Source: Ochrobactrum sp. RH2CCR150 (lineage in GTDB: Bacteria; Pseudomonadota; Alphaproteobacteria; Rhizobiales; Rhizobiaceae). From it: DNA of 64,000 nucleotides. Made by a program: the position numbers and the translations under genes. A model generated the notes under the pieces. It was given only the letters and a program-made list of their open reading frames with translations, had not been told where the DNA came from and searched no databases. Shown piece after piece: positions 1-64,000 of the stretch (position 1 is the stretch's first letter; each line of letters begins with the position of its first letter). The stretch is from NCBI GenBank assembly GCA_014138095.1, contig JACGXE010000006.1, forward strand, positions 186,001-250,000. The letters run 5' to 3'.

Positions 1-212
1 AGGCCGAAGCGCTGGCACGCAACATCGCCGACGGCCCATGGTTCGCGCATGGCATGACCAAAACCATGCTCAATCAGGAATGGGCGATGGGCATTGAAGA
101 GCTGGTGGAATCGGAAGCGCAGGCGCAGGCCATCTGCATGGCGACGCAGGATTTCCGCCGCGCCTTCGAGGCTTTCGCAGCCAAGCAGAAGCCCGTTTTC
201 GAGGGGAACTGA
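1..212 (+). CDS. Enoyl-CoA hydratase family protein, C-terminal end (partial)
   Basis: Only the last 69 codons are in the window; the reading frame opens at base 3 and stops at 210-212. The visible tail, with a helix of the type [20 protein letters not shown] followed by PVFEGN, is typical of the C-terminal trimerisation helix of crotonase-fold enoyl-CoA hydratases. The catalytic part lies outside the window, so the exact substrate cannot be judged. It is separated by two bases from the next gene, an acyl-CoA dehydrogenase, so the two are almost certainly co-transcribed and translationally coupled. Confidence 0.75.
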
Positions 213-214
213 CC

Positions 215-1390
215 ATGGATAGTTCCGCAGCAAAACCGCTGACGCGGGAGCATCTCGACTGGCCGTTTTTTGACAAAAACCACACCGACTGGGCCGCGAA
301 GCTCGATGCCTTTGCAGCGAGCCCGGCGCTGGCAAATGTCGATCACAGCGACACGGACAATGCCTGCCGTGCTTTGGTGAAAGCGCTGGGCCAAGCCGGG
401 CTGCTGGAAGCGGCTGTCAGCCTGACAGGCGGCGAAGGCATCGATTCCCGCAAGCTTTGCATCGCCCGCGAGACATTGGCTTATCACGATGGTCTCGCCG
501 ATTTCGCTTTTGCCATGCAGGGCCTCGGCACCGGCGCGATCAGCCTGACCGCATCGGACGAACTCAAGCAGGCTGTGTTACCGAAAGTGGCAAGCGGCGA
601 ATGGATTTCGGCCTTCGCTCTTTCGGAAAAACTGGCCGGGTCCGATGTGGCGGCGATGAGCTGTGCCGCCAGAGCTGACGGCGACCATTATGTGCTCGAC
701 GGTGAAAAGACCTGGATTTCCAATGGCGGCATCGCCGATGTCTACACCGTCTTTGCCCGCACCGGCGAAGCGCCGGGCACGCGCGGCATTTCGGCCTTTG
801 TTGTTTTCGCCACCGATCCCGGCTTTTCCATTGCGGAGCGCATAGATGTGATCGCGCCGCATCCGCTCGCCACGATCCGCTTCGACAATTGCCGTATCCC
901 GGCCTCGCGTCGCCTCGGCGCGCCGGGCGAAGGCTTCAAGATCGCCATGCGCACGCTCGACATTTTCCGCGCATCGGTTGCGGCAGCGGCACTAGGTTTC
1001 GCACGCCGTGCGGTCAGCGAAGCGCTGTCCCATGCACGGTCGCGCCCGATGTTTGGCGGCGCATTGGCCGACTTGCAGCTGACGCAGGCCACGCTTGGAG
1101 ACATGGCGACCGATATCGACGCCGCAGCACTTCTGACCTATCGCGCAGCATGGCGGCGCGACGTTCAGAAGCTGAACACAACCAAGGAAGCCGCAATGGC
1201 CAAGATGGTTGCGACGGAAAACGCCCAGCAAACCATCGACAAGGCCGTGCAAATGTTTGGTGGTCGCGGTGTGAAAAGCGGCGAAATCGTCGAGCGGCTT
1301 TATCGCGAGATCCGCGCACTTCGCATCTATGAGGGCGCAACAGAAGTGCAGAAACTCATTATCGCGCGCGAACTGCTGAAAGCGAATTAA
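215..1390 (+). CDS. Acyl-CoA dehydrogenase family flavoprotein
   Basis: This 391-residue protein has the full length of an acyl-CoA dehydrogenase, a cytoplasmic FAD enzyme that introduces an alpha-beta double bond into an acyl-CoA and passes electrons to ETF. Visible marks are the flavin-site stretch [17 protein letters not shown] around residues 130-150, the TWISNGG strand, and a C-terminal [10 protein letters not shown]. Its Glu373 matches the catalytic base of the medium-chain family. The start at 215 follows the previous stop by two bases. It sits in an operon with crotonase, Rid and 3-hydroxyacyl-CoA dehydrogenase genes. The substrate is not determined; an aromatic or alicyclic acyl-CoA is likely from context (inference). 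Confidence 0.9.
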
Positions 1391-1425
1391 AGCCTTTTAC
1401 CGCGCGCATTTTCTGGAGACACAAC

Positions 1426-1821
1426 ATGCATAAGACACTTCAGCCGCAAGGCTGGGCCCGCCCCATCGGATATGCCAATGGCGTTGAAGCCCGCGGGCGC
1501 ACCGTCTACATCGGCGGCCAGATCGGCTGGAACGAACAGCAACAGTTCGAGACCGACGATTTCGTCGAGCAGACCGAGCAGACATTGAAGAATATTGTCG
1601 CCATTCTGGCGGAAGCTGGCGGCAGGCCGGAACATATCGCCTCCATGACCTGGTATTTCACCGACAAGGTTGAATATACCGCCAATCTGAAAGGCATCGG
1701 TCGCGCCTATCGCGATGTGATCGGCAAGCACTTCCCCGCAATGGCGGCAGTGCAGGTTGTCGCGCTGGTTGAAGACCGGGCCAAGATCGAAATACAGGCT
1801 TTTGCCGTTATACCGGACTGA
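1426..1821 (+). CDS. Rid (YjgF/YER057c/UK114) family protein lacking the deaminase arginine
   Basis: The 131-residue product has the Rid fold pattern, ending in KIEIQAFAVI. Archetypal RidA enzymes hydrolyse reactive enamine/imine intermediates in the cytoplasm and need an arginine (Arg105 in E. coli, in the context FPARS) to hold the substrate carboxylate. Here the aligned segment reads FPAMAAV, so Met106 replaces that arginine. The protein is therefore probably not a 2-aminoacrylate deaminase but a Rid-subfamily member tied to the catabolic operon, perhaps acting on a CoA-pathway intermediate. It lies 35 bases after the acyl-CoA dehydrogenase and just before the fused hydratase/dehydrogenase. 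Confidence 0.88.
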   Translation: MHKTLQPQGWARPIGYANGVEARGRTVYIGGQIGWNEQQQFETDDFVEQTEQTLKNIVAILAEAGGRPEHIASMTWYFTDKVEYTANLKGIGRAYRDVIGKHFPAMAAVQVVALVEDRAKIEIQAFAVIPD

Positions 1822-1828
1822 GGCAACC

Positions 1829-3802
1829 ATGGCCGATAGACGCGAATTCTCCCCCGCTGTGACAGGCACGGTTGTCGACGGCATTCTTGTCGTCACGGTC
1901 GAAAACCCGCCGGTCAACGCCACATCCGCTGATGTGCGCAAAGGTTTTGCCGCAGCCATTCGCCATGCTTCTGGAGAAGCGGCGATCCGTGCGACCGTGC
2001 TGAGCGGTGCAGGCAAGATCTTCATCGGCGGGGCGGACATTCGCGAATTCGGCAAACCGCCGGTTGAACCGACATTGCCGGATGTTATCACGATTATCGA
2101 AAGCGCCGACAAGCCCGTGGTGGCCGCGATCAACGGCCCCGCTTTGGGCGGCGGGCTTGAGGTTGCACTTGCGGCGCATGCCCGTATCGCATCGACCAGC
2201 GCCTCATTTGCCTTGCCGGAAGTCAAGCTCGGGATCGTGCCCGGCGCTGGCGGCACGCAGCGCCTGCCCCGACTGATCGGGCCGCTCGCAGCACTCGACA
2301 TGATCGCGACGGGACGCCAGATTGCACCGGATGAAGCGCTGCAACTGGGCCTGATCGACCAGATATCGAACGGCGACCTTGTGGCCGACGCTATCGAGTT
2401 AGCCAATGCGCTGATCGACAAGCCGTTGCTTCGGACCGGCGATCTGCCCGTTACCGCACCCGATGCTGCCGCCTTTGAACAGGCTAAAGCCAAGATTCTG
2501 AAAAAGGCGCGCGGCGCGACGGCTCCCGGCGAAGCGGCGCGGCTGGTCCAACTCTCGACAACGACCGCGATTGCCGAAGGTCAGGCCGAAGAGCGGACAA
2601 CCTTCATTCGCCTGCGCGACAGCGCGGAAGCAGCCGCCTTGCGGCATCTGTTTTTCGCCGAACGCGCCGCTGGAAAAGTAGAAGGCATTGAGGCGAAGCC
2701 TCGGGCGCTTTCCACCATCGGCATTGCCGGGACCGGCCTGATGGGGTCGGGCATCGCCGTCGCCTGTCTCGCCGCTGGCTATAAGGTCATTGGCTATGAA
2801 ACGACTGCAGATGCAGCCGCCAAGGGCCATACGCGGATCAGCGACATGATCCAGAAGTCTGTCGATACCGGCAGGCTTTCCACCGAAGCCGCAGACGCGC
2901 AACGTGCGAAGCTCACTGTCAGCGCCGACATGGCTGCGCTTACCGATGCGGATCTTGTCATCGAAGCTGTGTTCGATGATTACACCGTGAAGGCATCGCT
3001 GTTCCGCGAGCTTGATGCGTTGCTGCCTGCGGCAACCATTCTCGCGACCAATACAAGCTATCTCAACCCGGATGAGCTGGCCGCCGTCACGAACCGCGCC
3101 GACCGTGTGCTGGGCCTGCACTTCTTCTCGCCGGCCAATATCATGCGGCTCCTGGAAGTGGTGCGCTGTGCGGAGACCTCCGATGAGACGCTGGCAACCG
3201 GCATCGCCTTCGCCCGCAAGATCAAGAAGCTGCCCATCGTCACCGGTGTCTGCGAAGGCTTTATCGGCAACCGGATGTTTTCGGCCTATCGCACTGAAGC
3301 CGAGAGAATACTGGCCGAGGGGGCTTATCCCGAAGATATCGATCGCGCCATGGAAGCCTATGGCTTTCCGATGGGACTTTTCACTGTTTACGACATGGCC
3401 GGGCTGGAAATAGCCTGGGGGCGGCGCAAGAGAGCGGCGGCAAGCCGCGATCCCAACCTGCCCTATTTCGATGTTGCCGACAAATTGTGCGAAGCCGGGC
3501 GCTTTGGGCGCAAGGCCGGTCTCGGCTGGTATCGTTATGCGGATGGTGTTCGCGCCAGCGACCCGGACGTTCACGCGTTGATCGACGATTACCGCGCACG
3601 CAACGCCATTGTCCCTTGCAGTTTCAGCGATGAAGCGATCATGCAGCGCCTGCTCGCCGCCATGGCGAATGAAGGAAAAGCGCTGCTTGAAGAAGGCATC
3701 GCGCGCCATTCCGACGACATCGACCTTGTTCTGGTCAACGGCTACGGCTTCCCCTCGATCAAGGGCGGCCCCCTGTTCGCAACAGGCGATCAGGCGAAGT
3801 AA
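1829..3802 (+). CDS. Bifunctional enoyl-CoA hydratase / 3-hydroxyacyl-CoA dehydrogenase
   Basis: A 657-residue FadB/FadJ-like multifunctional enzyme. The N-terminal crotonase domain (about 1-190) has the oxyanion-hole stretch GGGLEVALAAHARIAS and PEVKLGIVPGAGGTQRL, with both catalytic glutamates in place. The central NAD-binding fold starts near residue 300 with IGIAGTGLMGSGIAVACLAAG. The HFFSPANIMRLLEVV segment carries the catalytic histidine, and VCEGFIGNRM opens the C-terminal domain. I chose the ATG at 1829, seven bases after the Rid stop; an upstream in-frame extension to 1757 would overlap the rid gene. The enzyme hydrates and then oxidises enoyl-CoA, completing the beta-oxidation steps begun by the upstream genes. 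Confidence 0.92.
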   Translation: MADRREFSPAVTGTVVDGILVVTVENPPVNATSADVRKGFAAAIRHASGEAAIRATVLSGAGKIFIGGADIREFGKPPVEPTLPDVITIIESADKPVVAAINGPALGGGLEVALAAHARIASTSASFALPEVKLGIVPGAGGTQRLPRLIGPLAALDMIATGRQIAPDEALQLGLIDQISNGDLVADAIELANALIDKPLLRTGDLPVTAPDAAAFEQAKAKILKKARGATAPGEAARLVQLSTTTAIAEGQAEERTTFIRLRDSAEAAALRHLFFAERAAGKVEGIEAKPRALSTIGIAGTGLMGSGIAVACLAAGYKVIGYETTADAAAKGHTRISDMIQKSVDTGRLSTEAADAQRAKLTVSADMAALTDADLVIEAVFDDYTVKASLFRELDALLPAATILATNTSYLNPDELAAVTNRADRVLGLHFFSPANIMRLLEVVRCAETSDETLATGIAFARKIKKLPIVTGVCEGFIGNRMFSAYRTEAERILAEGAYPEDIDRAMEAYGFPMGLFTVYDMAGLEIAWGRRKRAAASRDPNLPYFDVADKLCEAGRFGRKAGLGWYRYADGVRASDPDVHALIDDYRARNAIVPCSFSDEAIMQRLLAAMANEGKALLEEGIARHSDDIDLVLVNGYGFPSIKGGPLFATGDQAK

Positions 3803-3825
3803 AAAACCGGCAGGCGGAAGGCGGC

Positions 3826-4323
3826 TTACTCGTCTTCCGCTCCGGAAAGATGGTTTCGCACCGACTTCTTCAGCGGATCGAGATCGGCCAGCAATATCTG
3901 GATGACGTCGTGATCGACGTCGGCCATCATTTCCCGCAACCAGCCTTCATGGGCGCTGGCCATCTGGCTGAAAACCGAAATGCCCTGATCCGTCAGGCGG
4001 GCAACCGTGACACGGCGATCAGCACCCGGCGTTTCGCGCTTGACCAGACCTTCGGTCTCCAGTCGCTCCACCAGCCCGGTCACATTGCCATTGGTCACCA
4101 TCGTGCGGCGTGACAATTCCCCCAGCCGCAAACCCTCCGGCTCCCGATAGAGCTGCGCCAGCAAATCGAATTGCGGTAGCGTCGCACCGAATTCGTTGCG
4201 CAGACGCCGCCTGATTTCCTGCGAGATCAGCTTGGTCGTGGACAACATGCGCAGCCAGAGACGCAGTTCCGGCTTTTCGCTTTCATGATCCTCGCTGACT
4301 ATGATCTCGAAATCCACCGACAC
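3826..4323 (-). CDS. MarR family transcriptional regulator
   Basis: The 165-residue protein has a MarR-type winged helix: helices around QEIRRRLRNEFGATLPQFDLLAQL, then LGELSRRTMVTNGNVTGLVERLETEGLVKRETPGADRRVTVARLT with the wing. It is a cytoplasmic dimeric regulator, probably responding to an aromatic or acyl-CoA ligand. It is convergent to the beta-oxidation-like operon and divergent from the cyclase gene, with a palindrome at 4623-4642 as possible target. Such MarR genes are often found with aryl-CoA catabolic operons. The ligand is not known. Confidence 0.9.
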   Translation of the reverse strand: MSVDFEIIVSEDHESEKPELRLWLRMLSTTKLISQEIRRRLRNEFGATLPQFDLLAQLYREPEGLRLGELSRRTMVTNGNVTGLVERLETEGLVKRETPGADRRVTVARLTDQGISVFSQMASAHEGWLREMMADVDHDVIQILLADLDPLKKSVRNHLSGAEDE

Positions 4324-4732
4324 GCCAATTTCCTTTGTTCAACCGCACGCTGGTCAGGCTCAGGAATCGAGCCATACCGTGCTTTAAGATTCGCGTTTGC
4401 CGGAAAATATTTCAAGCCTTAAATAATTGATCGGACAGCCGATGTGAGGACGGTGAAACGCCCTTCATCCGCACGAAATGCAGCCCGAGCGGCATTTTAT
4501 TTCTAAATGCATATATTTTTCACTGCAAACGCGATTTTTGCATTCAAGAAAATGTCCGACGAAGCAAGATTTCAAGCTCGATAAGCCTGTATGGAAAGTC
4601 GCTCCGGGCCGCTTAATTACTTGCAAAGTCATATGATATTGCATAGCTTTCCTCTCAAGGCTCACAGAAGCCATTACACAAATCCGCAGCTCCACCCACA
4701 CTGGGTTGAGAGCGGCAAAGACGAGGGAAACT
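4324..4732. other. Divergent intergenic region, marR / cyclase
   Basis: About 410 bases without a credible gene between the divergent MarR and cyclase genes. It is AT-rich in its right half and must hold both promoters. The one clear structure is the palindrome at 4623-4642. Short open frames here lack ribosome-binding sites and coding character. Confidence 0.6.
4623..4642. promoter_or_regulatory. Candidate MarR operator palindrome
   Basis: The sequence has the form GCAA-nn-TCATATGA-nn-TTGC: 16 of 20 positions are palindromic. The size and the TTGC...GCAA arms fit operators of MarR proteins. It lies about 90 bases upstream of the cyclase start, so it could control the cyclase. That the neighbouring MarR binds it is inference. 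Confidence 0.45.
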
Positions 4733-5521
4733 ATGAAAGAGACATCCGTTCTCACCGGTCTCGCATCCGCATTGGTGTCACAATCGATCAAGGTCGTGGA
4801 TATTACCGCGCCGCTCGGACCCGACACGCCGGTGCTTTATCTTCCGCCGCAATTCGGCAAGAACACTCCGAATGTGAAGATCCACGAGATCAGCAAATAT
4901 AATCAGGACGGTCCGTTCTGGGCATGGAACTGGATCGAACTGGGTGAACACACGGGAACCCATTTCGACGCGCCAAGCCATTGGGTCACGGGCAAGGATC
5001 ATTCCAACAACACGACCGACACCATCCCGCCGCAGAATTTCGTTGCGCCGGTCAATGTGATCGACCGTTCTTCGGAAGCAGCCGCCAATCCGGATTATCT
5101 CCTCACGGTGGAAAGCATCCAGGAGTGGGAAGCCGAGCACGGCGAGATTGAAGCTGGCTCGTGGGTGATCCTGCGCACCGACTGGTACAAGCGCAATGGC
5201 TCGACCGAGACATTCCTGAATGCCGACGAGAATGGACCGCATTCGCCCGGACCGACGGCGGAAGCAATCCGCTATCTTCTGTCCAAGGGGATTATCGGTT
5301 GGGGTCAGGAAACCATTGGCACCGATGCCGGTTCGGCAGGCGGCATGACTCCGCCCTTCCCGGCGCATCATCTGCTGCATGAAGCCAATCGCTATGGCCT
5401 CGCAAGCCTCAGCAATCTCGACCAGCTTCCGGCAAAAGGCGCGATCCTGATCGCCGCACCATTGAAGTTCGTCGCTGGTACGGGCTCGCCTGTGCGCGCA
5501 CTGGCGCTGGTTCAGGGCTAA
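4733..5521 (+). CDS. Cyclase family protein (kynurenine-formamidase-like metal hydrolase)
   Basis: The protein is 262 residues from the ATG at 4733, which has GAGGG upstream. It carries the metal-binding signature HTGTHFDAPSHW of the cyclase/kynurenine formamidase superfamily, followed by GSWVILRTDW and a later GTDAGSAGG segment. Members hydrolyse amides or lactone-like rings using a divalent metal. Beside a MarR gene and a CoA-dependent catabolic operon, a role in opening an aromatic-pathway intermediate or in anthranilate-type metabolism is plausible. It is transcribed alone and ends in a strong hairpin. An alternative TTG start 27 bases upstream exists but has no better ribosome-binding site. 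Confidence 0.85.
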   Translation: MKETSVLTGLASALVSQSIKVVDITAPLGPDTPVLYLPPQFGKNTPNVKIHEISKYNQDGPFWAWNWIELGEHTGTHFDAPSHWVTGKDHSNNTTDTIPPQNFVAPVNVIDRSSEAAANPDYLLTVESIQEWEAEHGEIEAGSWVILRTDWYKRNGSTETFLNADENGPHSPGPTAEAIRYLLSKGIIGWGQETIGTDAGSAGGMTPPFPAHHLLHEANRYGLASLSNLDQLPAKGAILIAAPLKFVAGTGSPVRALALVQG

Positions 5522-5526
5522 AACAT

Positions 5527-5571
5527 TTTCAAAGCGGTTCCTGTTTCATCGAAACAGGAACCGCTTTGAAA
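5527..5571. terminator. Perfect 21-bp hairpin between convergent genes
   Basis: A 21-base stem with loop ATC; the arms contain AAAGCGGTTCCTGTTTC and its complement. It starts five bases after the cyclase stop and ends one base before the regulator stop, so it can terminate both transcripts. The GCGGTTCCTGTTTC arm has the look of a dispersed palindromic repeat, not a unique site. Confidence 0.75.
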
Positions 5572-5572
5572 C

Positions 5573-6553
5573 TTATGACTGCCGCTCGAGATAAGGCAGT
5601 TCACGCGGCCGGATCGTGCTGGCCAGCGTATTGATGCGCAGCATAGCGCGTTCATGCGAGATTTGCAGATGATGCACGAGCGCGCGCTGTGCCCCGGCCA
5701 GATTGTCGGCCTGAAGACATGTCACGATCTCAACATGCTCCGGCAGAAATGGTTCTGACGCGAAAAGTCCCGACGTCCACTGATACAGGAAATGGTGCGC
5801 GACGAGCAGGGTCTGCGGCAGACGCACCGCCTCCAGCAGGGAGGCGCTGTCGCAATGGCCAAGCAGCTCGACATGCAGTTCCTGTTCCAGCCGGTCCAGC
5901 GTTTCGCCCGCGACCAGCGGGGAGGCGACCGCTTCGTCCAGATTCCGACGAACCCGCTCCAGAAGTCCTTCGGGCAGACGCGGCAGCGCCTTTTCAAGCG
6001 CGAGCGGCTCAAGCACCCATCGCAATTCGAACAGGTCGTGGATGTGCTTGTCGGTCAGCGCCGGGGCTAGCCAGCGACCACGCGCATCCTTCTGGATAAC
6101 GCCGCGCTGCTGCAACCGGGCCATGACGTCATGCGCGACCGTGCGGCTGACACCATAGTGCTTTGCCAAGGCCAGCTCGTTGACGCGCCAACCATCCAGT
6201 GATGTGCGGGCAAAAATCTCGCTTTCGATTTCAGTATAGATGAGCTGCCAGCTGGGCATGAACTGCATGCGGCTGTTCTTGCTCTGCCTGACAAGGTGGT
6301 CGTCGCTTGAACGCCCAGACCCGTTCGTCGCCGCGTCCTCAACGATCGCATAACCGCGCCCGTCCGCCTTGCGAATGAGGCCGCGCTGTTCCAGTTCCGC
6401 CAGCGCCTGCCGCGCCGGTGCCCGGCTGATGCCGAACAGTTCTGCGACCCAGCTTTCCGTCAGCCGCCTGTCCGTCGGGATAGCGCCATTGGCAATATCC
6501 GCCGCCAGACTGTCACGCGCGCGCTGATAAAGTTTGGGTGCGATGTTCCGCAT
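5573..6553 (-). CDS. GntR-type regulator with two winged-helix domains
   Basis: The 326-residue protein contains two GntR-like DNA-binding domains in tandem. The first is at about 8-70 (RARDSLAADIANGAIPTDRRLTESWVAELFGISRAPARQALAELEQRGLI). The second is at about 105-165 (IESEIFARTSLDGWRVNELALAKHYGVSRTVAHDVMARLQQRGVI). An all-helical FCD-like ligand domain follows from about 170 to 310. Ordinary FadR/GntR proteins have one winged helix and about 230 residues. It is divergent from the Ldh-family dehydrogenase and carrier genes and probably controls them through the palindrome at 6821-6840. The ligand is unknown, likely a hydroxy acid (inference). Confidence 0.88.
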   Translation of the reverse strand: MRNIAPKLYQRARDSLAADIANGAIPTDRRLTESWVAELFGISRAPARQALAELEQRGLIRKADGRGYAIVEDAATNGSGRSSDDHLVRQSKNSRMQFMPSWQLIYTEIESEIFARTSLDGWRVNELALAKHYGVSRTVAHDVMARLQQRGVIQKDARGRWLAPALTDKHIHDLFELRWVLEPLALEKALPRLPEGLLERVRRNLDEAVASPLVAGETLDRLEQELHVELLGHCDSASLLEAVRLPQTLLVAHHFLYQWTSGLFASEPFLPEHVEIVTCLQADNLAGAQRALVHHLQISHERAMLRINTLASTIRPRELPYLERQS

Positions 6554-6863
6554 GATGTCAATTTCCTCCCCTGAATGCGTCCGGCTTTTTGTTATTTTGT
6601 CCGGCTAGCCCCGCGATATCCCCCAGATACTCGCAGGCATGCTCCCACTTATGTCGGAGCGGATAAGCTCACATACAACCCATTGAGTCCAGTATGGTTT
6701 ATGGATTGATTGTTCATCTCCGTGAACGATTGCAGGACCCTCCAAATGGCCCCGATCTTGCCAATCCTCCCCCTAGCGCTGCCCGCTAATATATCCCGGA
6801 TTGCGCCTCCCCATAAATTCGTATAGTGCATGCACAATACATTATGGCTGGAGGAGTTTCATA
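6554..6863. other. Divergent promoter region, GntR-type regulator / Ldh-family gene
   Basis: 310 bases with no supported gene. They hold the divergent promoters of the regulator and the dehydrogenase, with the operator-like palindrome close to the dehydrogenase start. A TTG-initiated upstream extension of the dehydrogenase frame from 6801 would cover the palindrome and lacks a ribosome-binding site. Confidence 0.6.
6821..6840. promoter_or_regulatory. GntR-type operator palindrome
   Basis: A 20-base palindrome of the form GTAT-n-GTGCATGCAC-n-ATAC with only the n pair unmatched. It ends ten bases before the GAGGAG ribosome-binding site of the Ldh-family gene. A TTGCGC (6801) and TATAGT (6822) pair suggests that it overlaps the promoter, as expected for repression by the divergent regulator. 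Promoter assignment is tentative. Confidence 0.6.
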
Positions 6864-7928
6864 GTGCAACAGGCAGTTGACCAGGCCACGTTCTCGCTCG
6901 TATCGCTAGAACGGTTCTGCCGTGAGGTTTTTTCCGCATGTGGAGCAGATGCCGCGACCGCCGATGCGGCAACGCGCGCCATGATGCACGGCACACGCTA
7001 CGGCGTAGACAGCCACGGCGTTCGACTTCTCGCGCATTATGTGACGGCACTCGTTGGCGGTCGCGTCAACAAGACCCCCAATCTCAAGGCCGTGCGCAGC
7101 TTCGGTGCTATCGAAACGCTCGACGCTGACGATGCCCATGGCGCTCTGGCGGCCTATACCGCCATGGATCGTGCCATCGCCCTGTCCGATCAGTTCGGCA
7201 TCGGCGCGGTCGCCATTCGCAACAGCTCGCATTTTGCCGCCGCCGGTGCCTATGCGCTGGAAGCAGCGCGGCAGGGCCGGATCGGTGTGGCGGTCTGCAA
7301 TTCCGACAGTTTCGTACGCCTTCACGATGGCGCAATGCGGTTTCACGGCACTAATCCGATTTCGGTCGGCGTGCCGACCACCGACGAAAATCCATGGCTG
7401 CTCGATATGGCCACAAGCTCGATCCCCTATAACCGCGTCATGCTCTATCGCAGCCTCGGCGTCGAGCTGCCGCAGGGCGTTGCATCCGACCTCAACGGTG
7501 TGGACACGCGCGACGCAGAAGCGGTCGAAATGCTTGCGCCGCTGGGCGGCGAATTCGGCTTCAAGGGCGCAGCGCTTGCCGGTGTTGCGGAAATTCTCAG
7601 TGCCGTTCTGACCGGCATGAAGCTCAGCTTCGATATCGCCCCGATGGGCGGCCCGGATTTTGCGACGCCGCGCGGCATGGGCGCTTTCGTTCTGGCGATC
7701 AAGCCGGAAGCCTTTATCGAACGCGATGTCTTCGACGCCGGCATGACCCGTTATCTCGAAACGTTGCGCAACTCACCAGCGCGCGAAGGCTGCACCGTTA
7801 TGGCTCCGGGCGACCGCGAATGGCGCGTTGCCGAAGAGCGCGAACAGACCGGTGTCACCATCGACCCGGTGACGTGGCAGTCATTCGGTGAAATGGCAGA
7901 AAAATACGGCGTGGCCCTGCCCGCCTGA
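6864..7928 (+). CDS. Ldh family (malate/L-lactate/ureidoglycolate-type) oxidoreductase
   Basis: 354 residues from the GTG at 6864, chosen because GAGGAG stands seven bases upstream. The protein shows the type-2 malate/L-lactate dehydrogenase family pattern: GTRYGVDSHGVRLLAHY near the N terminus, IRNSSHFAAAGAYALEAARQG with the family's active-site histidine, and FHGTNPISVGVPT. These NAD(P)-dependent enzymes oxidise 2-hydroxy acids such as malate, sulfolactate or ureidoglycolate, and the sequence does not tell which. It is followed by a carrier gene, so uptake and oxidation of one hydroxy acid is likely. Confidence 0.9.
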   Translation: MQQAVDQATFSLVSLERFCREVFSACGADAATADAATRAMMHGTRYGVDSHGVRLLAHYVTALVGGRVNKTPNLKAVRSFGAIETLDADDAHGALAAYTAMDRAIALSDQFGIGAVAIRNSSHFAAAGAYALEAARQGRIGVAVCNSDSFVRLHDGAMRFHGTNPISVGVPTTDENPWLLDMATSSIPYNRVMLYRSLGVELPQGVASDLNGVDTRDAEAVEMLAPLGGEFGFKGAALAGVAEILSAVLTGMKLSFDIAPMGGPDFATPRGMGAFVLAIKPEAFIERDVFDAGMTRYLETLRNSPAREGCTVMAPGDREWRVAEEREQTGVTIDPVTWQSFGEMAEKYGVALPA

Positions 7929-8035
7929 CCTTGCAGGTCACATACGCATAAACACCCCGTCAGAGCGGTTACAGCAATGCAGCCGCTCTGATTATCATTC
8001 GAACTACGAAGACATATCCCGGGAGGATATTGGGA

Positions 8036-9352
8036 ATGAACACTTCAAACAAGGCGCCTTTCGGCGCCAGCCGCTTCCGGTATTTCATACTTTTCATGTG
8101 TTTTATCGGCATCGCGATCAACTATCTCGATCGCGCCAATATGAGCGTGGCGCTGCCCTTCATTGATTCCGAACTGGGCCTGAACCTGACGAACACGCAG
8201 AAGGGTCTCATCCTTGGCGCGTTTTTCTGGGCCTATGACGGCATGATGCTGTTTGCGGGCTGGATCACCGACAAGCTGGGTGCGCGCAAGAGCTTCTCGC
8301 TCGCCGCCATCTGGTGGTCGATATTCACCGCCGTCACCCCGCTCGCCAACAGCTTCTGGTCTTTCTTCACCGTCCGTTTCTTCCTCGGTGCTGGTGAAGC
8401 ACCTGCCTATCCGGCAGCAACCAAGGCGGCTTCGCGCTGGTTCCCGAGAAGCGAACGCGCCTTCGCAACGGCTGTGATCGATTCCGGCTCGCGCGTCGGC
8501 ACGGTTCTGGCGCTGCCAATCGTGACCTCGATCATCGCTTTCGCGACCTGGCACTACTCTTTCGTCATTCTGGGTGCTGTCGGCCTCGTCTGGGCATTCT
8601 TCTGGTACGTCACCTATCGCGATCCGTCGGAACATCCGCGCGCCAACGATCTGGAGCGTCAGTACATCATCCAGAACGGTGCTCGCACCGACGACAATGA
8701 CAGCGAAGAAGCACAGAAGATCCGTTGGGCAGACCTGTTCCGCTACCGCACGGTCTGGGGCATGATGCTCGGCTTCTTCTGCCTGAACTTCGTCATCTAC
8801 TTCTTCCTGACCTGGTTCCCAACCTATCTGAAGACCGCACGCGGCCTGAACCTCGCAGAACTCGGCCTTTATGGCATGCTGCCGGGCATCGCTGCTGTCG
8901 TCACCGCCTGGATCGCCGGCCTCCTGGCCGACCGCGCCATCCGCGGCGGCGCGAATGTTACCACCGTGCGTAAGATCGTCATGGTCGGCGGCATGCTGGG
9001 CGGCGCAGCTATCCTTCCGGCAGCGCTGGTTGAATCGCTCTATGCAGCTTTGTTCTTCCTGGCGATTTCCTATAGCAGCCTTGCCATCGCAGCGACCGCG
9101 ATCTGGTCCCTGCCAGCCGACGTTGCACCAAGCTCGCGCCATGTGGCTTCGATTGGCGGCATCCAGAACTTCGCTTCGAACATTGCAGGCATCATCAGCC
9201 CGTTCCTGTTCGGCTTCCTGCTGGATCAGTTCAACGGCAGCTATACGCCGTCCTTCCTGATGGCCGCCATCATGGCTGTCGTCGGCGCATTCTCCTACGC
9301 GTTCATTGTTGGACGTGCAGAGCCTCTGCCGATCCTGCCTCCCCGCTCGTAA
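8036..9352 (+). CDS. MFS transporter, anion:cation symporter (ACS) type
   Basis: 438 residues from the ATG at 8036, preceded by GGGAGGA. The pattern is that of a 12-helix major facilitator of the phthalate/glucarate/tartrate ACS family: INYLDRANMSVALPFI in the first helix, the loop motif WITDKLGARKSFS, and FLGAGEAPAYPAATKAASRWFP. It is an inner-membrane symporter for an organic anion. Its place right after the Ldh-family gene and under the same regulator suggests that it imports the enzyme's substrate. A strong terminator follows. Confidence 0.9.
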   Translation: MNTSNKAPFGASRFRYFILFMCFIGIAINYLDRANMSVALPFIDSELGLNLTNTQKGLILGAFFWAYDGMMLFAGWITDKLGARKSFSLAAIWWSIFTAVTPLANSFWSFFTVRFFLGAGEAPAYPAATKAASRWFPRSERAFATAVIDSGSRVGTVLALPIVTSIIAFATWHYSFVILGAVGLVWAFFWYVTYRDPSEHPRANDLERQYIIQNGARTDDNDSEEAQKIRWADLFRYRTVWGMMLGFFCLNFVIYFFLTWFPTYLKTARGLNLAELGLYGMLPGIAAVVTAWIAGLLADRAIRGGANVTTVRKIVMVGGMLGGAAILPAALVESLYAALFFLAISYSSLAIAATAIWSLPADVAPSSRHVASIGGIQNFASNIAGIISPFLFGFLLDQFNGSYTPSFLMAAIMAVVGAFSYAFIVGRAEPLPILPPRS

Positions 9353-9378
9353 GATCATCCACGAGCGCTGACGAAAAA

Positions 9379-9418
9379 AGCCCCCATCCGGGTGATCCGG
9401 ATGGGGGCTTTTCTTTTA
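9379..9418 (+). terminator. Rho-independent terminator after MFS gene
   Basis: A 13-base stem (AGCCCCCATCCGG and complement) with loop GTGAT, followed by TTTTCTTTT. It lies 27 bases after the carrier stop. An A-run on the other side lets it also serve the convergent permease gene. Confidence 0.92.
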
Positions 9419-9426
9419 GTCAAACG

Positions 9427-10710
9427 TTAGGAACGCAGCGCCGTTGCCGGACTCATACGCAATGTGAGCAGTGCTGGCACCAGAGACACAATGGCCGCGA
9501 CAAGGATAAAGCCACCAGCGCCGTAAAGATCATCCATCGAAAACTCGACGGGCATTCTCACCGCCGTTGTCGCCGTCAACCATGCCGTGATGACATGGGC
9601 GGCTGCGTAGCCGATGGCGAGACCCAGCAGGATGCCAAGCACCAGCAGGAAGAACAACTCGCCCCAGACAATTGTCATCACCGCACTGACCGGCGCGCCA
9701 AAGGCCCGCAAAGCACCGATCTGTCGCTTACGCGCGCCAATATGCATGACGGCAACCAGCAGCAAAGCGAAAACGACGATCACCTGCGTGCCGACAGCGA
9801 TACCGAGCAAAAGTTTGCGGGCATCGCCCAGCGTGGAATAGAGCCGTGTCAGCACTTCCGCTGGGAAAACCGACAATGTCGTTTCAGAGCGATATTCCTG
9901 TCGCAGCCGATAGGCATCAGCGATGGTTTTCGGCTTGACCAGAACAGCCGGAATTCCGGGACTACTAGCATCGAAATGCTCGTCAAGCGGCGCATCGACA
10001 TCGATCCGAGCATTGTGATCGTGTGTATCGTTCGGCCCGATTACCGCAAGCGAGCCTTGCGTCTTCGGCGCTTCCTCATGGGCATCCGCATCATCGTGGT
10101 CATGACCCTTCATGCCATGCAATTGCCAGACCGCACGAATGGGCACAAGGATCGAGCGATCCCACGCTGTTCCCGTCGGGGCCATCTTGCCGCTGACATG
10201 ATAGCTCAATTCCGTATGCGCATGACCGCCGGTTTCAACGGTGCCATGCATCGGATTGACCCGGCCGCCAATCGGGAGATCCACCGCTGATCCGATAACC
10301 GCCTCGCCCAACCGGGCAAAAACTTTGCCTTCCGCCAGTTCGGGCGACAAGGCCGCGATCAACTGGGTCGTTGTCCCAACGATGGGAAAGCCCATCGCGC
10401 TATCGCCAAAGCCAATGGGCGCGGCGAAGGCCACGCGCGGGTCGGCGGTGAGCTTGCCCAGCATCGCGCCCGACATCAACGGCAGAGGCGACGGCTGCAG
10501 AAACACGGAAGACAGCGTGAGTTGCGTATCGCTTCCGGCTGCACCCACCACAAGATCGAATTTCTCCGACGCACGCGCGGTGCCCAGACGCACCGCCCGC
10601 TCCTGCAATGTCACCACCGTGCTCAAGGCCACGGACAGCGCCAGCAGGATAATCACCGCGACGGCTCCACTCCAGAACCGGCGAAGATCGGCAAGAATGA
10701 AAGTGATCAT
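9427..10710 (-). CDS. FtsX/MacB-like ABC permease with histidine-rich periplasmic loop
   Basis: 427 residues: one N-terminal membrane helix (about 12-34), a large periplasmic domain, then three C-terminal helices (about 300-330, 345-380, 395-420). This is the topology of FtsX/LolE/MacB-type permeases, ending with the usual SPATALRS. The periplasmic part is rich in histidine and acidic residues (GGHAHTELSYH near 161-171 and KGHDHDDADAHEE near 201-213). With the ATPase and DUF3299 genes upstream it matches the make-up of Zur-controlled zinc-linked sets such as PA4064-PA4066 of Pseudomonas aeruginosa (family knowledge). A metal-related envelope function is inferred. Its start overlaps the ATPase stop. 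Confidence 0.85.
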   Translation of the reverse strand: MITFILADLRRFWSGAVAVIILLALSVALSTVVTLQERAVRLGTARASEKFDLVVGAAGSDTQLTLSSVFLQPSPLPLMSGAMLGKLTADPRVAFAAPIGFGDSAMGFPIVGTTTQLIAALSPELAEGKVFARLGEAVIGSAVDLPIGGRVNPMHGTVETGGHAHTELSYHVSGKMAPTGTAWDRSILVPIRAVWQLHGMKGHDHDDADAHEEAPKTQGSLAVIGPNDTHDHNARIDVDAPLDEHFDASSPGIPAVLVKPKTIADAYRLRQEYRSETTLSVFPAEVLTRLYSTLGDARKLLLGIAVGTQVIVVFALLLVAVMHIGARKRQIGALRAFGAPVSAVMTIVWGELFFLLVLGILLGLAIGYAAAHVITAWLTATTAVRMPVEFSMDDLYGAGGFILVAAIVSLVPALLTLRMSPATALRS

Positions 10711-11414
10711 GTCGCGCCGTGTCCCGTGGTGTCTTTCGTTATGCGTCCGCCTTCCAGAAAAATCTGCCGCCGCAGGCGCTTCATCAATTGCGGATCATGC
10801 GTGACGGCAATCAGCGTGGCTCCCTGCGCGCTAGCAAGCTGCACCAGAAGTTCGGCGATTTCCGCGCCGGTTTTCTGATCGAGGCTGGCGGTCGGCTCGT
10901 CGGCAATGATGACCCGTGGCGCAGGGAACAGCGCACGCGCAATGGCCACGCGCTGCATCTCTCCACGGGACAGCGTTTCGATATGCTGGTCGGGTCTCGC
11001 AATACCCACTGTTTCCAAAAGTTCGAGTGCCCGATCGCGCCGCACCGGCTTCACCACCCGGCTCAGTTTCGCGGGCAGCAGAACATTGGCAATGGCCGAA
11101 AGGCCCGGAAAGAGATGAAAGTCCTGCATCACCAGCCCGATATTACGGGCTCGAAACGCATCGCGCCGAAACGCCGACAGGCTGCTGAAGGCCTCGCCAT
11201 TCCAGGAGACCTGTCCTGTTTTGACACCTTCAAGGCCGGTGATTGCATTGATCAGCGTGCTTTTTCCAGACCCCGACGCACCGGCGACAGCCAGATGTTC
11301 GCCCTGCGGCAGATGAAATGTCTCAATGGCGAGTGCAGGCTCTGGAAGGCCAGGAAAGCGAACTTCCAGCGCAGAAATGTCCAGCGACAGGCCGGACCTG
11401 TGTTCAGTCAGCAT
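10707..11414 (-). CDS. ABC transporter ATP-binding protein (LolD/MacB type)
   Basis: 235 residues from the ATG at 11414, one base after the DUF3299 stop; a longer upstream frame would run back through that gene. It has Walker A GASGSGKST, the signature LSRGEMQR, Walker B VIIADEPTA and the switch histidine in AVTHD. It energises the FtsX-like permease encoded next, with which it overlaps by four bases. In this family ATP hydrolysis drives mechanotransmission across the inner membrane, not transport through a channel. Confidence 0.9.
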   Translation of the reverse strand: MLTEHRSGLSLDISALEVRFPGLPEPALAIETFHLPQGEHLAVAGASGSGKSTLINAITGLEGVKTGQVSWNGEAFSSLSAFRRDAFRARNIGLVMQDFHLFPGLSAIANVLLPAKLSRVVKPVRRDRALELLETVGIARPDQHIETLSRGEMQRVAIARALFPAPRVIIADEPTASLDQKTGAEIAELLVQLASAQGATLIAVTHDPQLMKRLRRQIFLEGGRITKDTTGHGAT

Positions 11415-11415
11415 G

Positions 11416-11874
11416 TCAGGCCGTTGTGAATGAAGCATCGCGCATGCGTAGCTGGCTAACAAATCCAGTTTCAGGATCGGTCCACGAACCATATTCAAGT
11501 GTGCCGCGCGTGAGGATTGGCGCGTTGAACTGCACGAAAGTCTGCTTCGCGGCGAGATAAACCACAACAATATTATCCGGCCAGTCGGAATCCGACGAGC
11601 AGAACGGGCAGATCGACATTGGTATTTCGGTCAGCACGAAGAAATTGGCTTCCGCCTTCAAGGGCGGCGCCATGAAACCGCTGATGGCAACTTGCTTGCC
11701 AGCCGACTGCTTGACCTGATCGGAAAACTCAAGGCCCAGCACGCCGAAGCTTTTATAGAGATTGTTGAAGCCGAGTTGCTCGGCAGCCTGCGCTTGTGGG
11801 ATACCTGTCGCCAGCGGCAGGGCCAGTGCGCCAAGCATCACCTGTCGGCGGCTAAGATCGTTCCGGTTAGACAT
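11416..11874 (-). CDS. DUF3299 periplasmic protein with Tat-like signal
   Basis: 152 residues from the ATG at 11874, which has GGAG six bases upstream; an in-frame ATG at 11889 is less well placed. The N terminus SRRQVMLGALALPLATGIPQAQA looks like a twin-arginine signal peptide. The mature part has the DUF3299 hallmark MSICPFCSSDSDWPDNIVVVYL with a close cysteine pair. DUF3299 genes recur beside FtsX-type ABC genes in zinc-responsive operons; the biochemical role is unknown. It sits between alkaline phosphatase and the ABC genes on one strand. Confidence 0.85.
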   Translation of the reverse strand: MSNRNDLSRRQVMLGALALPLATGIPQAQAAEQLGFNNLYKSFGVLGLEFSDQVKQSAGKQVAISGFMAPPLKAEANFFVLTEIPMSICPFCSSDSDWPDNIVVVYLAAKQTFVQFNAPILTRGTLEYGSWTDPETGFVSQLRMRDASFTTA

Positions 11875-11939
11875 CGGACGCTCCATCAATTGCGGGCAAG
11901 CGGCGCAAGCCGCCTGCCCTGTTTCAGGATAGACCTTGA

Positions 11940-13697
11940 TTACTCGGACTTCGGCTTACCGAGAGCAAAGGCATCGGCAAGGGCGCGATACACGTCGCTC
12001 TGTTCCATATAGCCGCGCAGCCCTTCCGAACCCGGACCGGTTGCCTGAAGCACGATATCGTCTACCGCGTGAACGCCGGTATCCTCGTCCTTCGGGATGT
12101 TGCCCTGCACGAATACCGCGCCCGGCACATCCTTATAAGCTTCATTGGCAACATACTCGCCCTTTTCGTTCTTGATAGCCGGAACGAACGGATCATCCAG
12201 CTTCGGGCGGAAGGTTTCATAATGATCCGGGCCGTTATTGGCAGCCATGAACAGGCGGCGCGAAACGTCCACGCGATCCGGATAGCCGTCGCCGTCCTTG
12301 TCTTCGTAGTTCGGGAAGCCAGCCGCATCGTAAGTGCCAACCTTGGCGCGCATTTCATCGCCCGGCTTCTCGTCATCGACCGTGCCGATAATCGCCACGC
12401 CATGGGTGTGGTCACCGGTCACAACGATCAGGGTATCTGGATTGTTCTTGGCGAATTCCTGCGCAACGCCGATGGCCTTGTCGAACTCGATCGTGTCGAC
12501 CAGCGCGCGTTCCCAGTCGAGCGGGTGGCTCATCTTGTCGATCGACGCGCCTTCCACCATCAGGAAGAAGCCTTCCGGGTTCTTGGACAGCTTGTCGAGC
12601 GCGGCCTTGGTCATGTCGACCAGACCGGGCTGGTTCGGGAACTTGTCGACAGTGCCCTTCTTCAGAAACTCGCGATCCAGCGTCACATCCATATTGCCGG
12701 TGTGGAACAGGCCGAGCAGGTTCTGCTGATTGGACTGACCGGAAGCGGCCAGTTCATTCTTATCGGTGACGATGGCATAACCCGCATCACGGAACAGCTG
12801 GATATAATCCTTGTCGTCCTTGCGCTTGGAGCCCGGAATATCCTTGCTCAGGAAATAGGCCGAGCCACCGCCCAGAAGCACATCAGGCTTAACCTCGTAG
12901 AACATGCCGACAATGTCCGCCTTGTCGGAACGCTTGCGCGTGTGTGAAACCAGCGCGGCAGGCGTTGCGTCTTCCACTTCCGCCGTGGAAACGATGCCTA
13001 TAGACTTCTTCGTCTGGCGACGCAGCGCTTCGGCAATGGTTTCGACCTTCGGGTCGTCCTGGCTCGCAGGGGTGCGGTCTGCATAAACGCCAAGCGCATT
13101 CACGCGCGCTTTATGGCCCGTCATGTAGGCCGACATGGTGTTGGCGCTGTCGGTCGCGATGGAATGGGTCGACGACGTGCCGATAAAGGCAACCGGCGGT
13201 ACATCATCCATATTGAGGCGACCATTGGCCTTGCCCCCCGTCATGCCCTTGGACATGATGCGTGCACCGGTGCGGTGCGCGACCGAAAGGCCATCAGCCA
13301 CGAGGAAAATGATATTCTTGGCTTTCGCTTCGGTTGCAGTCGGATAGACATCCCAGGTGACGGTCTTCGTCTCATCGCCTGCCGAAACTTCGACTTTGTA
13401 AGCGCCCGGCTCTGCGAGCTTCAGATCGCGCAGGATGAGGGCTGAGCCCAGAACCTTGTCCTCGCTCCCCTTCTCTTCCGCGACGAACTCGGCTTTGGAG
13501 CCAAACAAGGCTTCATAGTCCTGGCCGTTCACGGTCACCTTGACCTCTTCCGGCTTCACGACCTTGTCGAGTTCCACTTTGAAATCGAAAGGCGAGCCGA
13601 CGAGAATAGTCGCCCGGTCGAGCGGATAAATGTCGGCAGCATGGGCAGCGCCGCTCAGAAATGTTGCGGATGCCAGAGTGAGCAAGAGCTTATGCAT
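11940..13697 (-). CDS. Alkaline phosphatase (PhoA superfamily), secreted
   Basis: 585 residues with a cleavable signal peptide (MHKLLLTLASATFLSGAAHA), so the enzyme is periplasmic. After an N-terminal beta-rich domain of about 130 residues it shows the metal-site start NIIFLVADGLS, the nucleophile segment TDSANTMSAYMTG, DKMSHPLDWERALVDTIEFD and VVTGDHTHG. These are zinc-dependent alkaline phosphatase features. It removes phosphate from monoesters. AAGGGG precedes the start. About 65 bases separate it from the DUF3299 start, so phosphatase and ABC genes may form one transcript, linking a zinc enzyme with a zinc-type envelope system. No clear Pho box was seen. Confidence 0.9.
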   Translation of the reverse strand: MHKLLLTLASATFLSGAAHAADIYPLDRATILVGSPFDFKVELDKVVKPEEVKVTVNGQDYEALFGSKAEFVAEEKGSEDKVLGSALILRDLKLAEPGAYKVEVSAGDETKTVTWDVYPTATEAKAKNIIFLVADGLSVAHRTGARIMSKGMTGGKANGRLNMDDVPPVAFIGTSSTHSIATDSANTMSAYMTGHKARVNALGVYADRTPASQDDPKVETIAEALRRQTKKSIGIVSTAEVEDATPAALVSHTRKRSDKADIVGMFYEVKPDVLLGGGSAYFLSKDIPGSKRKDDKDYIQLFRDAGYAIVTDKNELAASGQSNQQNLLGLFHTGNMDVTLDREFLKKGTVDKFPNQPGLVDMTKAALDKLSKNPEGFFLMVEGASIDKMSHPLDWERALVDTIEFDKAIGVAQEFAKNNPDTLIVVTGDHTHGVAIIGTVDDEKPGDEMRAKVGTYDAAGFPNYEDKDGDGYPDRVDVSRRLFMAANNGPDHYETFRPKLDDPFVPAIKNEKGEYVANEAYKDVPGAVFVQGNIPKDEDTGVHAVDDIVLQATGPGSEGLRGYMEQSDVYRALADAFALGKPKSE

Positions 13698-14560
13698 GGT
13701 AGAAACCCCTTCCTAAGAGTATCAGGCCTCCATAAGCAAGCTAGATGACGTGCATATAACGGTTTTGCATTTGTTGATCGCTGCGACCACTTCAGGACCG
13801 TTTTGCCCGCTCTCGGCAGTGACGTCGTGTCGATAGTTTATACGCAAGAAGGGCAGATTCGCCTTCAGGCAAAGAGCTGAATCTGAAAGACACGAAGGCA
13901 TTTCGCAGAACGTCAAACTGAATGAAAAGCGGGTCGTTTCGACTACGGAATGGAAAAATTCAACATCATGAGATCAAACGGTATTTTCGCGCAAACGAAA
14001 GCTAAGTCGACGTTAGGTTTCCCTAGCGCGACTGGTCGAAAACGAACATTTTAGAGAAGATTTTACCGTTGAGACGAGGCCAAAGCTCTAAAAAGGAATC
14101 TCTGTAACGATAGATTGGATGGTAACGTGAAGAAGTTAAAAAATCTACAGCATCGACCCATAAAAGCACAAAAAACATCGTTCCTTGCCAATCCCTACAC
14201 GAACCCAATCTAAGGACCAGATCGTGCTCAGCAAGAGTTGAGCAGGTTTTCCGACATAGATCCAGCTCCCTCTATACGAAGCAATTAGCCCTGGGGAACA
14301 CCGCCTGGTTGACGCTGGTCAATTCACGTCTGCACCAGTGCACTGCACCTGACCGCCTGACATCAGCACGACCCGGTCAAGCCGTTATCATCCGCGCCAC
14401 AACCAACACCGGAAGCTTCATCGGCTTGAATAGGCATCTTTCGTTCAACCCGGTAATCAGAAGCATGATGGACGATTCGGGCGGCCCATCCATCGACTAA
14501 AAGCGTGGACGATGACAATAAATGACTCCACCTGCAGTCGTCAGCATGCCGCATGCGATG

Positions 14561-14576
14561 GTAGACTGCGGTCTAA
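14561..14576. repeat. parS-like palindrome upstream of repA
   Basis: The site reads GTAGACTGCGGTCTAA, one base away from a full palindrome of the form TTAGACnGCnGTCTAA. It shares the CnGCnG core of the parS sites bound by RepB in repABC replicons. A second copy covers the repA stop codon. It lies about 190 bases before repA. Confidence 0.6.
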
Positions 14577-14685
14577 TTTCGATAAAAGCTTTTAAAAACA
14601 ATTCGATAAAAGAATTCGATTCGGAAAGATAAAATTCTTTGTAATTTTTAATTGCCTGCTAACCCTTTGTTAATCCGGGCAGCAC

Positions 14686-14713
14686 TTGCGATACAAGAAG
14701 AATCGGACATAAT
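14686..14713 (+). promoter_or_regulatory. Candidate repABC promoter
   Basis: TTGCGA at 14686 and CATAAT at 14708 with 16 bases between them, about 55 bases before the repA start. It is the best match in this region, but only one of several weak possibilities. Confidence 0.35.
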
Positions 14714-14766
14714 GACGGTATTTAGGCGGTATTAGTTCCGATGCCGTCACTAGGGATCCCAAGTCA

Positions 14767-15960
14767 ATGAATATCGCAAATTCAACAGCAGGCTTGTCGT
14801 TTGACGACATGATATTGACGCAAGGGAGAGAAATCTCTCGCAAGCTCAATCTGCTGCGCCATGAAAACTTCCCTCCGGATGCGCGGAAAAATCTGCGCCA
14901 GTTTTCCATGGCTGAAGCTGCATATTTCCTTGGCGTCTCCCCCAGCAATCTGAAGAAGCTACATCTCGAAGGCAAAGGCGTCGAGCCGACCATTCTGACA
15001 GGTGGACGCCGCGCTTATAGCGTGGACCAGCTGCATGAACTGCGTTTGTGGCTCGACCAGAACGGCCGTGCCGAAGTGAAGCGCTATGTTCCGCATCGCC
15101 GTGTCCATGAAAAGCTTCAGGTTATCGGCGTTGTGAATTTCAAGGGCGGCTCGGGCAAGACCACGACAGCCGCGCATCTTGCGCAGCATCTCGCCTTGAC
15201 CGGTCATCGCGTGCTTGCCATCGACCTTGATCCGCAGGCTTCCTTGTCTGCTCTGCATGGTATTCAGCCTGAGCTGGATGAATTTCCATCGCTCTACGAA
15301 GCTATTCGTTACGATTCCGAAAAGAAGCCCATCCGCGACGTCATTCGCCGGACAAACTTCCCCGGCCTCGACATTATTCCGGCCATGCTGGAGCTTCAGG
15401 AGTACGAATACGATACGCCTTTGGCCATGCAGAATGGCGGCGAGGGCAAGATGTTCTGGAATCGCATCGCGTCGGTCCTGGCCGACGTTGATGATTCCTA
15501 CGATGTCGTCGTCATCGACTGCCCTCCCCAGCTTGGCTATCTGACGCTGACGGCGCTGTCCGCAGCCACGTCCGTGCTGATCACTGTGCATCCTCAGATG
15601 CTCGATCTCATGTCGATGTCGCAGTTTCTACTGATGCTGGGCGACATTCTGAAAACCGTTCGTCAGGCTGGCGGCGCGGTACAGCTCGACTGGTTCCGCT
15701 ATCTGATTACCCGTTATGAGCCGACCGACGTGCCACAGGCACAGATGGTAGGCTTCATGCAGAGCATGCTGGCGTCGCATATGCTCAAGCATCAGATGCT
15801 GAAATCGACCGCCATTTCGGATGCTGGTCTGACCAAACAAACACTTTATGAAGTCGAACGTTCATCCATGAATCGCGGCACCTATGATCGCGCGATGGAA
15901 GCCATGGAAGCGGTCAATTCAGAGATACGCGGCCTTATCCACGAAGCATGGGGACGTTAG
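14767..15960 (+). CDS. repA: Plasmid/chromid partitioning protein RepA (ParA ATPase)
   Basis: 397 residues, the usual RepA length for repABC. An N-terminal helix-turn-helix region (FSMAEAAYFLGVSPSNLKKLHLEGKG, about 45-75) precedes the deviant Walker A NFKGGSGKTTTAAHLAQHL (about 125-140), DLDPQASLS and VVIDCPPQLGYLT. RepA is a cytoplasmic ParA-type ATPase that segregates the replicon with RepB and parS and represses the repABC operon. The order repA-repB-repC on one strand, with guaA and guaB on the same molecule, points to the origin of chromosome II. Confidence 0.97.
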   Translation: MNIANSTAGLSFDDMILTQGREISRKLNLLRHENFPPDARKNLRQFSMAEAAYFLGVSPSNLKKLHLEGKGVEPTILTGGRRAYSVDQLHELRLWLDQNGRAEVKRYVPHRRVHEKLQVIGVVNFKGGSGKTTTAAHLAQHLALTGHRVLAIDLDPQASLSALHGIQPELDEFPSLYEAIRYDSEKKPIRDVIRRTNFPGLDIIPAMLELQEYEYDTPLAMQNGGEGKMFWNRIASVLADVDDSYDVVVIDCPPQLGYLTLTALSAATSVLITVHPQMLDLMSMSQFLLMLGDILKTVRQAGGAVQLDWFRYLITRYEPTDVPQAQMVGFMQSMLASHMLKHQMLKSTAISDAGLTKQTLYEVERSSMNRGTYDRAMEAMEAVNSEIRGLIHEAWGR

Positions 15961-15972
15961 ACCGCCGTCTAA
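15957..15972. repeat. parS-like palindrome overlapping the repA stop codon
   Basis: The site TTAGACCGCCGTCTAA contains the repA stop TAG and has perfect six-base arms around CGCC. It fits the CnGCnG core of repABC centromeres and repeats the 14561 site. The repA-repB gap is a known location for parS in this family. RepB is the expected ligand. Confidence 0.7.
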
Positions 15973-16024
15973 AGCGGTAAATACGCAATAAAATCAGGTC
16001 TATGACCGGTTTAAGGAATAGAGA

Positions 16025-17011
16025 ATGGCACGGAAGAACATTTTTGACAGCGTGATGCGGAACGAATCGGCGGCGGAACAGCCTTCCCAGCCGGTCGATG
16101 CCACGTCGCGCCGGTTCGGCGCTGCCAAGTCGCTTTCCGCTTCGATTGACGAACTCGCCAAGCAGGCTTCGCAAAGGCTGGATGGCGAAACTGTCGTTGA
16201 GCTTGATCCAAACAGTCTCGATGCGTCTTTCGTGGCCGACCGTCTGCCGGAAGCCGACGACCTGGAATATCAGGAGCTTCTCGAAGCGATCCGTGATCGC
16301 GGGCAGGACAGCCCTATCCTCGTGCGTCCGCATCCTGAGACCAGCGGTCGCTATATGATCGTCTTTGGCCATCGGCGCGCACGCGTTGCCCGTGAACTGG
16401 GGCACAAGGTCAAAGCCGTTATCAAGCCGCTTGCCGACCTTGAGCATATTCTGAGCCAGGGTCAGGAAAACTCTGCGCGCGCCAATCTCAGCTTCATTGA
16501 GCGCGTTCTGTTCGCAGCACGTCTGGAAGCGCTTGGTTTCGAGCGTGAAGCCATTCAGGCGGCTCTGACCATCGATTATCAGACCCTGTCGAAGATGCTG
16601 ACCATTCCCAAGGCTATACCGGAAACCATTCTTCTGGCCATCGGTCCAGCCAAGGGAATCGGACGTGATCGCTGGCTTGAATTGCGCAAGCTTATCGAGA
16701 TTCCGGGCAAGCAAGACGCTGCGGAAGAACTGATGGCGACAGACGCGTTCAATGCAGCTGCGTCGGCTGAGCGCTTTGAACAGCTTTATGGTTATCTGAA
16801 AGGCGCTCGTCAGAAGAAGTCTGTCACCAAGGCGGCTCTTCGCCCGGGTTCGACCTGGACAGCTTCGGACAAGTCCGTCAGTGCCACGATCAAGCAGAAC
16901 GGCAAATCGGCAACGCTGGCTCTCGGTGCAGCCAATGGGCCTCGTTTTGCCGAATGGCTCTCTCGCAATCTGGATACGCTTTATGCGTCATTCCAGAGCG
17001 ACGAGAAGTAA
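16025..17011 (+). CDS. repB: Plasmid/chromid partitioning protein RepB (ParB family)
   Basis: 328 residues starting MARKNIFDSVM, typical of RepB. The ParB N-terminal nuclease-like domain shows DSPILVRPHPETSGRYMIVFGHRRARVARELGHKVKAVIKPL (about 95-140). A helix-turn-helix follows near 160-190 (LEALGFEREAIQAALTIDYQTLSKML), and a C-terminal dimerisation part ends the protein. RepB loads on parS and works with RepA in partition. It starts 64 bases after repA with a parS-like site in between. It is co-transcribed with repA and, through the ctRNA region, with repC. Confidence 0.97.
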   Translation: MARKNIFDSVMRNESAAEQPSQPVDATSRRFGAAKSLSASIDELAKQASQRLDGETVVELDPNSLDASFVADRLPEADDLEYQELLEAIRDRGQDSPILVRPHPETSGRYMIVFGHRRARVARELGHKVKAVIKPLADLEHILSQGQENSARANLSFIERVLFAARLEALGFEREAIQAALTIDYQTLSKMLTIPKAIPETILLAIGPAKGIGRDRWLELRKLIEIPGKQDAAEELMATDAFNAAASAERFEQLYGYLKGARQKKSVTKAALRPGSTWTASDKSVSATIKQNGKSATLALGAANGPRFAEWLSRNLDTLYASFQSDEK

Positions 17012-17216
17012 CAAGCATTCGGATTGGAAAGCGGTTTCCGCGGCCTGGTCCAGTATCTGAGTACGATTATCTGCGTATCTGTATCGCGTGATTAAAAGCT
17101 ATTTCAGCAGAAGTCTGAAACGGCTTGGCGTTGGAAAATATGTGACACAAAGAGATGACCAGTTTTAACGATCCCGTTGATCGTGGTTCGCTCTAGGGAA
17201 AAGGAACGAGATAGCA

Positions 17217-17270
17217 AAAGAAAAAGGCCCCCAAACGTCGCCGCGTGGAAGCCCTTCTCATTGGTTTAGC
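17217..17270 (-). ncRNA. Antisense countertranscribed RNA (incA-type) between repB and repC
   Basis: The minus strand has a perfect TTGACA (17305 to 17300) and GATTCT (17282 to 17277) with 17 bases between them. About 50 bases further on there is a GC-rich hairpin (17225-17257, stem GGCUUCC-CGCG pairing with wobbles) followed by TTTTTCTTTT. This gives a predicted RNA of about 50 nt transcribed against the repC leader. It is the place, size and direction of the ctRNA that sets copy number in repABC replicons by blocking repC expression. The 5' end is estimated. Confidence 0.75.
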
Positions 17271-17364
17271 AGCTAGAGAATCGCAAATCCACGAATCACT
17301 GTCAAGTGTAATTAGCGTCATTTCGGCGGGTGGATTTCTTTTGCCTTGTGGAAGGTGAAAGAAA

Positions 17365-18552
17365 ATGGAGATGCATTTGGCTTCGACGCCGTTTGGCAGT
17401 CGACCGATGACGGCTGCCTTGTTGGCGGCGCAACGCAATGCCCGGCAAATGCCACAAGACCTGACGGTCGATAAGTGGCAGCTGCACCGCTGGCTGTGTG
17501 AAGCAAAGACAATCTATGGTCTGAATGATCGCTCGCTGGCAGTCCTGTCAGCATTGCTGTCCTTTCATCCGGACAATCAGCTCAAGGCCAATGAAGGCCT
17601 GATCGTCTTCCCGTCCAATAAGCAGTTGGCGCTGCGTGCCCACGGCATGGCGGACGCGACCTTGCGTCGTCATCTTGGCACGCTGGTCGATGCCGGTTTC
17701 ATCACCCGTCAGGACAGTCCAAACGGCAAGCGTTATGCCCGTCGGGCCAAAGGCGGCGAGTTGCAGATCGCATTTGGCTTTTCGCTTGCTCCCTTGCTGT
17801 TGCGCGCAGATGAACTTGAAGCATCTGCCGAACAGGTGAGGGCGGAAAAGACTGCATTGCGCGAGCAACGTGAACGCTTGACCTTGCTGCGTCGTGATAT
17901 CGCCAAGCTGATTGAATTTGCCACGGTCGAGAAACTGTCCGGTGATTGGTCAGCAATCAACCAGCGCTTTCGGGCCATTGTCGATACGATTCCACGCCGT
18001 GCGGAACGCGATGAACTCGCTCTGTTGGTTACCGCAATGGAAGAGCTTTCGGCGGAAATCGATAAGCTGTTGAATATAAATCAGAATACAGAAATTTTGA
18101 GCGGCAATGAGTCTCAAAATGAGCGGCAGCAAATTGAATCGAATCCAGATTCCTATTTTGAAAAGGACAGCGTTTCGCAAATCGACCAGTGCCAGATGAT
18201 TATCGACAAGACACAGGCAGAACCGACTGTATCGCTCGATATGGTTCTACGAGCTTGCCCTGAGATTGAAGCCTATTCGCCGAGCCCTATTCGGCAATGG
18301 CATGGATTGGTAGATGCAGCCGAGACCGTTCGCAGTTTCGTCGGGATTGATGCCAAGCTCTATGATTTGGCCAAAAAGACGCTAGGAAATTATAATACGG
18401 CTATCGCAATTGCCTATATTCTCCAGCGTTACGATCACATTCGATCCGCAGGCGGTTATCTGCGCATATTGACGGAGAAGGCTGCAGAAAGTGGTTTCTC
18501 GATCAAACCAATGATGATGGCCGCGCTGAATGCCCAGCGCCGCGCCAACTAA
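17365..18552 (+). CDS. repC: Replication initiator RepC
   Basis: 395 residues. The N terminus TPFGSRPMTAALLAAQRNA is the conserved opening of alphaproteobacterial RepC, followed by a winged-helix region around NKQLALRAHGMADATLRRHLGTLVDAGFITR. A central coiled coil (about 150-180) and the C-terminal block GYLRILTEKAAESGFSIKPMMMAAL also fit. RepC is the essential initiator of repABC replicons and acts at an origin lying within its own gene. Expression is held down by the antisense RNA in the 350-base leader and by RepA/RepB autorepression. Confidence 0.97.
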   Translation: MEMHLASTPFGSRPMTAALLAAQRNARQMPQDLTVDKWQLHRWLCEAKTIYGLNDRSLAVLSALLSFHPDNQLKANEGLIVFPSNKQLALRAHGMADATLRRHLGTLVDAGFITRQDSPNGKRYARRAKGGELQIAFGFSLAPLLLRADELEASAEQVRAEKTALREQRERLTLLRRDIAKLIEFATVEKLSGDWSAINQRFRAIVDTIPRRAERDELALLVTAMEELSAEIDKLLNINQNTEILSGNESQNERQQIESNPDSYFEKDSVSQIDQCQMIIDKTQAEPTVSLDMVLRACPEIEAYSPSPIRQWHGLVDAAETVRSFVGIDAKLYDLAKKTLGNYNTAIAIAYILQRYDHIRSAGGYLRILTEKAAESGFSIKPMMMAALNAQRRAN

Positions 18553-18777
18553 ATCAGATGTTTGAACTGACTTTCGAGCATACAATAAATCGGTTCTGGT
18601 GAAATTCATGGTTAATGAAATGTAAGGATCAGTAAATCAATGAACGCTAATTGATTGCTGGCGAAACCAAAGAAAGATATCTGGCCGTGTATTTACAGCG
18701 AAGCGTGTTGTATATATGCAGCCAGCCCGTTGAGAGGAATAAGTTCACTTCAATCTTAAGGCTGGAGCACCAAGGCT

Positions 18778-19440
18778 GTGAGTCTGGTTATCGATTTCAT
18801 CAAGTATGTTTCTATCGTCTTCATCGGCCTGCTGCCGATCATGAACCCGCTCACCACCATTCCGCTCTACATGGCTTTGACCAAGCGGATGAGCAAGGAG
18901 AACAAGCAAAAGCAAGCCATAAAGGCCTGTATCTACGCATTCTCCATTCTGACCGCTTTTCTGCTGCTGGGACAGGGGATCATCGCGCTGTTTAATATCT
19001 CGCTTCCCGGCATCCGGGTGGCCGGCGGTATCATCATCATGATCCTGGCGCTGCGAATGATCTTTTCCGGCGAGGACACGTCTTCGGAGGTCAATGTCGA
19101 GCCTTCCGAGATCAAGAAGGCCGAGATTGATTATTCCTTCTCGCCGCTCGCCATGCCCAGCCTTGCAGGCCCGGGATCGATCGCCGTGGTGATGAGTTTT
19201 GGTTCGCAAATCCCTGCCGAACACACGATCATCGGCCACATCATCGTGATCGTAGCCATTCTGTTGACGGTCAGCATTGCTTATGCGGCGCTATCGTCGG
19301 CGACTTTCATAGAGAAGATGCTTGGCGAACACGGCATGCAGGCGATTACCAAGATCATGGGCTTTCTCCTGACCTGCATTGCCGTGCAGTTTCTGGCCTC
19401 CGGCGTTCACGATTTCTATATTGAGTTCGCCAAGCTGTAA
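18778..19440 (+). CDS. MarC family integral membrane protein
   Basis: 220 residues with six predicted membrane helices and the MarC/NAAT family pattern: IVFIGLLPIMNPLTTIPLYMALT at the start and SPLAMPSLAGPGSIAVVMSF in the middle. It is an inner-membrane protein of unclear role; the name from E. coli does not imply drug resistance. The GTG start at 18778 is taken because the family begins at this point and AAGG stands just upstream. It is a single gene, separated from repC by about 225 bases that hold no feature beyond a weak AT-rich hairpin. Confidence 0.88.
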   Translation: MSLVIDFIKYVSIVFIGLLPIMNPLTTIPLYMALTKRMSKENKQKQAIKACIYAFSILTAFLLLGQGIIALFNISLPGIRVAGGIIIMILALRMIFSGEDTSSEVNVEPSEIKKAEIDYSFSPLAMPSLAGPGSIAVVMSFGSQIPAEHTIIGHIIVIVAILLTVSIAYAALSSATFIEKMLGEHGMQAITKIMGFLLTCIAVQFLASGVHDFYIEFAKL

Positions 19441-19459
19441 GCTTTGCTTTTCTTTACGC

Positions 19460-19502
19460 ATTATCCAACGCAAAACCGCTTCACACTTTTGCTGGAAATG
19501 CT
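19460..19502. repeat. Palindromic repeat with CCGCTTCACAC loop
   Basis: Imperfect inverted repeat with arms GCATTATCCAACGCAAAA and TTTTGCTGGAAATGC around the loop CCGCTTCACAC. A relative with almost the same loop lies at 28216-28260. It sits between the convergent marC and emrB genes and may act as a transcription terminator. It belongs to the short dispersed palindromes seen in rhizobial and Brucella-type genomes (family knowledge). Confidence 0.6.
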
Positions 19503-21047
19503 CTATTCCATGGCGATGGTGTGATCGACTTCCTGCGCAACCTTTGGCTTGCGGAGCAAGAGAACAAGCGGCATCGCCATAAGCGACATCAGCATCAACA
19601 GCTTGAAATCATCGATATAGGATATGACGGTCGCCTGTTGCGTGATGATGTTATCGAGAAGCGCGCGTCCGGCAGCCGTGGTCGGGTTGAGATATTGCGA
19701 AACAATCGCGCTATCGAAATTATGATTGAACGGCGTGACATAGGCGCTGATATCCGCGTGATTGGCCTGAACATTCTCTGTCAGAAGCGCTGAAACCACC
19801 GAAATACCGACGCTCGACCCGATATTGCGCGAGAGATTGTACAGACCCGTACCGTCGCCGCGCAGATGGGCGGGGAGGGTGGAAAAGGCAATCGTGGTCA
19901 AGGGCACGAATAGGAAACCCAAGCCTGCACCCTGAATGAAGCCAACCCGCACAATGGTCCATTGCGAAACATCGGGCGTCCAGCCGGTCATCTCATACAT
20001 GGCCCAGGCCGTCAGTCCGAGACCGGTCAAAAGCAGATAGCGTGAATCGACACGCCCAATCAGCTTGCCGACCAGAAACATGCAGGCCATGGTTCCCATG
20101 CCACGCGGCCCCATCACGATACCGGCTGTGGTCACCGGATAACCCATCAGGGTCTGGAGATAAGGCGTCATCAGCGCCAGCGACGCCAGATAGGTCACGC
20201 CGATAATGAAGATGAAGAGCATACTCACCGCAAAATTGCGGTCGAGAAACAGCTGCGGTTTGACGAAAGAATTCTCTGCCGTGAATGTGTGCACCACAAG
20301 AAGATAAACTGCTGCCGCGCAAACCAGCGACTCGATGACGATTTCGCTCGAAGAAAACCAGTCCATCTGCTCGCCGCGATCGAGAAACAATTGCAGCGAG
20401 GCAATCGCAAGACTGAGCAAACCGAACCCCGTCCAGTCGAGACGCGCCGTTCGATCGATCTTGGTTTCGGACACGAAGATCATGATTCCGGCAAAAGCCA
20501 GCGCACCAATCGGCACATTGATATAGAAAACCCAGCGCCAGCTCATATTGTCGGTGAGCCAGCCGCCGATGACGGGTCCGAGAACTGGCCCAACCATCAC
20601 CGAAACGCCGAAAAGTGCCATGGCGGAGCCACGTTCTTCCAGCGTGTAGATATCGAGCAGAATACCTTGCGACAGCGGCACCAGCGAAGCGCCGAACAGG
20701 CCCTGCAAAAGACGGAAACCGACAATCTGCGGCAGGGATTGCGCAAGACCACAAAGGACGGAGGCCACAACGAAGCCCGCAATGGCCGCCAGCAGAACAC
20801 GCTTGCGGCCGAATTTGGCGGCAAGAAAGCCTGACGGCGGCGTCATGATCGCAGCCGCCACGATATAGGAGGTCAGCACCCAGTTGATCTGGTCGGCGCT
20901 TGCCGAAACGCTGCCCTGAATATAGGGCAGGGCGACATTGGCAATCGTCGTATCCAGCGCCTGCATGATGACCGCGAGAATGACGCAAGCGGTGATCGCG
21001 CCGCGATGTGCGACGATAGACGCGCCGGAAATGGCGACGTTAGACAT
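19503..21047 (-). CDS. emrB: DHA2-family drug:H+ antiporter (EmrB type)
   Basis: 514 residues from the ATG at 21047, which overlaps the end of emrA by eight bases; a longer upstream frame would lie inside emrA. It shows 14 hydrophobic segments and DHA2 motifs: QALDTTIANVALPYIQGSVSASADQINWVLTSYIVAAAIMTPPSGFLAAKFGRKRVLLAAI and the later GPVLGPVIGGWLTDNMSWRWVFYINVPIG. This is an inner-membrane pump that works with the EmrA adaptor and an outer-membrane channel to export hydrophobic toxic compounds. Confidence 0.93.
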   Translation of the reverse strand: MSNVAISGASIVAHRGAITACVILAVIMQALDTTIANVALPYIQGSVSASADQINWVLTSYIVAAAIMTPPSGFLAAKFGRKRVLLAAIAGFVVASVLCGLAQSLPQIVGFRLLQGLFGASLVPLSQGILLDIYTLEERGSAMALFGVSVMVGPVLGPVIGGWLTDNMSWRWVFYINVPIGALAFAGIMIFVSETKIDRTARLDWTGFGLLSLAIASLQLFLDRGEQMDWFSSSEIVIESLVCAAAVYLLVVHTFTAENSFVKPQLFLDRNFAVSMLFIFIIGVTYLASLALMTPYLQTLMGYPVTTAGIVMGPRGMGTMACMFLVGKLIGRVDSRYLLLTGLGLTAWAMYEMTGWTPDVSQWTIVRVGFIQGAGLGFLFVPLTTIAFSTLPAHLRGDGTGLYNLSRNIGSSVGISVVSALLTENVQANHADISAYVTPFNHNFDSAIVSQYLNPTTAAGRALLDNIITQQATVISYIDDFKLLMLMSLMAMPLVLLLRKPKVAQEVDHTIAME

Positions 21048-22254
21048 GGTTTCCACCACCGAAAAGATTGGTAATGAAGCTCGGCAGGCCGCGCGGGTGG
21101 CCTGTATCGACTTCAACATTGACGCTCATGCCGACACGCAGCGGCGGCTGGCCACTCTTGTTGTCGATGCTGACGCGCATGGGGATGCGCTGCACGACCT
21201 TGACCCAGTTGCCAGACGTATTCTGGGCTGGCAGCAGCGAGAAGCTGGAACCTGAAGCCGGGCTGATGCTGGCGACTTTGCCTTCCCAGCGCGCATCGGG
21301 ATAAGTATCGACCGAAATCGTCACCGGTTGGCCGGGTTCAATCCCGGTCAATTCGGTTTCCTTCGGATTGGCGGTGATCCAGAGATGATCGGATGAAACC
21401 AGCGAGAATGCCTGTTGTGCGGCTTGCAGATAGGAGCCGACCTGCAGGCTGTTCACATTGGTGACGATGCCGTCAAACGGCGCGCGAATGGTGGCGTCAT
21501 CAAGCTGACGCTGGGCCTCATCCACCTTGGCCTTGGCTTGCAGATAAAGCGGGTTCTGTTCCACAGGCTGGTCAGCATTGCCGCCGAGCTGGGCCAGCGC
21601 CGACTGGGCCTGCGCCTTGGCCACGGCAACCTTCTGCTGGGCGGCATCGAGATCGTGCTTTGCCTGATCGAATGTCGCGCGCGATGACGCGCTGGTCGCC
21701 ACGAGATCCTGTTGCCGCTTGAATGTGGCCTGATAGAAAGGCAGATCGGCTTCGGCCTGCGTGATTTCGGCAAGCGATTGCTGATAGCTGGCCTGAAGGC
21801 CCAATATCTGGTTACGCACCTGACCGAGTTCAGCCTGAGCACCTTCAAGCGCAATGGCAAAGGAATCCGGCTTCAGACGGAACAGCACCTGACCGGCTTT
21901 GACCAGCTCGTTTTCATGCACATCAATGCCCGCGACAAGCCCCGAAACATCGGTCGAGATGCCCACCATATCGGCCTGCACATAGGCGTTGTCGGTTGAA
22001 ACATAGCGTCCGCCGGTGACGTAGAAATAGCCGCCGACCACAAGCGCCAGAGGCAGAAGCGAAAACATCATGCGGCGGCGCTTCAACCGGCGGCGTGCAG
22101 CAATCTCGCTTGCGCTCGGTTTCAGGGTCGCGTCGATGGCGCTTTGCGGCTGCGCGGCCGGACCAGTGCTTTCGGCGTGGGTTTCCTGACGTGCTTCAGG
22201 TTCATCCCGTTCGATAGCGGCGGGATGCTTTACGATATTGGACGTGTCAGTCAT
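21040..22254 (-). CDS. emrA: HlyD/EmrA-type membrane fusion protein
   Basis: 404 residues with a basic cytoplasmic N terminus, one membrane helix (about 65-85, MMFSLLPLALVVGGYFYVTGG), a biotinyl-lipoyl-like half (GRYVSTDNAYVQADMVGISTDVSGLVAGIDVHENELVKAGQVLFRL) and a long alpha-helical hairpin (about 140-235). The second lipoyl half APFDGIVTNVNSLQVGSYL and a beta-barrel follow. It bridges the EmrB pump to the outer membrane. It overlaps marR upstream and emrB downstream by eight bases each, a tightly coupled efflux operon. Confidence 0.93.
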   Translation of the reverse strand: MTDTSNIVKHPAAIERDEPEARQETHAESTGPAAQPQSAIDATLKPSASEIAARRRLKRRRMMFSLLPLALVVGGYFYVTGGRYVSTDNAYVQADMVGISTDVSGLVAGIDVHENELVKAGQVLFRLKPDSFAIALEGAQAELGQVRNQILGLQASYQQSLAEITQAEADLPFYQATFKRQQDLVATSASSRATFDQAKHDLDAAQQKVAVAKAQAQSALAQLGGNADQPVEQNPLYLQAKAKVDEAQRQLDDATIRAPFDGIVTNVNSLQVGSYLQAAQQAFSLVSSDHLWITANPKETELTGIEPGQPVTISVDTYPDARWEGKVASISPASGSSFSLLPAQNTSGNWVKVVQRIPMRVSIDNKSGQPPLRVGMSVNVEVDTGHPRGLPSFITNLFGGGNHV

Positions 22255-22735
22255 GATCTGTATCTTCGTTGACGATTTCGGGACTTGCGGGAGACCGGCA
22301 AGCCCGGGAGAGATTGTCTTTCATCGACAGGAGGGTCTGGATCAGCTGTTCCTGTTCCGCCTGCGAAACACCTTCAAGCGCTTCGGCCCGCGTCTGGCCG
22401 CCGAGCACGCGCATATCTTCCAGAAGCGGCATCGCCGCCTCGCATATGTAAATCAGATGCGCACGCCGATCGGTCGGATGGGGCCGTCTTTCGACAAATC
22501 CCTGTTCGACGAGCCGGTCGAGAATGCGCGTAAGGGTTATAGCCTCCACGTCCAGCAGATCAGCCAGACTGCGTTGCATGATCCCGTCATTCTTCGAGAG
22601 GAATGCCAGCGTTTGCCACTGGGCCCGTGTCAGGCCAGTTCCGCGTGCGCGCTGCTCAAAACGTTTGCGAAGAAGGCGGGCAACATCATGCAACAGAAAA
22701 CCGAGAACGCGGGTGTCCGCCACTTGTATGCTCAC
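22247..22735 (-). CDS. MarR family repressor of the emrAB operon
   Basis: 162 residues with a MarR winged helix: TRAQWQTLAFLSKNDGIMQRSLADLLDVEAITLTRILDRLVEQGFVERRPHPTDRRAHLIYI. It is the first gene of a three-gene operon, ending inside emrA. An inverted repeat lies just before its start, so autorepression relieved by pump substrates is the likely control. GTG at 22735 is used as start because the family sequence begins with residues directly after it. Confidence 0.9.
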   Translation of the reverse strand: MSIQVADTRVLGFLLHDVARLLRKRFEQRARGTGLTRAQWQTLAFLSKNDGIMQRSLADLLDVEAITLTRILDRLVEQGFVERRPHPTDRRAHLIYICEAAMPLLEDMRVLGGQTRAEALEGVSQAEQEQLIQTLLSMKDNLSRACRSPASPEIVNEDTDHD

Positions 22736-22741
22736 TTATTT

Positions 22742-22769
22742 ATAAGCTACCTTATTATTTGTAGCTTAT
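22742..22769. promoter_or_regulatory. Inverted-repeat operator upstream of marR-emrAB
   Basis: Exact nine-base arms ATAAGCTAC and GTAGCTTAT separated by ten bases, ending six bases before the marR start. Position and symmetry fit a MarR autoregulatory operator. Binding has to be inferred. Confidence 0.65.
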
Positions 22770-22866
22770 GACAAGTGCCTTGAATATGGCAAGTGAATTG
22801 GATCGCAGGTGGAAGCCTGCGATGTCACAATCACGTGACAACTTGTTGGGATAGAGAGGTTGCCGG

Positions 22867-24255
22867 TCAGTGCGCTGGTTGCGGCGTGACGGCTTCCAGC
22901 CATTGTGCGCGATAGGCGGCATAAGCGTCGCCGGATGCACCATCGTCGGGATGATAGGTTCTGCCGTGCTTTTCCTGGGGCGCAGCGCCTGCCAGCAAGC
23001 CTGCGCCGGTGGCCGTCCCGGTTGATCCGGCAATTGCCTCGACCGCGCGTCCGGAAAAATTCGCCAATGCTTTCAGATAAATAGCATTATCGGAAAATGG
23101 ACCTTCGACGACAATCGGTCCTTTGGCACCCAGCAGGCCAAGGCAGCTCTCCGTCATCAGCGCAGCATAAATACAAGCGGCTGCATAGCGTTCGGCATCG
23201 CTTGCCTGATCCGCGTTGCGCCAACGCAGGTGTGTGTCGGGGAAAGGGCCGCAGCCCGGAACGGCGGAAGGCAAAGCCATGATCCTGCGATGTAGAACCT
23301 GCGCGGCAAGGGCACCGTACTCGGCGGGCGAGGGCTTTTGCAGACCCTCCGTCATCAGGTCGAATTCTCGCCCGCCCATATAGCGCGCCGAAGGCACGGC
23401 CCGCCCATAGGCATCGACATTGGCGAGCGTATCGCGTTTCGGGTCCAGCTGGTCGAGATTGCCGCCAACGGCGAAGCTTACCACCCATGTGCCGGTCGAA
23501 ACCACCGAAAATGGGCCTTTGCGATTCATCAGATGTGCAAGCAGCGATGCGTTGGAATCGTGAATGCCGCAATGCACCGGAACAGACGAGGGCAGTCCGA
23601 TATCGGTCGCGATCTCCGGCAGTAGCGGCCCAAGCGCATCGAAGGCGGAGCGCAGCGGCGGGAATTTCTCGCGAATGTCCAGTCGGTCGACAAGAGCAGA
23701 AAAGGCGGATTGTTTCGGCAGCCACAAATCGGTGTGGCAGCCAAGCGAGGTCACTTCCGATGCAGCAATGCCGGTCAGACGCCAGGCCCAATATTGCGGA
23801 TAGGTGAATATGAAATGGGTGTGCGCGAAATCGGCAGGAAAGACCGTTTTCAGATAGTGAAGCTGCGCACCGAGATTGAGGCCGAGCGACAGGGTCGGCG
23901 AAAACGTATCGCGAAAATCCGGCTTTATGGCCGCATAGGCGGCGCGGATTTCGGCTGGATATTCGAGTTCATAGTCGAGAACCGGCATTGCCAGCGTGCC
24001 GTCTTCAGCAACGAGAGCCGCCGACGCGCCATGCGTGGTGATGGAAATGGCATCGAAGCCCGGCTCTTGCGCAAATTCCGCCAGGCTTGCCAGAAAGAAG
24101 CGCCAAAGCGCCTCGATATCATAATGCGGGTAGGGGCCGTCGCGCAGAACGGTGTTCGGCATGCGGCGTGCAGCAATTTCCTCGCCGCCTGCCGCATCGA
24201 TCACGACGACTTTGGCATTGGTCTTGCCGATATCGAGAATGGCGATGCGCTTCAT
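22867..24255 (-). CDS. rhaK: Rhamnulokinase-like FGGY carbohydrate kinase
   Basis: 462 residues from the ATG at 24255, which overlaps the rhaU stop (ATGA). FGGY kinase marks are the N-terminal phosphate loop [17 protein letters not shown], the mid-protein [17 protein letters not shown] and the ATPase-fold [14 protein letters not shown]. It phosphorylates the ketose made from rhamnose. In Rhizobium leguminosarum RhaK is also needed for function of the rhamnose ABC importer (family knowledge). It is the last gene of the seven-gene minus-strand rha operon. Confidence 0.9.
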
Positions 24256-24572
24256 GACATGTGAAACACTGGCTTGAGATCGACAGAAACCGGCGAATTG
24301 TCGGGGTTCGTCGCCATGATGTCGGCCATATGCGCCCACCATTTCTTCATGACGGGATGGTCGGGCAGGGCCGCCATACCGTGGCTGGCGCTGCGCGTCA
24401 GCACGCCAAACAGGCTATTGGTTTCTTCATCGAGATAGATGGCATAGTCCGACACGCCAGCCGCGTGCAGAAGTTTGACCAGTTCGGGCCAGATTTCGTC
24501 ATGGCGGCGGCGATATTCCGCTTCCATGCCCGGATTGAGCTTCATGCGAAATGCATAGCGTTCGGTGATCAT
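24252..24572 (-). CDS. rhaU: L-rhamnose mutarotase
   Basis: 106 residues, the usual size. The pattern [46 protein letters not shown] followed by WWAHMADIM is diagnostic for the RhaM/RhaU ferredoxin-like fold, with the conserved histidine and tyrosine residues in place. It interconverts alpha and beta anomers of L-rhamnose. It overlaps its neighbours on both sides by four bases (ATGA), so it is translationally coupled with rhaQ and rhaK. Confidence 0.95.
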
Positions 24573-25579
24573 GTCGCGCGCCTCCCTTTGAACTGCCGGA
24601 TGAGGATCGGCAGCGAAATGGTGACGATGAGCAGGAGGCCGATAAAGATCGACATGACGATGCCCGGCACATTGAGAAGGCCAAGCCCGAAGGTCACAAG
24701 GCCCATCACGAAAGCCGCAATCACGACGCCGACAATGGTGCCCGATCCGCCGAGGATCGATACGCCGCCCAGCACGACCATGGTGACGATTTCCAGTTCC
24801 CAGCCTTGCGCGATAGACGGGCGCGTGGAGCCGAGGCGTGACGTCAGGCAGACGGCAGCGATGCCGCTCATCACGCCGGTCATCAGGAAAAGCACGAATT
24901 TGGTTTTCTCGACCGGAATGCCGGAAAAGCGCGCCGCGAACTCATTATTGCCGATGGCATAGATGCGGCGTCCAAAGCTGGTGGCATGCAAGAGCACGCC
25001 AAACAGCACGGCAAACAGAATGAACAGCACGAATTCGAACGAGAAGACCCAGAACACATAGCCCTGTCCGAAATAGGCAAAGCTTTCCGGATAGCCGCCA
25101 AAGGCCTGATCGCCGAGCACGATATAGGAAATGCCGCGGAAAAGGCTCATCGTGCCGATGGTCACGACGATGGATGGCAGTTTCAACCCGGCCACCAGCC
25201 CGCCATTGATTGCGCCGCAGACAAGGCCAGTGCCAATGCCGATGCAGACCAGACCCGGCGTGCCGACGCCAGCCTGCGCAGCTGCGCCCATCGCAGTCGA
25301 GGAAAGCGCAATGATGGCGGCGACCGAGAGGTCGATTTCACCGGAAATGATCAGAAGCGTCATCGCAAAGGCGATCAGCGCCTTTTCGGTGAAGTTGAAT
25401 GTGGCGTCTGAGAGGTTCCACGCATCGAGGAAATAGGGCGAGGCGAAGGAATTCGCGATGAAGATCGCAATCGCCACGCCAAGCAGCAGCATTTCCCAGC
25501 TTGCAAAGATGCGCGAGAAGGGCGTTCCGAGGCGGTCGGGAATATGACGGCGCTGGTCGTTCATGTCCGTCTGGCTCAT
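24569..25579 (-). CDS. rhaQ: Rhamnose ABC transporter permease
   Basis: 336 residues with about ten hydrophobic segments and the branched-chain/ribose-type permease pattern ([105 protein letters not shown]). It forms the inner-membrane channel with RhaP. It overlaps rhaP and rhaU by ATGA on each side. Which permease is called RhaP and which RhaQ follows the gene order in R. leguminosarum. Confidence 0.92.
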
Positions 25580-26574
25580 GCAGCAACCTCCTCATAAGTC
25601 TTCGCGGCCTTGTCGCGCAGGATGATGCGTCCACGCCGCTTTTCCTGCCGCGCATTGAAAATCACCGCCAGAATGATCACGGAACCGGAGATCGCCATTT
25701 GCCAGAAGGGCGATATGTCGATGACCGGCAAAGCGTTCTTGATGACGCCGAGAAACAGCGCGCCCAAAACCGCACCGGCAACTGTGCCGATGCCACCGAG
25801 CGTCGAGATGCCGCCGATGACGCAGGCCGCAACACTGTCGAGTTCGAAACCGGCGGCCACATCCACATAGGCGACGGCATAGCGCGACACCCAAAGATAA
25901 CCGCACAGCCCGGCGAGCGCGCCCGAAAGCACAAAGGCGAAAAAGCGTGTGCGACCGACTTCGATGCCGGTATAGACGGCGGCGGTCGGATTGCCGCCGG
26001 AAGCATAAAGGGCGCGGCCAAAGAATGTCCGCGTCAGCAGCACATAAACGAGCGCCACGATTAAAATCGCCGTCCAGCCCAGGAGCGGCAGGCCGAGGAA
26101 AGGCGTGCGTGGCGTGTTGAGAAAGGGCGCTGTCATCTGGTGCGCATTCACCCATGCGCCGCCGGACAGCACAAAGGCCATGCCGCGATAGATGGTGAGC
26201 GTGCCAAGCGTGACGACAATGGCCGGAATGTTGAGCTTCCAGACAAGAATGCCGTTGATCGCGCCCAAAACTGCACCGATGCCAACGGCAAGCACGATCA
26301 GCAGCACCAGCGGCAGGCCCGGATAGGTGGCGTTGAGCATTGCCACGGCCATGCCGGTAAAGGCGAGATTGGCAGCAACCGACAGATCGATCGACTTAGT
26401 CAGGATCACCGCCATCTGTCCAAGCGCGATGATGATCAGGATCGATGTGTCGTTGAAGATACCCGCCAGATTGCCAATGCTGGCAAAGCCCGGCGCGCGG
26501 CTTGCAAACAGGCCCACCAGAAGCGCGATGATGACGAGGAGCAGGAGTTCCCGCTGTTTCAGCAATTGTTTCAT
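25576..26574 (-). CDS. rhaP: Rhamnose ABC transporter permease
   Basis: 332 residues, a second ribose-type permease (ILTKSIDLSVAANLAFTGMAVAMLNA, IPAIVVTLGTLTIYRGMAFVLSGG, YTGIEVGRTRFFAFVLSGALAGLCGYLWVSR, GGISTLGGIGTVAGAVLGALFLG). It pairs with RhaQ in the inner membrane. It follows rhaT after three bases and overlaps rhaQ, the order rhaT-rhaP-rhaQ known from rhizobia. Confidence 0.92.
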   Translation of the reverse strand: MKQLLKQRELLLLVIIALLVGLFASRAPGFASIGNLAGIFNDTSILIIIALGQMAVILTKSIDLSVAANLAFTGMAVAMLNATYPGLPLVLLIVLAVGIGAVLGAINGILVWKLNIPAIVVTLGTLTIYRGMAFVLSGGAWVNAHQMTAPFLNTPRTPFLGLPLLGWTAILIVALVYVLLTRTFFGRALYASGGNPTAAVYTGIEVGRTRFFAFVLSGALAGLCGYLWVSRYAVAYVDVAAGFELDSVAACVIGGISTLGGIGTVAGAVLGALFLGVIKNALPVIDISPFWQMAISGSVIILAVIFNARQEKRRGRIILRDKAAKTYEEVAA

Positions 26575-26577
26575 GAT

Positions 26578-28143
26578 TTACTCCGCAGCCTGCTCGGCAT
26601 TGCCTGTGGCGGCGCGCACCAGCACTTCCGCGTCGAGGCTTGCGCGTTCGAAGACGCCTTCCATAAGGCCTTCGCGCATGACCATCACGCGGTCCGACAT
26701 GCCGATGATTTCCGGCAGTTCCGACGAGATCATGATGATGCTGAGGCCCTCGGCGGCGAGTTCGCTGATAAAGGCGTGAACCGCAGCCTTGGAGCCGATA
26801 TCGATGCCCTTGGTCGGCTCGTCGAGAATGATGACCTTCGGATTGGTGGCGAGCCACTTGCCGATGACGACCTTCTGCTGATTGCCGCCCGATAGCGTTC
26901 CGACCGGTACGGAAAGGGCGGCAGCGCGCAGATCGAAGCGCTCGGCATATTTGCGCGCCAACGCGAGTTCTTCCGCCATGCGCAGAAAGCCATTGCGCGA
27001 GGTGCGGGCAAGCGATGGCAGCGAAACATTCTGAAAGATCGGCAGTTGCAGCACCGCGCCGTGACGTCCACGCTCTTCCGGCACATAGACGATGCCATGG
27101 GCCACCGCGTCGCCGGGGCGGCGAATGCTGATCTCGCGATCTTCAAGCGTCACACGGCCACGGGATGGCTTGGTGATGCCGAACAGCGATTGTGCGAATT
27201 CCGAGCGCCCGGCGCCGACAAGGCCGTAAACGCCGAGGATTTCACCCTTGCGCAGTTCAAAGGAAATGTCGCGAAACTCGGTCGGGTGCGAATAGTTTTC
27301 AACCTTCAGCACCGGCTTGCCGATGGCGACATCCTGCTTGGGAAAGGCCTGATCGACAGACCGTCCGACCATCATCCGCACGATATCGTTCTGCCGCGTA
27401 TCGGCAAGTGTGCCGTGCCCAACGGCGTGCCCGTCGCGGAAAACTGCATAATTATCGGCGATTTCATAGACTTCATCGAATTTGTGGCTGATGAAGAGGA
27501 TGGCTTTACCCTGCGCTTTCAGCCGCGCCACGATGCGAAACAGGTCGTCCACTTCCTTGCGCGACAGGGCTGCGGTCGGCTCGTCCATGATGACGATGCG
27601 CGAATCCACCGACAGCGCGCGGGCGATGGCGACCAGATGCCGCTGGGCGATGGACAGTTCCTTCAGCTTGATGCGCGCGTCGACCGTCGTTTCCAGCGAG
27701 GACAGCAAGGCCTGCGAACGGGCATATACAGCCTTCCAGTTGACGAAGCCGAATTTCGTGCGCGGCGCATGGCCGAGATAGATGTTTTCGCCCACCGACA
27801 ATTCGTCAAAGAGCACGGTTTCCTGATGAATGGCCGTTACGCCGTGATCGGTCGCATCCTGTGCGGTCGCCAGATGCACCGGCTTGCCGTCGATGAGGAT
27901 TTCACCTTCATCGGGCTGATAGATGCCGGTGAGGATTTTCACGAGCGTGGACTTGCCCGCGCCGTTCTCGCCGATCAGCGCTGTCACTTTGCCGGGATAG
28001 AGCGCGATATTGACGTCATCGAGCGCACGCACACCGGGAAATGTCTTGGCAATGCCGCGCATTTCCAGAATGGGCTGGTCCGTCATGGCAAGCACCGTCT
28101 GCTCACCGCTGGAATCGCCGCTTGAGAGAAAAGCTGCATTCAT
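26578..28143 (-). CDS. rhaT: Rhamnose ABC transporter ATP-binding protein (double ABC domain)
   Basis: 521 residues from the ATG at 28143. It has two ABC domains as in RbsA-type importers: Walker A GENGAGKST (first half), signature-like LSIAQRHLVAIARAL with Walker B IVIMDEPTAAL, then a second nucleotide fold with GLVGAGRSE, signature LSGGNQQKV and Walker B VIILDEPTKG. It energises sugar uptake through RhaP/RhaQ. Another in-frame ATG at 28086 matches the common start of such ATPases and is possible. A palindromic repeat separates it from rhaS. Confidence 0.93.
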   Translation of the reverse strand: MNAAFLSSGDSSGEQTVLAMTDQPILEMRGIAKTFPGVRALDDVNIALYPGKVTALIGENGAGKSTLVKILTGIYQPDEGEILIDGKPVHLATAQDATDHGVTAIHQETVLFDELSVGENIYLGHAPRTKFGFVNWKAVYARSQALLSSLETTVDARIKLKELSIAQRHLVAIARALSVDSRIVIMDEPTAALSRKEVDDLFRIVARLKAQGKAILFISHKFDEVYEIADNYAVFRDGHAVGHGTLADTRQNDIVRMMVGRSVDQAFPKQDVAIGKPVLKVENYSHPTEFRDISFELRKGEILGVYGLVGAGRSEFAQSLFGITKPSRGRVTLEDREISIRRPGDAVAHGIVYVPEERGRHGAVLQLPIFQNVSLPSLARTSRNGFLRMAEELALARKYAERFDLRAAALSVPVGTLSGGNQQKVVIGKWLATNPKVIILDEPTKGIDIGSKAAVHAFISELAAEGLSIIMISSELPEIIGMSDRVMVMREGLMEGVFERASLDAEVLVRAATGNAEQAAE

Positions 28144-28215
28144 TGCAGACACCTGAAATCGATTCTGGGGAACGGGAGGCGGCACCCGTTCAGCGAATGC
28201 CGCCTCTTTTTAAAA

Positions 28216-28260
28216 TGCGCATCGTGTCCGAAAACCGTTTCACACTTTTCGGGATGCGCT
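28216..28260. repeat. Palindromic repeat with CCGTTTCACAC loop between rhaS and rhaT
   Basis: Arms GCGCATCGTGTCCGAAAA and TTTTCGGGATGCGC flank the loop CCGTTTCACAC, the same design as the repeat at 19460-19502. Inside the rha operon, just downstream of rhaS, it could stabilise the rhaS mRNA end or partly terminate, giving more binding protein than ATPase. Confidence 0.65.
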
Positions 28261-28266
28261 TTCCGA

Positions 28267-29262
28267 TCAGAAGACCTTGGAAAACTGGTCGATGTTCTTC
28301 TCGTCATAGACGAAAGGATCGCTCATCGCGGCTTCGCCGTTTTCGCCGATCTTGATCTTGCCCATGCGTCCGGCATCGATTTCGGAACCCGGCTTGCCAT
28401 CGGTATCACCCTTCACGAGGTGATAGGCGATCTGGGTTGCGGAATAGCCGAGATCGATCGGGTTCCAGATGGCGAATTCCTTGGTCGCGCCCGACTTGAT
28501 TGCGCCAGCCATTTCAGACGGCAGGCCGAGGCCCGTCACATAGACATCGCCGATCTTGCCGGCATCCTTCACCGCCTGCGAAGCGGCCAGAACGCCCACG
28601 GTGGTCGGCGCCACGATGACCTTGACGTTCGGGTTCGACTTCAGGAGGCCCTGTGCTTCACGATAGCTCTTGTCGGCAAGGTCGTCGCCATAGACAGTCG
28701 TAACCAGATTGAGGCCCGGGAAGTCCTTAAGCTGCTTCTTCATCTCGGCAATCCAGATATTCTGGTTGGTCGAGGTCGTGGTGGCGGACAGGATCGCGAA
28801 ATCGCCCTTACCGTCCGGCAGGTGGTCGGCTGCAAGCTTCAGGCACATCTTGCCGATCAGCTCGTTGGACGATGGGTTGAGGTGCACGATACGGCCAGCC
28901 GGAGCCACGCCCGAATCCCACGAGATCACCTTGATGCCGCGCTGGGCAGCCTTTTTCAGCGCTGGTACGACCGCATCCGGATCGTTGGCGGAAATGGCGA
29001 TGGCGTTGACGCCCTGCGCAATCAGCGAATTGATGACTTCAATCTGGCCTTCGGCAGTCGTGGTGGTCGGGCCGGTATAGATGACCTCGACGCCGCCAAG
29101 TTCCTTGGCAGCTTCCTGCGCACCCTTGTTGGCGGCTTCAAAGAAGCCATTGCCGAGCGACTTCGCGACGAGCGCGATCTTCATGTCGGCAGCCTGTGCC
29201 TGACTTGCCATGAAGGCGACAGCCAGTGCAGTGCCGAGTGCGAGTTTCTTGAAAAGCTTCAT
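28267..29262 (-). CDS. rhaS: Rhamnose ABC transporter substrate-binding protein
   Basis: 331 residues with signal peptide (MKLFKKLALGTALAVAFMASQAQA), so it is periplasmic. The mature part is a ribose-type periplasmic binding protein: IALVAKSLGNGFFEAANKGAQEAAKELGG, VINSLIAQGVNAIAISANDPDAVVPALKKAAQRGIKVISWDSG and the hinge-side VKVIVAPTTVG. It captures L-rhamnose for RhaTPQ. It is the first structural gene after the rhaR regulator; the gap to rhaR is 75 bases. Confidence 0.93.
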   Translation of the reverse strand: MKLFKKLALGTALAVAFMASQAQAADMKIALVAKSLGNGFFEAANKGAQEAAKELGGVEVIYTGPTTTTAEGQIEVINSLIAQGVNAIAISANDPDAVVPALKKAAQRGIKVISWDSGVAPAGRIVHLNPSSNELIGKMCLKLAADHLPDGKGDFAILSATTTSTNQNIWIAEMKKQLKDFPGLNLVTTVYGDDLADKSYREAQGLLKSNPNVKVIVAPTTVGVLAASQAVKDAGKIGDVYVTGLGLPSEMAGAIKSGATKEFAIWNPIDLGYSATQIAYHLVKGDTDGKPGSEIDAGRMGKIKIGENGEAAMSDPFVYDEKNIDQFSKVF

Positions 29263-29337
29263 GTCTCATTCCTCCCAGTATAAAGACATATGTTTCACGA
29301 TGATCCCGGCATTGGCCGGGATGATAATAGAGTTGGC

Positions 29338-30162
29338 TCAGGCAACTTCGGCGGAATCCCCCTGTTCGCCGCCCTTGCCGGCATTTGCGGAAACCTGCGC
29401 TACAATCAGCCGGATACCCGCATTTTCGACCATCCGCCGCGCCTCATCGGAAATGCCGTCATCGGTGATCAGCGTGCTGACACGGTCGAGCGGGCAAAGG
29501 ATGAGGCTGGAACGGCGGGTGAATTTCGATGAATCGACCATCAGGACAAGTTCGTCCGCCTGGCCCATCAGTTTCTGTTCGCTCTGGATGATCAGCGCGT
29601 CGGATTCCATCACGCCGAGCGGGCTGACACCCTGACAGCCCATGAACATCCGCCGACCGTAAAAATTACGGATGACGTCATTGTCGAAAGGCGAAAGGAT
29701 CAGGCTCTGGTCGCGATAGATCGCGCCGCCGGGCACGATCACCGTGCTTTTCGACTGCCGCAACAGATGTTCGGCAATGGCGAAGGAGTTGGTCAGAACC
29801 TGAAGGCGGCGCGCCGTCAGATAGTGTACCATCTGGAATGTCGTGGAGCCGCCATTGATGATGATGCTGTCGCCTTCATCGCAGAGCGCCACGGCTTCGC
29901 GGGCGATGGCGCGCTTGCGATCACCATTTTCGGATTCGGAAACCTTGAACGGACGCCCCGCCAGACTGCCAAACTGTGGCGGGTGGATGGCTTCAGCACC
30001 GCCGCGCACGCGCTTTATGCGGCCCTGCATATGCAACGATGCGATATCGCGCCGAAGGGTCGCTTCCGACGCCTCCGTCAGTTCCACCAGATCCTGAATG
30101 GTGATCACCGGTTTCTCCTGAACAGCGCTCAGGATGATGCGGTGGCGCTCTCTTTCGTGCAT
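29338..30162 (-). CDS. rhaR: DeoR-family regulator of rhamnose catabolism
   Basis: 274 residues from the ATG at 30162, which has AGGAGG upstream and is preferred over the ATG 18 bases earlier. DeoR helix-turn-helix: ITIQDLVELTEASEATLRRDIASLHMQGRIKRVRGGAEA (about 18-58). A sugar-phosphate-binding isomerase-like fold follows, with SIIINGGSTTFQMVHYL and VMVDSSKF-type motifs. It is divergent from rhaDI and heads the rhaSTPQUK operon. The inverted operator pair at 30203-30275 is the probable target. Confidence 0.92.
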   Translation of the reverse strand: MHERERHRIILSAVQEKPVITIQDLVELTEASEATLRRDIASLHMQGRIKRVRGGAEAIHPPQFGSLAGRPFKVSESENGDRKRAIAREAVALCDEGDSIIINGGSTTFQMVHYLTARRLQVLTNSFAIAEHLLRQSKSTVIVPGGAIYRDQSLILSPFDNDVIRNFYGRRMFMGCQGVSPLGVMESDALIIQSEQKLMGQADELVLMVDSSKFTRRSSLILCPLDRVSTLITDDGISDEARRMVENAGIRLIVAQVSANAGKGGEQGDSAEVA

Positions 30163-30202
30163 GACTCCTCCTGCGTCCATCTATTCTCATATTGCTGGCG
30201 CA

Positions 30203-30225
30203 TGTCAATCACAAACAATCAATAA
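30203..30225 (+). promoter_or_regulatory. Operator half 1 of an inverted pair between rhaR and rhaD
   Basis: Contains TGTCAATCACAAACAATCA plus ATAA. The complement of the site at 30254-30275 reads TGTCAATCATAAACAATCA, so the two differ in one base and face each other 28 bases apart. Each site also contains the internal repeat CAATCA twice, as in several DeoR-family operators. Confidence 0.65.
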
Positions 30226-30253
30226 TTCGCATATGTGTGAAATATTTGATCGG

Positions 30254-30275
30254 TTATGATTGTTTATGATTGACA
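30254..30275 (-). promoter_or_regulatory. Operator half 2 of an inverted pair between rhaR and rhaD
   Basis: Inverted copy of the site at 30203-30225 (18 of 19 core bases identical). With two opposing sites in a divergent promoter region, RhaR could bridge them and control both transcripts. Confidence 0.65.
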
Positions 30276-30385
30276 GTATTTCGTTTCATGCGTCATATCT
30301 GCCGCCAACATGATCGCTCGCGCATGGGAAGGATATGCGCGCTGCGATTGGCCATAACCTGGCATAACTGACTTGGGAGGATGAT

Positions 30386-32482
30386 ATGGTGGTCAGCAAT
30401 CGGCTGCTCGATAATCGCTGGGACGACGCCAAGGCGGCAACGCTGGATGAGCCGGGAAAGCTGCTTTACCGCTCCAATCTGCTCGGGTCAGACAAGCGCA
30501 TCACCAATTACGGCGGCGGCAACACCTCTGCCAAGGTCGAGGAAATCGATCCGCTGACTGGCGAAAAGGTTCAGGTTCTCTGGGTCAAGGGTTCGGGCGG
30601 CGATGTCGGCACCATCAAGCTCGACGGTTTTGCCACGCTTTATCAGGACAAGCTCGATGCGCTGAAGGGCATCTATAAGGGCGTTGAGGATGAAGACCGC
30701 ATGGTCGGCTTCCTGCCGCACTGCACCTTCAACCTCAATCCGCGTGCCGCATCCATCGATACGCCGCTGCATGGTTTCGTCGCTTTCAGCCATGTCGATC
30801 ACATGCATCCCGATGCGATCATTGCGATTGCGGCCTCCAGGAATTCCCGCGAGCTGACGGCTGAAATTTTCGGTGACGATATTGGCTGGCTGCCATGGCG
30901 TCGCCCGGGTTTCCAGCTCGGTCTCGATCTCGAAGCTTTCGTCAAGGCGCATCCACAGGCCAAGGGCGTTGTCCTTGAAAGTCATGGGCTTTTCACCTGG
31001 GCGAATGATGCGAAGACCTGCTACGAAACCACGCTCGCTATCATCAACAAGGCCATTGAATGGCTGGACCGGAAGACGGCGGGCAAGGCCGCTTTCGGCG
31101 GTGCTGTCACACAAAGCCTCGCGGCTTCCAAGCGTCGCGCTATCGCAGCGCGGCTGATGCCGGAAATTCGCGGGCTCATCGGCAAGGAAGAGCGCAAGCT
31201 CGGCCATTTCGACGATCAGGATGCGGTGCTGGAATTCGTGAATGCAAAGGAACTGCGCCCGCTGGCCGCTCTGGGCACATCCTGCCCGGATCATTTCCTG
31301 CGCACCAAAATTCGCCCGCTGGTCGTCAATTTTGATCCGGCCAGCCCGGATGTCGATGCTATCGTCGCTGGGCTTGAAGATGCGCTGGAAGCCTATCGCG
31401 CCGATTACAAGCGCTATTATGAGGCCTGCAAGCACGACAATTCGCCGAAGATGCGCGATCCCAATCCGGTAATTTTCCTGATCCCCGGCGTCGGCATGCT
31501 GTCCTTTGCCCGCGACAAGGCGACGGCGCGTATTGCTGGCGAGTTCTATGTCAATGCGATCAATGTCATGCGCGGTGCGTCGGCAGTGTCCGAATATCAG
31601 GGACTGCCGGAACAGGAAGCCTTCGATATTGAATATTGGCTGCTTGAGGAAGCCAAGCTGCAACGCATGCCGAAGCCGAAAAGCCTTGCCGGGCGCATTG
31701 CCCTTATCACTGGCGGCGCTGGTGGCATCGGCTATGCCACCGCCGAGCGGCTGGCGGGTGAGGGCGCTTGCGTGGTTCTGGCGGATATTGACGCAGAATC
31801 GCTCAAATCCGCTCACGCCAATCTGTCAAAGCGTTATGGCGCCGATCAGGTTCGCAGCGTCGAGTTGAACGTGACCGACGAAAAGGGCGTCGCAAACGCC
31901 TTTGTCGAAGCCAGTGTCGAGCTGGGCGGCATCGACATTCTGGTTTCCAATGCGGGTATTGCGTCATCCGCTCCTGTCGAAGCGACCGAACTGTCGATGT
32001 GGAACCGCAATATCGACATTCTGGCGACCGGCTATTTCCTCGTGTCGCGGGAGGCCTTCCGTCTGTTCCGCCGCCAGAAGATCGGCGGCAATGTGGTGTT
32101 CGTCGCTTCCAAGAACGGTCTTGCCGCATCGCCCAATGCGTCCGCCTATTGCACGGCCAAGGCTGCTGAAATCCATCTGGCCCGTTGTCTGGCGCTGGAA
32201 GGTGCTGATGCCGGCATCCGCGTCAATGTCGTCAACCCGGATGCGGTTCTGCGGGGCTCCAAGATCTGGGACGGCGAGTGGCGCGAACAGCGCGCGGCGT
32301 CGTCCAAGATCGACGTTTCGGAGCTGGAGGAGCATTATCGCAAGCGGTCGTTGTTGAAGCTCAATGTTTTGCCGGAAGATATCGCCGAGGCCATCTATTT
32401 CCTCGCCAGCGATGCTTCGGCAAAATCCACCGGCAACATCATCAATGTCGATGCCGGGAACCAGCAGAGTTTCCCACGTTGA
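30386..32482 (+). CDS. rhaD: Bifunctional rhamnulose-1-phosphate aldolase / short-chain dehydrogenase
   Basis: 698 residues, a two-domain fusion. Residues about 20-425 are a class II aldolase/adducin fold with metal-ligand histidines in HGFVAFSHVDHMHPDAII and VVLESHGLFTWAND. From about 432 a short-chain dehydrogenase begins with the Rossmann motif RIALITGGAGGIGYATAERLAGEG, then SNAGIASSAP and the catalytic SAYCTAKAAE (Tyr-x-x-x-Lys). The aldolase makes dihydroxyacetone phosphate and L-lactaldehyde; the dehydrogenase half presumably converts the lactaldehyde. The start has GGGAGGA upstream. First gene of rhaDI. Confidence 0.95.
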   Translation: MVVSNRLLDNRWDDAKAATLDEPGKLLYRSNLLGSDKRITNYGGGNTSAKVEEIDPLTGEKVQVLWVKGSGGDVGTIKLDGFATLYQDKLDALKGIYKGVEDEDRMVGFLPHCTFNLNPRAASIDTPLHGFVAFSHVDHMHPDAIIAIAASRNSRELTAEIFGDDIGWLPWRRPGFQLGLDLEAFVKAHPQAKGVVLESHGLFTWANDAKTCYETTLAIINKAIEWLDRKTAGKAAFGGAVTQSLAASKRRAIAARLMPEIRGLIGKEERKLGHFDDQDAVLEFVNAKELRPLAALGTSCPDHFLRTKIRPLVVNFDPASPDVDAIVAGLEDALEAYRADYKRYYEACKHDNSPKMRDPNPVIFLIPGVGMLSFARDKATARIAGEFYVNAINVMRGASAVSEYQGLPEQEAFDIEYWLLEEAKLQRMPKPKSLAGRIALITGGAGGIGYATAERLAGEGACVVLADIDAESLKSAHANLSKRYGADQVRSVELNVTDEKGVANAFVEASVELGGIDILVSNAGIASSAPVEATELSMWNRNIDILATGYFLVSREAFRLFRRQKIGGNVVFVASKNGLAASPNASAYCTAKAAEIHLARCLALEGADAGIRVNVVNPDAVLRGSKIWDGEWREQRAASSKIDVSELEEHYRKRSLLKLNVLPEDIAEAIYFLASDASAKSTGNIINVDAGNQQSFPR

Positions 32483-32513
32483 CCCTATAATCTGGAATGT
32501 TCTGGGAGGAACC

Positions 32514-33806
32514 ATGTCCGATCAACGTATTTCGGCCGATTTCATCGCCGAGCATAATTCCGGTTTCGAAAATGCGCTGAAAAGCGATTATCAGGCGCTG
32601 GGCGCGCAGCTTGCGCGTCGAGGCATCGAGATCGATACCATTACCGACAAGGTGGCAAGCTATTTCGTCGCCGTGCCTTCGTGGGGCACCGGCACGGGCG
32701 GCACCCGTTTCGGTCGCTTTCCGGGCGGCGGCGAGCCGCGTGGCATTTTCGACAAGCTGGACGATTGCGCCGTTATCAACGAGCTTTCGCGCGCAACGCC
32801 GAATGTCTCACTGCATATTCCGTGGGACAAGGCGGACCCGAAAAAGCTGAAAGCCCATGCCGCAGCGCTGGGCCTCGGCTTCGACGCCATGAATTCCAAC
32901 ACGTTTTCGGACGCTGCCGATCAGAAACTGTCCTACAAATACGGATCGCTCACCCATGTCGATGCGGCGGTGCGGGCGCAGGCTGTTGAGCACAATCTCG
33001 AATGTATCGAAATCGGCAATGCCATCGGCTCCAAGGCCCTGACGGTGTGGCTCGGCGACGGGTCCAATTTCCCCGGCCAGCAGAATTTCACGCGTGCATT
33101 CGAGCGCTATCTCGCTTCAATGGGCGAAATCTATAAAGCGCTCCCCGACGACTGGCGCTTGTTCTCCGAGCACAAAATGTATGAACCGGCCTTCTATTCG
33201 ACGGTGGTTCAGGATTGGGGCACAAATTATCTCATCGCCTCGACGCTTGGTCCCAAGGCACAATGTCTGGTCGATCTCGGCCACCATGCGCCCAACACCA
33301 ATATCGAAATGATCGTGGCGCGGCTGATGCAGTTCGGCAAGCTCGGCGGTTTCCATTTCAACGACAGCAAATATGGCGATGACGATCTCGACGCCGGTTC
33401 CATCGATCCTTATCGACTGTTTCTGGTGTTCAACGAGCTTGTGGATGCCGAATATCGCGGCGTGAAGGAATTTAATCCGGCGCATATGATCGACCAGTCG
33501 CATAATGTAACTGATCCGCTGGAGAGCCTCATTTCGTCGGCAAATGAAATCCGCCGCGCTTATGCGCAGGCGCTGCTGGTGGACCGCGAGGCGCTGGAAA
33601 CCTATCAGCAGGAAAACGATGCGCTGATGGCGTCGGACACGCTGAAACGTGCTTATCGCACCGATGTCGAGCCGATACTTGCCGAAGCCCGCCGCCGCAC
33701 CGGCGGGGCGATCGAGCCGATTGCCGCCTATCGCGCCAGCGGCTATCGCCAGAAAGTCGCGGCGGAACGACCGGAAAGCAAAAGCGACGGCGGCGCTTTC
33801 AACTAA
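32514..33806 (+). CDS. rhaI: L-rhamnose catabolism isomerase
   Basis: 430 residues from the ATG at 32514, which has GGGAGGA in front; a longer frame would run inside rhaD. It belongs to the RhaI/xylose-isomerase-like TIM-barrel group, with VPSWGTGTGGTRFGRFPGGGEPR, FDAMNSNTF and LVDLGHHAPNTNIEMIVARLM carrying metal ligands. It converts L-rhamnose to L-rhamnulose, the step before RhaK. It follows rhaD by 31 bases and ends at a shared terminator. Confidence 0.94.
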   Translation: MSDQRISADFIAEHNSGFENALKSDYQALGAQLARRGIEIDTITDKVASYFVAVPSWGTGTGGTRFGRFPGGGEPRGIFDKLDDCAVINELSRATPNVSLHIPWDKADPKKLKAHAAALGLGFDAMNSNTFSDAADQKLSYKYGSLTHVDAAVRAQAVEHNLECIEIGNAIGSKALTVWLGDGSNFPGQQNFTRAFERYLASMGEIYKALPDDWRLFSEHKMYEPAFYSTVVQDWGTNYLIASTLGPKAQCLVDLGHHAPNTNIEMIVARLMQFGKLGGFHFNDSKYGDDDLDAGSIDPYRLFLVFNELVDAEYRGVKEFNPAHMIDQSHNVTDPLESLISSANEIRRAYAQALLVDREALETYQQENDALMASDTLKRAYRTDVEPILAEARRRTGGAIEPIAAYRASGYRQKVAAERPESKSDGGAFN

Positions 33807-33819
33807 GTTACTTCAAATA

Positions 33820-33855
33820 AGCGCCGACGGAGAAACTTCGTCGGCGCTGGTCTTT
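33820..33855. terminator. Terminator between convergent rhaI and manC
   Basis: Ten-base stem AGCGCCGACG and complement around GAGAAACTT, followed by GGTCTTTT on the plus strand. It lies just after rhaI and against the manC stop, and can serve both. Confidence 0.75.
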
Positions 33856-35270
33856 TATACCCGGCCGTAAATATCGTCGAAACGCACGATATCGTCTTCG
33901 CCGAGATATTCGCCGCTCTGCACCTCGATCAGAACTAGTGGCAAAATGCCCGGATTTTCCAGACGGTGCTTGAAGCCGCAGGGAATATAGGTCGACTGGT
34001 TGTTGGTCAGCAGAATTTCCCGGTCGCCATTGGTCACCTTGGCGGTGCCGGACACGACGATCCAGTGTTCAGAACGGTGATGATGCGCCTGAAGGCTCAG
34101 GCGGCGTCCGGGTTTGACCTCAATGCGCTTGATCTTGAAGCCGTCGCCTTCTTCCAGCACGGTATAGGTGCCCCATGGACGATGAGCGGTGCGGTGCAGT
34201 TTCGCGGCTTCGTGGCCGTCAGCGCGCAGACGGTTGAAAACCTTGCGTACATCCTGCGCCTTGTCGCGATGGGCGACGAGCAACGCGTCCGGCGTATCGA
34301 CAACCAGAAGGTCGTGCACGCCGACGAGGCTGACCAGCCGGGTTTCCGACAGAACAAAACTGTTGGTCGTGTCTTCCAAAACGGTTTCCCCGCGCAGACG
34401 GTTGCCATCGGCATCGGGATTGATCAGGTCGGCCATGGCAGCCCAGGAACCGATATCCGACCAGCCGCAGGAAACCGGAATGCAGGCAATATTGTCGGCC
34501 TTTTCCATGATGGCATAATCGATGGAAATGGCCGGTGTCGCGGCAAACTCGTCCTTTGGAATCTCAATGGTCTTGGTGTCGCCATTGACGCCGCGTCGCG
34601 CATTTTCAAGTGACGCCTGCACGCCGTTGAAAATCTCCGGCGCGTGGGCGCGCATCGCTTCCAGCATGGTTCTCGCGGTAAAGCAGAACATACCCGAATT
34701 CCAGAAATAGCGTCCGCTCTCGACATAGGCCTTCGCGGTTTCCGCATCGGGCTTTTCGACAAAGCGCAGAACATCCACGCCATCCGCCTCGATATAGCCG
34801 AAGCCCGTTTCCGGGTGATCGGGCACAATGCCGAATGTCACGATGCGACCGGCTTCAGCCAGCTGCCGCGCCTTTTGAACCGCTTCCGCAAAGGCGGGTT
34901 CGTCTTCGATCAGGTGGTCGGCCGGCATCACCAGAAGCGTGGCGTCCGGGCCGTAGGTTGCGGCGGCATGCATGGCTGCGAGTGCTACCGCAGGCGCGGT
35001 ATCGCGACCCAGCGGCTCAAGTAGAAACGCATTGTCAGTCTTGGCCGCCTTGGCGTCCGCATAGGCATCGAGCGTCAGAAACAGAAAATCGCGGTTGGTG
35101 ACGGTCAGGATGTGGTCGACGCCTTCAAGCCGTGCCGCCCGGTTATAGGTCTTGCCGATCAACGTGCTGCCGTCTGGCAGTTCGATGAAGGGCTTCGGGT
35201 GGGCATCGCGCGAAAGCGGCCAGAGCCTTGAACCGGAACCGCCGCTGATGATGACAGGAATAAAGCTCAT
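33855..35270 (-). CDS. manC: Mannose-1-phosphate guanylyltransferase / mannose-6-phosphate isomerase
   Basis: 471 residues, the bifunctional class. The N-terminal nucleotidyltransferase shows VIISGGSGSRLWPLSRDAHPKPFIEL and the FVEKPDAETA segment. The C-terminal cupin (about 355-471) shows HRPWGTYTVLEEGDGFKIKRIEVKPGRRLSLQAHHHRSEHWIVVSGTA with isomerase metal ligands. It makes GDP-mannose for envelope polysaccharide. It follows manB after three bases, so both are translated from one message. Confidence 0.95.
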   Translation of the reverse strand: MSFIPVIISGGSGSRLWPLSRDAHPKPFIELPDGSTLIGKTYNRAARLEGVDHILTVTNRDFLFLTLDAYADAKAAKTDNAFLLEPLGRDTAPAVALAAMHAAATYGPDATLLVMPADHLIEDEPAFAEAVQKARQLAEAGRIVTFGIVPDHPETGFGYIEADGVDVLRFVEKPDAETAKAYVESGRYFWNSGMFCFTARTMLEAMRAHAPEIFNGVQASLENARRGVNGDTKTIEIPKDEFAATPAISIDYAIMEKADNIACIPVSCGWSDIGSWAAMADLINPDADGNRLRGETVLEDTTNSFVLSETRLVSLVGVHDLLVVDTPDALLVAHRDKAQDVRKVFNRLRADGHEAAKLHRTAHRPWGTYTVLEEGDGFKIKRIEVKPGRRLSLQAHHHRSEHWIVVSGTAKVTNGDREILLTNNQSTYIPCGFKHRLENPGILPLVLIEVQSGEYLGEDDIVRFDDIYGRV

Positions 35271-35273
35271 TGC

Positions 35274-36704
35274 TCAGGCATCCTTTGTTGCGTTGCGGGC
35301 GATATCGAGGCCCATGGCCAGAAGTTCAATGGCCTGGTTTTCATTGGCCGCTTCCACATAACAGCGCAGCTCCGGCGCATTGCCGGAAGCGCGATAATGG
35401 ACGGCATTGCCGGAATGGAAGAACAGTTTGACGCCATCAATGGCTTCAGACCGGATGATCGCATCCGTTGCCGGAAACAGCGTCTTGCGCCCGGCTTCAT
35501 CCTTGAGGATGGCGAGAAACGCGCCGCTCTTTTCCTGCGGCACATTCTGCAAACGGTCGCTGAGCGCGATGCGAAAGTTGAAAGCCGCGCCGATTTCCGC
35601 AAGCGGCTTGCCCTGTTCTTGAATAGCGCTCAGGCAGGCGAGGATTGGCAGAAGCGCGTCGCGGGTCGGCAGTGCGGAAAGCGTGTGGCCATTGCGGGTG
35701 CTGTCGCTGCCCAAAAGCACGCCGCCATTGGCTTCGAAGCCGACGATAGTCGTTGACCCCTCCGCTTTGGCGCGCTCCATGCCTTCGATGACATAGGGGG
35801 AGCCGACGCGGGTTCTGACAACACGGTCAAAACGCCCGCATTCTTCCAGCGCAGCATTGGAGGTCACCGGCGTGACGATAGTATCCGCGCCGATCCAGCT
35901 TGCGGTGATCGCGCCGACGAGATCGCCACGCACGAACTGGCCGCCTGCATCCGCAATCAGTGGCCTGTCCGCATCGCCATCCGTGGAAACGATGGCATCA
36001 AGGCGGTTTTCCCCGGCCCACTGGTCGAGAAGCCGGATATCTTCCGGGCGCAACGCTTCGGTATCGACCGGCACAAAAATGTCGGAGCGCCCGAGTGCGA
36101 GGGTTTCCGCGCCAAGCTCGGTCAGAATATCCGTTAAAACATCGCGGGCAACAGACGAGTGCTGGTAGACGCCGACGCGCAGGCCCTTGAGGGCGCTGCG
36201 CCCCAGATAATCGATATAACGTTTCTCATAGGCGCTGGTCGCTGTGGCGCTTTCCGCGATGTTGCCGGAGTGCCTTGCGGTGAGGTCGGCGGGGAGGGCG
36301 GCATAGATCGTGCCAATTGCCTGCTCGTCGGTCTTGTCGATTTCGCCATCGGCCCGATAGAACTTCAAACCATTGCGATCATCTGGGATATGGCTTCCCG
36401 TCACCATGATGGAAGGCGCTTGTTTCGCCATGGCGTAGAAGCTGAGCGCAGGGGTGGGCAGCACACCGCAATTCACCGGCGTAAAGCCAGCGTCTTCAAT
36501 GGCTGCCATGCAAAGGGCGGCAATGTCGGGGCTGGATGGGCGGAGGTCGCGTCCGACGAAAACCTCCGCGCCTTTGTTCAGCTTGCCGCTTTCGGCGAGC
36601 ATGCGCACGAAGGCGAGCGAATAAGCATAGGCGGGCAAGCCGTTCAGCTCGTTCGCCAATCCCCTGAGACCGCTGGTGCCGAATTTAAGGGAACTGCCAC
36701 TCAT
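35274..36704 (-). CDS. manB: Phosphomannomutase
   Basis: 476 residues of the alpha-D-phosphohexomutase family: the phosphoserine loop MVTGSHIPDDRNGLKFY, the metal loop STDGDADRPLIAD, the sugar loop FEANGGVLLGSD and the phosphate-binding C terminus HYRASGNAPELRCYVEA. It interconverts mannose-6-phosphate and mannose-1-phosphate, feeding manC. The promoter must lie in 36705-36811, where no other feature is visible. Confidence 0.95.
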   Translation of the reverse strand: MSGSSLKFGTSGLRGLANELNGLPAYAYSLAFVRMLAESGKLNKGAEVFVGRDLRPSSPDIAALCMAAIEDAGFTPVNCGVLPTPALSFYAMAKQAPSIMVTGSHIPDDRNGLKFYRADGEIDKTDEQAIGTIYAALPADLTARHSGNIAESATATSAYEKRYIDYLGRSALKGLRVGVYQHSSVARDVLTDILTELGAETLALGRSDIFVPVDTEALRPEDIRLLDQWAGENRLDAIVSTDGDADRPLIADAGGQFVRGDLVGAITASWIGADTIVTPVTSNAALEECGRFDRVVRTRVGSPYVIEGMERAKAEGSTTIVGFEANGGVLLGSDSTRNGHTLSALPTRDALLPILACLSAIQEQGKPLAEIGAAFNFRIALSDRLQNVPQEKSGAFLAILKDEAGRKTLFPATDAIIRSEAIDGVKLFFHSGNAVHYRASGNAPELRCYVEAANENQAIELLAMGLDIARNATKDA

Positions 36705-36811
36705 GCCTTCACTCTACCTTCTTGCGAAACTGCACCATCAAGGATGATCAGATATCTTATAACCTTATTTTGATACAGGACCGATCCCTTCAATGGTGCA
36801 AGATGTGCATC

Positions 36812-37903
36812 CTATTGCGGGTGATAATCCTTATAGGCGGGCAAATTCAAGTCGTTAAGGCTATCTGCGTTAACGACCGCCCGCGCGACTGCATCCGCCA
36901 TGACCGTTGCAGCGATTGCGCCGATGGCGGTCACGTCCGCTTCCACATCCTTGGCCTTGCCGGTCGAGAGTGCGAAAATCGTATCGCCGTCCCACATGGT
37001 GTGGATCGGATTGATCGTGCGCGCAAAACCATCATGAGCCATGCCTGCGATCTTCTTCAGTTCCGCCTTGTTGAACGGTACGTTGGTGGCAATCGCGCCG
37101 ATGGTCGTGTTGGCTCCACCGGATTTGACCACGCCATGGCCTTGCATGATGGCCTGCATCGTATTGCGGAAGCCCTTGCCGTCTTCGCTGCGCGCACCGG
37201 CTAGGATCTGGCGCGAGTTTGGCGCGTAAACATCGCCAACCGCATTGACGGCGACGATTGCGCCTACCACGATTTCCGTGCCGGGCACCTTGTAGCTTGC
37301 CGTGCCGAGGCCACCCTTCATGGCGAAATCCTTGCCGAACATCTTGCCGACCGTCGCGCCAGCGCCAGCGCCGATATTGCCTTCGCCGGAAGCTTCCGCC
37401 TTGGCCGCCTTGCAGGCGAGATAACCGGCTTCCTCATCGGGGCGGATCGAAAAATCGCCGACGCCGAGATCCATCAGGATCGCCGCAGGCACAATAGGCA
37501 CCACGCCGTTGCCGATCTTGAAGCCCAGCTTGTTTTCTTCCAGATAGCGCATCACGCCGGTTGCGGCGCTAAGCCCGTAGGCGCTGCCGCCGGACAGGAG
37601 GATGGCCTGCACCTGCTGCACATAATTGATGGGATCGAGAAGGTCGGTCTCGCGGGTGCCGGGCGCGGAGCCGCGCACATCGACGCCAGCCGAAGCGCCT
37701 TCTTCACACAAAAGGACGGTGCAGCCGGTGGGGCGCTTGGTCAGCGTGTGATGGCCAAGCTTGATCCCCGGTACATCCGAAATGCTTCCGCCCATAAGTT
37801 CCAGCATGCTCTTTCCTCCCGTGCTCGCTGCCGCTGCCGCGCTAACGACAAAGGGCATTGCTCCCAGCCCCGCAAGCGATTTGCCGAATGTTCTGCGATC
37901 CAT
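36812..37903 (-). CDS. P1 family (DmpA-like) aminopeptidase with Tat-type leader
   Basis: 363 residues. The N terminus MDRRTFGKSLAGLGAMPFVVSAAAA looks like a twin-arginine signal. The body has the DmpA/BapA Ntn-hydrolase pattern: SDVPGIKLGHHTL, GCTVLLCEEGASAGVDVRGSAPGTRETDLL, ILLSGGSAYGLSAATGVMRYLEE, and GGANTTIGAIATNVPF around the expected self-cleavage site before the nucleophile Thr/Ser. Such enzymes release N-terminal residues from D- or beta-peptides. It lies 27 bases downstream of the ClC gene and may share its transcript. Confidence 0.88.
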   Translation of the reverse strand: MDRRTFGKSLAGLGAMPFVVSAAAAASTGGKSMLELMGGSISDVPGIKLGHHTLTKRPTGCTVLLCEEGASAGVDVRGSAPGTRETDLLDPINYVQQVQAILLSGGSAYGLSAATGVMRYLEENKLGFKIGNGVVPIVPAAILMDLGVGDFSIRPDEEAGYLACKAAKAEASGEGNIGAGAGATVGKMFGKDFAMKGGLGTASYKVPGTEIVVGAIVAVNAVGDVYAPNSRQILAGARSEDGKGFRNTMQAIMQGHGVVKSGGANTTIGAIATNVPFNKAELKKIAGMAHDGFARTINPIHTMWDGDTIFALSTGKAKDVEADVTAIGAIAATVMADAVARAVVNADSLNDLNLPAYKDYHPQ

Positions 37904-37930
37904 AAACAGTTTTCTCCTCCATCTGACGCT

Positions 37931-39289
37931 TCATTCCGAAAGCGCATTCTTTTCGCGCGCGCGCCGCTGGCGCAGCACATCCGCCACGAAGTTGCGCGAC
38001 AGGGCGTGGTAGAGCGGCTCATTGGAAATAAGCCGCGCCGTACCGTAACCGAGCATTGAGGCGCACATCAGCGGAATGACATTGTTATGATTGCCGGTCA
38101 TTTCGAGAATGATGACGAAGGCCGTCATTGGCGCCTGAACGACGCCGGCAAAATAACCGGCCATGCCCAGCACGGCAGCCAGGCTTGCGCTGGTGCCGAG
38201 CACGAGGCCGATGGTGCTGCCGAGGCCTGCGCCGACCGAGAGCGATGGCGCGAAAATACCGCCCGGAATGCCCGATATCATCGAGAGCAGACCGGCGACG
38301 AATTTTTCGACGAAATAGAATGGCGGAAGTGCCGCGCCTTCGACCGCGCCTCGCGCCTGAACATAGCCGGTGCCGAAAGTCGCACCGCCCGAAGCGATGC
38401 CGATGATCGCAACCAGTAGCCCGCAAATGCCGGCAAACAACACCGCGTTGCGCAGCGGAACCTTCTGCACATGGCGGCGCACGCGACGTCCGAGATCGAG
38501 CGCCAGCGCACTGAAAGCGGCGCCGAACGCCCCGCCGATCACGCCGCAGGCGACGACCAGAATCCAGTCCCTGCCAGTCGTGGCCGTAATCGTCGTCATG
38601 CCGAAATAATTATAGTTGCCCACCAGACCGAGCGAGGCGAGACCGGCCAGAATGACCGCCGAAAGCACCAGCCCGTTGGTGCGCGCGGCATAGGCACGCC
38701 CCATTTCCTCGATCGCGAAAACAATCCCGGCAAGCGGCGTGTTGAAGGCCGCGGCGATACCCGCAGCCGATCCGGCGAGGATCAATCCGCGCGCCTGTTC
38801 CATGCCGCCGATCCGCGCCGATTGCAGCATGATCGATGCGCCGATCTGCACGGTGGGGCCTTCGCGCCCGATGGATGCGCCGCAGAAAAGGCCCACGACG
38901 GTGAGCACAATCTTGCCGATGGCAATCCGGATCGAGAGAAGCATCGAGCGATCCTGATGATCGTCGAGATGCCGCGCAGCGATGGCTTGCGGGATACCGC
39001 TGCCGCCGGAATTCGGGAACCAGACGATGGAAATCCATGAACAGGCCATGAAGCCTGCCGGGGTGATGACGAGCGGCAGCCAGGCGCGCCAGAAACCGCC
39101 TCCAGAACCATCTGTCAGCGCCTTGAACCAGTTCTGCGCAATGTCGGCCGCCTCTGCAAAGCCGACGCTGATAATCCCGATGGCAAGCGCGCCGCACCAG
39201 AAAACAAGCCGAGGTCTCCAGAGCCGCGGCGACATCCACATCACTCTGGAACGGCGGATCAACGGGACGCGCTTATACGACTTTCGCAT
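37931..39289 (-). CDS. ClC-type chloride channel/transporter
   Basis: 452 residues, mostly hydrophobic. ClC signatures are present: GSGIPQAIAARH, GREGPTVQIGASIML with the gating glutamate, and IPGGIFAPSLSVGAGLGSTIG. The short C terminus has no CBS domains. It is an inner-membrane anion channel or H+/Cl- exchanger. ATG at 39289 has GGGGGGAG upstream; internal starts at Met17 are possible. It is divergent from guaB. Confidence 0.93.
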   Translation of the reverse strand: MRKSYKRVPLIRRSRVMWMSPRLWRPRLVFWCGALAIGIISVGFAEAADIAQNWFKALTDGSGGGFWRAWLPLVITPAGFMACSWISIVWFPNSGGSGIPQAIAARHLDDHQDRSMLLSIRIAIGKIVLTVVGLFCGASIGREGPTVQIGASIMLQSARIGGMEQARGLILAGSAAGIAAAFNTPLAGIVFAIEEMGRAYAARTNGLVLSAVILAGLASLGLVGNYNYFGMTTITATTGRDWILVVACGVIGGAFGAAFSALALDLGRRVRRHVQKVPLRNAVLFAGICGLLVAIIGIASGGATFGTGYVQARGAVEGAALPPFYFVEKFVAGLLSMISGIPGGIFAPSLSVGAGLGSTIGLVLGTSASLAAVLGMAGYFAGVVQAPMTAFVIILEMTGNHNNVIPLMCASMLGYGTARLISNEPLYHALSRNFVADVLRQRRAREKNALSE

Positions 39290-39432
39290 TATCTCCCCCC
39301 GGGATGGGTATTATGTCCTATGCGGTCTATCACGCAAATTCTTAGCGGTAACTGAAACTTGTAACCTAAAGGCTTCCCATTTGGTCATAACCGTGTTACC
39401 AGCCGGTGCCAATTCAACCAAGTAAACCCTGA

Positions 39433-40986
<1,554 letters not shown>

Positions 40987-41014
40987 GGCAAACTCGCTTC
41001 AATTGAAGCGCATG

Positions 41015-41047
41015 AAAGCCGGAGCCTCGCGCTCCGGCTTTTGTTTT
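41015..41047 (+). terminator. Rho-independent terminator after guaB
   Basis: Stem AAAGCCGGAGC and complement with loop CTCGC, followed by TTTTGTTTTG. It begins 29 bases after the guaB stop. Confidence 0.9.
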
Positions 41048-41114
41048 GATTTGGCGATTGCCTTTTGCCTGTAAGGAAGGCTATGCCGTGACAGTTAGTT
41101 AGTAAGGAGAAGCA

Positions 41115-42404
41115 ATGCGGCTTGGTGGACGCCTGCAGGCGGCAATCGAGGTTCTGGGCGATATCGAAGCGGGCAAACGTCCGGCTTCCGATGTGCTGAA
41201 GGACTGGGGTTCCGCTCATCGTTTCGCAGGCGCGGGCGACCGCGCGGTGATCGGCAACATCGTCTATGACGCATTGCGCCGTAAGCTCTCTATCGCATGG
41301 CGCATGGACGCCGACGATGCGCGCGCGCTGGCCTTTGGCGCTTTGCTTGCCGATGGCGGCATGGATATTGCAGCCATCGACGCGGCACTCGATGGCGACA
41401 AGTTTGCGCCCGAAACGCTGGAACAGGCACGCCGTATCGCATGGGAAAGCCGTGATAGCACTGCCGCACCGGATTATGTTCAGGCCGACGTGCCGGAATG
41501 GTGCGCCGCTTCGCTTCGCGAGCTTTTCGGTGAACGCTGGGTCGAGGAAGGCAAGGCGCTTGCCACGCGTCCGCCGGTCGATCTGCGCGTCAACAGCCTG
41601 AAAGCGAAGCCTGAGCAGACGCTCGCAGCCCTAGAAAAGGCTGGCGCGGCTCCCGCACCATTTCTGGCGCAGGCATTGCGCATTCCGCCGATCAAAGCAC
41701 TGGGTCGTCATCCGAATGTGCAGGGCGAACAGGCCTTTCTCGATGGCTGGTTCGAAGTGCAGGATCTGGGCTCGCAGCTCGCCGCACTTTTTGCCGGAGC
41801 CAAACCCGGCGAGCAGGTTCTCGATTATTGCGCCGGTGCGGGCGGCAAGACGCTGGCCTTGGCAGCAGCCATGCAGAACAAGGGTCAGGTGCACGCCTAT
41901 GATGCGGAGCGTGCGCGCCTATCGCCCATGCATGAGCGCTTGCAGCGCGCTGGCGTGCGGAACACGCAGGTGCATGGCAATCTGGATGCGCTCGACCCGC
42001 TCACGGGCCATATGGACCTCGTGCTGACCGATGCGCCTTGCACCGGCTCCGGCACATGGCGGCGCAGGCCGGACGCGAAATGGCGTCTCAACGACCAGCA
42101 GCTCGAACGCCGGGTTCAGGACCAGCAAGAAGTGCTCGAATCGGCCAAGCATTATGTGAAGCCGGGCGGGCGTCTGGCCTATGTCACCTGTTCACTGTTT
42201 GCAGAAGAAAACACGCGGCAGGTCGCGCGCTTTCTGGCCGACAATCCCGATTTCACGGAAATGTCTGCGCAAGCGCTGTGGCAGTCTGTCGTGACGGATG
42301 CCGATGGCGCGGAACCGGTGTTTCCATCGCATGGCAGTGTGTTTTCCCCATTGTCCACCGGCACGGACGGGTTTTATGTAAGTGTCATGAAGAAAGCGAA
42401 TTAA
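41115..42404 (+). CDS. RsmB-like rRNA (cytosine-5)-methyltransferase
   Basis: 429 residues. It has an N-terminal helical NusB-like part (about 1-130), then an SAM-dependent Rossmann domain with VLDYCAGAGGKTLALAAAM, LVLTDAPCTGSGTWRRRPDAKW and YVTCSLFAEENTRQV. The cysteines of the PC and TC motifs are those used by m5C RNA methyltransferases. It probably modifies 16S rRNA. AAGGAG stands before the ATG at 41115. It is followed by the thioesterase after 15 bases. Confidence 0.88.
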   Translation: MRLGGRLQAAIEVLGDIEAGKRPASDVLKDWGSAHRFAGAGDRAVIGNIVYDALRRKLSIAWRMDADDARALAFGALLADGGMDIAAIDAALDGDKFAPETLEQARRIAWESRDSTAAPDYVQADVPEWCAASLRELFGERWVEEGKALATRPPVDLRVNSLKAKPEQTLAALEKAGAAPAPFLAQALRIPPIKALGRHPNVQGEQAFLDGWFEVQDLGSQLAALFAGAKPGEQVLDYCAGAGGKTLALAAAMQNKGQVHAYDAERARLSPMHERLQRAGVRNTQVHGNLDALDPLTGHMDLVLTDAPCTGSGTWRRRPDAKWRLNDQQLERRVQDQQEVLESAKHYVKPGGRLAYVTCSLFAEENTRQVARFLADNPDFTEMSAQALWQSVVTDADGAEPVFPSHGSVFSPLSTGTDGFYVSVMKKAN

Positions 42405-42419
42405 GACAACGGGGAATAA

Positions 42420-42875
42420 ATGTCAGCGCATCGCATAGCCGAACCGGATTTCAAGGAACGCGTCGAGGAAAGTTTCGGGCGGCAGGCCGCCATGAAACTG
42501 ATCGGCGCAGAGCTGACGCGATGCGAACCCGGTATTGTCGAAGTGGAAATGCCGTTCCGCGAGGAACTCACGCAGCAGCATGGCATTCTGCATGCGGGCA
42601 TGATTTCTGCGGCGCTCGATTCTGCCTGCGGCTATGCAGCACTGACGCTGATGCCCGCCGAGGCTGCGGTGCTGACCATCGAATTCAAGGTCAATCTGCT
42701 TGCGCCCGGCAAGGGCGAACGCTTCTTGTTTCGCGGCGAGGTTACCAAGCCCGGCCGCACGATCATGGTCAGCGACGGGCAGGCTTTTGCCGTAACCGAT
42801 ACGGAAGTTCGTCTCATCGCCACAATGACCGGCACGATGATGGTCGTGCAGGATCGCAAAGGTTTGCAAGGATAG
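42420..42875 (+). CDS. PaaI family hotdog thioesterase
   Basis: 151 residues with the hotdog-fold thioesterase pattern: QQHGILHAGMISAALDSACGYAALT holds the characteristic helix, followed by LTIEFKVNLLAPGKGE. It probably hydrolyses an acyl-CoA in the cytoplasm; the substrate is unknown. GGGGA precedes the ATG. It lies in a run of closely spaced genes between the methyltransferase and the nucleosidase. Confidence 0.88.
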   Translation: MSAHRIAEPDFKERVEESFGRQAAMKLIGAELTRCEPGIVEVEMPFREELTQQHGILHAGMISAALDSACGYAALTLMPAEAAVLTIEFKVNLLAPGKGERFLFRGEVTKPGRTIMVSDGQAFAVTDTEVRLIATMTGTMMVVQDRKGLQG

Positions 42876-42885
42876 GGCTACAGGG

Positions 42886-43536
42886 ATGTTGAAGACCGTT
42901 GCCGGACAACGCCTGCTTTATGTCATGGCTGCCGACGCCGAATATGGGCGTCATCTGGCCAAGCTCTTCGATCCGCTGATGATCGGCGTCGGCCCGGTTG
43001 AGGCGGCGATCAACCTCTCCCGCGCATTGTTCCGCATGGAACGCGATTGCGAGCAGCCCGATCTGGTGGTCTCGCTCGGCTCGGCCGGTTCCGCGAAACT
43101 GCCGCAGGCCGAAGTTTTTCAGGTTTCCTCGGTTTCCTATCGCGACATGGATGCTTCGCCGCTCGGTTTCGAGAAGGGACTGACGCCGTTTCTCGATCTG
43201 CCGAAGATGATCAAGCTGCCATATCAGGTGGAAGGCCTTGCCAGCGCCACGCTATCAACTGGCGCCAATGTGGTGTCCGGCAAGGTCTATGAGACGATCG
43301 ATGCGGATATGGTGGACATGGAAACATTCGCCTGCTTGCGCGCCTGCCAGATTCATGGCGTGCCCTTATACGGTTTGCGCGGCATTTCCGACGGTGCGGA
43401 CGAGCTGCATCATGTCGGCGACTGGACGCAATATCTGCATGTCATCGACGAGAAAATGGCAGTTGCGGTGGAACAACTGGAAGCGGCTGTTGCCGGTGGA
43501 CTTTTGCCACCTCCTGACAATGGTGTGTCAGGATAG
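42886..43536 (+). CDS. 5'-methylthioadenosine/S-adenosylhomocysteine nucleosidase-like protein
   Basis: 216 residues of the PNP/UDP phosphorylase superfamily: MIGVGPVEAAINLSRAL near the N terminus, VVSLGSAGSAKLPQAEVFQVSSVSYRDMDASPLGF, and MVDMETFACLRACQIHGVPLYGLRGISDGAD with the ribose-binding Met-Glu and the acid Asp. It is probably a cytoplasmic nucleosidase acting on MTA or SAH; exact specificity is uncertain. It starts ten bases after the thioesterase. Confidence 0.85.
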   Translation: MLKTVAGQRLLYVMAADAEYGRHLAKLFDPLMIGVGPVEAAINLSRALFRMERDCEQPDLVVSLGSAGSAKLPQAEVFQVSSVSYRDMDASPLGFEKGLTPFLDLPKMIKLPYQVEGLASATLSTGANVVSGKVYETIDADMVDMETFACLRACQIHGVPLYGLRGISDGADELHHVGDWTQYLHVIDEKMAVAVEQLEAAVAGGLLPPPDNGVSG

Positions 43537-43638
43537 GCCTCATTCCTGTCACTGCGCTGTTGAGGGAGGCGCATATAATCCGTATATGCCCACCACATAA
43601 ACATTGCATCCTCACCACTTTTTAAATAGATGCTGCAC

Positions 43639-45201
43639 ATGAGCACCACGGCACATCCTGACACAATCCTGATCATCGACTTTGGCAGCCAGGTCACGCA
43701 GCTGATTGCGCGACGTGTACGCGAAGCCAATGTCTATTGCGAAATCGTCCCGTTCCAGTCTGCGGAAGAGGCATTCCAGCGGTTGAAGCCGAAAGGCGTC
43801 ATCCTCTCGGGCAGCCCCCATTCGACGACCGACATCGGCTCGCCGCGCGCGCCGCAGGCGGTCTTCGACCAGGGCATTCCGGTTCTTGGCATCTGCTACG
43901 GCGAACAGACCATGTGCGCCCAGCTGGGCGGCAAGGTTGAAAGCGGCCATGACCGCGAATTCGGTCGCGCCTTCCTCGACGTGCAGGAAGACAGCCCGCT
44001 TTTCGCCGGCATCTGGGCCAAGGGCACCCGCCATCAGGTCTGGATGAGCCATGGTGACCGCGTCACCTCGCTTCCTGATGGTTTCACCATCATCGGCACC
44101 TCGCCGAATGCACCTTTCGCGGCCATCGCCGACGAAAAGCGCAAATATTACGGCGTGCAGTTCCATCCGGAAGTCGTGCATACGCCGGATGGCGCGAAGC
44201 TGTTGCAGAATTTCGTTCATCGGATCGTCGGCGTAAAGCCGGGCTGGACGATGGGCGCCTATCGCGAACAGGCCGTCGAGGCAATCCGCAAGCAGGTTGG
44301 CAGCGGCAAGGTTATCTGCGCGCTTTCCGGCGGTGTGGATTCGTCTGTTGCAGCGCTTCTGGCGCATGAAGCCATCGGCGACCAGCTGACCTGCATTCTC
44401 GTCGATCATGGTCTGATGCGCAAAAACGAAGCGCAACAGGTCGTGGAAATGTTCCGCGAACATTATAACCTGCCGCTGATCCTCGTGGACGCAGCCGACC
44501 GTTTCATCGGTGAGCTGGAAGGCGAAAGCGATCCGGAAAAGAAGCGCAAGACGATTGGCCGTCTCTTCATTGAAGTGTTCGAAGAAGAAGCCAAGAAGCT
44601 CGGCGGCGCGGATTTCCTCGTGCAGGGCACGCTTTATCCGGACGTCATCGAAAGCGTTTCCTTTACCGGCGGTCCTTCGGTCACGATCAAGTCGCACCAC
44701 AATGTGGGTGGCCTGCCCGAGCGCATGAAGATGCAGCTCGTCGAGCCGCTGCGCGAATTGTTCAAGGACGAAGTGCGTATGCTCGGCAAGGAACTCGGCC
44801 TGCCGGACAGCTTCATCGGCCGTCACCCGTTCCCGGGTCCGGGCCTTGCCATCCGCTGCCCGGGCGGCATTACCCGCGACAAGCTGGAAATCCTGCGCGA
44901 AGCCGATGCGATCTATCTCGACGAAATCCGCAAGGCTGGCCTCTACGATGCCATCTGGCAGGCTTTCGCCGTTCTGCTGCCGGTTCAGACCGTTGGCGTG
45001 ATGGGCGATGGCCGCACCTACGAATTCGTCTGCGCACTGCGCGCGGTGACCTCGGTCGACGGCATGACGGCTGATTTCTACCACTACGACATGAACTTCC
45101 TTGGCAATGCGGCCACCCGCATCATCAATGAAGTCCGCGGCATCAACCGCGTCGTCTACGACGTGACCTCGAAGCCGCCCGGCACCATTGAGTGGGAATA
45201 A
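43639..45201 (+). CDS. guaA: GMP synthase (glutamine-hydrolysing)
   Basis: 520 residues from the ATG at 43639; the ATG at 43630 is a less likely alternative. The class I amidotransferase half shows [20 protein letters not shown], the nucleophile [15 protein letters not shown] and FHPEV. The synthetase half has the PP-loop [14 protein letters not shown] and ends PPGTIEWE. It aminates XMP to GMP. Its last codons contain the attachment site of the island that follows. By junction logic the uninterrupted gene would end GAATGA, and the present TAA is supplied by the island. Confidence 0.98.
45187..45199 (+). repeat. attL core (direct repeat, left)
   Basis: ATTGAGTGGGAAT within the guaA codons for Ile-Glu-Trp-Glu, identical to 57883-57895. 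The flanking bases differ after the repeat (AATTTGG against GATCCTG). Confidence 0.85.
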
Positions 45202-45508
45202 TTTGGCGTCTGGTAAAGACCAGCACCAAAGAGCATGAAATAGCAGCTAAGCCCGCGTAATTGCGGGCTTTTTTGTTTTTTGGTGCTGCATTGTCTGGCA
45301 CTGTTTAGCACGTCCAAGAAGAAATTTTTCATGGCATGAAAAATGGTATTTCGCAGCCCGATGCCATGCTATCAGCAAAATACCATGACGACCAAATCCC
45401 TGGCATCATGGTATTGAAATTGACTAACACGCTGATATTAAACGAGATAAACGCTCTAATTTGCCGGTTTTCAATCATGGTATTTTCAGAGCGTTGAAAG
45501 GCCGTGTC
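45202..45508. other. Left end of the island, guaA to integrase
   Basis: About 307 bases without a gene. They contain a replacement terminator for guaA (45249-45280) and AT-rich sequence with repeated forms of CATGGTAT/ATACCATG (for example 45338-45350, 45366, 45379 and 45404), probably arm sites or the integrase promoter. Confidence 0.5.
45249..45280 (+). terminator. Terminator downstream of guaA inside the island
   Basis: Stem AAGCCCGC and complement around GTAATT with a long T-run (TTTTTTGTTTTTT). It provides guaA with termination after the insertion separated it from its own terminator. Confidence 0.88.
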
Positions 45509-46708
45509 GTGCTGACCGATACCAAGTTGCGCAACCTGAAACCGCAAGCCTCGCTCTACAAAGTGAATGACCGTGACGGGCTCTATGTTGCTGTAACTCC
45601 TGCGGGTTCAATCTCTTTTCGCTACAACTACGCTATCCACGGACGGCAGGAGACGGTCACTTTCGGGCGCTATGGCGCGAGCGGTATCACGCTGGCCGAG
45701 GCCAGAGAGCGGCTGAACGAAGCGAAGAAACTCATCGCGGCCGGGAAATCTCCGGCCAAAGAGAAAGCGCGAGATAAAGCACGTTTGCGCGGATCTGAGA
45801 GCTTTGCGGAATGGGCCGAGAAATGGCTACGCGGCTATCAGATGGCAGAATCGACGCGTGATATGCGCCGTTCGGTCTTTGAGCGCGATCTTAAGTCCAA
45901 ATTCGGGAGCTGGAAGCTCGCAGAAATTACCCATGAAGACCTACGCAACCATCTCGATGCGATTGTAGAACGGGGAGCACCGGCGACAGCAGTCCACGCC
46001 CGCGAGGTTGTATCTCAGGTGTTCCGGTGGGCTATCGAGCGCGGCCAGAAAGTCGAGAACCCGGCCGATTTGGTTCGCCCAAATAGCATCGCCAAATTTG
46101 AGCCGAGGGACCGCGCACTAACACCGGAAGAGATCGGGCTGATGTACCAGTATCTTGAGCGGGTTGCGACGGGACCATCGTTCCGCGCTGCCGCCAAGCT
46201 TCTGCTGCTGACGATGGTGCGCAAAAGCGAGCTGACCAATGCCAACTGGAGCGAAATCAGCTTCAGTGATGCGCTTTGGACCATTCCCAAAGAACGCATG
46301 AAGCGCCGCAATCCGCATCTGGTTTTCCTTTCGCGGCAAGCGCTGGACATTTTCATTGCGCTTAAGACGTTCGCAGGTGGCTCCGATTACGTCTTGCCAT
46401 CTCGATATGACACTGACGCCCCCATGAGCAGCGCCACGCTAAACCAAGTGCTTACGCTTACCTATAAGGCCGCACAGAAGGACGGAAAGCGGCTAGCAAA
46501 GTTTGGCCCTCACGACCTGCGCCGCACCGCCAGCACGTTGCTGCATGAGGCGGGTTACAACACGGATTGGATTGAAAAGTGTCTTGCTCACGAGCAGCGC
46601 GGCGTTCGTGCCGTTTACAACAAGGCTGAGTATCGGGAGCAGCGCACCGAAATGATGCAGGATTGGGCCGACATGATTGATGAATGGACAAGTAAAAATC
46701 GGAGCTGA
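45509..46708 (+). CDS. P4-type tyrosine recombinase (integrase)
   Basis: 399 residues from the GTG at 45509 (AAAGG seven bases before); TTG starts at 45461 or 45494 are possible. The N-terminal DUF4102 arm-binding domain (LTDTKLRNLKPQASLYKVNDRDGLYVAVTPAGSISFRYNY) is followed by the core-binding domain (about 95-180). The catalytic domain has Arg in MVRKSELTNANW, His-x-x-Arg in PHDLRRTASTLL, His in CLAHEQ and Tyr in RAVYNKAEY. It catalyses integration and excision at the guaA end repeat, to which it is adjacent. Confidence 0.95.
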   Translation: MLTDTKLRNLKPQASLYKVNDRDGLYVAVTPAGSISFRYNYAIHGRQETVTFGRYGASGITLAEARERLNEAKKLIAAGKSPAKEKARDKARLRGSESFAEWAEKWLRGYQMAESTRDMRRSVFERDLKSKFGSWKLAEITHEDLRNHLDAIVERGAPATAVHAREVVSQVFRWAIERGQKVENPADLVRPNSIAKFEPRDRALTPEEIGLMYQYLERVATGPSFRAAAKLLLLTMVRKSELTNANWSEISFSDALWTIPKERMKRRNPHLVFLSRQALDIFIALKTFAGGSDYVLPSRYDTDAPMSSATLNQVLTLTYKAAQKDGKRLAKFGPHDLRRTASTLLHEAGYNTDWIEKCLAHEQRGVRAVYNKAEYREQRTEMMQDWADMIDEWTSKNRS

Positions 46709-46787
46709 TCAGCAGCCGTGATTTGCTCATTCTGACAAATAACCCGCAATTTTCTCGCCGCATGGCTGACTCTAGGCGGCATTTTCG

Positions 46788-46815
46788 TGTCCGTAAAACC
46801 CCCGTTTTCCGGACA
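46788..46815. promoter_or_regulatory. Palindrome TGTCCGnAAAAC, copy 1
   Basis: Arms TGTCCGTAAAAC and GTTTTCCGGACA with four bases between them (11 of 12 pairs). It has the same design as the copy at 46880-46906, 91 bases downstream. A repressor operator is the simplest reading. Confidence 0.55.
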
Positions 46816-46879
46816 GTGGATAACTTTTGCACGCCTAAAATTAATCACCAATCAAAACAAATGCATGCATCGTTTTTTC

Positions 46880-46906
46880 TGTCCGGAAACTGACGTTTTA
46901 CGGACA
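46880..46906. promoter_or_regulatory. Palindrome TGTCCGnAAAAC, copy 2
   Basis: Arms TGTCCGGAAAC and GTTTTACGGACA around TGAC, flanked by C and G that extend the symmetry. It is related to the copy at 46788-46815 and nearer to the alpA-like gene. Confidence 0.55.
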
Positions 46907-47010
46907 GAAGACATTGAAATAATTAGATAATTTTTGATGAAATGCCTGGCTTGTCCGGGCAGATGCGAGCAATAATCGAACCTCAAATATACGCATACGA
47001 GGTATTCGAA

Positions 47011-47244
47011 ATGAAAAAGGTAAACAGAAACGGAGAAAAGACGCTTATTAATCGCAAGACCCTCCTCGATATAGTACCGCTATCCGACAGAACTATTTAC
47101 AACATGGAGAAGCGCGGAGATTTTCCGCGTAGAATTGCTCTCACAAGCCGTAATGTTGTTTGGGTTTTAAGCGAGGTCGAGCAGTGGATCGAAGCTCGTA
47201 GAAATTCTGGTGCGCAAGCTCCCCGTCCGGGAATGGGAGTGTGA
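47011..47244 (+). CDS. AlpA-like excisionase/regulator
   Basis: 77 residues from the ATG at 47011, which has GAGG upstream. The sequence LINRKTLLDIVPLSDRTIYNMEKRGDFPRRIALTSRNVVWVLSEVEQWIEARR is the AlpA/MerR-like winged helix common in islands with P4-type integrases. It probably acts as a recombination directionality factor or as regulator of excision and replication. It is followed after three bases by the replication initiator, so the two are expressed together. Confidence 0.88.
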   Translation: MKKVNRNGEKTLINRKTLLDIVPLSDRTIYNMEKRGDFPRRIALTSRNVVWVLSEVEQWIEARRNSGAQAPRPGMGV

Positions 47245-47247
47245 TGC

Positions 47248-48363
47248 ATGGCAATCAAGCCCGAAGGGCTTCGCCAGATTGATGCCTCGACTCTAATAGG
47301 CCGAATTGAGAGCGCTCGCCGTGCCAACGCGGCGCGCGGGCAATCCATTTCGCAGGGCGCTGAGGGAGCAGGCCAGCATGAGTTTGATAGTCACGCGACT
47401 ATAAATTCTTCCAACATATCGACCGTTCATGAGCAGATGGCGCGGCTTAAAGAGCGTGACAAGGCGCTCTCTCTTGTTCGAAACGCACCAAAAGGTGACG
47501 ATCAGGCTGACTTTTTTGTGCCTGGCTTATTTGATGTTGGCGGACGCGATAATCGTTCAATTATGGACGTAGCGCCATTTCGCCTTTCAAAGCGCGATAA
47601 GCGTGCAGGGGAGGTTATCCGCCATGAATTGCCAGACGGCTATGTTGAAGTAAAATCTGGTCCCGACGGAATGGCGTCCGTATGGGATTACGACATCGTT
47701 TTGATGACAATTTCTCATCTCACCGAAGCCGTGAACCGCTGGCGCGACTGTAAGGGTGAAAAGCCTTCCCGCACCTTCACGCCGCACGTTTCCGACATTC
47801 TGAAATTTGCCAGAAGGGGCGACGGAAGCCGTCAGGTTGAGGAACTGGAGGCCGCGTTAGACAGGCTTAAAGGGACTACCATCAAAACCGTTCGTGACCG
47901 TCAAACCAGTGACGGAAAAACTATGCGGGAGGTTGAAGCCGAAGGACTTATCAGCAGCTATCGGGTTGTGTCCCGGACGGACACTAAGAAGCTTAGTATC
48001 GTTGAGATCGAAGCTCCTAAGTGGATCTATCGCGAGATTGTAGAGGGTAAAAGCCCAGACGTGCTAACCGTTCACCCCGATTATTTTCTGATAGATCCGG
48101 GCATAGGCCGGTTCTTGTACAGGTTGGCTCGGCGGGCCGCAGGAAGGCGAAATGCTAAGTGGTCGTTCCGCACGCTATATGCGCGCAGTGGCAGCACCGG
48201 TAAGTTTAAGGATTTTTCTCGTCATCTCCGAAAAGTGATAGCTGCCAATGATTTACCTGAGTATCTCCTTCGTGAGGAGCCGGGGAAAAGCGGACCACAG
48301 GTCGTAATGATTTATCGTGAAATGCCCGACACCCAGCCGCCAAGCAGGAACGAGGGTGGTTAA
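47248..48363 (+). CDS. Plasmid replication initiator protein (RepA/RPA family)
   Basis: 371 residues. After a variable N terminus, the block from about 105 on (IMDVAPFRLSKRDKRAGEVIRHELPDGYVEVKSGPDGMASVWDYDIVLMTISHL) matches the replication initiator protein A family found on broad-host-range plasmids. A winged-helix part follows (FARRGDGSRQVEELEAALDRLKGTTIKTV) and then GRFLYRLARRAAGRRNAKWSFRTLYARSGSTGKFKDFSRHLRKV. It binds iterons; four direct copies lie 110-190 bases downstream, and one inverted copy overlaps its own stop codon. A replicase inside an integrated element suggests replication after excision. Confidence 0.88.
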   Translation: MAIKPEGLRQIDASTLIGRIESARRANAARGQSISQGAEGAGQHEFDSHATINSSNISTVHEQMARLKERDKALSLVRNAPKGDDQADFFVPGLFDVGGRDNRSIMDVAPFRLSKRDKRAGEVIRHELPDGYVEVKSGPDGMASVWDYDIVLMTISHLTEAVNRWRDCKGEKPSRTFTPHVSDILKFARRGDGSRQVEELEAALDRLKGTTIKTVRDRQTSDGKTMREVEAEGLISSYRVVSRTDTKKLSIVEIEAPKWIYREIVEGKSPDVLTVHPDYFLIDPGIGRFLYRLARRAAGRRNAKWSFRTLYARSGSTGKFKDFSRHLRKVIAANDLPEYLLREEPGKSGPQVVMIYREMPDTQPPSRNEGG

Positions 48364-48370
48364 TAGACGG
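48355..48370 (-). repeat. Inverted iteron overlapping the rep stop codon
   Basis: GGTGGTTAATAGACGG, the exact complement of the iteron CCGTCTATTAACCACC; the rep stop TAA is inside it. Confidence 0.8.
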
Positions 48371-48406
48371 AAGATAACTGCGATTGATGTTCAGGTAGAG
48401 TTGATG

Positions 48407-48427
48407 ACGGTCCTTCGGGGCCGTTTT
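48407..48427 (+). terminator. Terminator after the replication initiator
   Basis: ACGGTCC and GGGCCGT pair around a TTCG tetraloop, followed by TTTT. A UUCG loop makes this a stable terminator. Confidence 0.75.
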
Positions 48428-48476
48428 GCATTTGGAAAAGATTATCAGTTTAAGTGGAGAGCGGTCTGTGGATAGT

Positions 48477-48556
48477 CCGTCTATTAACCACCCTGCCTCC
48501 GTCTATTAACCACCGAAACCCGTCTATTAGCCACCCGATGCCGTCTATTAACCACC
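48477..48556 (+). repeat. Iteron array (four direct repeats)
   Basis: Four copies of CCGTCTATTAACCACC at 48477, 48499, 48520 (with G for A at base 11) and 48541, spaced 22, 21 and 21 bases, close to two helical turns. Together with the flanking initiator gene this is a typical iteron origin. Confidence 0.92.
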
Positions 48557-48667
48557 GGCCTCTCTCGTAACCAATTGTATATAAATGGTAATTAGGCGAT
48601 TATTTCGCCTAAATCTTTTAAAACTAATTAAAACTTATATTCTTAAAACCCGCTTGCATGTGGATAA
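48477..48667. other. Candidate vegetative replication origin (oriV) of the element
   Basis: From left to right: the iteron array, an AT-rich stretch of about 90 bases with a small hairpin (TTAGGCGA arms, 48592-48612), and a perfect DnaA box (TTATCCACA on the minus strand, 48659-48667). This is the standard layout of iteron plasmids. The whole gap 48364-48790 contains no other gene. Confidence 0.82.
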
Positions 48668-48790
48668 GTCGTAGGCGCTAGACGCCGCATGGTTACTGGT
48701 TTATTCGGCCGCAACCTTTTTATGCGGTCTTATGTGACCGTGATATTGTCGAGAGATCCATCGTGGCACGGCCTCTTCAAGAGAGTACAA

Positions 48791-49315
48791 ATGTTCGAAA
48801 AAAAGCATAACCGCCAGCGCCAACATCTTCTTTGCATGATTGCGGGCGCGCTCTGTGCTACATCTATGAATATCAAATCGGTCATAGCCGAGCCGATAGA
48901 CATGACGGCGGAAAAGCTTTTGGATATCTGTTCTTCATCCACGGTGCAGATGGCAGGGACAAAGGGTGACGTTCTTGGCTGGCAGAAGATGACAGATGCC
49001 GAAAGAGACGAACTACGTAGTACTTTAGGGAATCCAAGCTCGACTGAAATTGTGGGCTGGCGCCGCAGCGGAACCGGCCGCCCTGAGTTCCTGTGGTTTG
49101 CCACCCATGCAGCTCATGTCATGACTTGCTGGTATACAAAGCCGGACGCTACAGGCTTACTCGACAGTTTATCTGAACACTTGGGTTCCCCTGATGAACT
49201 CGATAGAAACGATGCCGCAAATAGCATCACAGCATTATGGTTGCGAAACGAGCTCGAATATTCATTCGTCCAGTTCCGATCCTCGGCAATTGTCACGATA
49301 GGCTCACAACGCTAA
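48791..49315 (+). CDS. Hypothetical exported protein
   Basis: 174 residues from the ATG at 48791 (GAGAG before it); a longer frame from 48689 is possible but would lack a signal. The N terminus has a basic stretch and a hydrophobic segment (HLLCMIAGALCATSMNIKSVIA), like a signal peptide or membrane anchor. The rest has one plausible domain with cysteines near ICSSS and MTCWYTK. No family is recognised. It lies in the island beside the origin. Confidence 0.55.
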   Translation: MFEKKHNRQRQHLLCMIAGALCATSMNIKSVIAEPIDMTAEKLLDICSSSTVQMAGTKGDVLGWQKMTDAERDELRSTLGNPSSTEIVGWRRSGTGRPEFLWFATHAAHVMTCWYTKPDATGLLDSLSEHLGSPDELDRNDAANSITALWLRNELEYSFVQFRSSAIVTIGSQR

Positions 49316-49467
49316 AGCGATAAGCCGCAAGCCTAGGAGAAGGCCTTACGTGAAGAAATCAGCTATGTTGGCAGGAGAATGGCAAGCTCCACGTTTAGGC
49401 GGTGACGTCGTGGAGATGATCATATTCCTTAGTTGACGCAAATAAGTTGGCACCAAAGGAAAAGCAG

Positions 49468-49746
49468 GTGAAGCAGATCAGGACGATGACAGCGCTTGAG
49501 CAGGCTTTCGAGCGGAACGACAACAGCGAAGCATTAAGGCTTCTCAGTGAAGGATATCCAATCGTCTACAGGGAGCCAGAAACGCCCGCAGGTCATGTTA
49601 TTCAGCGCTACCCAGACGGGAGACGCGAACTGGTGAGCTACGAAAGCGGCAAGCCGGTTGTAGTGGCCGAACTATCGCCCGATTCCCCGGAGCTTAAACC
49701 CGCGAAATACGATCCCAGAGACCTGATAAGCTGCGATGACGATTAA
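49468..49746 (+). CDS. Small hypothetical protein of the island
   Basis: 92 residues from the GTG at 49468, with AAAGGA in front. Acidic C terminus (KYDPRDLISCDDD) and a stretch HVIQRYPDGRRELVSYESGKPVVV that looks like two beta strands. No known motif. Alternative starts are TTG 49447 and ATG 49486. Related small proteins are common beside plasmid maintenance genes, but no function can be given. Confidence 0.5.
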   Translation: MKQIRTMTALEQAFERNDNSEALRLLSEGYPIVYREPETPAGHVIQRYPDGRRELVSYESGKPVVVAELSPDSPELKPAKYDPRDLISCDDD

Positions 49747-49848
49747 AGCGCCTGAGAGCTACGGAGAGCCGTTTTCAGGTCTAAGGCATGCGTTGGGTCG
49801 GGTGAGGACAGAAAAACCGCTTTGGAGCCGTACAGGCGCGAATTTGGC

Positions 49849-49864
49849 CCGTCTATTACCCACC
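49849..49864 (+). repeat. Outlying variant iteron, plus orientation
   Basis: CCGTCTATTACCCACC, one base different from the origin iterons, about 1.3 kb away from the main array. Confidence 0.75.
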
Positions 49865-49990
49865 GACACATTCAGGGATGACGCAGAGGCTTAACCGGAA
49901 ACCCAAAAAACGCGTTTTTTCGCTTAAACGCAATGTGTTATCCGGGGACGGCCAAAACCCCGCGAGACCGCGCCACAGGCGGCGTGAGGC

Positions 49991-50006
49991 GGTGGGTAAT
50001 AGACGG
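49991..50006 (-). repeat. Outlying variant iteron, minus orientation
   Basis: GGTGGGTAATAGACGG, the exact complement of the 49849 copy and facing it across 126 bases. Confidence 0.75.
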
Positions 50007-50023
50007 TATCGCTAATTTCAGGC

Positions 50024-50048
50024 ACAAAAAACCCCGCGTGTGGCGGGG
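50024..50048 (-). terminator. Terminator of the trb operon
   Basis: Minus-strand stem CCCCGC and GCGGGG with a short loop, followed by a run of six T. It lies 18 bases after the stop of the last minus-strand gene of the trb unit. Confidence 0.78.
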
Positions 50049-50065
50049 TAGGTTCACGGAATACG

Positions 50066-50374
50066 TTATTCTGCACCATTACCGCGACGATAAGCGGCCT
50101 GCATTTTCTCCGCCATTTTCGTATGAGCTGCGGTAGCGCTTTTGCTTCCGATAAGTGGAGCGCGGGTTAGAGTTGACGCACCACCGAGAAGTGACATTCC
50201 TATCCCAAAGCGAACAGCGTTGATCTTGTGTTCATTGGCTTCGAGATAGGCGTTTACCCTGTCCAGTTGGGGACCATATCCTGCTTTTAGCAAGACCAAA
50301 CGCAAGCCCACCATACCGAAAACGAAAGCGATGCTGACTGCGGTAAAGATTGAAAATTTGATAATTGGGTCCAT
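50066..50374 (-). CDS. Small membrane protein downstream of trbL
   Basis: 102 residues with one or two hydrophobic segments (IIKFSIFTAVSIAFVFGMVGLRLVLL near the N terminus and FGIGMSLLGGAST in the middle). No family recognised; the place after trbL suggests an accessory transfer or entry-exclusion role. It begins 47 bases after the trbL stop and ends at the operon terminator. Confidence 0.6.
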   Translation of the reverse strand: MDPIIKFSIFTAVSIAFVFGMVGLRLVLLKAGYGPQLDRVNAYLEANEHKINAVRFGIGMSLLGGASTLTRAPLIGSKSATAAHTKMAEKMQAAYRRGNGAE

Positions 50375-50421
50375 GGTCTGTCTCCTAGGTCGTTAGATGC
50401 ACGGCTCGATGGCCGTATTGC

Positions 50422-51780
50422 TTATTTCTCTGGTTCCGGTTTTTCAGGATGAATAATGTTGCTGTTCTCACTTGCTGGGTCATTGCCGGTTTCTTCCTGC
50501 TCAGACGTGTCCTCAAAGCCGTTAGACGGCGCGGATGAAATGTTTCCAACCGAAGACGCGCTTTCCATGCCCGGGACGCTTAGAGCGACCATAGAACCAG
50601 CGGTTTTCATTGCAGCTCCAGCCAGCTTCCGTCCTTTCTCGCCGGATTGGCCGGATGTATTCGGAGCATTGGAAGGCGAGCCGCTTGAACGTGCCGGACT
50701 GCCACCGCCTCCGGTCATAGTCGAGGCTGGACTTGTGTCGGCATCGCTCTGAGGGGGGTGCGGAGCATTACCAGCAAGACTGGAGCCAAGACTTTTGGCT
50801 AGACTGCTAATACCGCCACCGGCCGAACTTGCGGCACCGCCTGCGAGCGCGCCTGCCCCTACGGCGAGGCCAGCAGCACCGGCTGCACCCGCCATTGCAA
50901 GCCCGCCGATTGCAGAGCCGCCGCCTAGTGATGTTCCGTTTATCATTCCAGCGATCAATTCCGGTATCGTCTTGGTCAGATAAGCGCAGATGATCGCCAG
51001 TCCCGCAATTGTCAGGGAGGATGCAGAATCCTGCGTGTAGGCCTCGACCCAAGCGTCGGCGCTGGCCGAGATCACAGAAACTATCAGCGTCAGAACAAAC
51101 AGCTTTGCACCAACAGAGACGATGTATTTAAGCGGTGAAGTAGCAAACTCACGTGTCCAGGATGAGCCGCCGAAACCCATCAGAAAAACGCCTGCACAGA
51201 TGATGATGTAGGATTCAACGAGCGTTACAAACATGAATGCCGCTATGAACGTGAAGCACAGGAGCACGATAACGGACATGAAGGAGTTGAAAACGGCCGT
51301 ACCCGGAGACAGGGTGAAAATGCCATCAGCCACGGTATTAGACAGCGTTACGGCGATTGCCAACACGTCGCCGGGATAGAGCATTTTGCCCATCCCTCCC
51401 GCACGCCCTGCCGCTTCTCGGAAGCTATCGACCATCAGTCCGCCCCAACTTGGAAGGTACGTTATCATCATGGAGAAAAACGATGTGACCATGATTAAAC
51501 GTAGAAGGTCGGCGATAACGCTGCCAAGCTCCAGATTGCTATCAAGCGCCTTTAATCCAAAGGTCCAGACCAGCTGGATGAGAGCGAGACTGAAAAGCAA
51601 ATAGGTGGCATACTTGCCAAGTTCTCCAGTCCAGCTATTCGCCGTTTCGTGTAAGAGGTTGAGGAGCGAACTCGCTTCGGCGCTAGGGTCAGCCAATCCA
51701 CTACCTTCTGCTGCAAAAGTGACCGTGCTCAACAGAAGTAAAGGCAGGATGAGAACAATCCAAAATGCGTTCTTCGTCAT
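50422..51780 (-). CDS. trbL: Conjugative transfer protein TrbL (VirB6-like)
   Basis: 452 residues. A signal-like first helix precedes five or more membrane helices (about 60-310), then a Gly/Ala-rich stretch (about 320-345, AGAAGAAGLAVGAGALAGGAAS) and a hydrophilic Ser/Pro-rich tail. The segment SGLADPSAEASSLLNLLHETANSWTGELGKYATYLLFSLALIQLVWTFGLKAL fits TrbL. It forms part of the inner-membrane channel of type IV secretion. Only trbJ, a trbK-like gene and trbL are present here, so the channel is incomplete. Confidence 0.85.
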   Translation of the reverse strand: MTKNAFWIVLILPLLLLSTVTFAAEGSGLADPSAEASSLLNLLHETANSWTGELGKYATYLLFSLALIQLVWTFGLKALDSNLELGSVIADLLRLIMVTSFFSMMITYLPSWGGLMVDSFREAAGRAGGMGKMLYPGDVLAIAVTLSNTVADGIFTLSPGTAVFNSFMSVIVLLCFTFIAAFMFVTLVESYIIICAGVFLMGFGGSSWTREFATSPLKYIVSVGAKLFVLTLIVSVISASADAWVEAYTQDSASSLTIAGLAIICAYLTKTIPELIAGMINGTSLGGGSAIGGLAMAGAAGAAGLAVGAGALAGGAASSAGGGISSLAKSLGSSLAGNAPHPPQSDADTSPASTMTGGGGSPARSSGSPSNAPNTSGQSGEKGRKLAGAAMKTAGSMVALSVPGMESASSVGNISSAPSNGFEDTSEQEETGNDPASENSNIIHPEKPEPEK

Positions 51781-51782
51781 AA

Positions 51783-51962
51783 TTAAAACCCTCGTTTAGG
51801 GCTGCGAATAGGTTCGCGAGAGAAGAATTCTTGGTCTGCTTTGGTGTCATTCATCGAAGCATCACAGGTTGCGACGCTCGCGCCTGAAATGACCGCTATC
51901 GCTCCACCCAAAAGGGCCGACGAGAGACACAGCAGTAAAAGAAATACCTTTGGAATAGTCAT
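51783..51962 (-). CDS. TrbK-like small exported protein (entry-exclusion candidate)
   Basis: A 59-residue open frame starting MTIPKVFLLLLCLSSALLGG, two bases after the trbJ stop and two before the trbL start. It has one hydrophobic leader/anchor and a cysteine pair context VATCDASMND; no canonical lipobox is present. In trb operons the gene between trbJ and trbL is trbK, the entry-exclusion protein, so position and size give the assignment. Sequence similarity cannot be judged by eye. Confidence 0.6.
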   Translation of the reverse strand: MTIPKVFLLLLCLSSALLGGAIAVISGASVATCDASMNDTKADQEFFSREPIRSPKRGF

Positions 51963-51964
51963 AG

Positions 51965-52735
51965 TCAGAACCCTACTTTTTCACTTCGTACAGGCTTCCG
52001 ATCAAAATACTGCTCATCGGCTGCCGCCTTGGCAGTTTCCTTTTCCGTTGTCGCTGCGAGGTAGTTGCTTTGCAGCGTGATTTGCGTTGCGGTCAGATCT
52101 CGCAGCTTCTGGAGCTGTTGGACGTTCTGCGCTGCAATCTCGTTCCCCGCTTGAATGGCTTGCAGCCGTCCGGTGGCGTTCTGCGATTGCTGCACAACGC
52201 GATTGAGTGCACGATCTTCCTGCTCAAACGCGCCCACGTTCATTCCTGCTGCCCGCATGGCAGAAGTCGCATTTTCGAAGCCCTGCTCAGACCATTTGCG
52301 CTGGCGTTCGCTGATGTTGCCGCCGTCAAACTCACCGGCCGATTTCAGATAGGCGTCGTAATCCTTGAATTGTTCACGGAAGCGCTTGTCCAAATCGCTG
52401 ATGTCGCGACCCAAGGTTTTCGTATTGGTGTAAACATCTGCTACGCGTCGAAGGTCGCCAGTGATGGACTGATAAAGGCTTTCAGGCAGCGCAATGCCCT
52501 GCTTAATCATGTCGTCGTACTGGCGCATTTGAGTTTGCAGTTGCTGCGCGGTGTTCAGCGCCGTCTCAACATCTTTCGCGTATTGCAGCGCCTGCTGCAT
52601 GGTAGTTGAGCAGTTGGTGCAATAGACCGTGAATGCTTCTGCTTCCGGGGCGTAAAAAGCAGTAACTGGAATAAGAGTGGCAGTCAGCGAAACAGAGAAT
52701 GCAGCGCCTGCTAAAAATCGAAGTGATGTTTTCAT
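51965..52735 (-). CDS. trbJ: Conjugative transfer protein TrbJ
   Basis: 256 residues with a signal peptide and the mature start FTVYCTNCSTTMQQALQYAKDVETALNTAQQLQTQMRQYDDMIKQ, typical of TrbJ/VirB5. It is helical with long coiled-coil stretches (about 40-100 and 180-240). It is a periplasmic or pilus-tip component of the mating channel. First gene of the short trb unit. Confidence 0.88.
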   Translation of the reverse strand: MKTSLRFLAGAAFSVSLTATLIPVTAFYAPEAEAFTVYCTNCSTTMQQALQYAKDVETALNTAQQLQTQMRQYDDMIKQGIALPESLYQSITGDLRRVADVYTNTKTLGRDISDLDKRFREQFKDYDAYLKSAGEFDGGNISERQRKWSEQGFENATSAMRAAGMNVGAFEQEDRALNRVVQQSQNATGRLQAIQAGNEIAAQNVQQLQKLRDLTATQITLQSNYLAATTEKETAKAAADEQYFDRKPVRSEKVGF

Positions 52736-52775
52736 TTTGTTCTCCTGAGTATTGGGCCTGTCACTTGAGGCCGGG

Positions 52776-53045
52776 TCATAATGTTTTGGATTTTTCCTGA
52801 CGCACGCGGCTCAGGTAAGTGCTCAGCTTGGCGGGCGTCATCTGGACGCCCCGTTTTGCGAGAATCTCGGTGATGGCTTTCAGGGGAAATCCCTTCGCCT
52901 GCAAGGATGATATTTCATCCTGCAACTCACGAATGACGTCCATCTGGCTCATCCATTGCGGGCCGGGTGTTGCATCCGCCGCTTCCCTGAGTTGGACTCT
53001 CAAACCCTCGATCACTTTGTTAGTGATACGCGGGGATATGCTCAT
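52776..53045 (-). CDS. TraK-like relaxosome accessory protein (tentative)
   Basis: 89 residues. The region DVIRELQDEISSLQAKGFPLKAITEILAKRGVQMTPAKLSTYLSRVRQEK has the length, helical pattern and final basic residues of the short DNA-binding proteins encoded beside oriT, such as TraK of RP4. It is divergent from traJ with oriT between, exactly as in RP4. The decamer array in front of it is the likely binding site. Sequence similarity is weak, so the name rests mostly on position. Confidence 0.55.
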   Translation of the reverse strand: MSISPRITNKVIEGLRVQLREAADATPGPQWMSQMDVIRELQDEISSLQAKGFPLKAITEILAKRGVQMTPAKLSTYLSRVRQEKSKTL

Positions 53046-53200
53046 ATAAACTCACTCCTCGTAGATATGAATGTTATCAAAAATCATGAAATAATCTTAC
53101 AGAATTGAATATAAAAATCGACTTGTGTGGCGTAAAGTTATGTAAATCCAAATATTGGATTGTGCAATCCAATATAATTTTCTTTTTTCAAAATATTAAT

Positions 53201-53290
53201 TACGCGATTATTTGCGATTAAATGCAATTATCCGCGATGATGCGCGATTTGATGCGATCATATGCAACGATGCGCGAATAAATGCGATTT
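53201..53290. repeat. Nine decamers in exact 10-bp phase within oriT
   Basis: Nine consecutive 10-base units, each with GCGAT, GCAAT, GCGAA or GCAAC at positions 4-8, with no slip in phase over 90 bases. The spacing puts every core on the same DNA face. The place corresponds to the bent TraK-binding region of RP4 oriT. Confidence 0.85.
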
Positions 53291-53369
53291 AACGGTTTTT
53301 CGGTACTAAAAATGGAAAGTCGGTTGCGCATCGCGTAAAATCGCACGCAGAATGATGGCAAGATGTGTA

Positions 53370-53383
53370 TTGTACCGGTACAA
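53370..53383. repeat. Palindrome next to the predicted nick site
   Basis: TTGTACCGGTACAA, a perfect 14-base palindrome starting five bases from the CATCTTG motif; the probable TraJ target. Confidence 0.6.
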
Positions 53384-53500
53384 GCTGCGCCTTTCCCTGT
53401 CCAATACCGTGCCTTACTCGCCTGCGGCTCGACGGAATCTTGCTCTGCGAGGCTGGCAGTCGCTACCGCACAATGACAAATCTGACAATTTGGAGGCTCT

Positions 53501-53887
53501 ATGAAGAATGTGGCTGACCCTGAACAGGCACCGGTCGGAGCTAGAGGTGGCCGCCCGCGTAACCGGCGCATTGAGGTTTGGTTGACACCAAACGAGGAAG
53601 CGAAATTGGCGGAAAGAGCCAATGTAACCGGACATTCGCGCTCGGCATACCTTCGCAATGTTGGCCTTAACCACCCGATACGATCCGTAGTCGATTTGAA
53701 GGCTGTCGCAGACCTAGCCAAAGTGAATGGAGACTTGGGCCGCGTCGCGGGCCTGCTCAAGCTCTGGTTGGCCGAGAAGCGCGGACAGGGAGCGAGGTCA
53801 ATAGAAGTCGAAACGATGATGCAAGATTTTCGGAAGCTCCAAGAACAAGTTCATCAGATTATGGGGCAAATCGTTCGCGAAAAATAA
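53501..53887 (+). CDS. traJ: TraJ-like relaxosome protein
   Basis: 128 residues with RGGRPRNRRIEVWLTPNEEAKLAERANVTGHSRSAYLRNVGL, a ribbon-helix-helix-like DNA-binding start, and the TraJ hallmark VNGDLGRVAGLLKLWL, close to INGDLGRLGGLLKLWL of RP4. It binds oriT and recruits the relaxase. GGAGG precedes the ATG. In RP4 traI follows directly; here no relaxase gene is found after it. Confidence 0.9.
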   Translation: MKNVADPEQAPVGARGGRPRNRRIEVWLTPNEEAKLAERANVTGHSRSAYLRNVGLNHPIRSVVDLKAVADLAKVNGDLGRVAGLLKLWLAEKRGQGARSIEVETMMQDFRKLQEQVHQIMGQIVREK

Positions 53888-53893
53888 AATGCG

Positions 53894-54181
53894 ATGAACG
53901 CATTCACTATACAAGCTGAGCATAGAACTTGGGGACGGTACCGCGATCTGGGGCAGGATCACGACGAAGGTCTTACTATACGGTTAGCAAACTCAAAAAG
54001 CGCGAAAGCGGCGGAAGATGTGAGTTGGAAAACTTGTGAGTGCACGACGATTGCCAATGAAGTGTCTGCGGTTTACAAGTACCATTGGGCCAGCAGGCGT
54101 TTGCTTGAGTTCAACCGCGCGCAGCCTCTGTGTGTCGTGCTAGGAGAATGCGGCGTTGATGTTTGGTTAACCAGGCGTTGA
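53894..54181 (+). CDS. Hypothetical protein after traJ
   Basis: 95 residues, starting seven bases after the traJ stop but with no good ribosome-binding site. No family is recognised, and neither a relaxase tyrosine motif nor a His-x-His motif is visible. It occupies the place of the relaxase gene and may be a remnant or a spurious frame. Confidence 0.35.
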   Translation: MNAFTIQAEHRTWGRYRDLGQDHDEGLTIRLANSKSAKAAEDVSWKTCECTTIANEVSAVYKYHWASRRLLEFNRAQPLCVVLGECGVDVWLTRR

Positions 54182-54210
54182 TAATTTCAAGCTGAGCGAG
54201 GCTAAAGCAA

Positions 54211-55251
54211 ATGGCGCGTAGTGATCTCTTGTTGTCTATTGTCCGTGCGGGAGCGGAAGGCGACCAGACCACGTTGCGTGCGTCCGTTGAAGCGCTTGTT
54301 GCCGACGAGAAAGCCAAAAATCATAATGTACTTGCAGACCGTCTAGAGCGCGTGCTGAATTCGGTTGCGGTATCAAGCCGCCTTGAGCAGAAGCAGCTAT
54401 CCGCTCCCGGTCGAGAAATCGTCATCGAAACTAACCCGCAGCGTCAGTTGTCAGAGCTAATCCTTCCCCTGCCGGTGACAGCGCAAGTTCGTAATCTTAT
54501 TGAAGAGCAGTCACGGGCTGACTTGTTAAGAGCCCATGGCGTTCAGCCGCGTCACAAGCTTCTTCTCTCTGGGCCTCCAGGTAACGGTAAGACATCTGTG
54601 GCGGAAGCAATAGCTGAGGCGCTAGCGCTGCCTTTGTTTACTGTTCGTTATGATGCCCTGGTGGGTTCTTTTCTAGGTGAAACGAATACGCGGCTTCGTA
54701 AGCTATTCGATTACGTTAGAACCAACGCCTGTGTGCTCTTTTTTGATGAGTTTGATGCTATTGGTAAGGAGAGGGGAGACACCCACGAGACAGGAGAGAT
54801 CAAGCGTGTTGTATCTTTTCTGCTCATGCAGATAGATCAGCTTCCTAGCTACGTAGTCGCTGTCGCAGCAACCAATCACCATGAGCTATTGGACCGTGCT
54901 GTATGGCGTAGATTTCAGATGCGGCTAAATGTGCCGCAACCTGATTGGCGGCAGGTGGCCGTTTTGTTATCGCGATACTTCGATGCATGGGACGAAAATA
55001 TAGCGTTATCGCCAGAGAGCCTAGCCAAGCAACTAGAGCCCGTGAGTTTCGCGGAGGCGGTTGAGTTTTGTCAAACCATTAGGCGCAGGCAGATACTTTC
55101 TTTGGGGGCGCTGTCCATGGAGCAAATAATTAGGGAGGAGCTTCGGCATTGGTCGGAGCAAGTGGGGGACGTTAGTGCAAGCCGATCTGACAAAGCCGAT
55201 ATTGAAACTCGACGAGGCGCAGCCAAGCGCAAGGCAACCGGGGCACGGTAA
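54211..55251 (+). CDS. AAA+ ATPase paired with a subtilisin-like protease
   Basis: 346 residues. After a helical N-terminal region (about 1-95) a classical AAA domain follows: Walker A LLLSGPPGNGKTSVAEAI (near 120-130), Walker B ACVLFFDEFDAIGKER, sensor 1 VAVAATNHHELLDRA and the arginine-finger region AVWRRFQMRL. It looks like a single-domain, ring-forming AAA protein of the spastin/katanin type. It overlaps the following protease gene by about 77 bases, which indicates coupled translation. Such ATPase/S8 protease pairs are found on mobile elements and are suspected defence or maintenance systems. Confidence 0.9.
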   Translation: MARSDLLLSIVRAGAEGDQTTLRASVEALVADEKAKNHNVLADRLERVLNSVAVSSRLEQKQLSAPGREIVIETNPQRQLSELILPLPVTAQVRNLIEEQSRADLLRAHGVQPRHKLLLSGPPGNGKTSVAEAIAEALALPLFTVRYDALVGSFLGETNTRLRKLFDYVRTNACVLFFDEFDAIGKERGDTHETGEIKRVVSFLLMQIDQLPSYVVAVAATNHHELLDRAVWRRFQMRLNVPQPDWRQVAVLLSRYFDAWDENIALSPESLAKQLEPVSFAEAVEFCQTIRRRQILSLGALSMEQIIREELRHWSEQVGDVSASRSDKADIETRRGAAKRKATGAR

Positions 55252-57712
55252 CGCCACGCCGTCGCGTGTGATTGAACGAGACGTTCAAGGTCAAAGACTC
55301 GGACCGAAGCTCCAGCGTCTTCAAGATTTCTTGGCGGCTGGACCTCAAGCAGTGCAAAATCAAGCCGACGGGTTGGCGCCAGAGCGTCTCCTCGTGTTCG
55401 AGGTTACGGGATCAGTAACGGACTTCGCGAAAGCCGTAAGCAAGGTAGAAGGCTTAGCTTTTGCGGGCGAGGATTTGCTCGATCCTGATGAGTTGGACGA
55501 CGATCCACAAGTCTACCTGCTGGTGCCTAACCTCGCTGCGTTGAGACAAATAGTAAATCTTTGGCAAAACTGGCAGAGGGGTGTTGATTTACCCCATGGT
55601 TTTGCCCCGTGGAAACATCTCTTTTCTCGCCTGCGCGACATTCGTCCGTGGGGACCGCGTGACCGTGTGCGCCCCATGGATCAATCTCTTTTGCTGGATG
55701 CTGTAGGAGCTATCGAGCCCGGAGCGATGCTTCGTCTAGAATGTGAATTGGTTTACCGTGCTTCGGCCGGTACGGCTCAGGCTGCTCGTAATGCCGTCGC
55801 AATTGCGGTGGAGAGTGCAGGCGGACAGGTTGTCAGTTCTGCGAGGCATGAGGCGTTTTCATACGACGCTCTATTGATAGACATGCCTCGTGAAGAGGTT
55901 GTCAAGATCGCAGAGCTGCGCGACGACACCTTAGCCGGACTAGATCCGATAATGTCGATCATGCCGCAGAGCATGAGCACGACTGTCGAAGAAGGGGAGA
56001 CGGAAACAATTGGAGTGCCGGATGCCCACACTCCGTTTGAAGAGCCGATAGCTGCGATTTTCGACGCGGTGCCTCTGTCATCGCATCCTTGGCTAGCTGA
56101 TTGGCTCACCGTATCAGATCCTCACAATCTTGAGGTACTTTCGGTTGGCCCTCGTGTTCATGGTACAGCCATGGCTTCGATAGTTGTGCATGGGGATAAG
56201 AATGATGCCTCGACGCCTATTGGTCACAAGCTATATTTTAGGAATGTCATGTATGCGCCTCCTCCGGGTCCGTTCGGACCAATGCAGGAGCGATTTCAGG
56301 ATAACCGCCTAATTATCGACTTAATGGTAGAGGCCGTTTTGACAATGCGGCAGGAGGGGTTTGCGAACGTCGTTATCGTAAATCTATCACTGGGTGATGC
56401 AAATAAGCAGTATAGCGATCGGATGTCGGCTTGGGCGCGAGCGATAGACTATCTCTCATATCAGTATGGAGTGCTGTTTATAGTATCCGGCGGAAATGTT
56501 GCTTCTCCATTGATGCTTAGTGCTTACGTCCATCCGGATGATTTTCATGCTGCGGATGATATTGGAAAAAAATCTGCAATCTTGAATGCGATTGATGCGG
56601 TGAAGGCCGATAGACGCATCCTCGCTCCGGCTGAAAGCATTAATGCACTAACCGTAGGGGCTTGGCACGAAGATGGTCTCGCTGCGCTGCCGCTACCCCA
56701 TGGGAGATACCATGCCTTTCCTAATTGTAGCATGCCGAACGTCTCATCGGCATTAGGGCATGGCCATAAGGGTGCGATTAAGCCTGACATCCTTCTGCCG
56801 GGAGGACGAGAGCATCTTATTCTCTCCCCCGGGTCTCCTCCAGCCTCTGTTCGCCCACAAGGACAGGGAACTCGTTTCGGAGGCATCCGCGTAGCAGCAC
56901 CTCCCGTACCGGGCCAGCCGCAGGACCTGTCTGCCTGGATTTTGGGCTCTAGTCCAGCAGCTGCCTACGCAAGCCATACCGCGCACCACGTTTATGAGAC
57001 GCTTGAGCGAGAGTACGGCGTTCTGTTTACTGGTCTTCCAAACCAGCAAAAAGCCACGCTCTTGAAGGCTCTTGTAGCTCATCCCGCATCCTGGCAAGGC
57101 GCAGACGAGTTCATCACTGCAACTAAGTTCCCTCTTCCCGCAAGTTGGGACCAGATGCGTCGAGAAGTCGCTCGTCATGTCGGATACGGTTTCGTATCCC
57201 CTGCAGATGCTATGAGCTGCGCTTCAGATCGGGCGACGCTTTGGGCTGCTGGCCGTTTGCTGCCTAAGCAGGCAATTTTGTTTAGCGTGCCGGTGCCAGA
57301 CGATTTTAGTAGGACTGCTGATGTTAGAGCCGTAAAGGCCACCCTAGCTTGGCTGTCACCAACTCGGCCGGGGCATCAGGCTTATAGGGCATCCAAGCTG
57401 CGCATTATACCTTTATCAGACAATACTAAAAACGCACTCGGTGTGGCGCCCATAGTTGAACCCCCTTGGACGCAGACCGAAGCGGGAACGCTAATTCACC
57501 GCCAGTGGTCAGGGCAGGCATTCGGTCATTTGGCAGCGGGTGGCACGCTATCCATTCAAGTCCAGAGGGAAAAGGATCAGGGGCCGCCTCTTGATGACGC
57601 CATTCCATTTGGGCTCGTGATCTCTGTCGTGATGAACAACAATGCTAGCATCTATGATGAGGTCTTGGCTCGGGTCGCTGTGAAACCTCGGAGCCGTATT
57701 GCGGTTTCTTAA
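55175..57712 (+). CDS. Subtilisin-like serine protease (S8 family) with long N-terminal region
   Basis: 845 residues from the GTG at 55175. There is no signal peptide, so it is probably cytoplasmic. A region of about 290 residues comes first. The S8 triad then follows: Asp in AAIFDAVPLSSHPWL, His in GPRVHGTAMASIVVHG, oxyanion Asn in LFIVSGGN, and Ser in GSSPAAAYASHTAHH. An approximately 190-residue C-terminal part follows (from YETLEREYGVLFTGL on). The triad appears intact. It overlaps the AAA ATPase gene. A protease held in check by an ATPase would fit a toxin-like or abortive defence role (inference). Confidence 0.9.
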   Translation: MQADLTKPILKLDEAQPSARQPGHGNATPSRVIERDVQGQRLGPKLQRLQDFLAAGPQAVQNQADGLAPERLLVFEVTGSVTDFAKAVSKVEGLAFAGEDLLDPDELDDDPQVYLLVPNLAALRQIVNLWQNWQRGVDLPHGFAPWKHLFSRLRDIRPWGPRDRVRPMDQSLLLDAVGAIEPGAMLRLECELVYRASAGTAQAARNAVAIAVESAGGQVVSSARHEAFSYDALLIDMPREEVVKIAELRDDTLAGLDPIMSIMPQSMSTTVEEGETETIGVPDAHTPFEEPIAAIFDAVPLSSHPWLADWLTVSDPHNLEVLSVGPRVHGTAMASIVVHGDKNDASTPIGHKLYFRNVMYAPPPGPFGPMQERFQDNRLIIDLMVEAVLTMRQEGFANVVIVNLSLGDANKQYSDRMSAWARAIDYLSYQYGVLFIVSGGNVASPLMLSAYVHPDDFHAADDIGKKSAILNAIDAVKADRRILAPAESINALTVGAWHEDGLAALPLPHGRYHAFPNCSMPNVSSALGHGHKGAIKPDILLPGGREHLILSPGSPPASVRPQGQGTRFGGIRVAAPPVPGQPQDLSAWILGSSPAAAYASHTAHHVYETLEREYGVLFTGLPNQQKATLLKALVAHPASWQGADEFITATKFPLPASWDQMRREVARHVGYGFVSPADAMSCASDRATLWAAGRLLPKQAILFSVPVPDDFSRTADVRAVKATLAWLSPTRPGHQAYRASKLRIIPLSDNTKNALGVAPIVEPPWTQTEAGTLIHRQWSGQAFGHLAAGGTLSIQVQREKDQGPPLDDAIPFGLVISVVMNNNASIYDEVLARVAVKPRSRIAVS

Positions 57713-57882
57713 GGCGCTCTTCGCTGTGGCGCCTTGTTCATCTCTCCCACTTAGTTTCGCGCCACTCTCAGTTCGGGTCCCTTACGCGGTGCGATTTGCC
57801 TGTTCTGGTATTTTGAATGGAATTCATCGACAACATTGTGTCTAACTAAATGAAATAAAGAGGAAATTTATATCAATCGATA

Positions 57883-57895
57883 ATTGAGTGGGAAT
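57883..57895 (+). repeat. attR core (direct repeat, right)
   Basis: ATTGAGTGGGAAT, identical to the copy at the guaA end. The next bases GATCC restore a stop codon (GAATGA) if guaA is joined here. Confidence 0.85.
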
Positions 57896-57910
57896 GATCC
57901 TGCAATAGTC

Positions 57911-57955
57911 CAAAACAAAACCGCCGGAGTTCAAAACTCCGGCGGTTTTGTTTTG
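57911..57955. terminator. Strong bidirectional terminator, probably the original guaA terminator
   Basis: A 20-base perfect stem (CAAAACAAAACCGCCGGAGT and complement) with loop TCAAA and T-runs on both strands. It lies 16 bases after the attR repeat, the distance expected for a guaA terminator before integration. It also serves the convergent minus-strand gene. Confidence 0.85.
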
Positions 57956-57974
57956 TGGGGTTCACAACAACTGA

Positions 57975-58919
57975 TCAGGGGTATTGCGCGCCGGTTACGG
58001 TGAGATACACCGCGTAAAGCGACTTCGTGGCGGCGATGAACAGGCGGTTGCGACGCGGACCGCCGAAGGTCAGATTAGCGACCGTCTGCGGCGTCTTGAT
58101 CTTGCCGAGAAGCGTGCCTTCCGGCGAGAAGCAATGCACGCCATCGCCCGCGCTGGTCCACAGATTGCCATCCGTATCGAAGCGGAAGCCGTCCGGCAGG
58201 CCCTTGTCGATGGTGCAGAACACACTGCCGCCCGACAGGCGCTTGCCACCATCCACAACGTCGAAGACGCGGATATGGCGCGGCGCATTCTCGTCGTGGC
58301 TATAGGCACTGTCGGCAACATAGAGCTTGGTTTCGTCCGGCGAAAAGGCCAGTCCGTTCGGCTGGTGGAAGTCGGTGACGACGGCATCGATTTCACCGGT
58401 CTTCGGGTCGAGACGATAGACATTCCGCGATGGCTGTTCCGGGTCTGCCTTGTAGCCTTCATAATCCGCCAGGATGCCGTAGGTAGGGTCGGTGAACCAC
58501 ACGGTTCCATCCGAGCGCACGATGACATCGTTTGGCGCATTCAGCTTTTTGCCCTGATAGCTGTCGACCAACACGGTGATGCTGCCATCATGCTCCGTGC
58601 GGGTGACGCGACGGCCGCCATGCTCGCAGGTGACGAGACGCCCTTCGCGGTCACGCGTATTGCCATTGGAGAAATTGGACGGGTTGCGGAAAACGGAAAC
58701 ACCGCCGCCAACTTCGCCTTCAATTTCGCTTCCCGGCACCCAGCGCAGGATGCGCTGGTTCGGGATATCGCTCCACAGAAGGCAGTTCAGGTCGTTGAAC
58801 CAGACCGGACCTTCCGCCCAGCGGCAGCCGTTGTAAAGTTCGTCCAGATCGGCGCTCGGCACGATCATCTGCTTGAAACGTTCGTCGTGGATTTCGTAGA
58901 TCGAAACAGTCTGAGACAA
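57975..58919 (-). CDS. SMP-30/gluconolactonase/LRE family protein
   Basis: 314 residues. Beta-propeller motifs of the family are visible: LYNGCRWAEGPVWFNDLNCLLWSDIPNQRILRW with the metal-binding Glu, LNAPNDVIVRSDGTVWFTDPTYGI and QPNGLAFSPDETKLYVADSA. These enzymes hydrolyse sugar lactones with a divalent metal. It follows the ABC permease genes by about 20 bases on the same strand, so it probably acts on a sugar lactone related to the imported sugar. Confidence 0.88.
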   Translation of the reverse strand: MSQTVSIYEIHDERFKQMIVPSADLDELYNGCRWAEGPVWFNDLNCLLWSDIPNQRILRWVPGSEIEGEVGGGVSVFRNPSNFSNGNTRDREGRLVTCEHGGRRVTRTEHDGSITVLVDSYQGKKLNAPNDVIVRSDGTVWFTDPTYGILADYEGYKADPEQPSRNVYRLDPKTGEIDAVVTDFHQPNGLAFSPDETKLYVADSAYSHDENAPRHIRVFDVVDGGKRLSGGSVFCTIDKGLPDGFRFDTDGNLWTSAGDGVHCFSPEGTLLGKIKTPQTVANLTFGGPRRNRLFIAATKSLYAVYLTVTGAQYP

Positions 58920-58939
58920 GGAAAATCACTCCAGAAAAA

Positions 58940-59887
58940 CTATCGTTCGGCCCGTCGGCTGCTGGCGAGGAAGATCACCGCGATGATGGTGACGCCAGTC
59001 AGCACGAGACGAACACCGGCGCCGAAGCCGTAGGTGTTGAGCATCGAGACTATGAGGAACATGAAGAGTGCGGCACCCCAAATACCGGGGATGTTGGAAT
59101 CGCCGCCTGCAACCGCCGTGCCGCCAATGATGACGACCGCAATCGACATCAGGAGATATTCCGCGCCCATGTTCAGCGCTGCGCCGCCAGAGAAACAGGC
59201 CAGCAGGAAGCCACAGAGCGAGGCCAGTACCGCGCAGAGCAGATAGGTGACGAAGCGGGTGCCATCGACCGGAACGCCTGCCATGCGGGCTGCGAAGGGG
59301 TTCTGGCCGATTGCCGAGATCCAGCGTCCATAGATGCTCTTTTTCAAAAGCACCCAGCCGATCAGCGACAGGATCAGCGCCACGATGGCGACATTGGGAA
59401 TGCCGAGCGTGGAGGCGGTGGTGAATTGCGAAAGGCTTTCCGGCGGTTTCACGCGCAGGCCGCGATTGCTCCAGATGGCGGTCGACTGGATCAGGAAGCT
59501 CATCGACAGGGTGGCGATGATGGGCGGAATGCGCAGGAGCTTGATCAGCGCGTAATTGCAGATGCCGATGGCAAGGCCGATCAGTATGGCGACGGCAAGC
59601 CCTGCCAGCACCATGCCGTCCTGCGTATCCATGAGCTTCAGCGCCAGTGTGGCGGCGAGCGTCATGTTGGCCGGGACCGACAGGTCGATATTGCCGGGGC
59701 CGAGCGTGATGACGAACATCTGGCCCAGCCCGACGATCACCGAAAAGGATGCGAAAGTGAAGGCTGCATGGGAAAGCCCGTGCGCGCCGGCACCTCCGGT
59801 GAACAGGATGGTGATGATCCACACTGCGGCGGTCGCGATAAACGACCATATCCACGGACGGCTGGTGAGTACAGACATGGCGTTCAT
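58940..59887 (-). CDS. Sugar ABC transporter permease (ribose type)
   Basis: 315 residues, multi-spanning, with ribose-type permease motifs (TLGPGNIDLSVPANMTLAATLALKLM, IPPIIATLSMSFLIQSTAIWSNRGL, RMAGVPVDGTRFVTYLLCAVLASLCGFLLA, GGTAVAGGDSNIPGIWGAALFMFL). It forms the inner-membrane channel together with the other permease. Its start overlaps the stop of the upstream permease (ATGA). Confidence 0.9.
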   Translation of the reverse strand: MNAMSVLTSRPWIWSFIATAAVWIITILFTGGAGAHGLSHAAFTFASFSVIVGLGQMFVITLGPGNIDLSVPANMTLAATLALKLMDTQDGMVLAGLAVAILIGLAIGICNYALIKLLRIPPIIATLSMSFLIQSTAIWSNRGLRVKPPESLSQFTTASTLGIPNVAIVALILSLIGWVLLKKSIYGRWISAIGQNPFAARMAGVPVDGTRFVTYLLCAVLASLCGFLLACFSGGAALNMGAEYLLMSIAVVIIGGTAVAGGDSNIPGIWGAALFMFLIVSMLNTYGFGAGVRLVLTGVTIIAVIFLASSRRAER

Positions 59888-60825
59888 TGCTTTTTCTCCC
59901 TCTTTTCGAGGCGGTTGAGGAAGAGGCGCAATGCCAGCACCACGATGAGAATGCCGCCCTGCGCGCCGATCTGCCAGTCCGGCGAAATGCGCATGAAGGA
60001 GAGGAACGAACCTGCAAGCGTCAGCGTCAGCGCGCCGATGACGGCACCGATGGGGGAAACGCGTCCGCCGACGAATTCACCGCCGCCCAGAATGACGCCC
60101 GCGATGGACAGAAGCGTATAACGCAATGCGATATTGGCATCCGCCGAGGTGGTGAGGCCAACCAGTGCGATCCCGGCCAGCACGGCGAAGAAGGCGGCCA
60201 GCGCATAGGTTGCGGCGCGGATGGCGGTGACGGACCAGCCTGCGCGCTCGATGGAGCGGGTATTGCCGCCCGCGCCGCGCATCAGCACGCCGAATGTCGA
60301 GCGCATGACGATGAAATGCGTGACGATGGCAATCACGATGCTGGCAACGATCGCCATCGGGATGAAAGGTGGCTTGGCCGTCATGATCCAGCGCGCCCAG
60401 TCCGGCGCCTGTCCACCCGGCGAGGGCAACAGCAACACGGCCAGGCCGCCCCAGACGAAGCTCATGCCCAGTGTGACGACGATGGAAGGCAGATTGCGCA
60501 GATGGATGATTGCGCCGAGCGCTGCATAAGCGGCGATTGCGGCTGCGAGGATCAGCACACCGATAAGGGGAGCCGTGTTGAGCCAGGTCGCTGCAACGCA
60601 GACGACAAAGCTCACAAAGGTTCCCATCGAAAGGTCGAGATCGTTGACGGCCATGATGAGCATCTGGGAGATGGTCGCCAGAGCGATAGGCACGGCCAGA
60701 TTGAACAGCAGGTTCAGCCCCGTATAGCTCATGGCGCGCGGCTGCATGTAGAAGACGGCGGCAAGCAGCAGGACCAGCGAGAATACCGGCGTCAGCAGGC
60801 GGATGGAGGAAGAGGAAAGGCGCAT
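59884..60825 (-). CDS. Sugar ABC transporter permease (ribose type)
   Basis: 313 residues with about nine hydrophobic segments and motifs MAVNDLDLSMGTFVSFVVCVAATWL, LPSIVVTLGMSFVWGGLAVLLLP and GGGEFVGGRVSPIGAVIGALTLTL. Its ATG overlaps the ATPase stop by one base (TAATG), showing translational coupling. Which sugar is transported is not known. Confidence 0.9.
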   Translation of the reverse strand: MRLSSSSIRLLTPVFSLVLLLAAVFYMQPRAMSYTGLNLLFNLAVPIALATISQMLIMAVNDLDLSMGTFVSFVVCVAATWLNTAPLIGVLILAAAIAAYAALGAIIHLRNLPSIVVTLGMSFVWGGLAVLLLPSPGGQAPDWARWIMTAKPPFIPMAIVASIVIAIVTHFIVMRSTFGVLMRGAGGNTRSIERAGWSVTAIRAATYALAAFFAVLAGIALVGLTTSADANIALRYTLLSIAGVILGGGEFVGGRVSPIGAVIGALTLTLAGSFLSFMRISPDWQIGAQGGILIVVLALRLFLNRLEKREKKQ

Positions 60826-62285
60826 TATTCGTGACCTCCCTCGAAAGATGCTGCAAGCACGTTCTTTTCCGTAATGTCTTCGCCGGTCAGTTCCGCAACG
60901 ATAGCGCCGTCGCGGAAAACATAGACGCGGTCACAAAGTTCTATTTCGTCCATTTCGGTGGAGTACCAGACGAAGGTGCGTCCGTTTTCGGCTTCATGGC
61001 GCAGGATTTCATAGACTTCCTGCTTGGTGCCGACATCGACGCCGCGCATCGGATCGTCCATCAAAATGGCGTTGGCGCTGGTCGCCAGCGCGCGGGCAAA
61101 AAGCACCTTCTGCTGGTTGCCGCCTGAAAGCGACAGGATGCGGTTGCCCATATCCGGTGTGCGGATCTGGATGCGGTCTTTCCACTGGCTGCCGAGCGCG
61201 TCTTCGCGCTTCTGGTCGACGAGCTTTGCCGACGACAGCCGGTCCAGCGAGCCGATGGTGAGATTGTGCAGAATGCTCCACAGCGGGAAAGTACCGTTGA
61301 GGCTGCGGTCGCCTGCCACGAATGCGATTTCGCATGTGCGGGCCGGAACCCAGTTGGGTCGCCGTGCATAGTAAAGATCGAGCAGCATCTTGGTCTGCCC
61401 GTGTCCGGCAAGACCGGCGAGGCCGATGACTTCGCCTTTGAATGCCTGAAACGGCTTGACGTCGCTGGTGCGCTTGGCAAAGGACAGAACGGGCGTGCCG
61501 CTCGCATCGGTCTTTGCAACCCGGCGCGCAGCCTTTTCACGTTCGACGCTGCCCATGGCTTCAACGAGGCTGCGATTGGTGAAGTCGCTGGCCGCGCGAT
61601 TGGCGACGACCTTGCCGTCCTTCATCACGACGATGCGGTCGGAGGTCGTGAGAATTTCGCCCAGCATATGCGAAATCAGGATAACGGAGCCGCCAGTGCC
61701 GACGAAACGGCGCACATAGGCCATCAGCTGCGCAGCAATGCCAGCGTCGAGCGAGGAGGTCGGCTCATCGAGAATGACGAGCTTTGGCGCAGTGCCGGGC
61801 GCGGTGAAGTTGATGGCGATTTCGACCATCTGGCGCTCGGCGATGGAAAGCTCATCGATGGTGGAAGTGCAGTCGATCTTGTGGCCGGGGAAAATCTCGT
61901 CGAGCTTTTTTGCAATCAGTTCTATGGCCTTGCCGCGCCAGCTCGCGCCGGTCAGGTCGCGCTGCATGATGCGGACATTCTCGGCAATGGTGAGGTTTGG
62001 AAACAGCGACAATTCCTGAAACACGCAGCGCACGCCGTGCTTGCGTGCCATCGTCACGCCATGTCCCGCTTCGCCATGATAGGAAATGCTGCCCTCATGC
62101 GGGGAAAGCCCGCCATTGATGACATTGACGATGGTGGATTTGCCAGCGCCATTATGGCCGACCAGTCCCACACATTCGCCTTCGCGGATCACGAGTTCGG
62201 CGCCATCCAGTGCTTTCACCGCACCGAACTGCACGCGAATATTGCGCGCGGCGACGACCTCCTGTTTCTCTGCTGTTTCTGTCAT
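60825..62285 (-). CDS. Sugar ABC transporter ATP-binding protein (double ABC domain)
   Basis: 486 residues from the ATG at 62285; the frame is open further upstream but the family starts here. First ABC domain: GHNGAGKSTIVNVI, LSIAERQMVEIAINF, LVILDEPTSSLDAGIAAQL. Second domain: the Walker A region is degenerate (VIGLAGLAGHGQTKML), then LSGGNQQKVLFARALATSANAILMDDPMRGVDVGTKQEVYEIL. It powers the two permeases. It lies 128 bases after the binding protein gene. Confidence 0.9.
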   Translation of the reverse strand: MTETAEKQEVVAARNIRVQFGAVKALDGAELVIREGECVGLVGHNGAGKSTIVNVINGGLSPHEGSISYHGEAGHGVTMARKHGVRCVFQELSLFPNLTIAENVRIMQRDLTGASWRGKAIELIAKKLDEIFPGHKIDCTSTIDELSIAERQMVEIAINFTAPGTAPKLVILDEPTSSLDAGIAAQLMAYVRRFVGTGGSVILISHMLGEILTTSDRIVVMKDGKVVANRAASDFTNRSLVEAMGSVEREKAARRVAKTDASGTPVLSFAKRTSDVKPFQAFKGEVIGLAGLAGHGQTKMLLDLYYARRPNWVPARTCEIAFVAGDRSLNGTFPLWSILHNLTIGSLDRLSSAKLVDQKREDALGSQWKDRIQIRTPDMGNRILSLSGGNQQKVLFARALATSANAILMDDPMRGVDVGTKQEVYEILRHEAENGRTFVWYSTEMDEIELCDRVYVFRDGAIVAELTGEDITEKNVLAASFEGGHE

Positions 62286-62413
62286 ACACTCAACTAACGA
62301 TTGGACGTTTCCGGCGAAGCCAGCAAAGGGCCAGGCCGTCGGAAAGGCGTCAAAGTAAAGGGATAAAGAAGGGGCGAGGATCAGCTCGCCCCTCATGTTT
62401 TGGGTCGATCCGC

Positions 62414-63430
62414 TTATTTCGCGGCGTCGATAACCTTCTGCGCATCTTCAAGCGCATATTCGACATTGGCAACGCCACCCTTCTGGGTGTTGGCCAGATC
62501 CTTGTCGAGCGATTCCTGGCTGACGCTGAGGAACGGAACGACGAGGTCCTTCTTCACTTCCTTGCCGTCGAGAATCTGCTGTGCGACCCAGAAAGCCAGC
62601 GTGGACACGCCCGGTGCAATCGAAACCGACATGGTTTCGTAGCCGTTGGCGTCTTTCTGCTGCTTCCACCACTGCAGTTCGTCTTCACGGTTGCCCATGA
62701 TGATGGTTGGCGTTTCGCGCTTGGCGGCAGCAAAGGCTTGTGCAGCGCCATAGCCGTCGCCGCCCTGCGTTACCACAGCATCGACTTTCGGCAGGCTCGG
62801 CAGGATACCGGCAACGGCGCGCTGCGCAACGTCGGCAGCCCAGTCACCGTTGACCGAACCGACGACCTTGAACTTCGGATGCTTCTTCACGCCTTCTTCG
62901 ATACCGGCATGAATATTGTCATCGACCGAAACACCGGCGAGACCGCGGATTTCAAGCAGGTTGCCACCATCGGGGTAACGCTTTGCAAGATAGTCGATCT
63001 GGCCTTCGCCCATGGCCTTGAAATCGACTGCGATGCGCCATGCGCAAGGCTCGGTGACAATACCGTCGAAGGAAACGACGGTGATGCCGGCATCGCAGGC
63101 TTCCTTGACTGCGCCGTTCAGCGCGGTCGGCGAAGCGGCGTTGATGACGATGGCGTCATAGCCCTGCAGGATCATGTTCTGGATCTGGGCGGCCTGTTCG
63201 GTCGCCTGATTTTCGGCGGTCGTGAACGGGTCGGCGGCAGCCACCACGCCAGCCTTTACGGCTTCCTTGGTGATCTTGTCCCAGCTTTCCAGCATGGCCT
63301 GACGCCAGGAATTACCTGCGTAATTGTTCGAGAATGCAATCTTCTTCGATGAAGTGTCGGCGAGCGCGCTGCCTGCCGCAAAAACGCCTGCCAGTGCTAC
63401 AGACGCAAAAAGGATTTTCCCAAGCTTCAT
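62414..63430 (-). CDS. Sugar ABC transporter substrate-binding protein
   Basis: 338 residues from the ATG at 63430, which has GGAGGAAAG in front, and a signal peptide (MKLGKILFASVALAGVFAAGSALA). The mature part has the periplasmic binding fold of the ribose/galactose group: IAFSNNYAGNSWRQAMLESWDKITKEAVKAG, IQNMILQGYDAIVINAASPTALNGAVKEACDAGITVVSFDG. The ligand is not evident. It is the first gene of the ABC and SMP-30 operon and is divergent from the GAF-domain gene. Confidence 0.9.
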   Translation of the reverse strand: MKLGKILFASVALAGVFAAGSALADTSSKKIAFSNNYAGNSWRQAMLESWDKITKEAVKAGVVAAADPFTTAENQATEQAAQIQNMILQGYDAIVINAASPTALNGAVKEACDAGITVVSFDGIVTEPCAWRIAVDFKAMGEGQIDYLAKRYPDGGNLLEIRGLAGVSVDDNIHAGIEEGVKKHPKFKVVGSVNGDWAADVAQRAVAGILPSLPKVDAVVTQGGDGYGAAQAFAAAKRETPTIIMGNREDELQWWKQQKDANGYETMSVSIAPGVSTLAFWVAQQILDGKEVKKDLVVPFLSVSQESLDKDLANTQKGGVANVEYALEDAQKVIDAAK

Positions 63431-63641
63431 TCTTTCCTCCCGGTTGCAAATATTCCGCCCCGCAGCGCCCCGGCGCTTCGGTTCGTTGAAATTGAGTATG
63501 GTGCGAAGCCTCCCGCACCGCCGCTCCTCAACGGCACCAACCGCAATTGACGTGATTTCACTCTTGTCTTGCGGGCAATTTTCTGGTGAAGCGAAGATGG
63601 AAGAAGCGGCGCGGTCTGTGAAGGCCGAATGCAGCAACAGA

Positions 63642-63659
63642 GCTGCGGGTTCCCGCAGC
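63642..63659. promoter_or_regulatory. Operator-like palindrome 1 (TGCGGGTTCCCGCA core)
   Basis: GCTGCGGGTTCCCGCAGC, symmetric except for the central TT. Its core of 14 bases is repeated in the next palindrome, 21 bases away. Confidence 0.6.
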
Positions 63660-63663
63660 AAAA

Positions 63664-63679
63664 TTGCGGGTTCCCGCAA
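63664..63679. promoter_or_regulatory. Operator-like palindrome 2 (TGCGGGTTCCCGCA core)
   Basis: TTGCGGGTTCCCGCAA, with the same 14-base core as palindrome 1. Centre-to-centre distance is 21 bases, about two helical turns, suggesting cooperative binding of one regulator to both. Confidence 0.6.
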
Positions 63680-63755
63680 GACGCGCCGAGGAGGGCGCGG
63701 CGTATTATAAGTCTCATGACGATATGAGTGTAACTTGCGTTTGGAGGAGAAACGC

Positions 63756-64000
63756 TTGGCCGAACGCGCGCCCAGACAGCAGGATAGCAAGCACGATCAC
63801 GGGCAGGCTGAAAACCTCCTTGATCACTATTTGAACATTTCCCGGCTTCTGGCGGGGCAGCTCGATTTCGATTCCATCATTCAGGCGGTGGCGGCCGAGA
63901 TTGCCTGCATCCTGCCTTATGACCATCTCGACGTCTGCATCAAGATGCTCGATGGCAAGTTCCACATTGCCTATGAGTCCGGTATTGCGACCGCCTGGAG
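63756..64000 (+). CDS. GAF-domain signalling protein, N-terminal part (cut by window end)
   Basis: Starts at TTG 63756 with GGAGGAG in front and runs open to the end of the window. The visible 81 residues, LLDHYLNISRLLAGQLDFDS then IIQAVAAEIACILPYDHLDV, are the start of a GAF sensor domain as in histidine kinases, cyclases or transcription activators. The effector part is outside the window. It is divergent from the sugar ABC operon. Confidence 0.65.
   Translation, partial: MAERAPRQQDSKHDHGQAENLLDHYLNISRLLAGQLDFDSIIQAVAAEIACILPYDHLDVCIKMLDGKFHIAYESGIATAW

What the first reader, a model, noticed from the sequence alone, without database searches (positions are those of the whole stretch)
54211..57712. 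AAA ATPase and subtilisin-like protease pair as candidate defence cargo
Two overlapping genes encode a single-domain AAA ATPase with intact Walker A, Walker B and sensor motifs, and an 845-residue S8 protease with a complete Asp-His-Ser triad but no signal peptide. They are the only non-plasmid cargo of the island and sit where the relaxase gene would normally be. A cytoplasmic subtilisin controlled by a coupled ATPase is unusual. A role in phage defence, plasmid exclusion or island maintenance is inferred from location and pairing, not shown by sequence.
Basis: partly seen in the sequence, partly recalled or inferred. Interest (0 to 1): 0.78.

Follow-up and report, generated by a model that had tools for sequence, protein, structure and literature searches.

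The report
IetAS protease-ATPase module on mobile island
The ATPase and protease genes are a known paired system (IetAS) that can kill or protect the cell, carried here as exchangeable cargo at the end of a small mobile DNA island whose closest relatives carry other antiviral-type genes in the same place.

Summary
Observation confirmed. The genes at 54211-55251 and 55175-57712 are a full-length IetA/IetS pair (PADLOC 487.8 and 849.7 bits), a family already described as toxin-antitoxin and anti-phage system. Active-site residues are conserved, and ietS follows ietA in 76 of 80 fetched loci.

The host island (45187-57895) sits at the 3' end of guaA between 13-bp repeats. Its genes (integrase, AlpA, RPA, TrbL, TrbJ, TraJ; no relaxase found) fit the known IncP-island/GIsul2 kind of mobilizable element.

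New here: two sister islands in the genus are 92-93% identical to the window in backbone DNA, and identity stops at the end of traJ. There the window carries IetAS, one sister Hachiman, the other an M78-peptidase/Beta-protein pair; a more distant island carries a restriction-modification pair. So traJ-attR is an exchangeable slot, defence-type in 4 of 4 islands with TraJ at least 66% identical, though a related guaA island without TraJ carries arsenic-type cargo. Most likely IetA restrains a self-directed protease that is released when the element is lost or phage replication is sensed. New member of a known kind.

The parts
45187..45199 (+). attL core ATTGAGTGGGAAT at the 3' end of guaA
   Evidence: exact repeat with 57883-57895; contains GAGTGGGA, the published GIsul2 integration core
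45461..46708 (+). tyrosine integrase
   Evidence: PF00589 4.4e-22, PF13356 4.3e-20
46942..47244 (+). AlpA-type regulator/excisionase candidate
   Evidence: PF05930 6.2e-13
47248..48363 (+). plasmid-type replication initiator RPA
   Evidence: PF10134 7.6e-65
48353..48561 (.). iteron-like 21-nt repeats (four direct copies 48477-48561, inverted copy 48353-48371)
50422..51780 (-). TrbL (VirB6-type mating-pore subunit)
   Evidence: TIGR02783 234.1 bits, cut-off 128.85
51783..51962 (-). 59-aa ORF in the trbK (entry exclusion) position
   Evidence: position only; no Pfam match
51965..52735 (-). TrbJ (VirB5-type subunit)
   Evidence: TIGR02780 211.2 bits, cut-off 100.55
52776..53045 (-). 89-aa ORF in the traK position
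   Evidence: position (IncP gene order recalled) and 96-100% identity in sister islands; no family match
53046..53500 (.). A+T-rich intergenic stretch with 10-bp repeats, candidate oriT
   Evidence: position between the traK-like ORF and traJ; repeats; no nic-type motif found inside it
53501..53887 (+). TraJ/NikA-type relaxosome protein
   Evidence: PF21983 69.2 bits; NF010451 94.8 bits, below its cut-off of 134
53894..54181 (+). 95-aa ORF of unknown meaning, may not be a gene
   Evidence: no PADLOC or Pfam match; no match in sister islands
54211..55251 (+). ietA, AAA ATPase
   Evidence: PADLOC IetA 487.8 bits, profile 1-323 of 330
55175..57712 (+). ietS, S8 (subtilisin-like) protease
   Evidence: PADLOC IetS 849.7 bits, profile 3-850 of 855
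57883..57895 (+). attR core ATTGAGTGGGAAT
   Evidence: the sequence to its right continues like the guaA downstream region of relatives without the island

Best explanation
The pair is an IetAS module carried in the exchangeable end of a small integrative mobilizable element of the IncP-island/GIsul2 kind. The two genes are translated as one overlapping unit. IetA, a FtsH/p97-like AAA protein, holds the cytoplasmic protease IetS in check; IetS, which has its own propeptide-like domain before the catalytic domain, becomes active against host proteins when IetA's control fails: when daughter cells lose the excised, replicating element, or when a phage replication component disturbs the pair. The result is death or growth arrest that keeps the island in the population and blocks phage. 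Shown here: family identity, pairing, conserved catalytic residues, predicted folds, island boundaries, cargo difference between sister islands. Published for homologues, not shown here: toxin and antitoxin roles, element maintenance, phage trigger. Inferred: that IetA acts by restraining or remodelling IetS, the propeptide reading, and that both benefits apply to this copy.
For: PADLOC matches end to end. ietS follows ietA on the same strand in 76 of 80 loci; the ORFs overlap in 63 of 75 measured pairs, median 74 nt (starts set mechanically). Catalytic and Walker residues conserved. IetS model pLDDT 87.3, pTM 0.90; best PDB match the pro-form ProN-Tk-SP, E 9e-21, and an unautoprocessed pro-subtilisin E is among the matches; the predicted strand/helix order at 185-264 is beta-alpha-beta-beta-alpha-beta, as in subtilisin propeptides (recalled). 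IetA model (pLDDT 80.5, pTM 0.66) matches proteasomal ATPases, p97 and FtsH. Papers, passages seen: SGI1 S026-S025, similar to the pTiC58 pair, act as AAA antitoxin and subtilisin toxin in E. coli (PMC5006074); deletion of sgiAT makes SGI1 unstable once its helper induces excision (PMC5704250); phage core replication components activate ietAS (PMC10732053). RPA and iterons suggest a replicating excised form. Sister islands carry other defence-type genes in the same slot.
Against: The window pair is far below NCBIfam's cut-offs for the phage-named branch (IteA 231.4 of 510; IteS 60 of 900) and six of the eight IetS profiles matched do so only weakly (25-87 bits), so phage activity of this branch is not given. 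The SGI1 pair gave no post-segregational killing from its own promoter, and its promoter was not SOS-induced in Salmonella. Excision of this island was not tested. Foldseek gave no aligned ranges and no complex was modelled. Flanking genes of ietAS loci at large show only few mobility or defence families.
Confidence: 0.68

Rival explanations
1. The pair is primarily an anti-phage abortive-infection system picked up as host-beneficial cargo; element maintenance is secondary or absent. (Overlaps with the best explanation; the confidences are not exclusive.)
For: In sister islands the same slot holds Hachiman (HamA 351.1, HamB 628.0 bits) or an M78/Beta-protein pair; in a more distant island a restriction-modification pair. 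Phage replication components activate ietAS (one passage). Cargo that differs while the backbone stays at about 89-94% DNA identity among the three islands fits selection on variety of defence.
Against: The window branch lies away from the phage-named NCBIfam branch. Restriction systems and toxin-antitoxin pairs also serve maintenance, so the slot pattern does not separate the two.
Confidence: 0.45
2. The pair serves mainly element maintenance and incompatibility: a toxin-antitoxin addiction module that acts when the excised, RPA-replicated island or a competing plasmid disturbs the balance.
For: SGI1, a helper-dependent island with its own mating-pore genes, carries the homologous sgiAT, needed for its stability once excised. 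85 plasmid records match IetS. The window island likewise has replication and mating-pore genes.
Against: Two sister islands with the same backbone show no ietAS match, so it is not required for the element; Hachiman is not known to me as an addiction module (recalled).
Confidence: 0.4
3. A housekeeping protein-quality protease (FtsH/Lon-like two-part machine) with no conflict role.
For: IetA fold matches FtsH and proteasomal ATPases.
Against: Patchy: IetS in 17 of 247 sampled family genomes at E<=0.001, 12 of them at E<=1e-40, own included; IetA in 4 of 35 genus genomes at E<=1e-30, three of them only 34-35% identical; mobile location; published toxicity of a homologue.
Confidence: 0.05

Closest known systems
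IetAS of plasmid pTiC58 (Yamamoto et al. 2009; known here only through PMC5006074, the paper itself is not held)
   Same: AAA ATPase antitoxin plus subtilisin-like toxin on a mobile element; the window proteins match PADLOC's IetA and IetS profiles over nearly their full length
   Different: Here on a 12.7-kb integrated island, not a large plasmid; the sequences were not compared directly
SgiAT of Salmonella genomic island 1
   Same: Pair of the same kind on a helper-dependent integrated island that also carries mating-pore genes and a replication gene (passages)
   Different: Different integration gene, helper plasmid family and backbone; no direct sequence comparison was made
IncP island and GIsul2 (integrative mobilizable elements at guaA)
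   Same: guaA 3' end, tyrosine integrase, plasmid replication gene, trbJ-trbL; AlpA and the GAGTGGGA core for GIsul2; RepA and 12.7 kb for the Brucella suis island in the review's tables (passages)
   Different: IncP islands as reviewed carry a MobP relaxase, none was found here; GIsul2 as reviewed lacks relaxosome proteins and carries RepA/RepC and resistance cargo. Cargo here is IetAS
Defence island #13 at guaA in Stenotrophomonas maltophilia (PMC11680222)
   Same: guaA neighbourhood used for variable defence systems (passage)
   Different: Unrelated host; whether its elements share this backbone was not tested

Membership tests
IetAS | full-length match to IetA and IetS profiles | tested here: met
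   487.8 and 849.7 bits, nearly whole profiles
IetAS | adjacent genes, ATPase first | tested here: met
   window; 76 of 80 loci
IetAS | intact ATPase and protease active sites | tested here: met
NCBIfam IteA/IteS anti-phage equivalogs (narrow branch) | score above the curated cut-off | tested here: not met
   231.4 of 510 and 60 of 900 bits
Toxin-antitoxin system | protease toxic alone, neutralised by the partner | not testable with these tools
   published for the SGI1 pair (passages)
Anti-phage system | protects against phage | not testable with these tools
   literature on other members only
IncP-island/GIsul2-type mobilizable element | insertion at guaA 3' end with GAGTGGGA core repeat | tested here: met
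IncP-island/GIsul2-type mobilizable element | integrase, replication gene, TrbJ and TrbL | tested here: met
IncP-island/GIsul2-type mobilizable element | MobP relaxase (IncP island only) | tested here: not met
   six-frame search of the own genome with PF03432 found two matches, both on other contigs; no relaxase among the island ORFs scanned with Pfam. Other relaxase families were not sought genome-wide
IncP-island/GIsul2-type mobilizable element | excision and helper-dependent transfer | not testable with these tools
   excision and integration by the GIsul2 integrase are in print (abstract and passages)

The most novel reading that the evidence does not exclude
The traJ-to-attR segment of these relaxase-less guaA elements is a dedicated exchange cassette in which the relaxase was replaced by interchangeable defence modules. 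Together with the retained TrbJ/TrbK-like/TrbL genes, the IetAS copy would make the island both a hitchhiker and an antagonist of IncP/Ti-type plasmids: it remodels the helper's mating pore, and the IetAS switch punishes cells in which a helper or rival displaces the island.
Probability: 0.15. Interest if true: 0.65.

Novelty: new member of a known kind. Interest (0 to 1): 0.36.

Why it matters
It puts a name and a testable mechanism on the pair, and it gives a natural experiment: one small mobile backbone, about 89-94% identical in DNA among three islands, with three different cargo modules at one boundary. That shows how defence systems may be exchanged on minimal helper-dependent islands and offers a way to find others by reading what lies between traJ and attR at guaA.

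Tried and rejected
Genuinely new pairing: rejected, PADLOC and literature name it. Secreted protease: disfavoured, no N-terminal hydrophobic stretch seen by eye and the partner is an AAA ATPase. Relaxase remnant between traJ and ietA: none found by PF03432 in six frames, and the 95-aa ORF matches nothing in PADLOC or Pfam. Third att core inside the island as a cargo-swap mark, as in GIsul2: not found; GAGTGGGA occurs in the island only at its two ends. RP4-type nic motif (recalled) in the candidate oriT: not found there; the motif is common in the window (33 matches, 17 expected). Viral-contig scans: TrbL gave no relative; RPA gave 10 loci not pursued. A helper with a similar TrbL in the same genome: not found, the island TrbL is the only match at E<=1e-20; one VirB4-type gene lies on another contig. 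Solved structure of IetS by sequence: none at E<=0.01. Plasmid RPA matches (4 of 1054 records opened): no island of the same layout seen, not pursued.

Limits: few islands compared; cargo ORFs are mechanical. The integrase search of 394 family genomes gave 51 with E<=1e-120, of which five (own included) are at least 83% identical; only these and the genus members were looked at. Left out of the 4-of-4 slot count, with reasons: L263 (integrase 85%, no TraJ match; SBF-family transporter, FMN reductase and transposon genes, which I read as arsenic-type cargo), L264 (under 4 kb beyond the integrase), L153 (contig ends), L156/L265 (TraJ 34%, other layout; PifA-like gene 388.8 bits between integrase and traJ), L235/L237/L238 (similar viral-collection contigs, TraJ and TrbL about 33%; in L235 an LmuA-like gene, 78.4 bits, near the end of the stretch), L195 (TraJ 48%, relaxase follows). 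L164 is counted although its contig ends before attR.
Full report
What is there. Two overlapping + strand genes lie at 54211-55251 (346 aa) and 55175-57712 (845 aa). Against PADLOC the first matches IetA with 487.8 bits over profile positions 1-323 of 330 and the second IetS with 849.7 bits over 3-850 of 855. Pfam gives AAA (108.2 bits) and Peptidase_S8 (57.3 bits). The pair is therefore IetAS. In NCBIfam the best matches are the anti-phage models IteA and IteS, but at 231.4 of 510 and 60 of 900 bits, far below the curated cut-offs, so this is another branch of the family than the one NCBI names.

Pairing and conservation. In 76 of these 80, ietS lies directly downstream on the same strand; of the other four, two have only 113 and 235 bases left in the locus, one 2166 and one 5242 bases without a match. 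ORFs overlap in 63 of 75 measured pairs, with mechanical starts. In alignments of 77 IetA and 76 IetS sequences (window included) the Walker, sensor and arginine residues tested are identical in 77 of 77; Asp297, His329, Asn441 and Ser593 are kept in 75, 74, 73 and 71 of 76. In the plasmid collection 85 of 72,556 records match IetS, 59 over at least 80% of it, all below 60% identity. In the family 17 of 247 sampled genomes match IetS at E<=0.001, 12 of them at E<=1e-40, own included.

Structure. IetS folded from 37 sequences has mean pLDDT 87.3 and pTM 0.90; the best PDB match is the pro-form of a Thermococcus subtilisin, and an unautoprocessed pro-subtilisin E is among the 50 shown. Elements 185-264 run beta-alpha-beta-beta-alpha-beta just before the catalytic domain, the order of subtilisin propeptides (recalled). 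IetA (29 sequences, pLDDT 80.5, pTM 0.66) resembles proteasomal ATPases, p97 and FtsH. No complex was modelled.

The island. The sequence ATTGAGTGGGAAT occurs twice in the window, at the end of guaA (45187) and at 57883, 12,696 bp apart. In relatives L137, L138, L141 and, with a different sequence further on, L142, the DNA after guaA continues much as the window does after the second repeat; a homologue of the window's next gene (57975-58919) lies within about 130 bp behind guaA in 4 of 33 relatives. The core GAGTGGGA is that published for GIsul2 (PMC9376610, abstract and passages). Inside lie an integrase, AlpA, RPA replication protein with iteron-like repeats, TrbL, a 59-aa ORF in the trbK position, TrbJ, an 89-aa ORF in the traK position and TraJ. 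The IME review PMC5704250 (passages) describes the same kind: IncP island (guaA, RepA, TrbJ, TrbL, TraJ, TraK, with MobP relaxase; 12.7 kb in Brucella suis) and GIsul2 (guaA, RepA/RepC, TrbJKL, no relaxase). The two PF03432 relaxase matches of this genome are on other contigs.

The cargo slot. I fetched DNA downstream of guaA from 33 of the 34 other genus members held (the one left out had no full guaA match; four stretches are under 4 kb). An integrase or fragment matching the window's lies there in 12 of 33. Two, L154 and L164, share the whole backbone: 93.3% and 93.2% DNA identity in two blocks (L154) and 92.3% (L164) with the window, ending at window 53865 and 53876, inside the last codons of traJ. 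L154 and L164 are 93.6% identical over their main block, 89.4% over the left 1.5 kb, and also part near the end of traJ. L154 has, besides the slot, two extra genes between integrase and AlpA. Beyond traJ: window, IetAS; L154, HamA (351.1 bits) and HamB (628.0 bits), i.e. Hachiman, ending about 120 bp before its right att core; L164, an M78 peptidase (75.9 bits) and a Beta protein (114.8 bits; weaker PADLOC match to PD-Lambda-2_C, 59.7) on the other strand before the contig ends, the third ORF there matching nothing. An island from another genus, L194 (integrase 87%, TraJ 66%, TrbL 38%), has an Mrr-type nuclease (Pfam 36.9 bits, no PADLOC match) and a type II methyltransferase (400.2 bits) in that place, followed by an att core. 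In L195 traJ overlaps a relaxase gene. So 4 of 4 islands with TraJ at least 66% identical carry defence-type genes there. Against a strict rule: L263, with an 85% integrase but no TraJ match, carries what I read as arsenic-type cargo, and published relatives carry resistance genes. A control scan of 10 chromosomal window proteins gave partial PADLOC matches for 2 of 10 at E<=1e-20 (calls of ABC-transporter kind and one other) and no full-length system gene.

Wider context. Of 133 ORFs flanking 34 ietAS loci (up to four per locus, cut at 50,000 residues; 39 loci qualified), 3 match phage integrase, 2 an ISL3 transposase and 2 an integrase core at E<=1e-5 (25 of 138 families shown); among the 25 of 126 PADLOC families shown at E<=1e-20 are pAgo (2 members), GajA and GajB (1 each) and type IIG restriction (1). 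This is some, not strong, evidence for mobile or defence settings at large.

Function. Passages read: the SGI1 pair works as subtilisin toxin and AAA antitoxin in E. coli, without post-segregational killing from its own promoter (PMC5006074); sgiAT keeps SGI1 when a helper induces excision (PMC5704250); ietAS is listed among systems activated by phage core replication components (PMC10732053); two studies call its mechanism unknown (PMC11878078; PMC9958689). From these and the anatomy I take a restrained cytoplasmic protease with a dual maintenance and defence pay-off as most likely. In PMC11680222 the guaA neighbourhood is the most diverse defence island of Stenotrophomonas maltophilia (passage), so guaA as a defence site is not new.

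Host. From recall of GuaA and of the IncP island I suspect Brucella/Ochrobactrum; this was not tested. PMC11076708 (passages) says that the IncP island is present in several Brucella species.

Novelty search. This backbone with defence cargo was looked for (a broad, noisy search; listings), with passages, and was not seen; this is a small search of open-licence papers.

Noticed in passing
45252-45280 and 57911-57955: By eye, the island's left end brings its own hairpin and T-run directly behind guaA, while the inverted repeat that follows guaA in relatives without the island is displaced to the right of attR; it looks like a carried replacement terminator.
   Followed up: partly
L154:15143-15713: Right of the Hachiman island, an att core is followed by sequence like the island's left end and a truncated second integrase, suggesting a tandem or decayed neighbour element.
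   Followed up: partly
48353-48561, 49849-49869, 49985-50011: 21-nt iteron-like repeats near the RPA gene in both orientations, as in an iteron-controlled plasmid origin.
   Followed up: no
L140, L144, L148, L152 (guaA downstream): Four other genus members carry at guaA an integrase only 57-61% identical; in the three with long stretches the following genes look different from this island's, so the site seems shared by several element kinds.
   Followed up: no
L235:19674-20903: An element with a related integrase (81%) in the viral collection has an ABC-3C/LmuA-like gene (PF20276 147.9 bits) near the end of the stretch, another defence-type cargo.
   Followed up: partly
47248-48363 and plasmid records: The RPA protein is up to 71% identical to replication proteins of Burkholderia and Pseudomonas plasmids; one record (L180) lists an EexN lipoprotein and a type IV secretion protein on the same 10.9-kb plasmid and no relaxase.
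   Followed up: no
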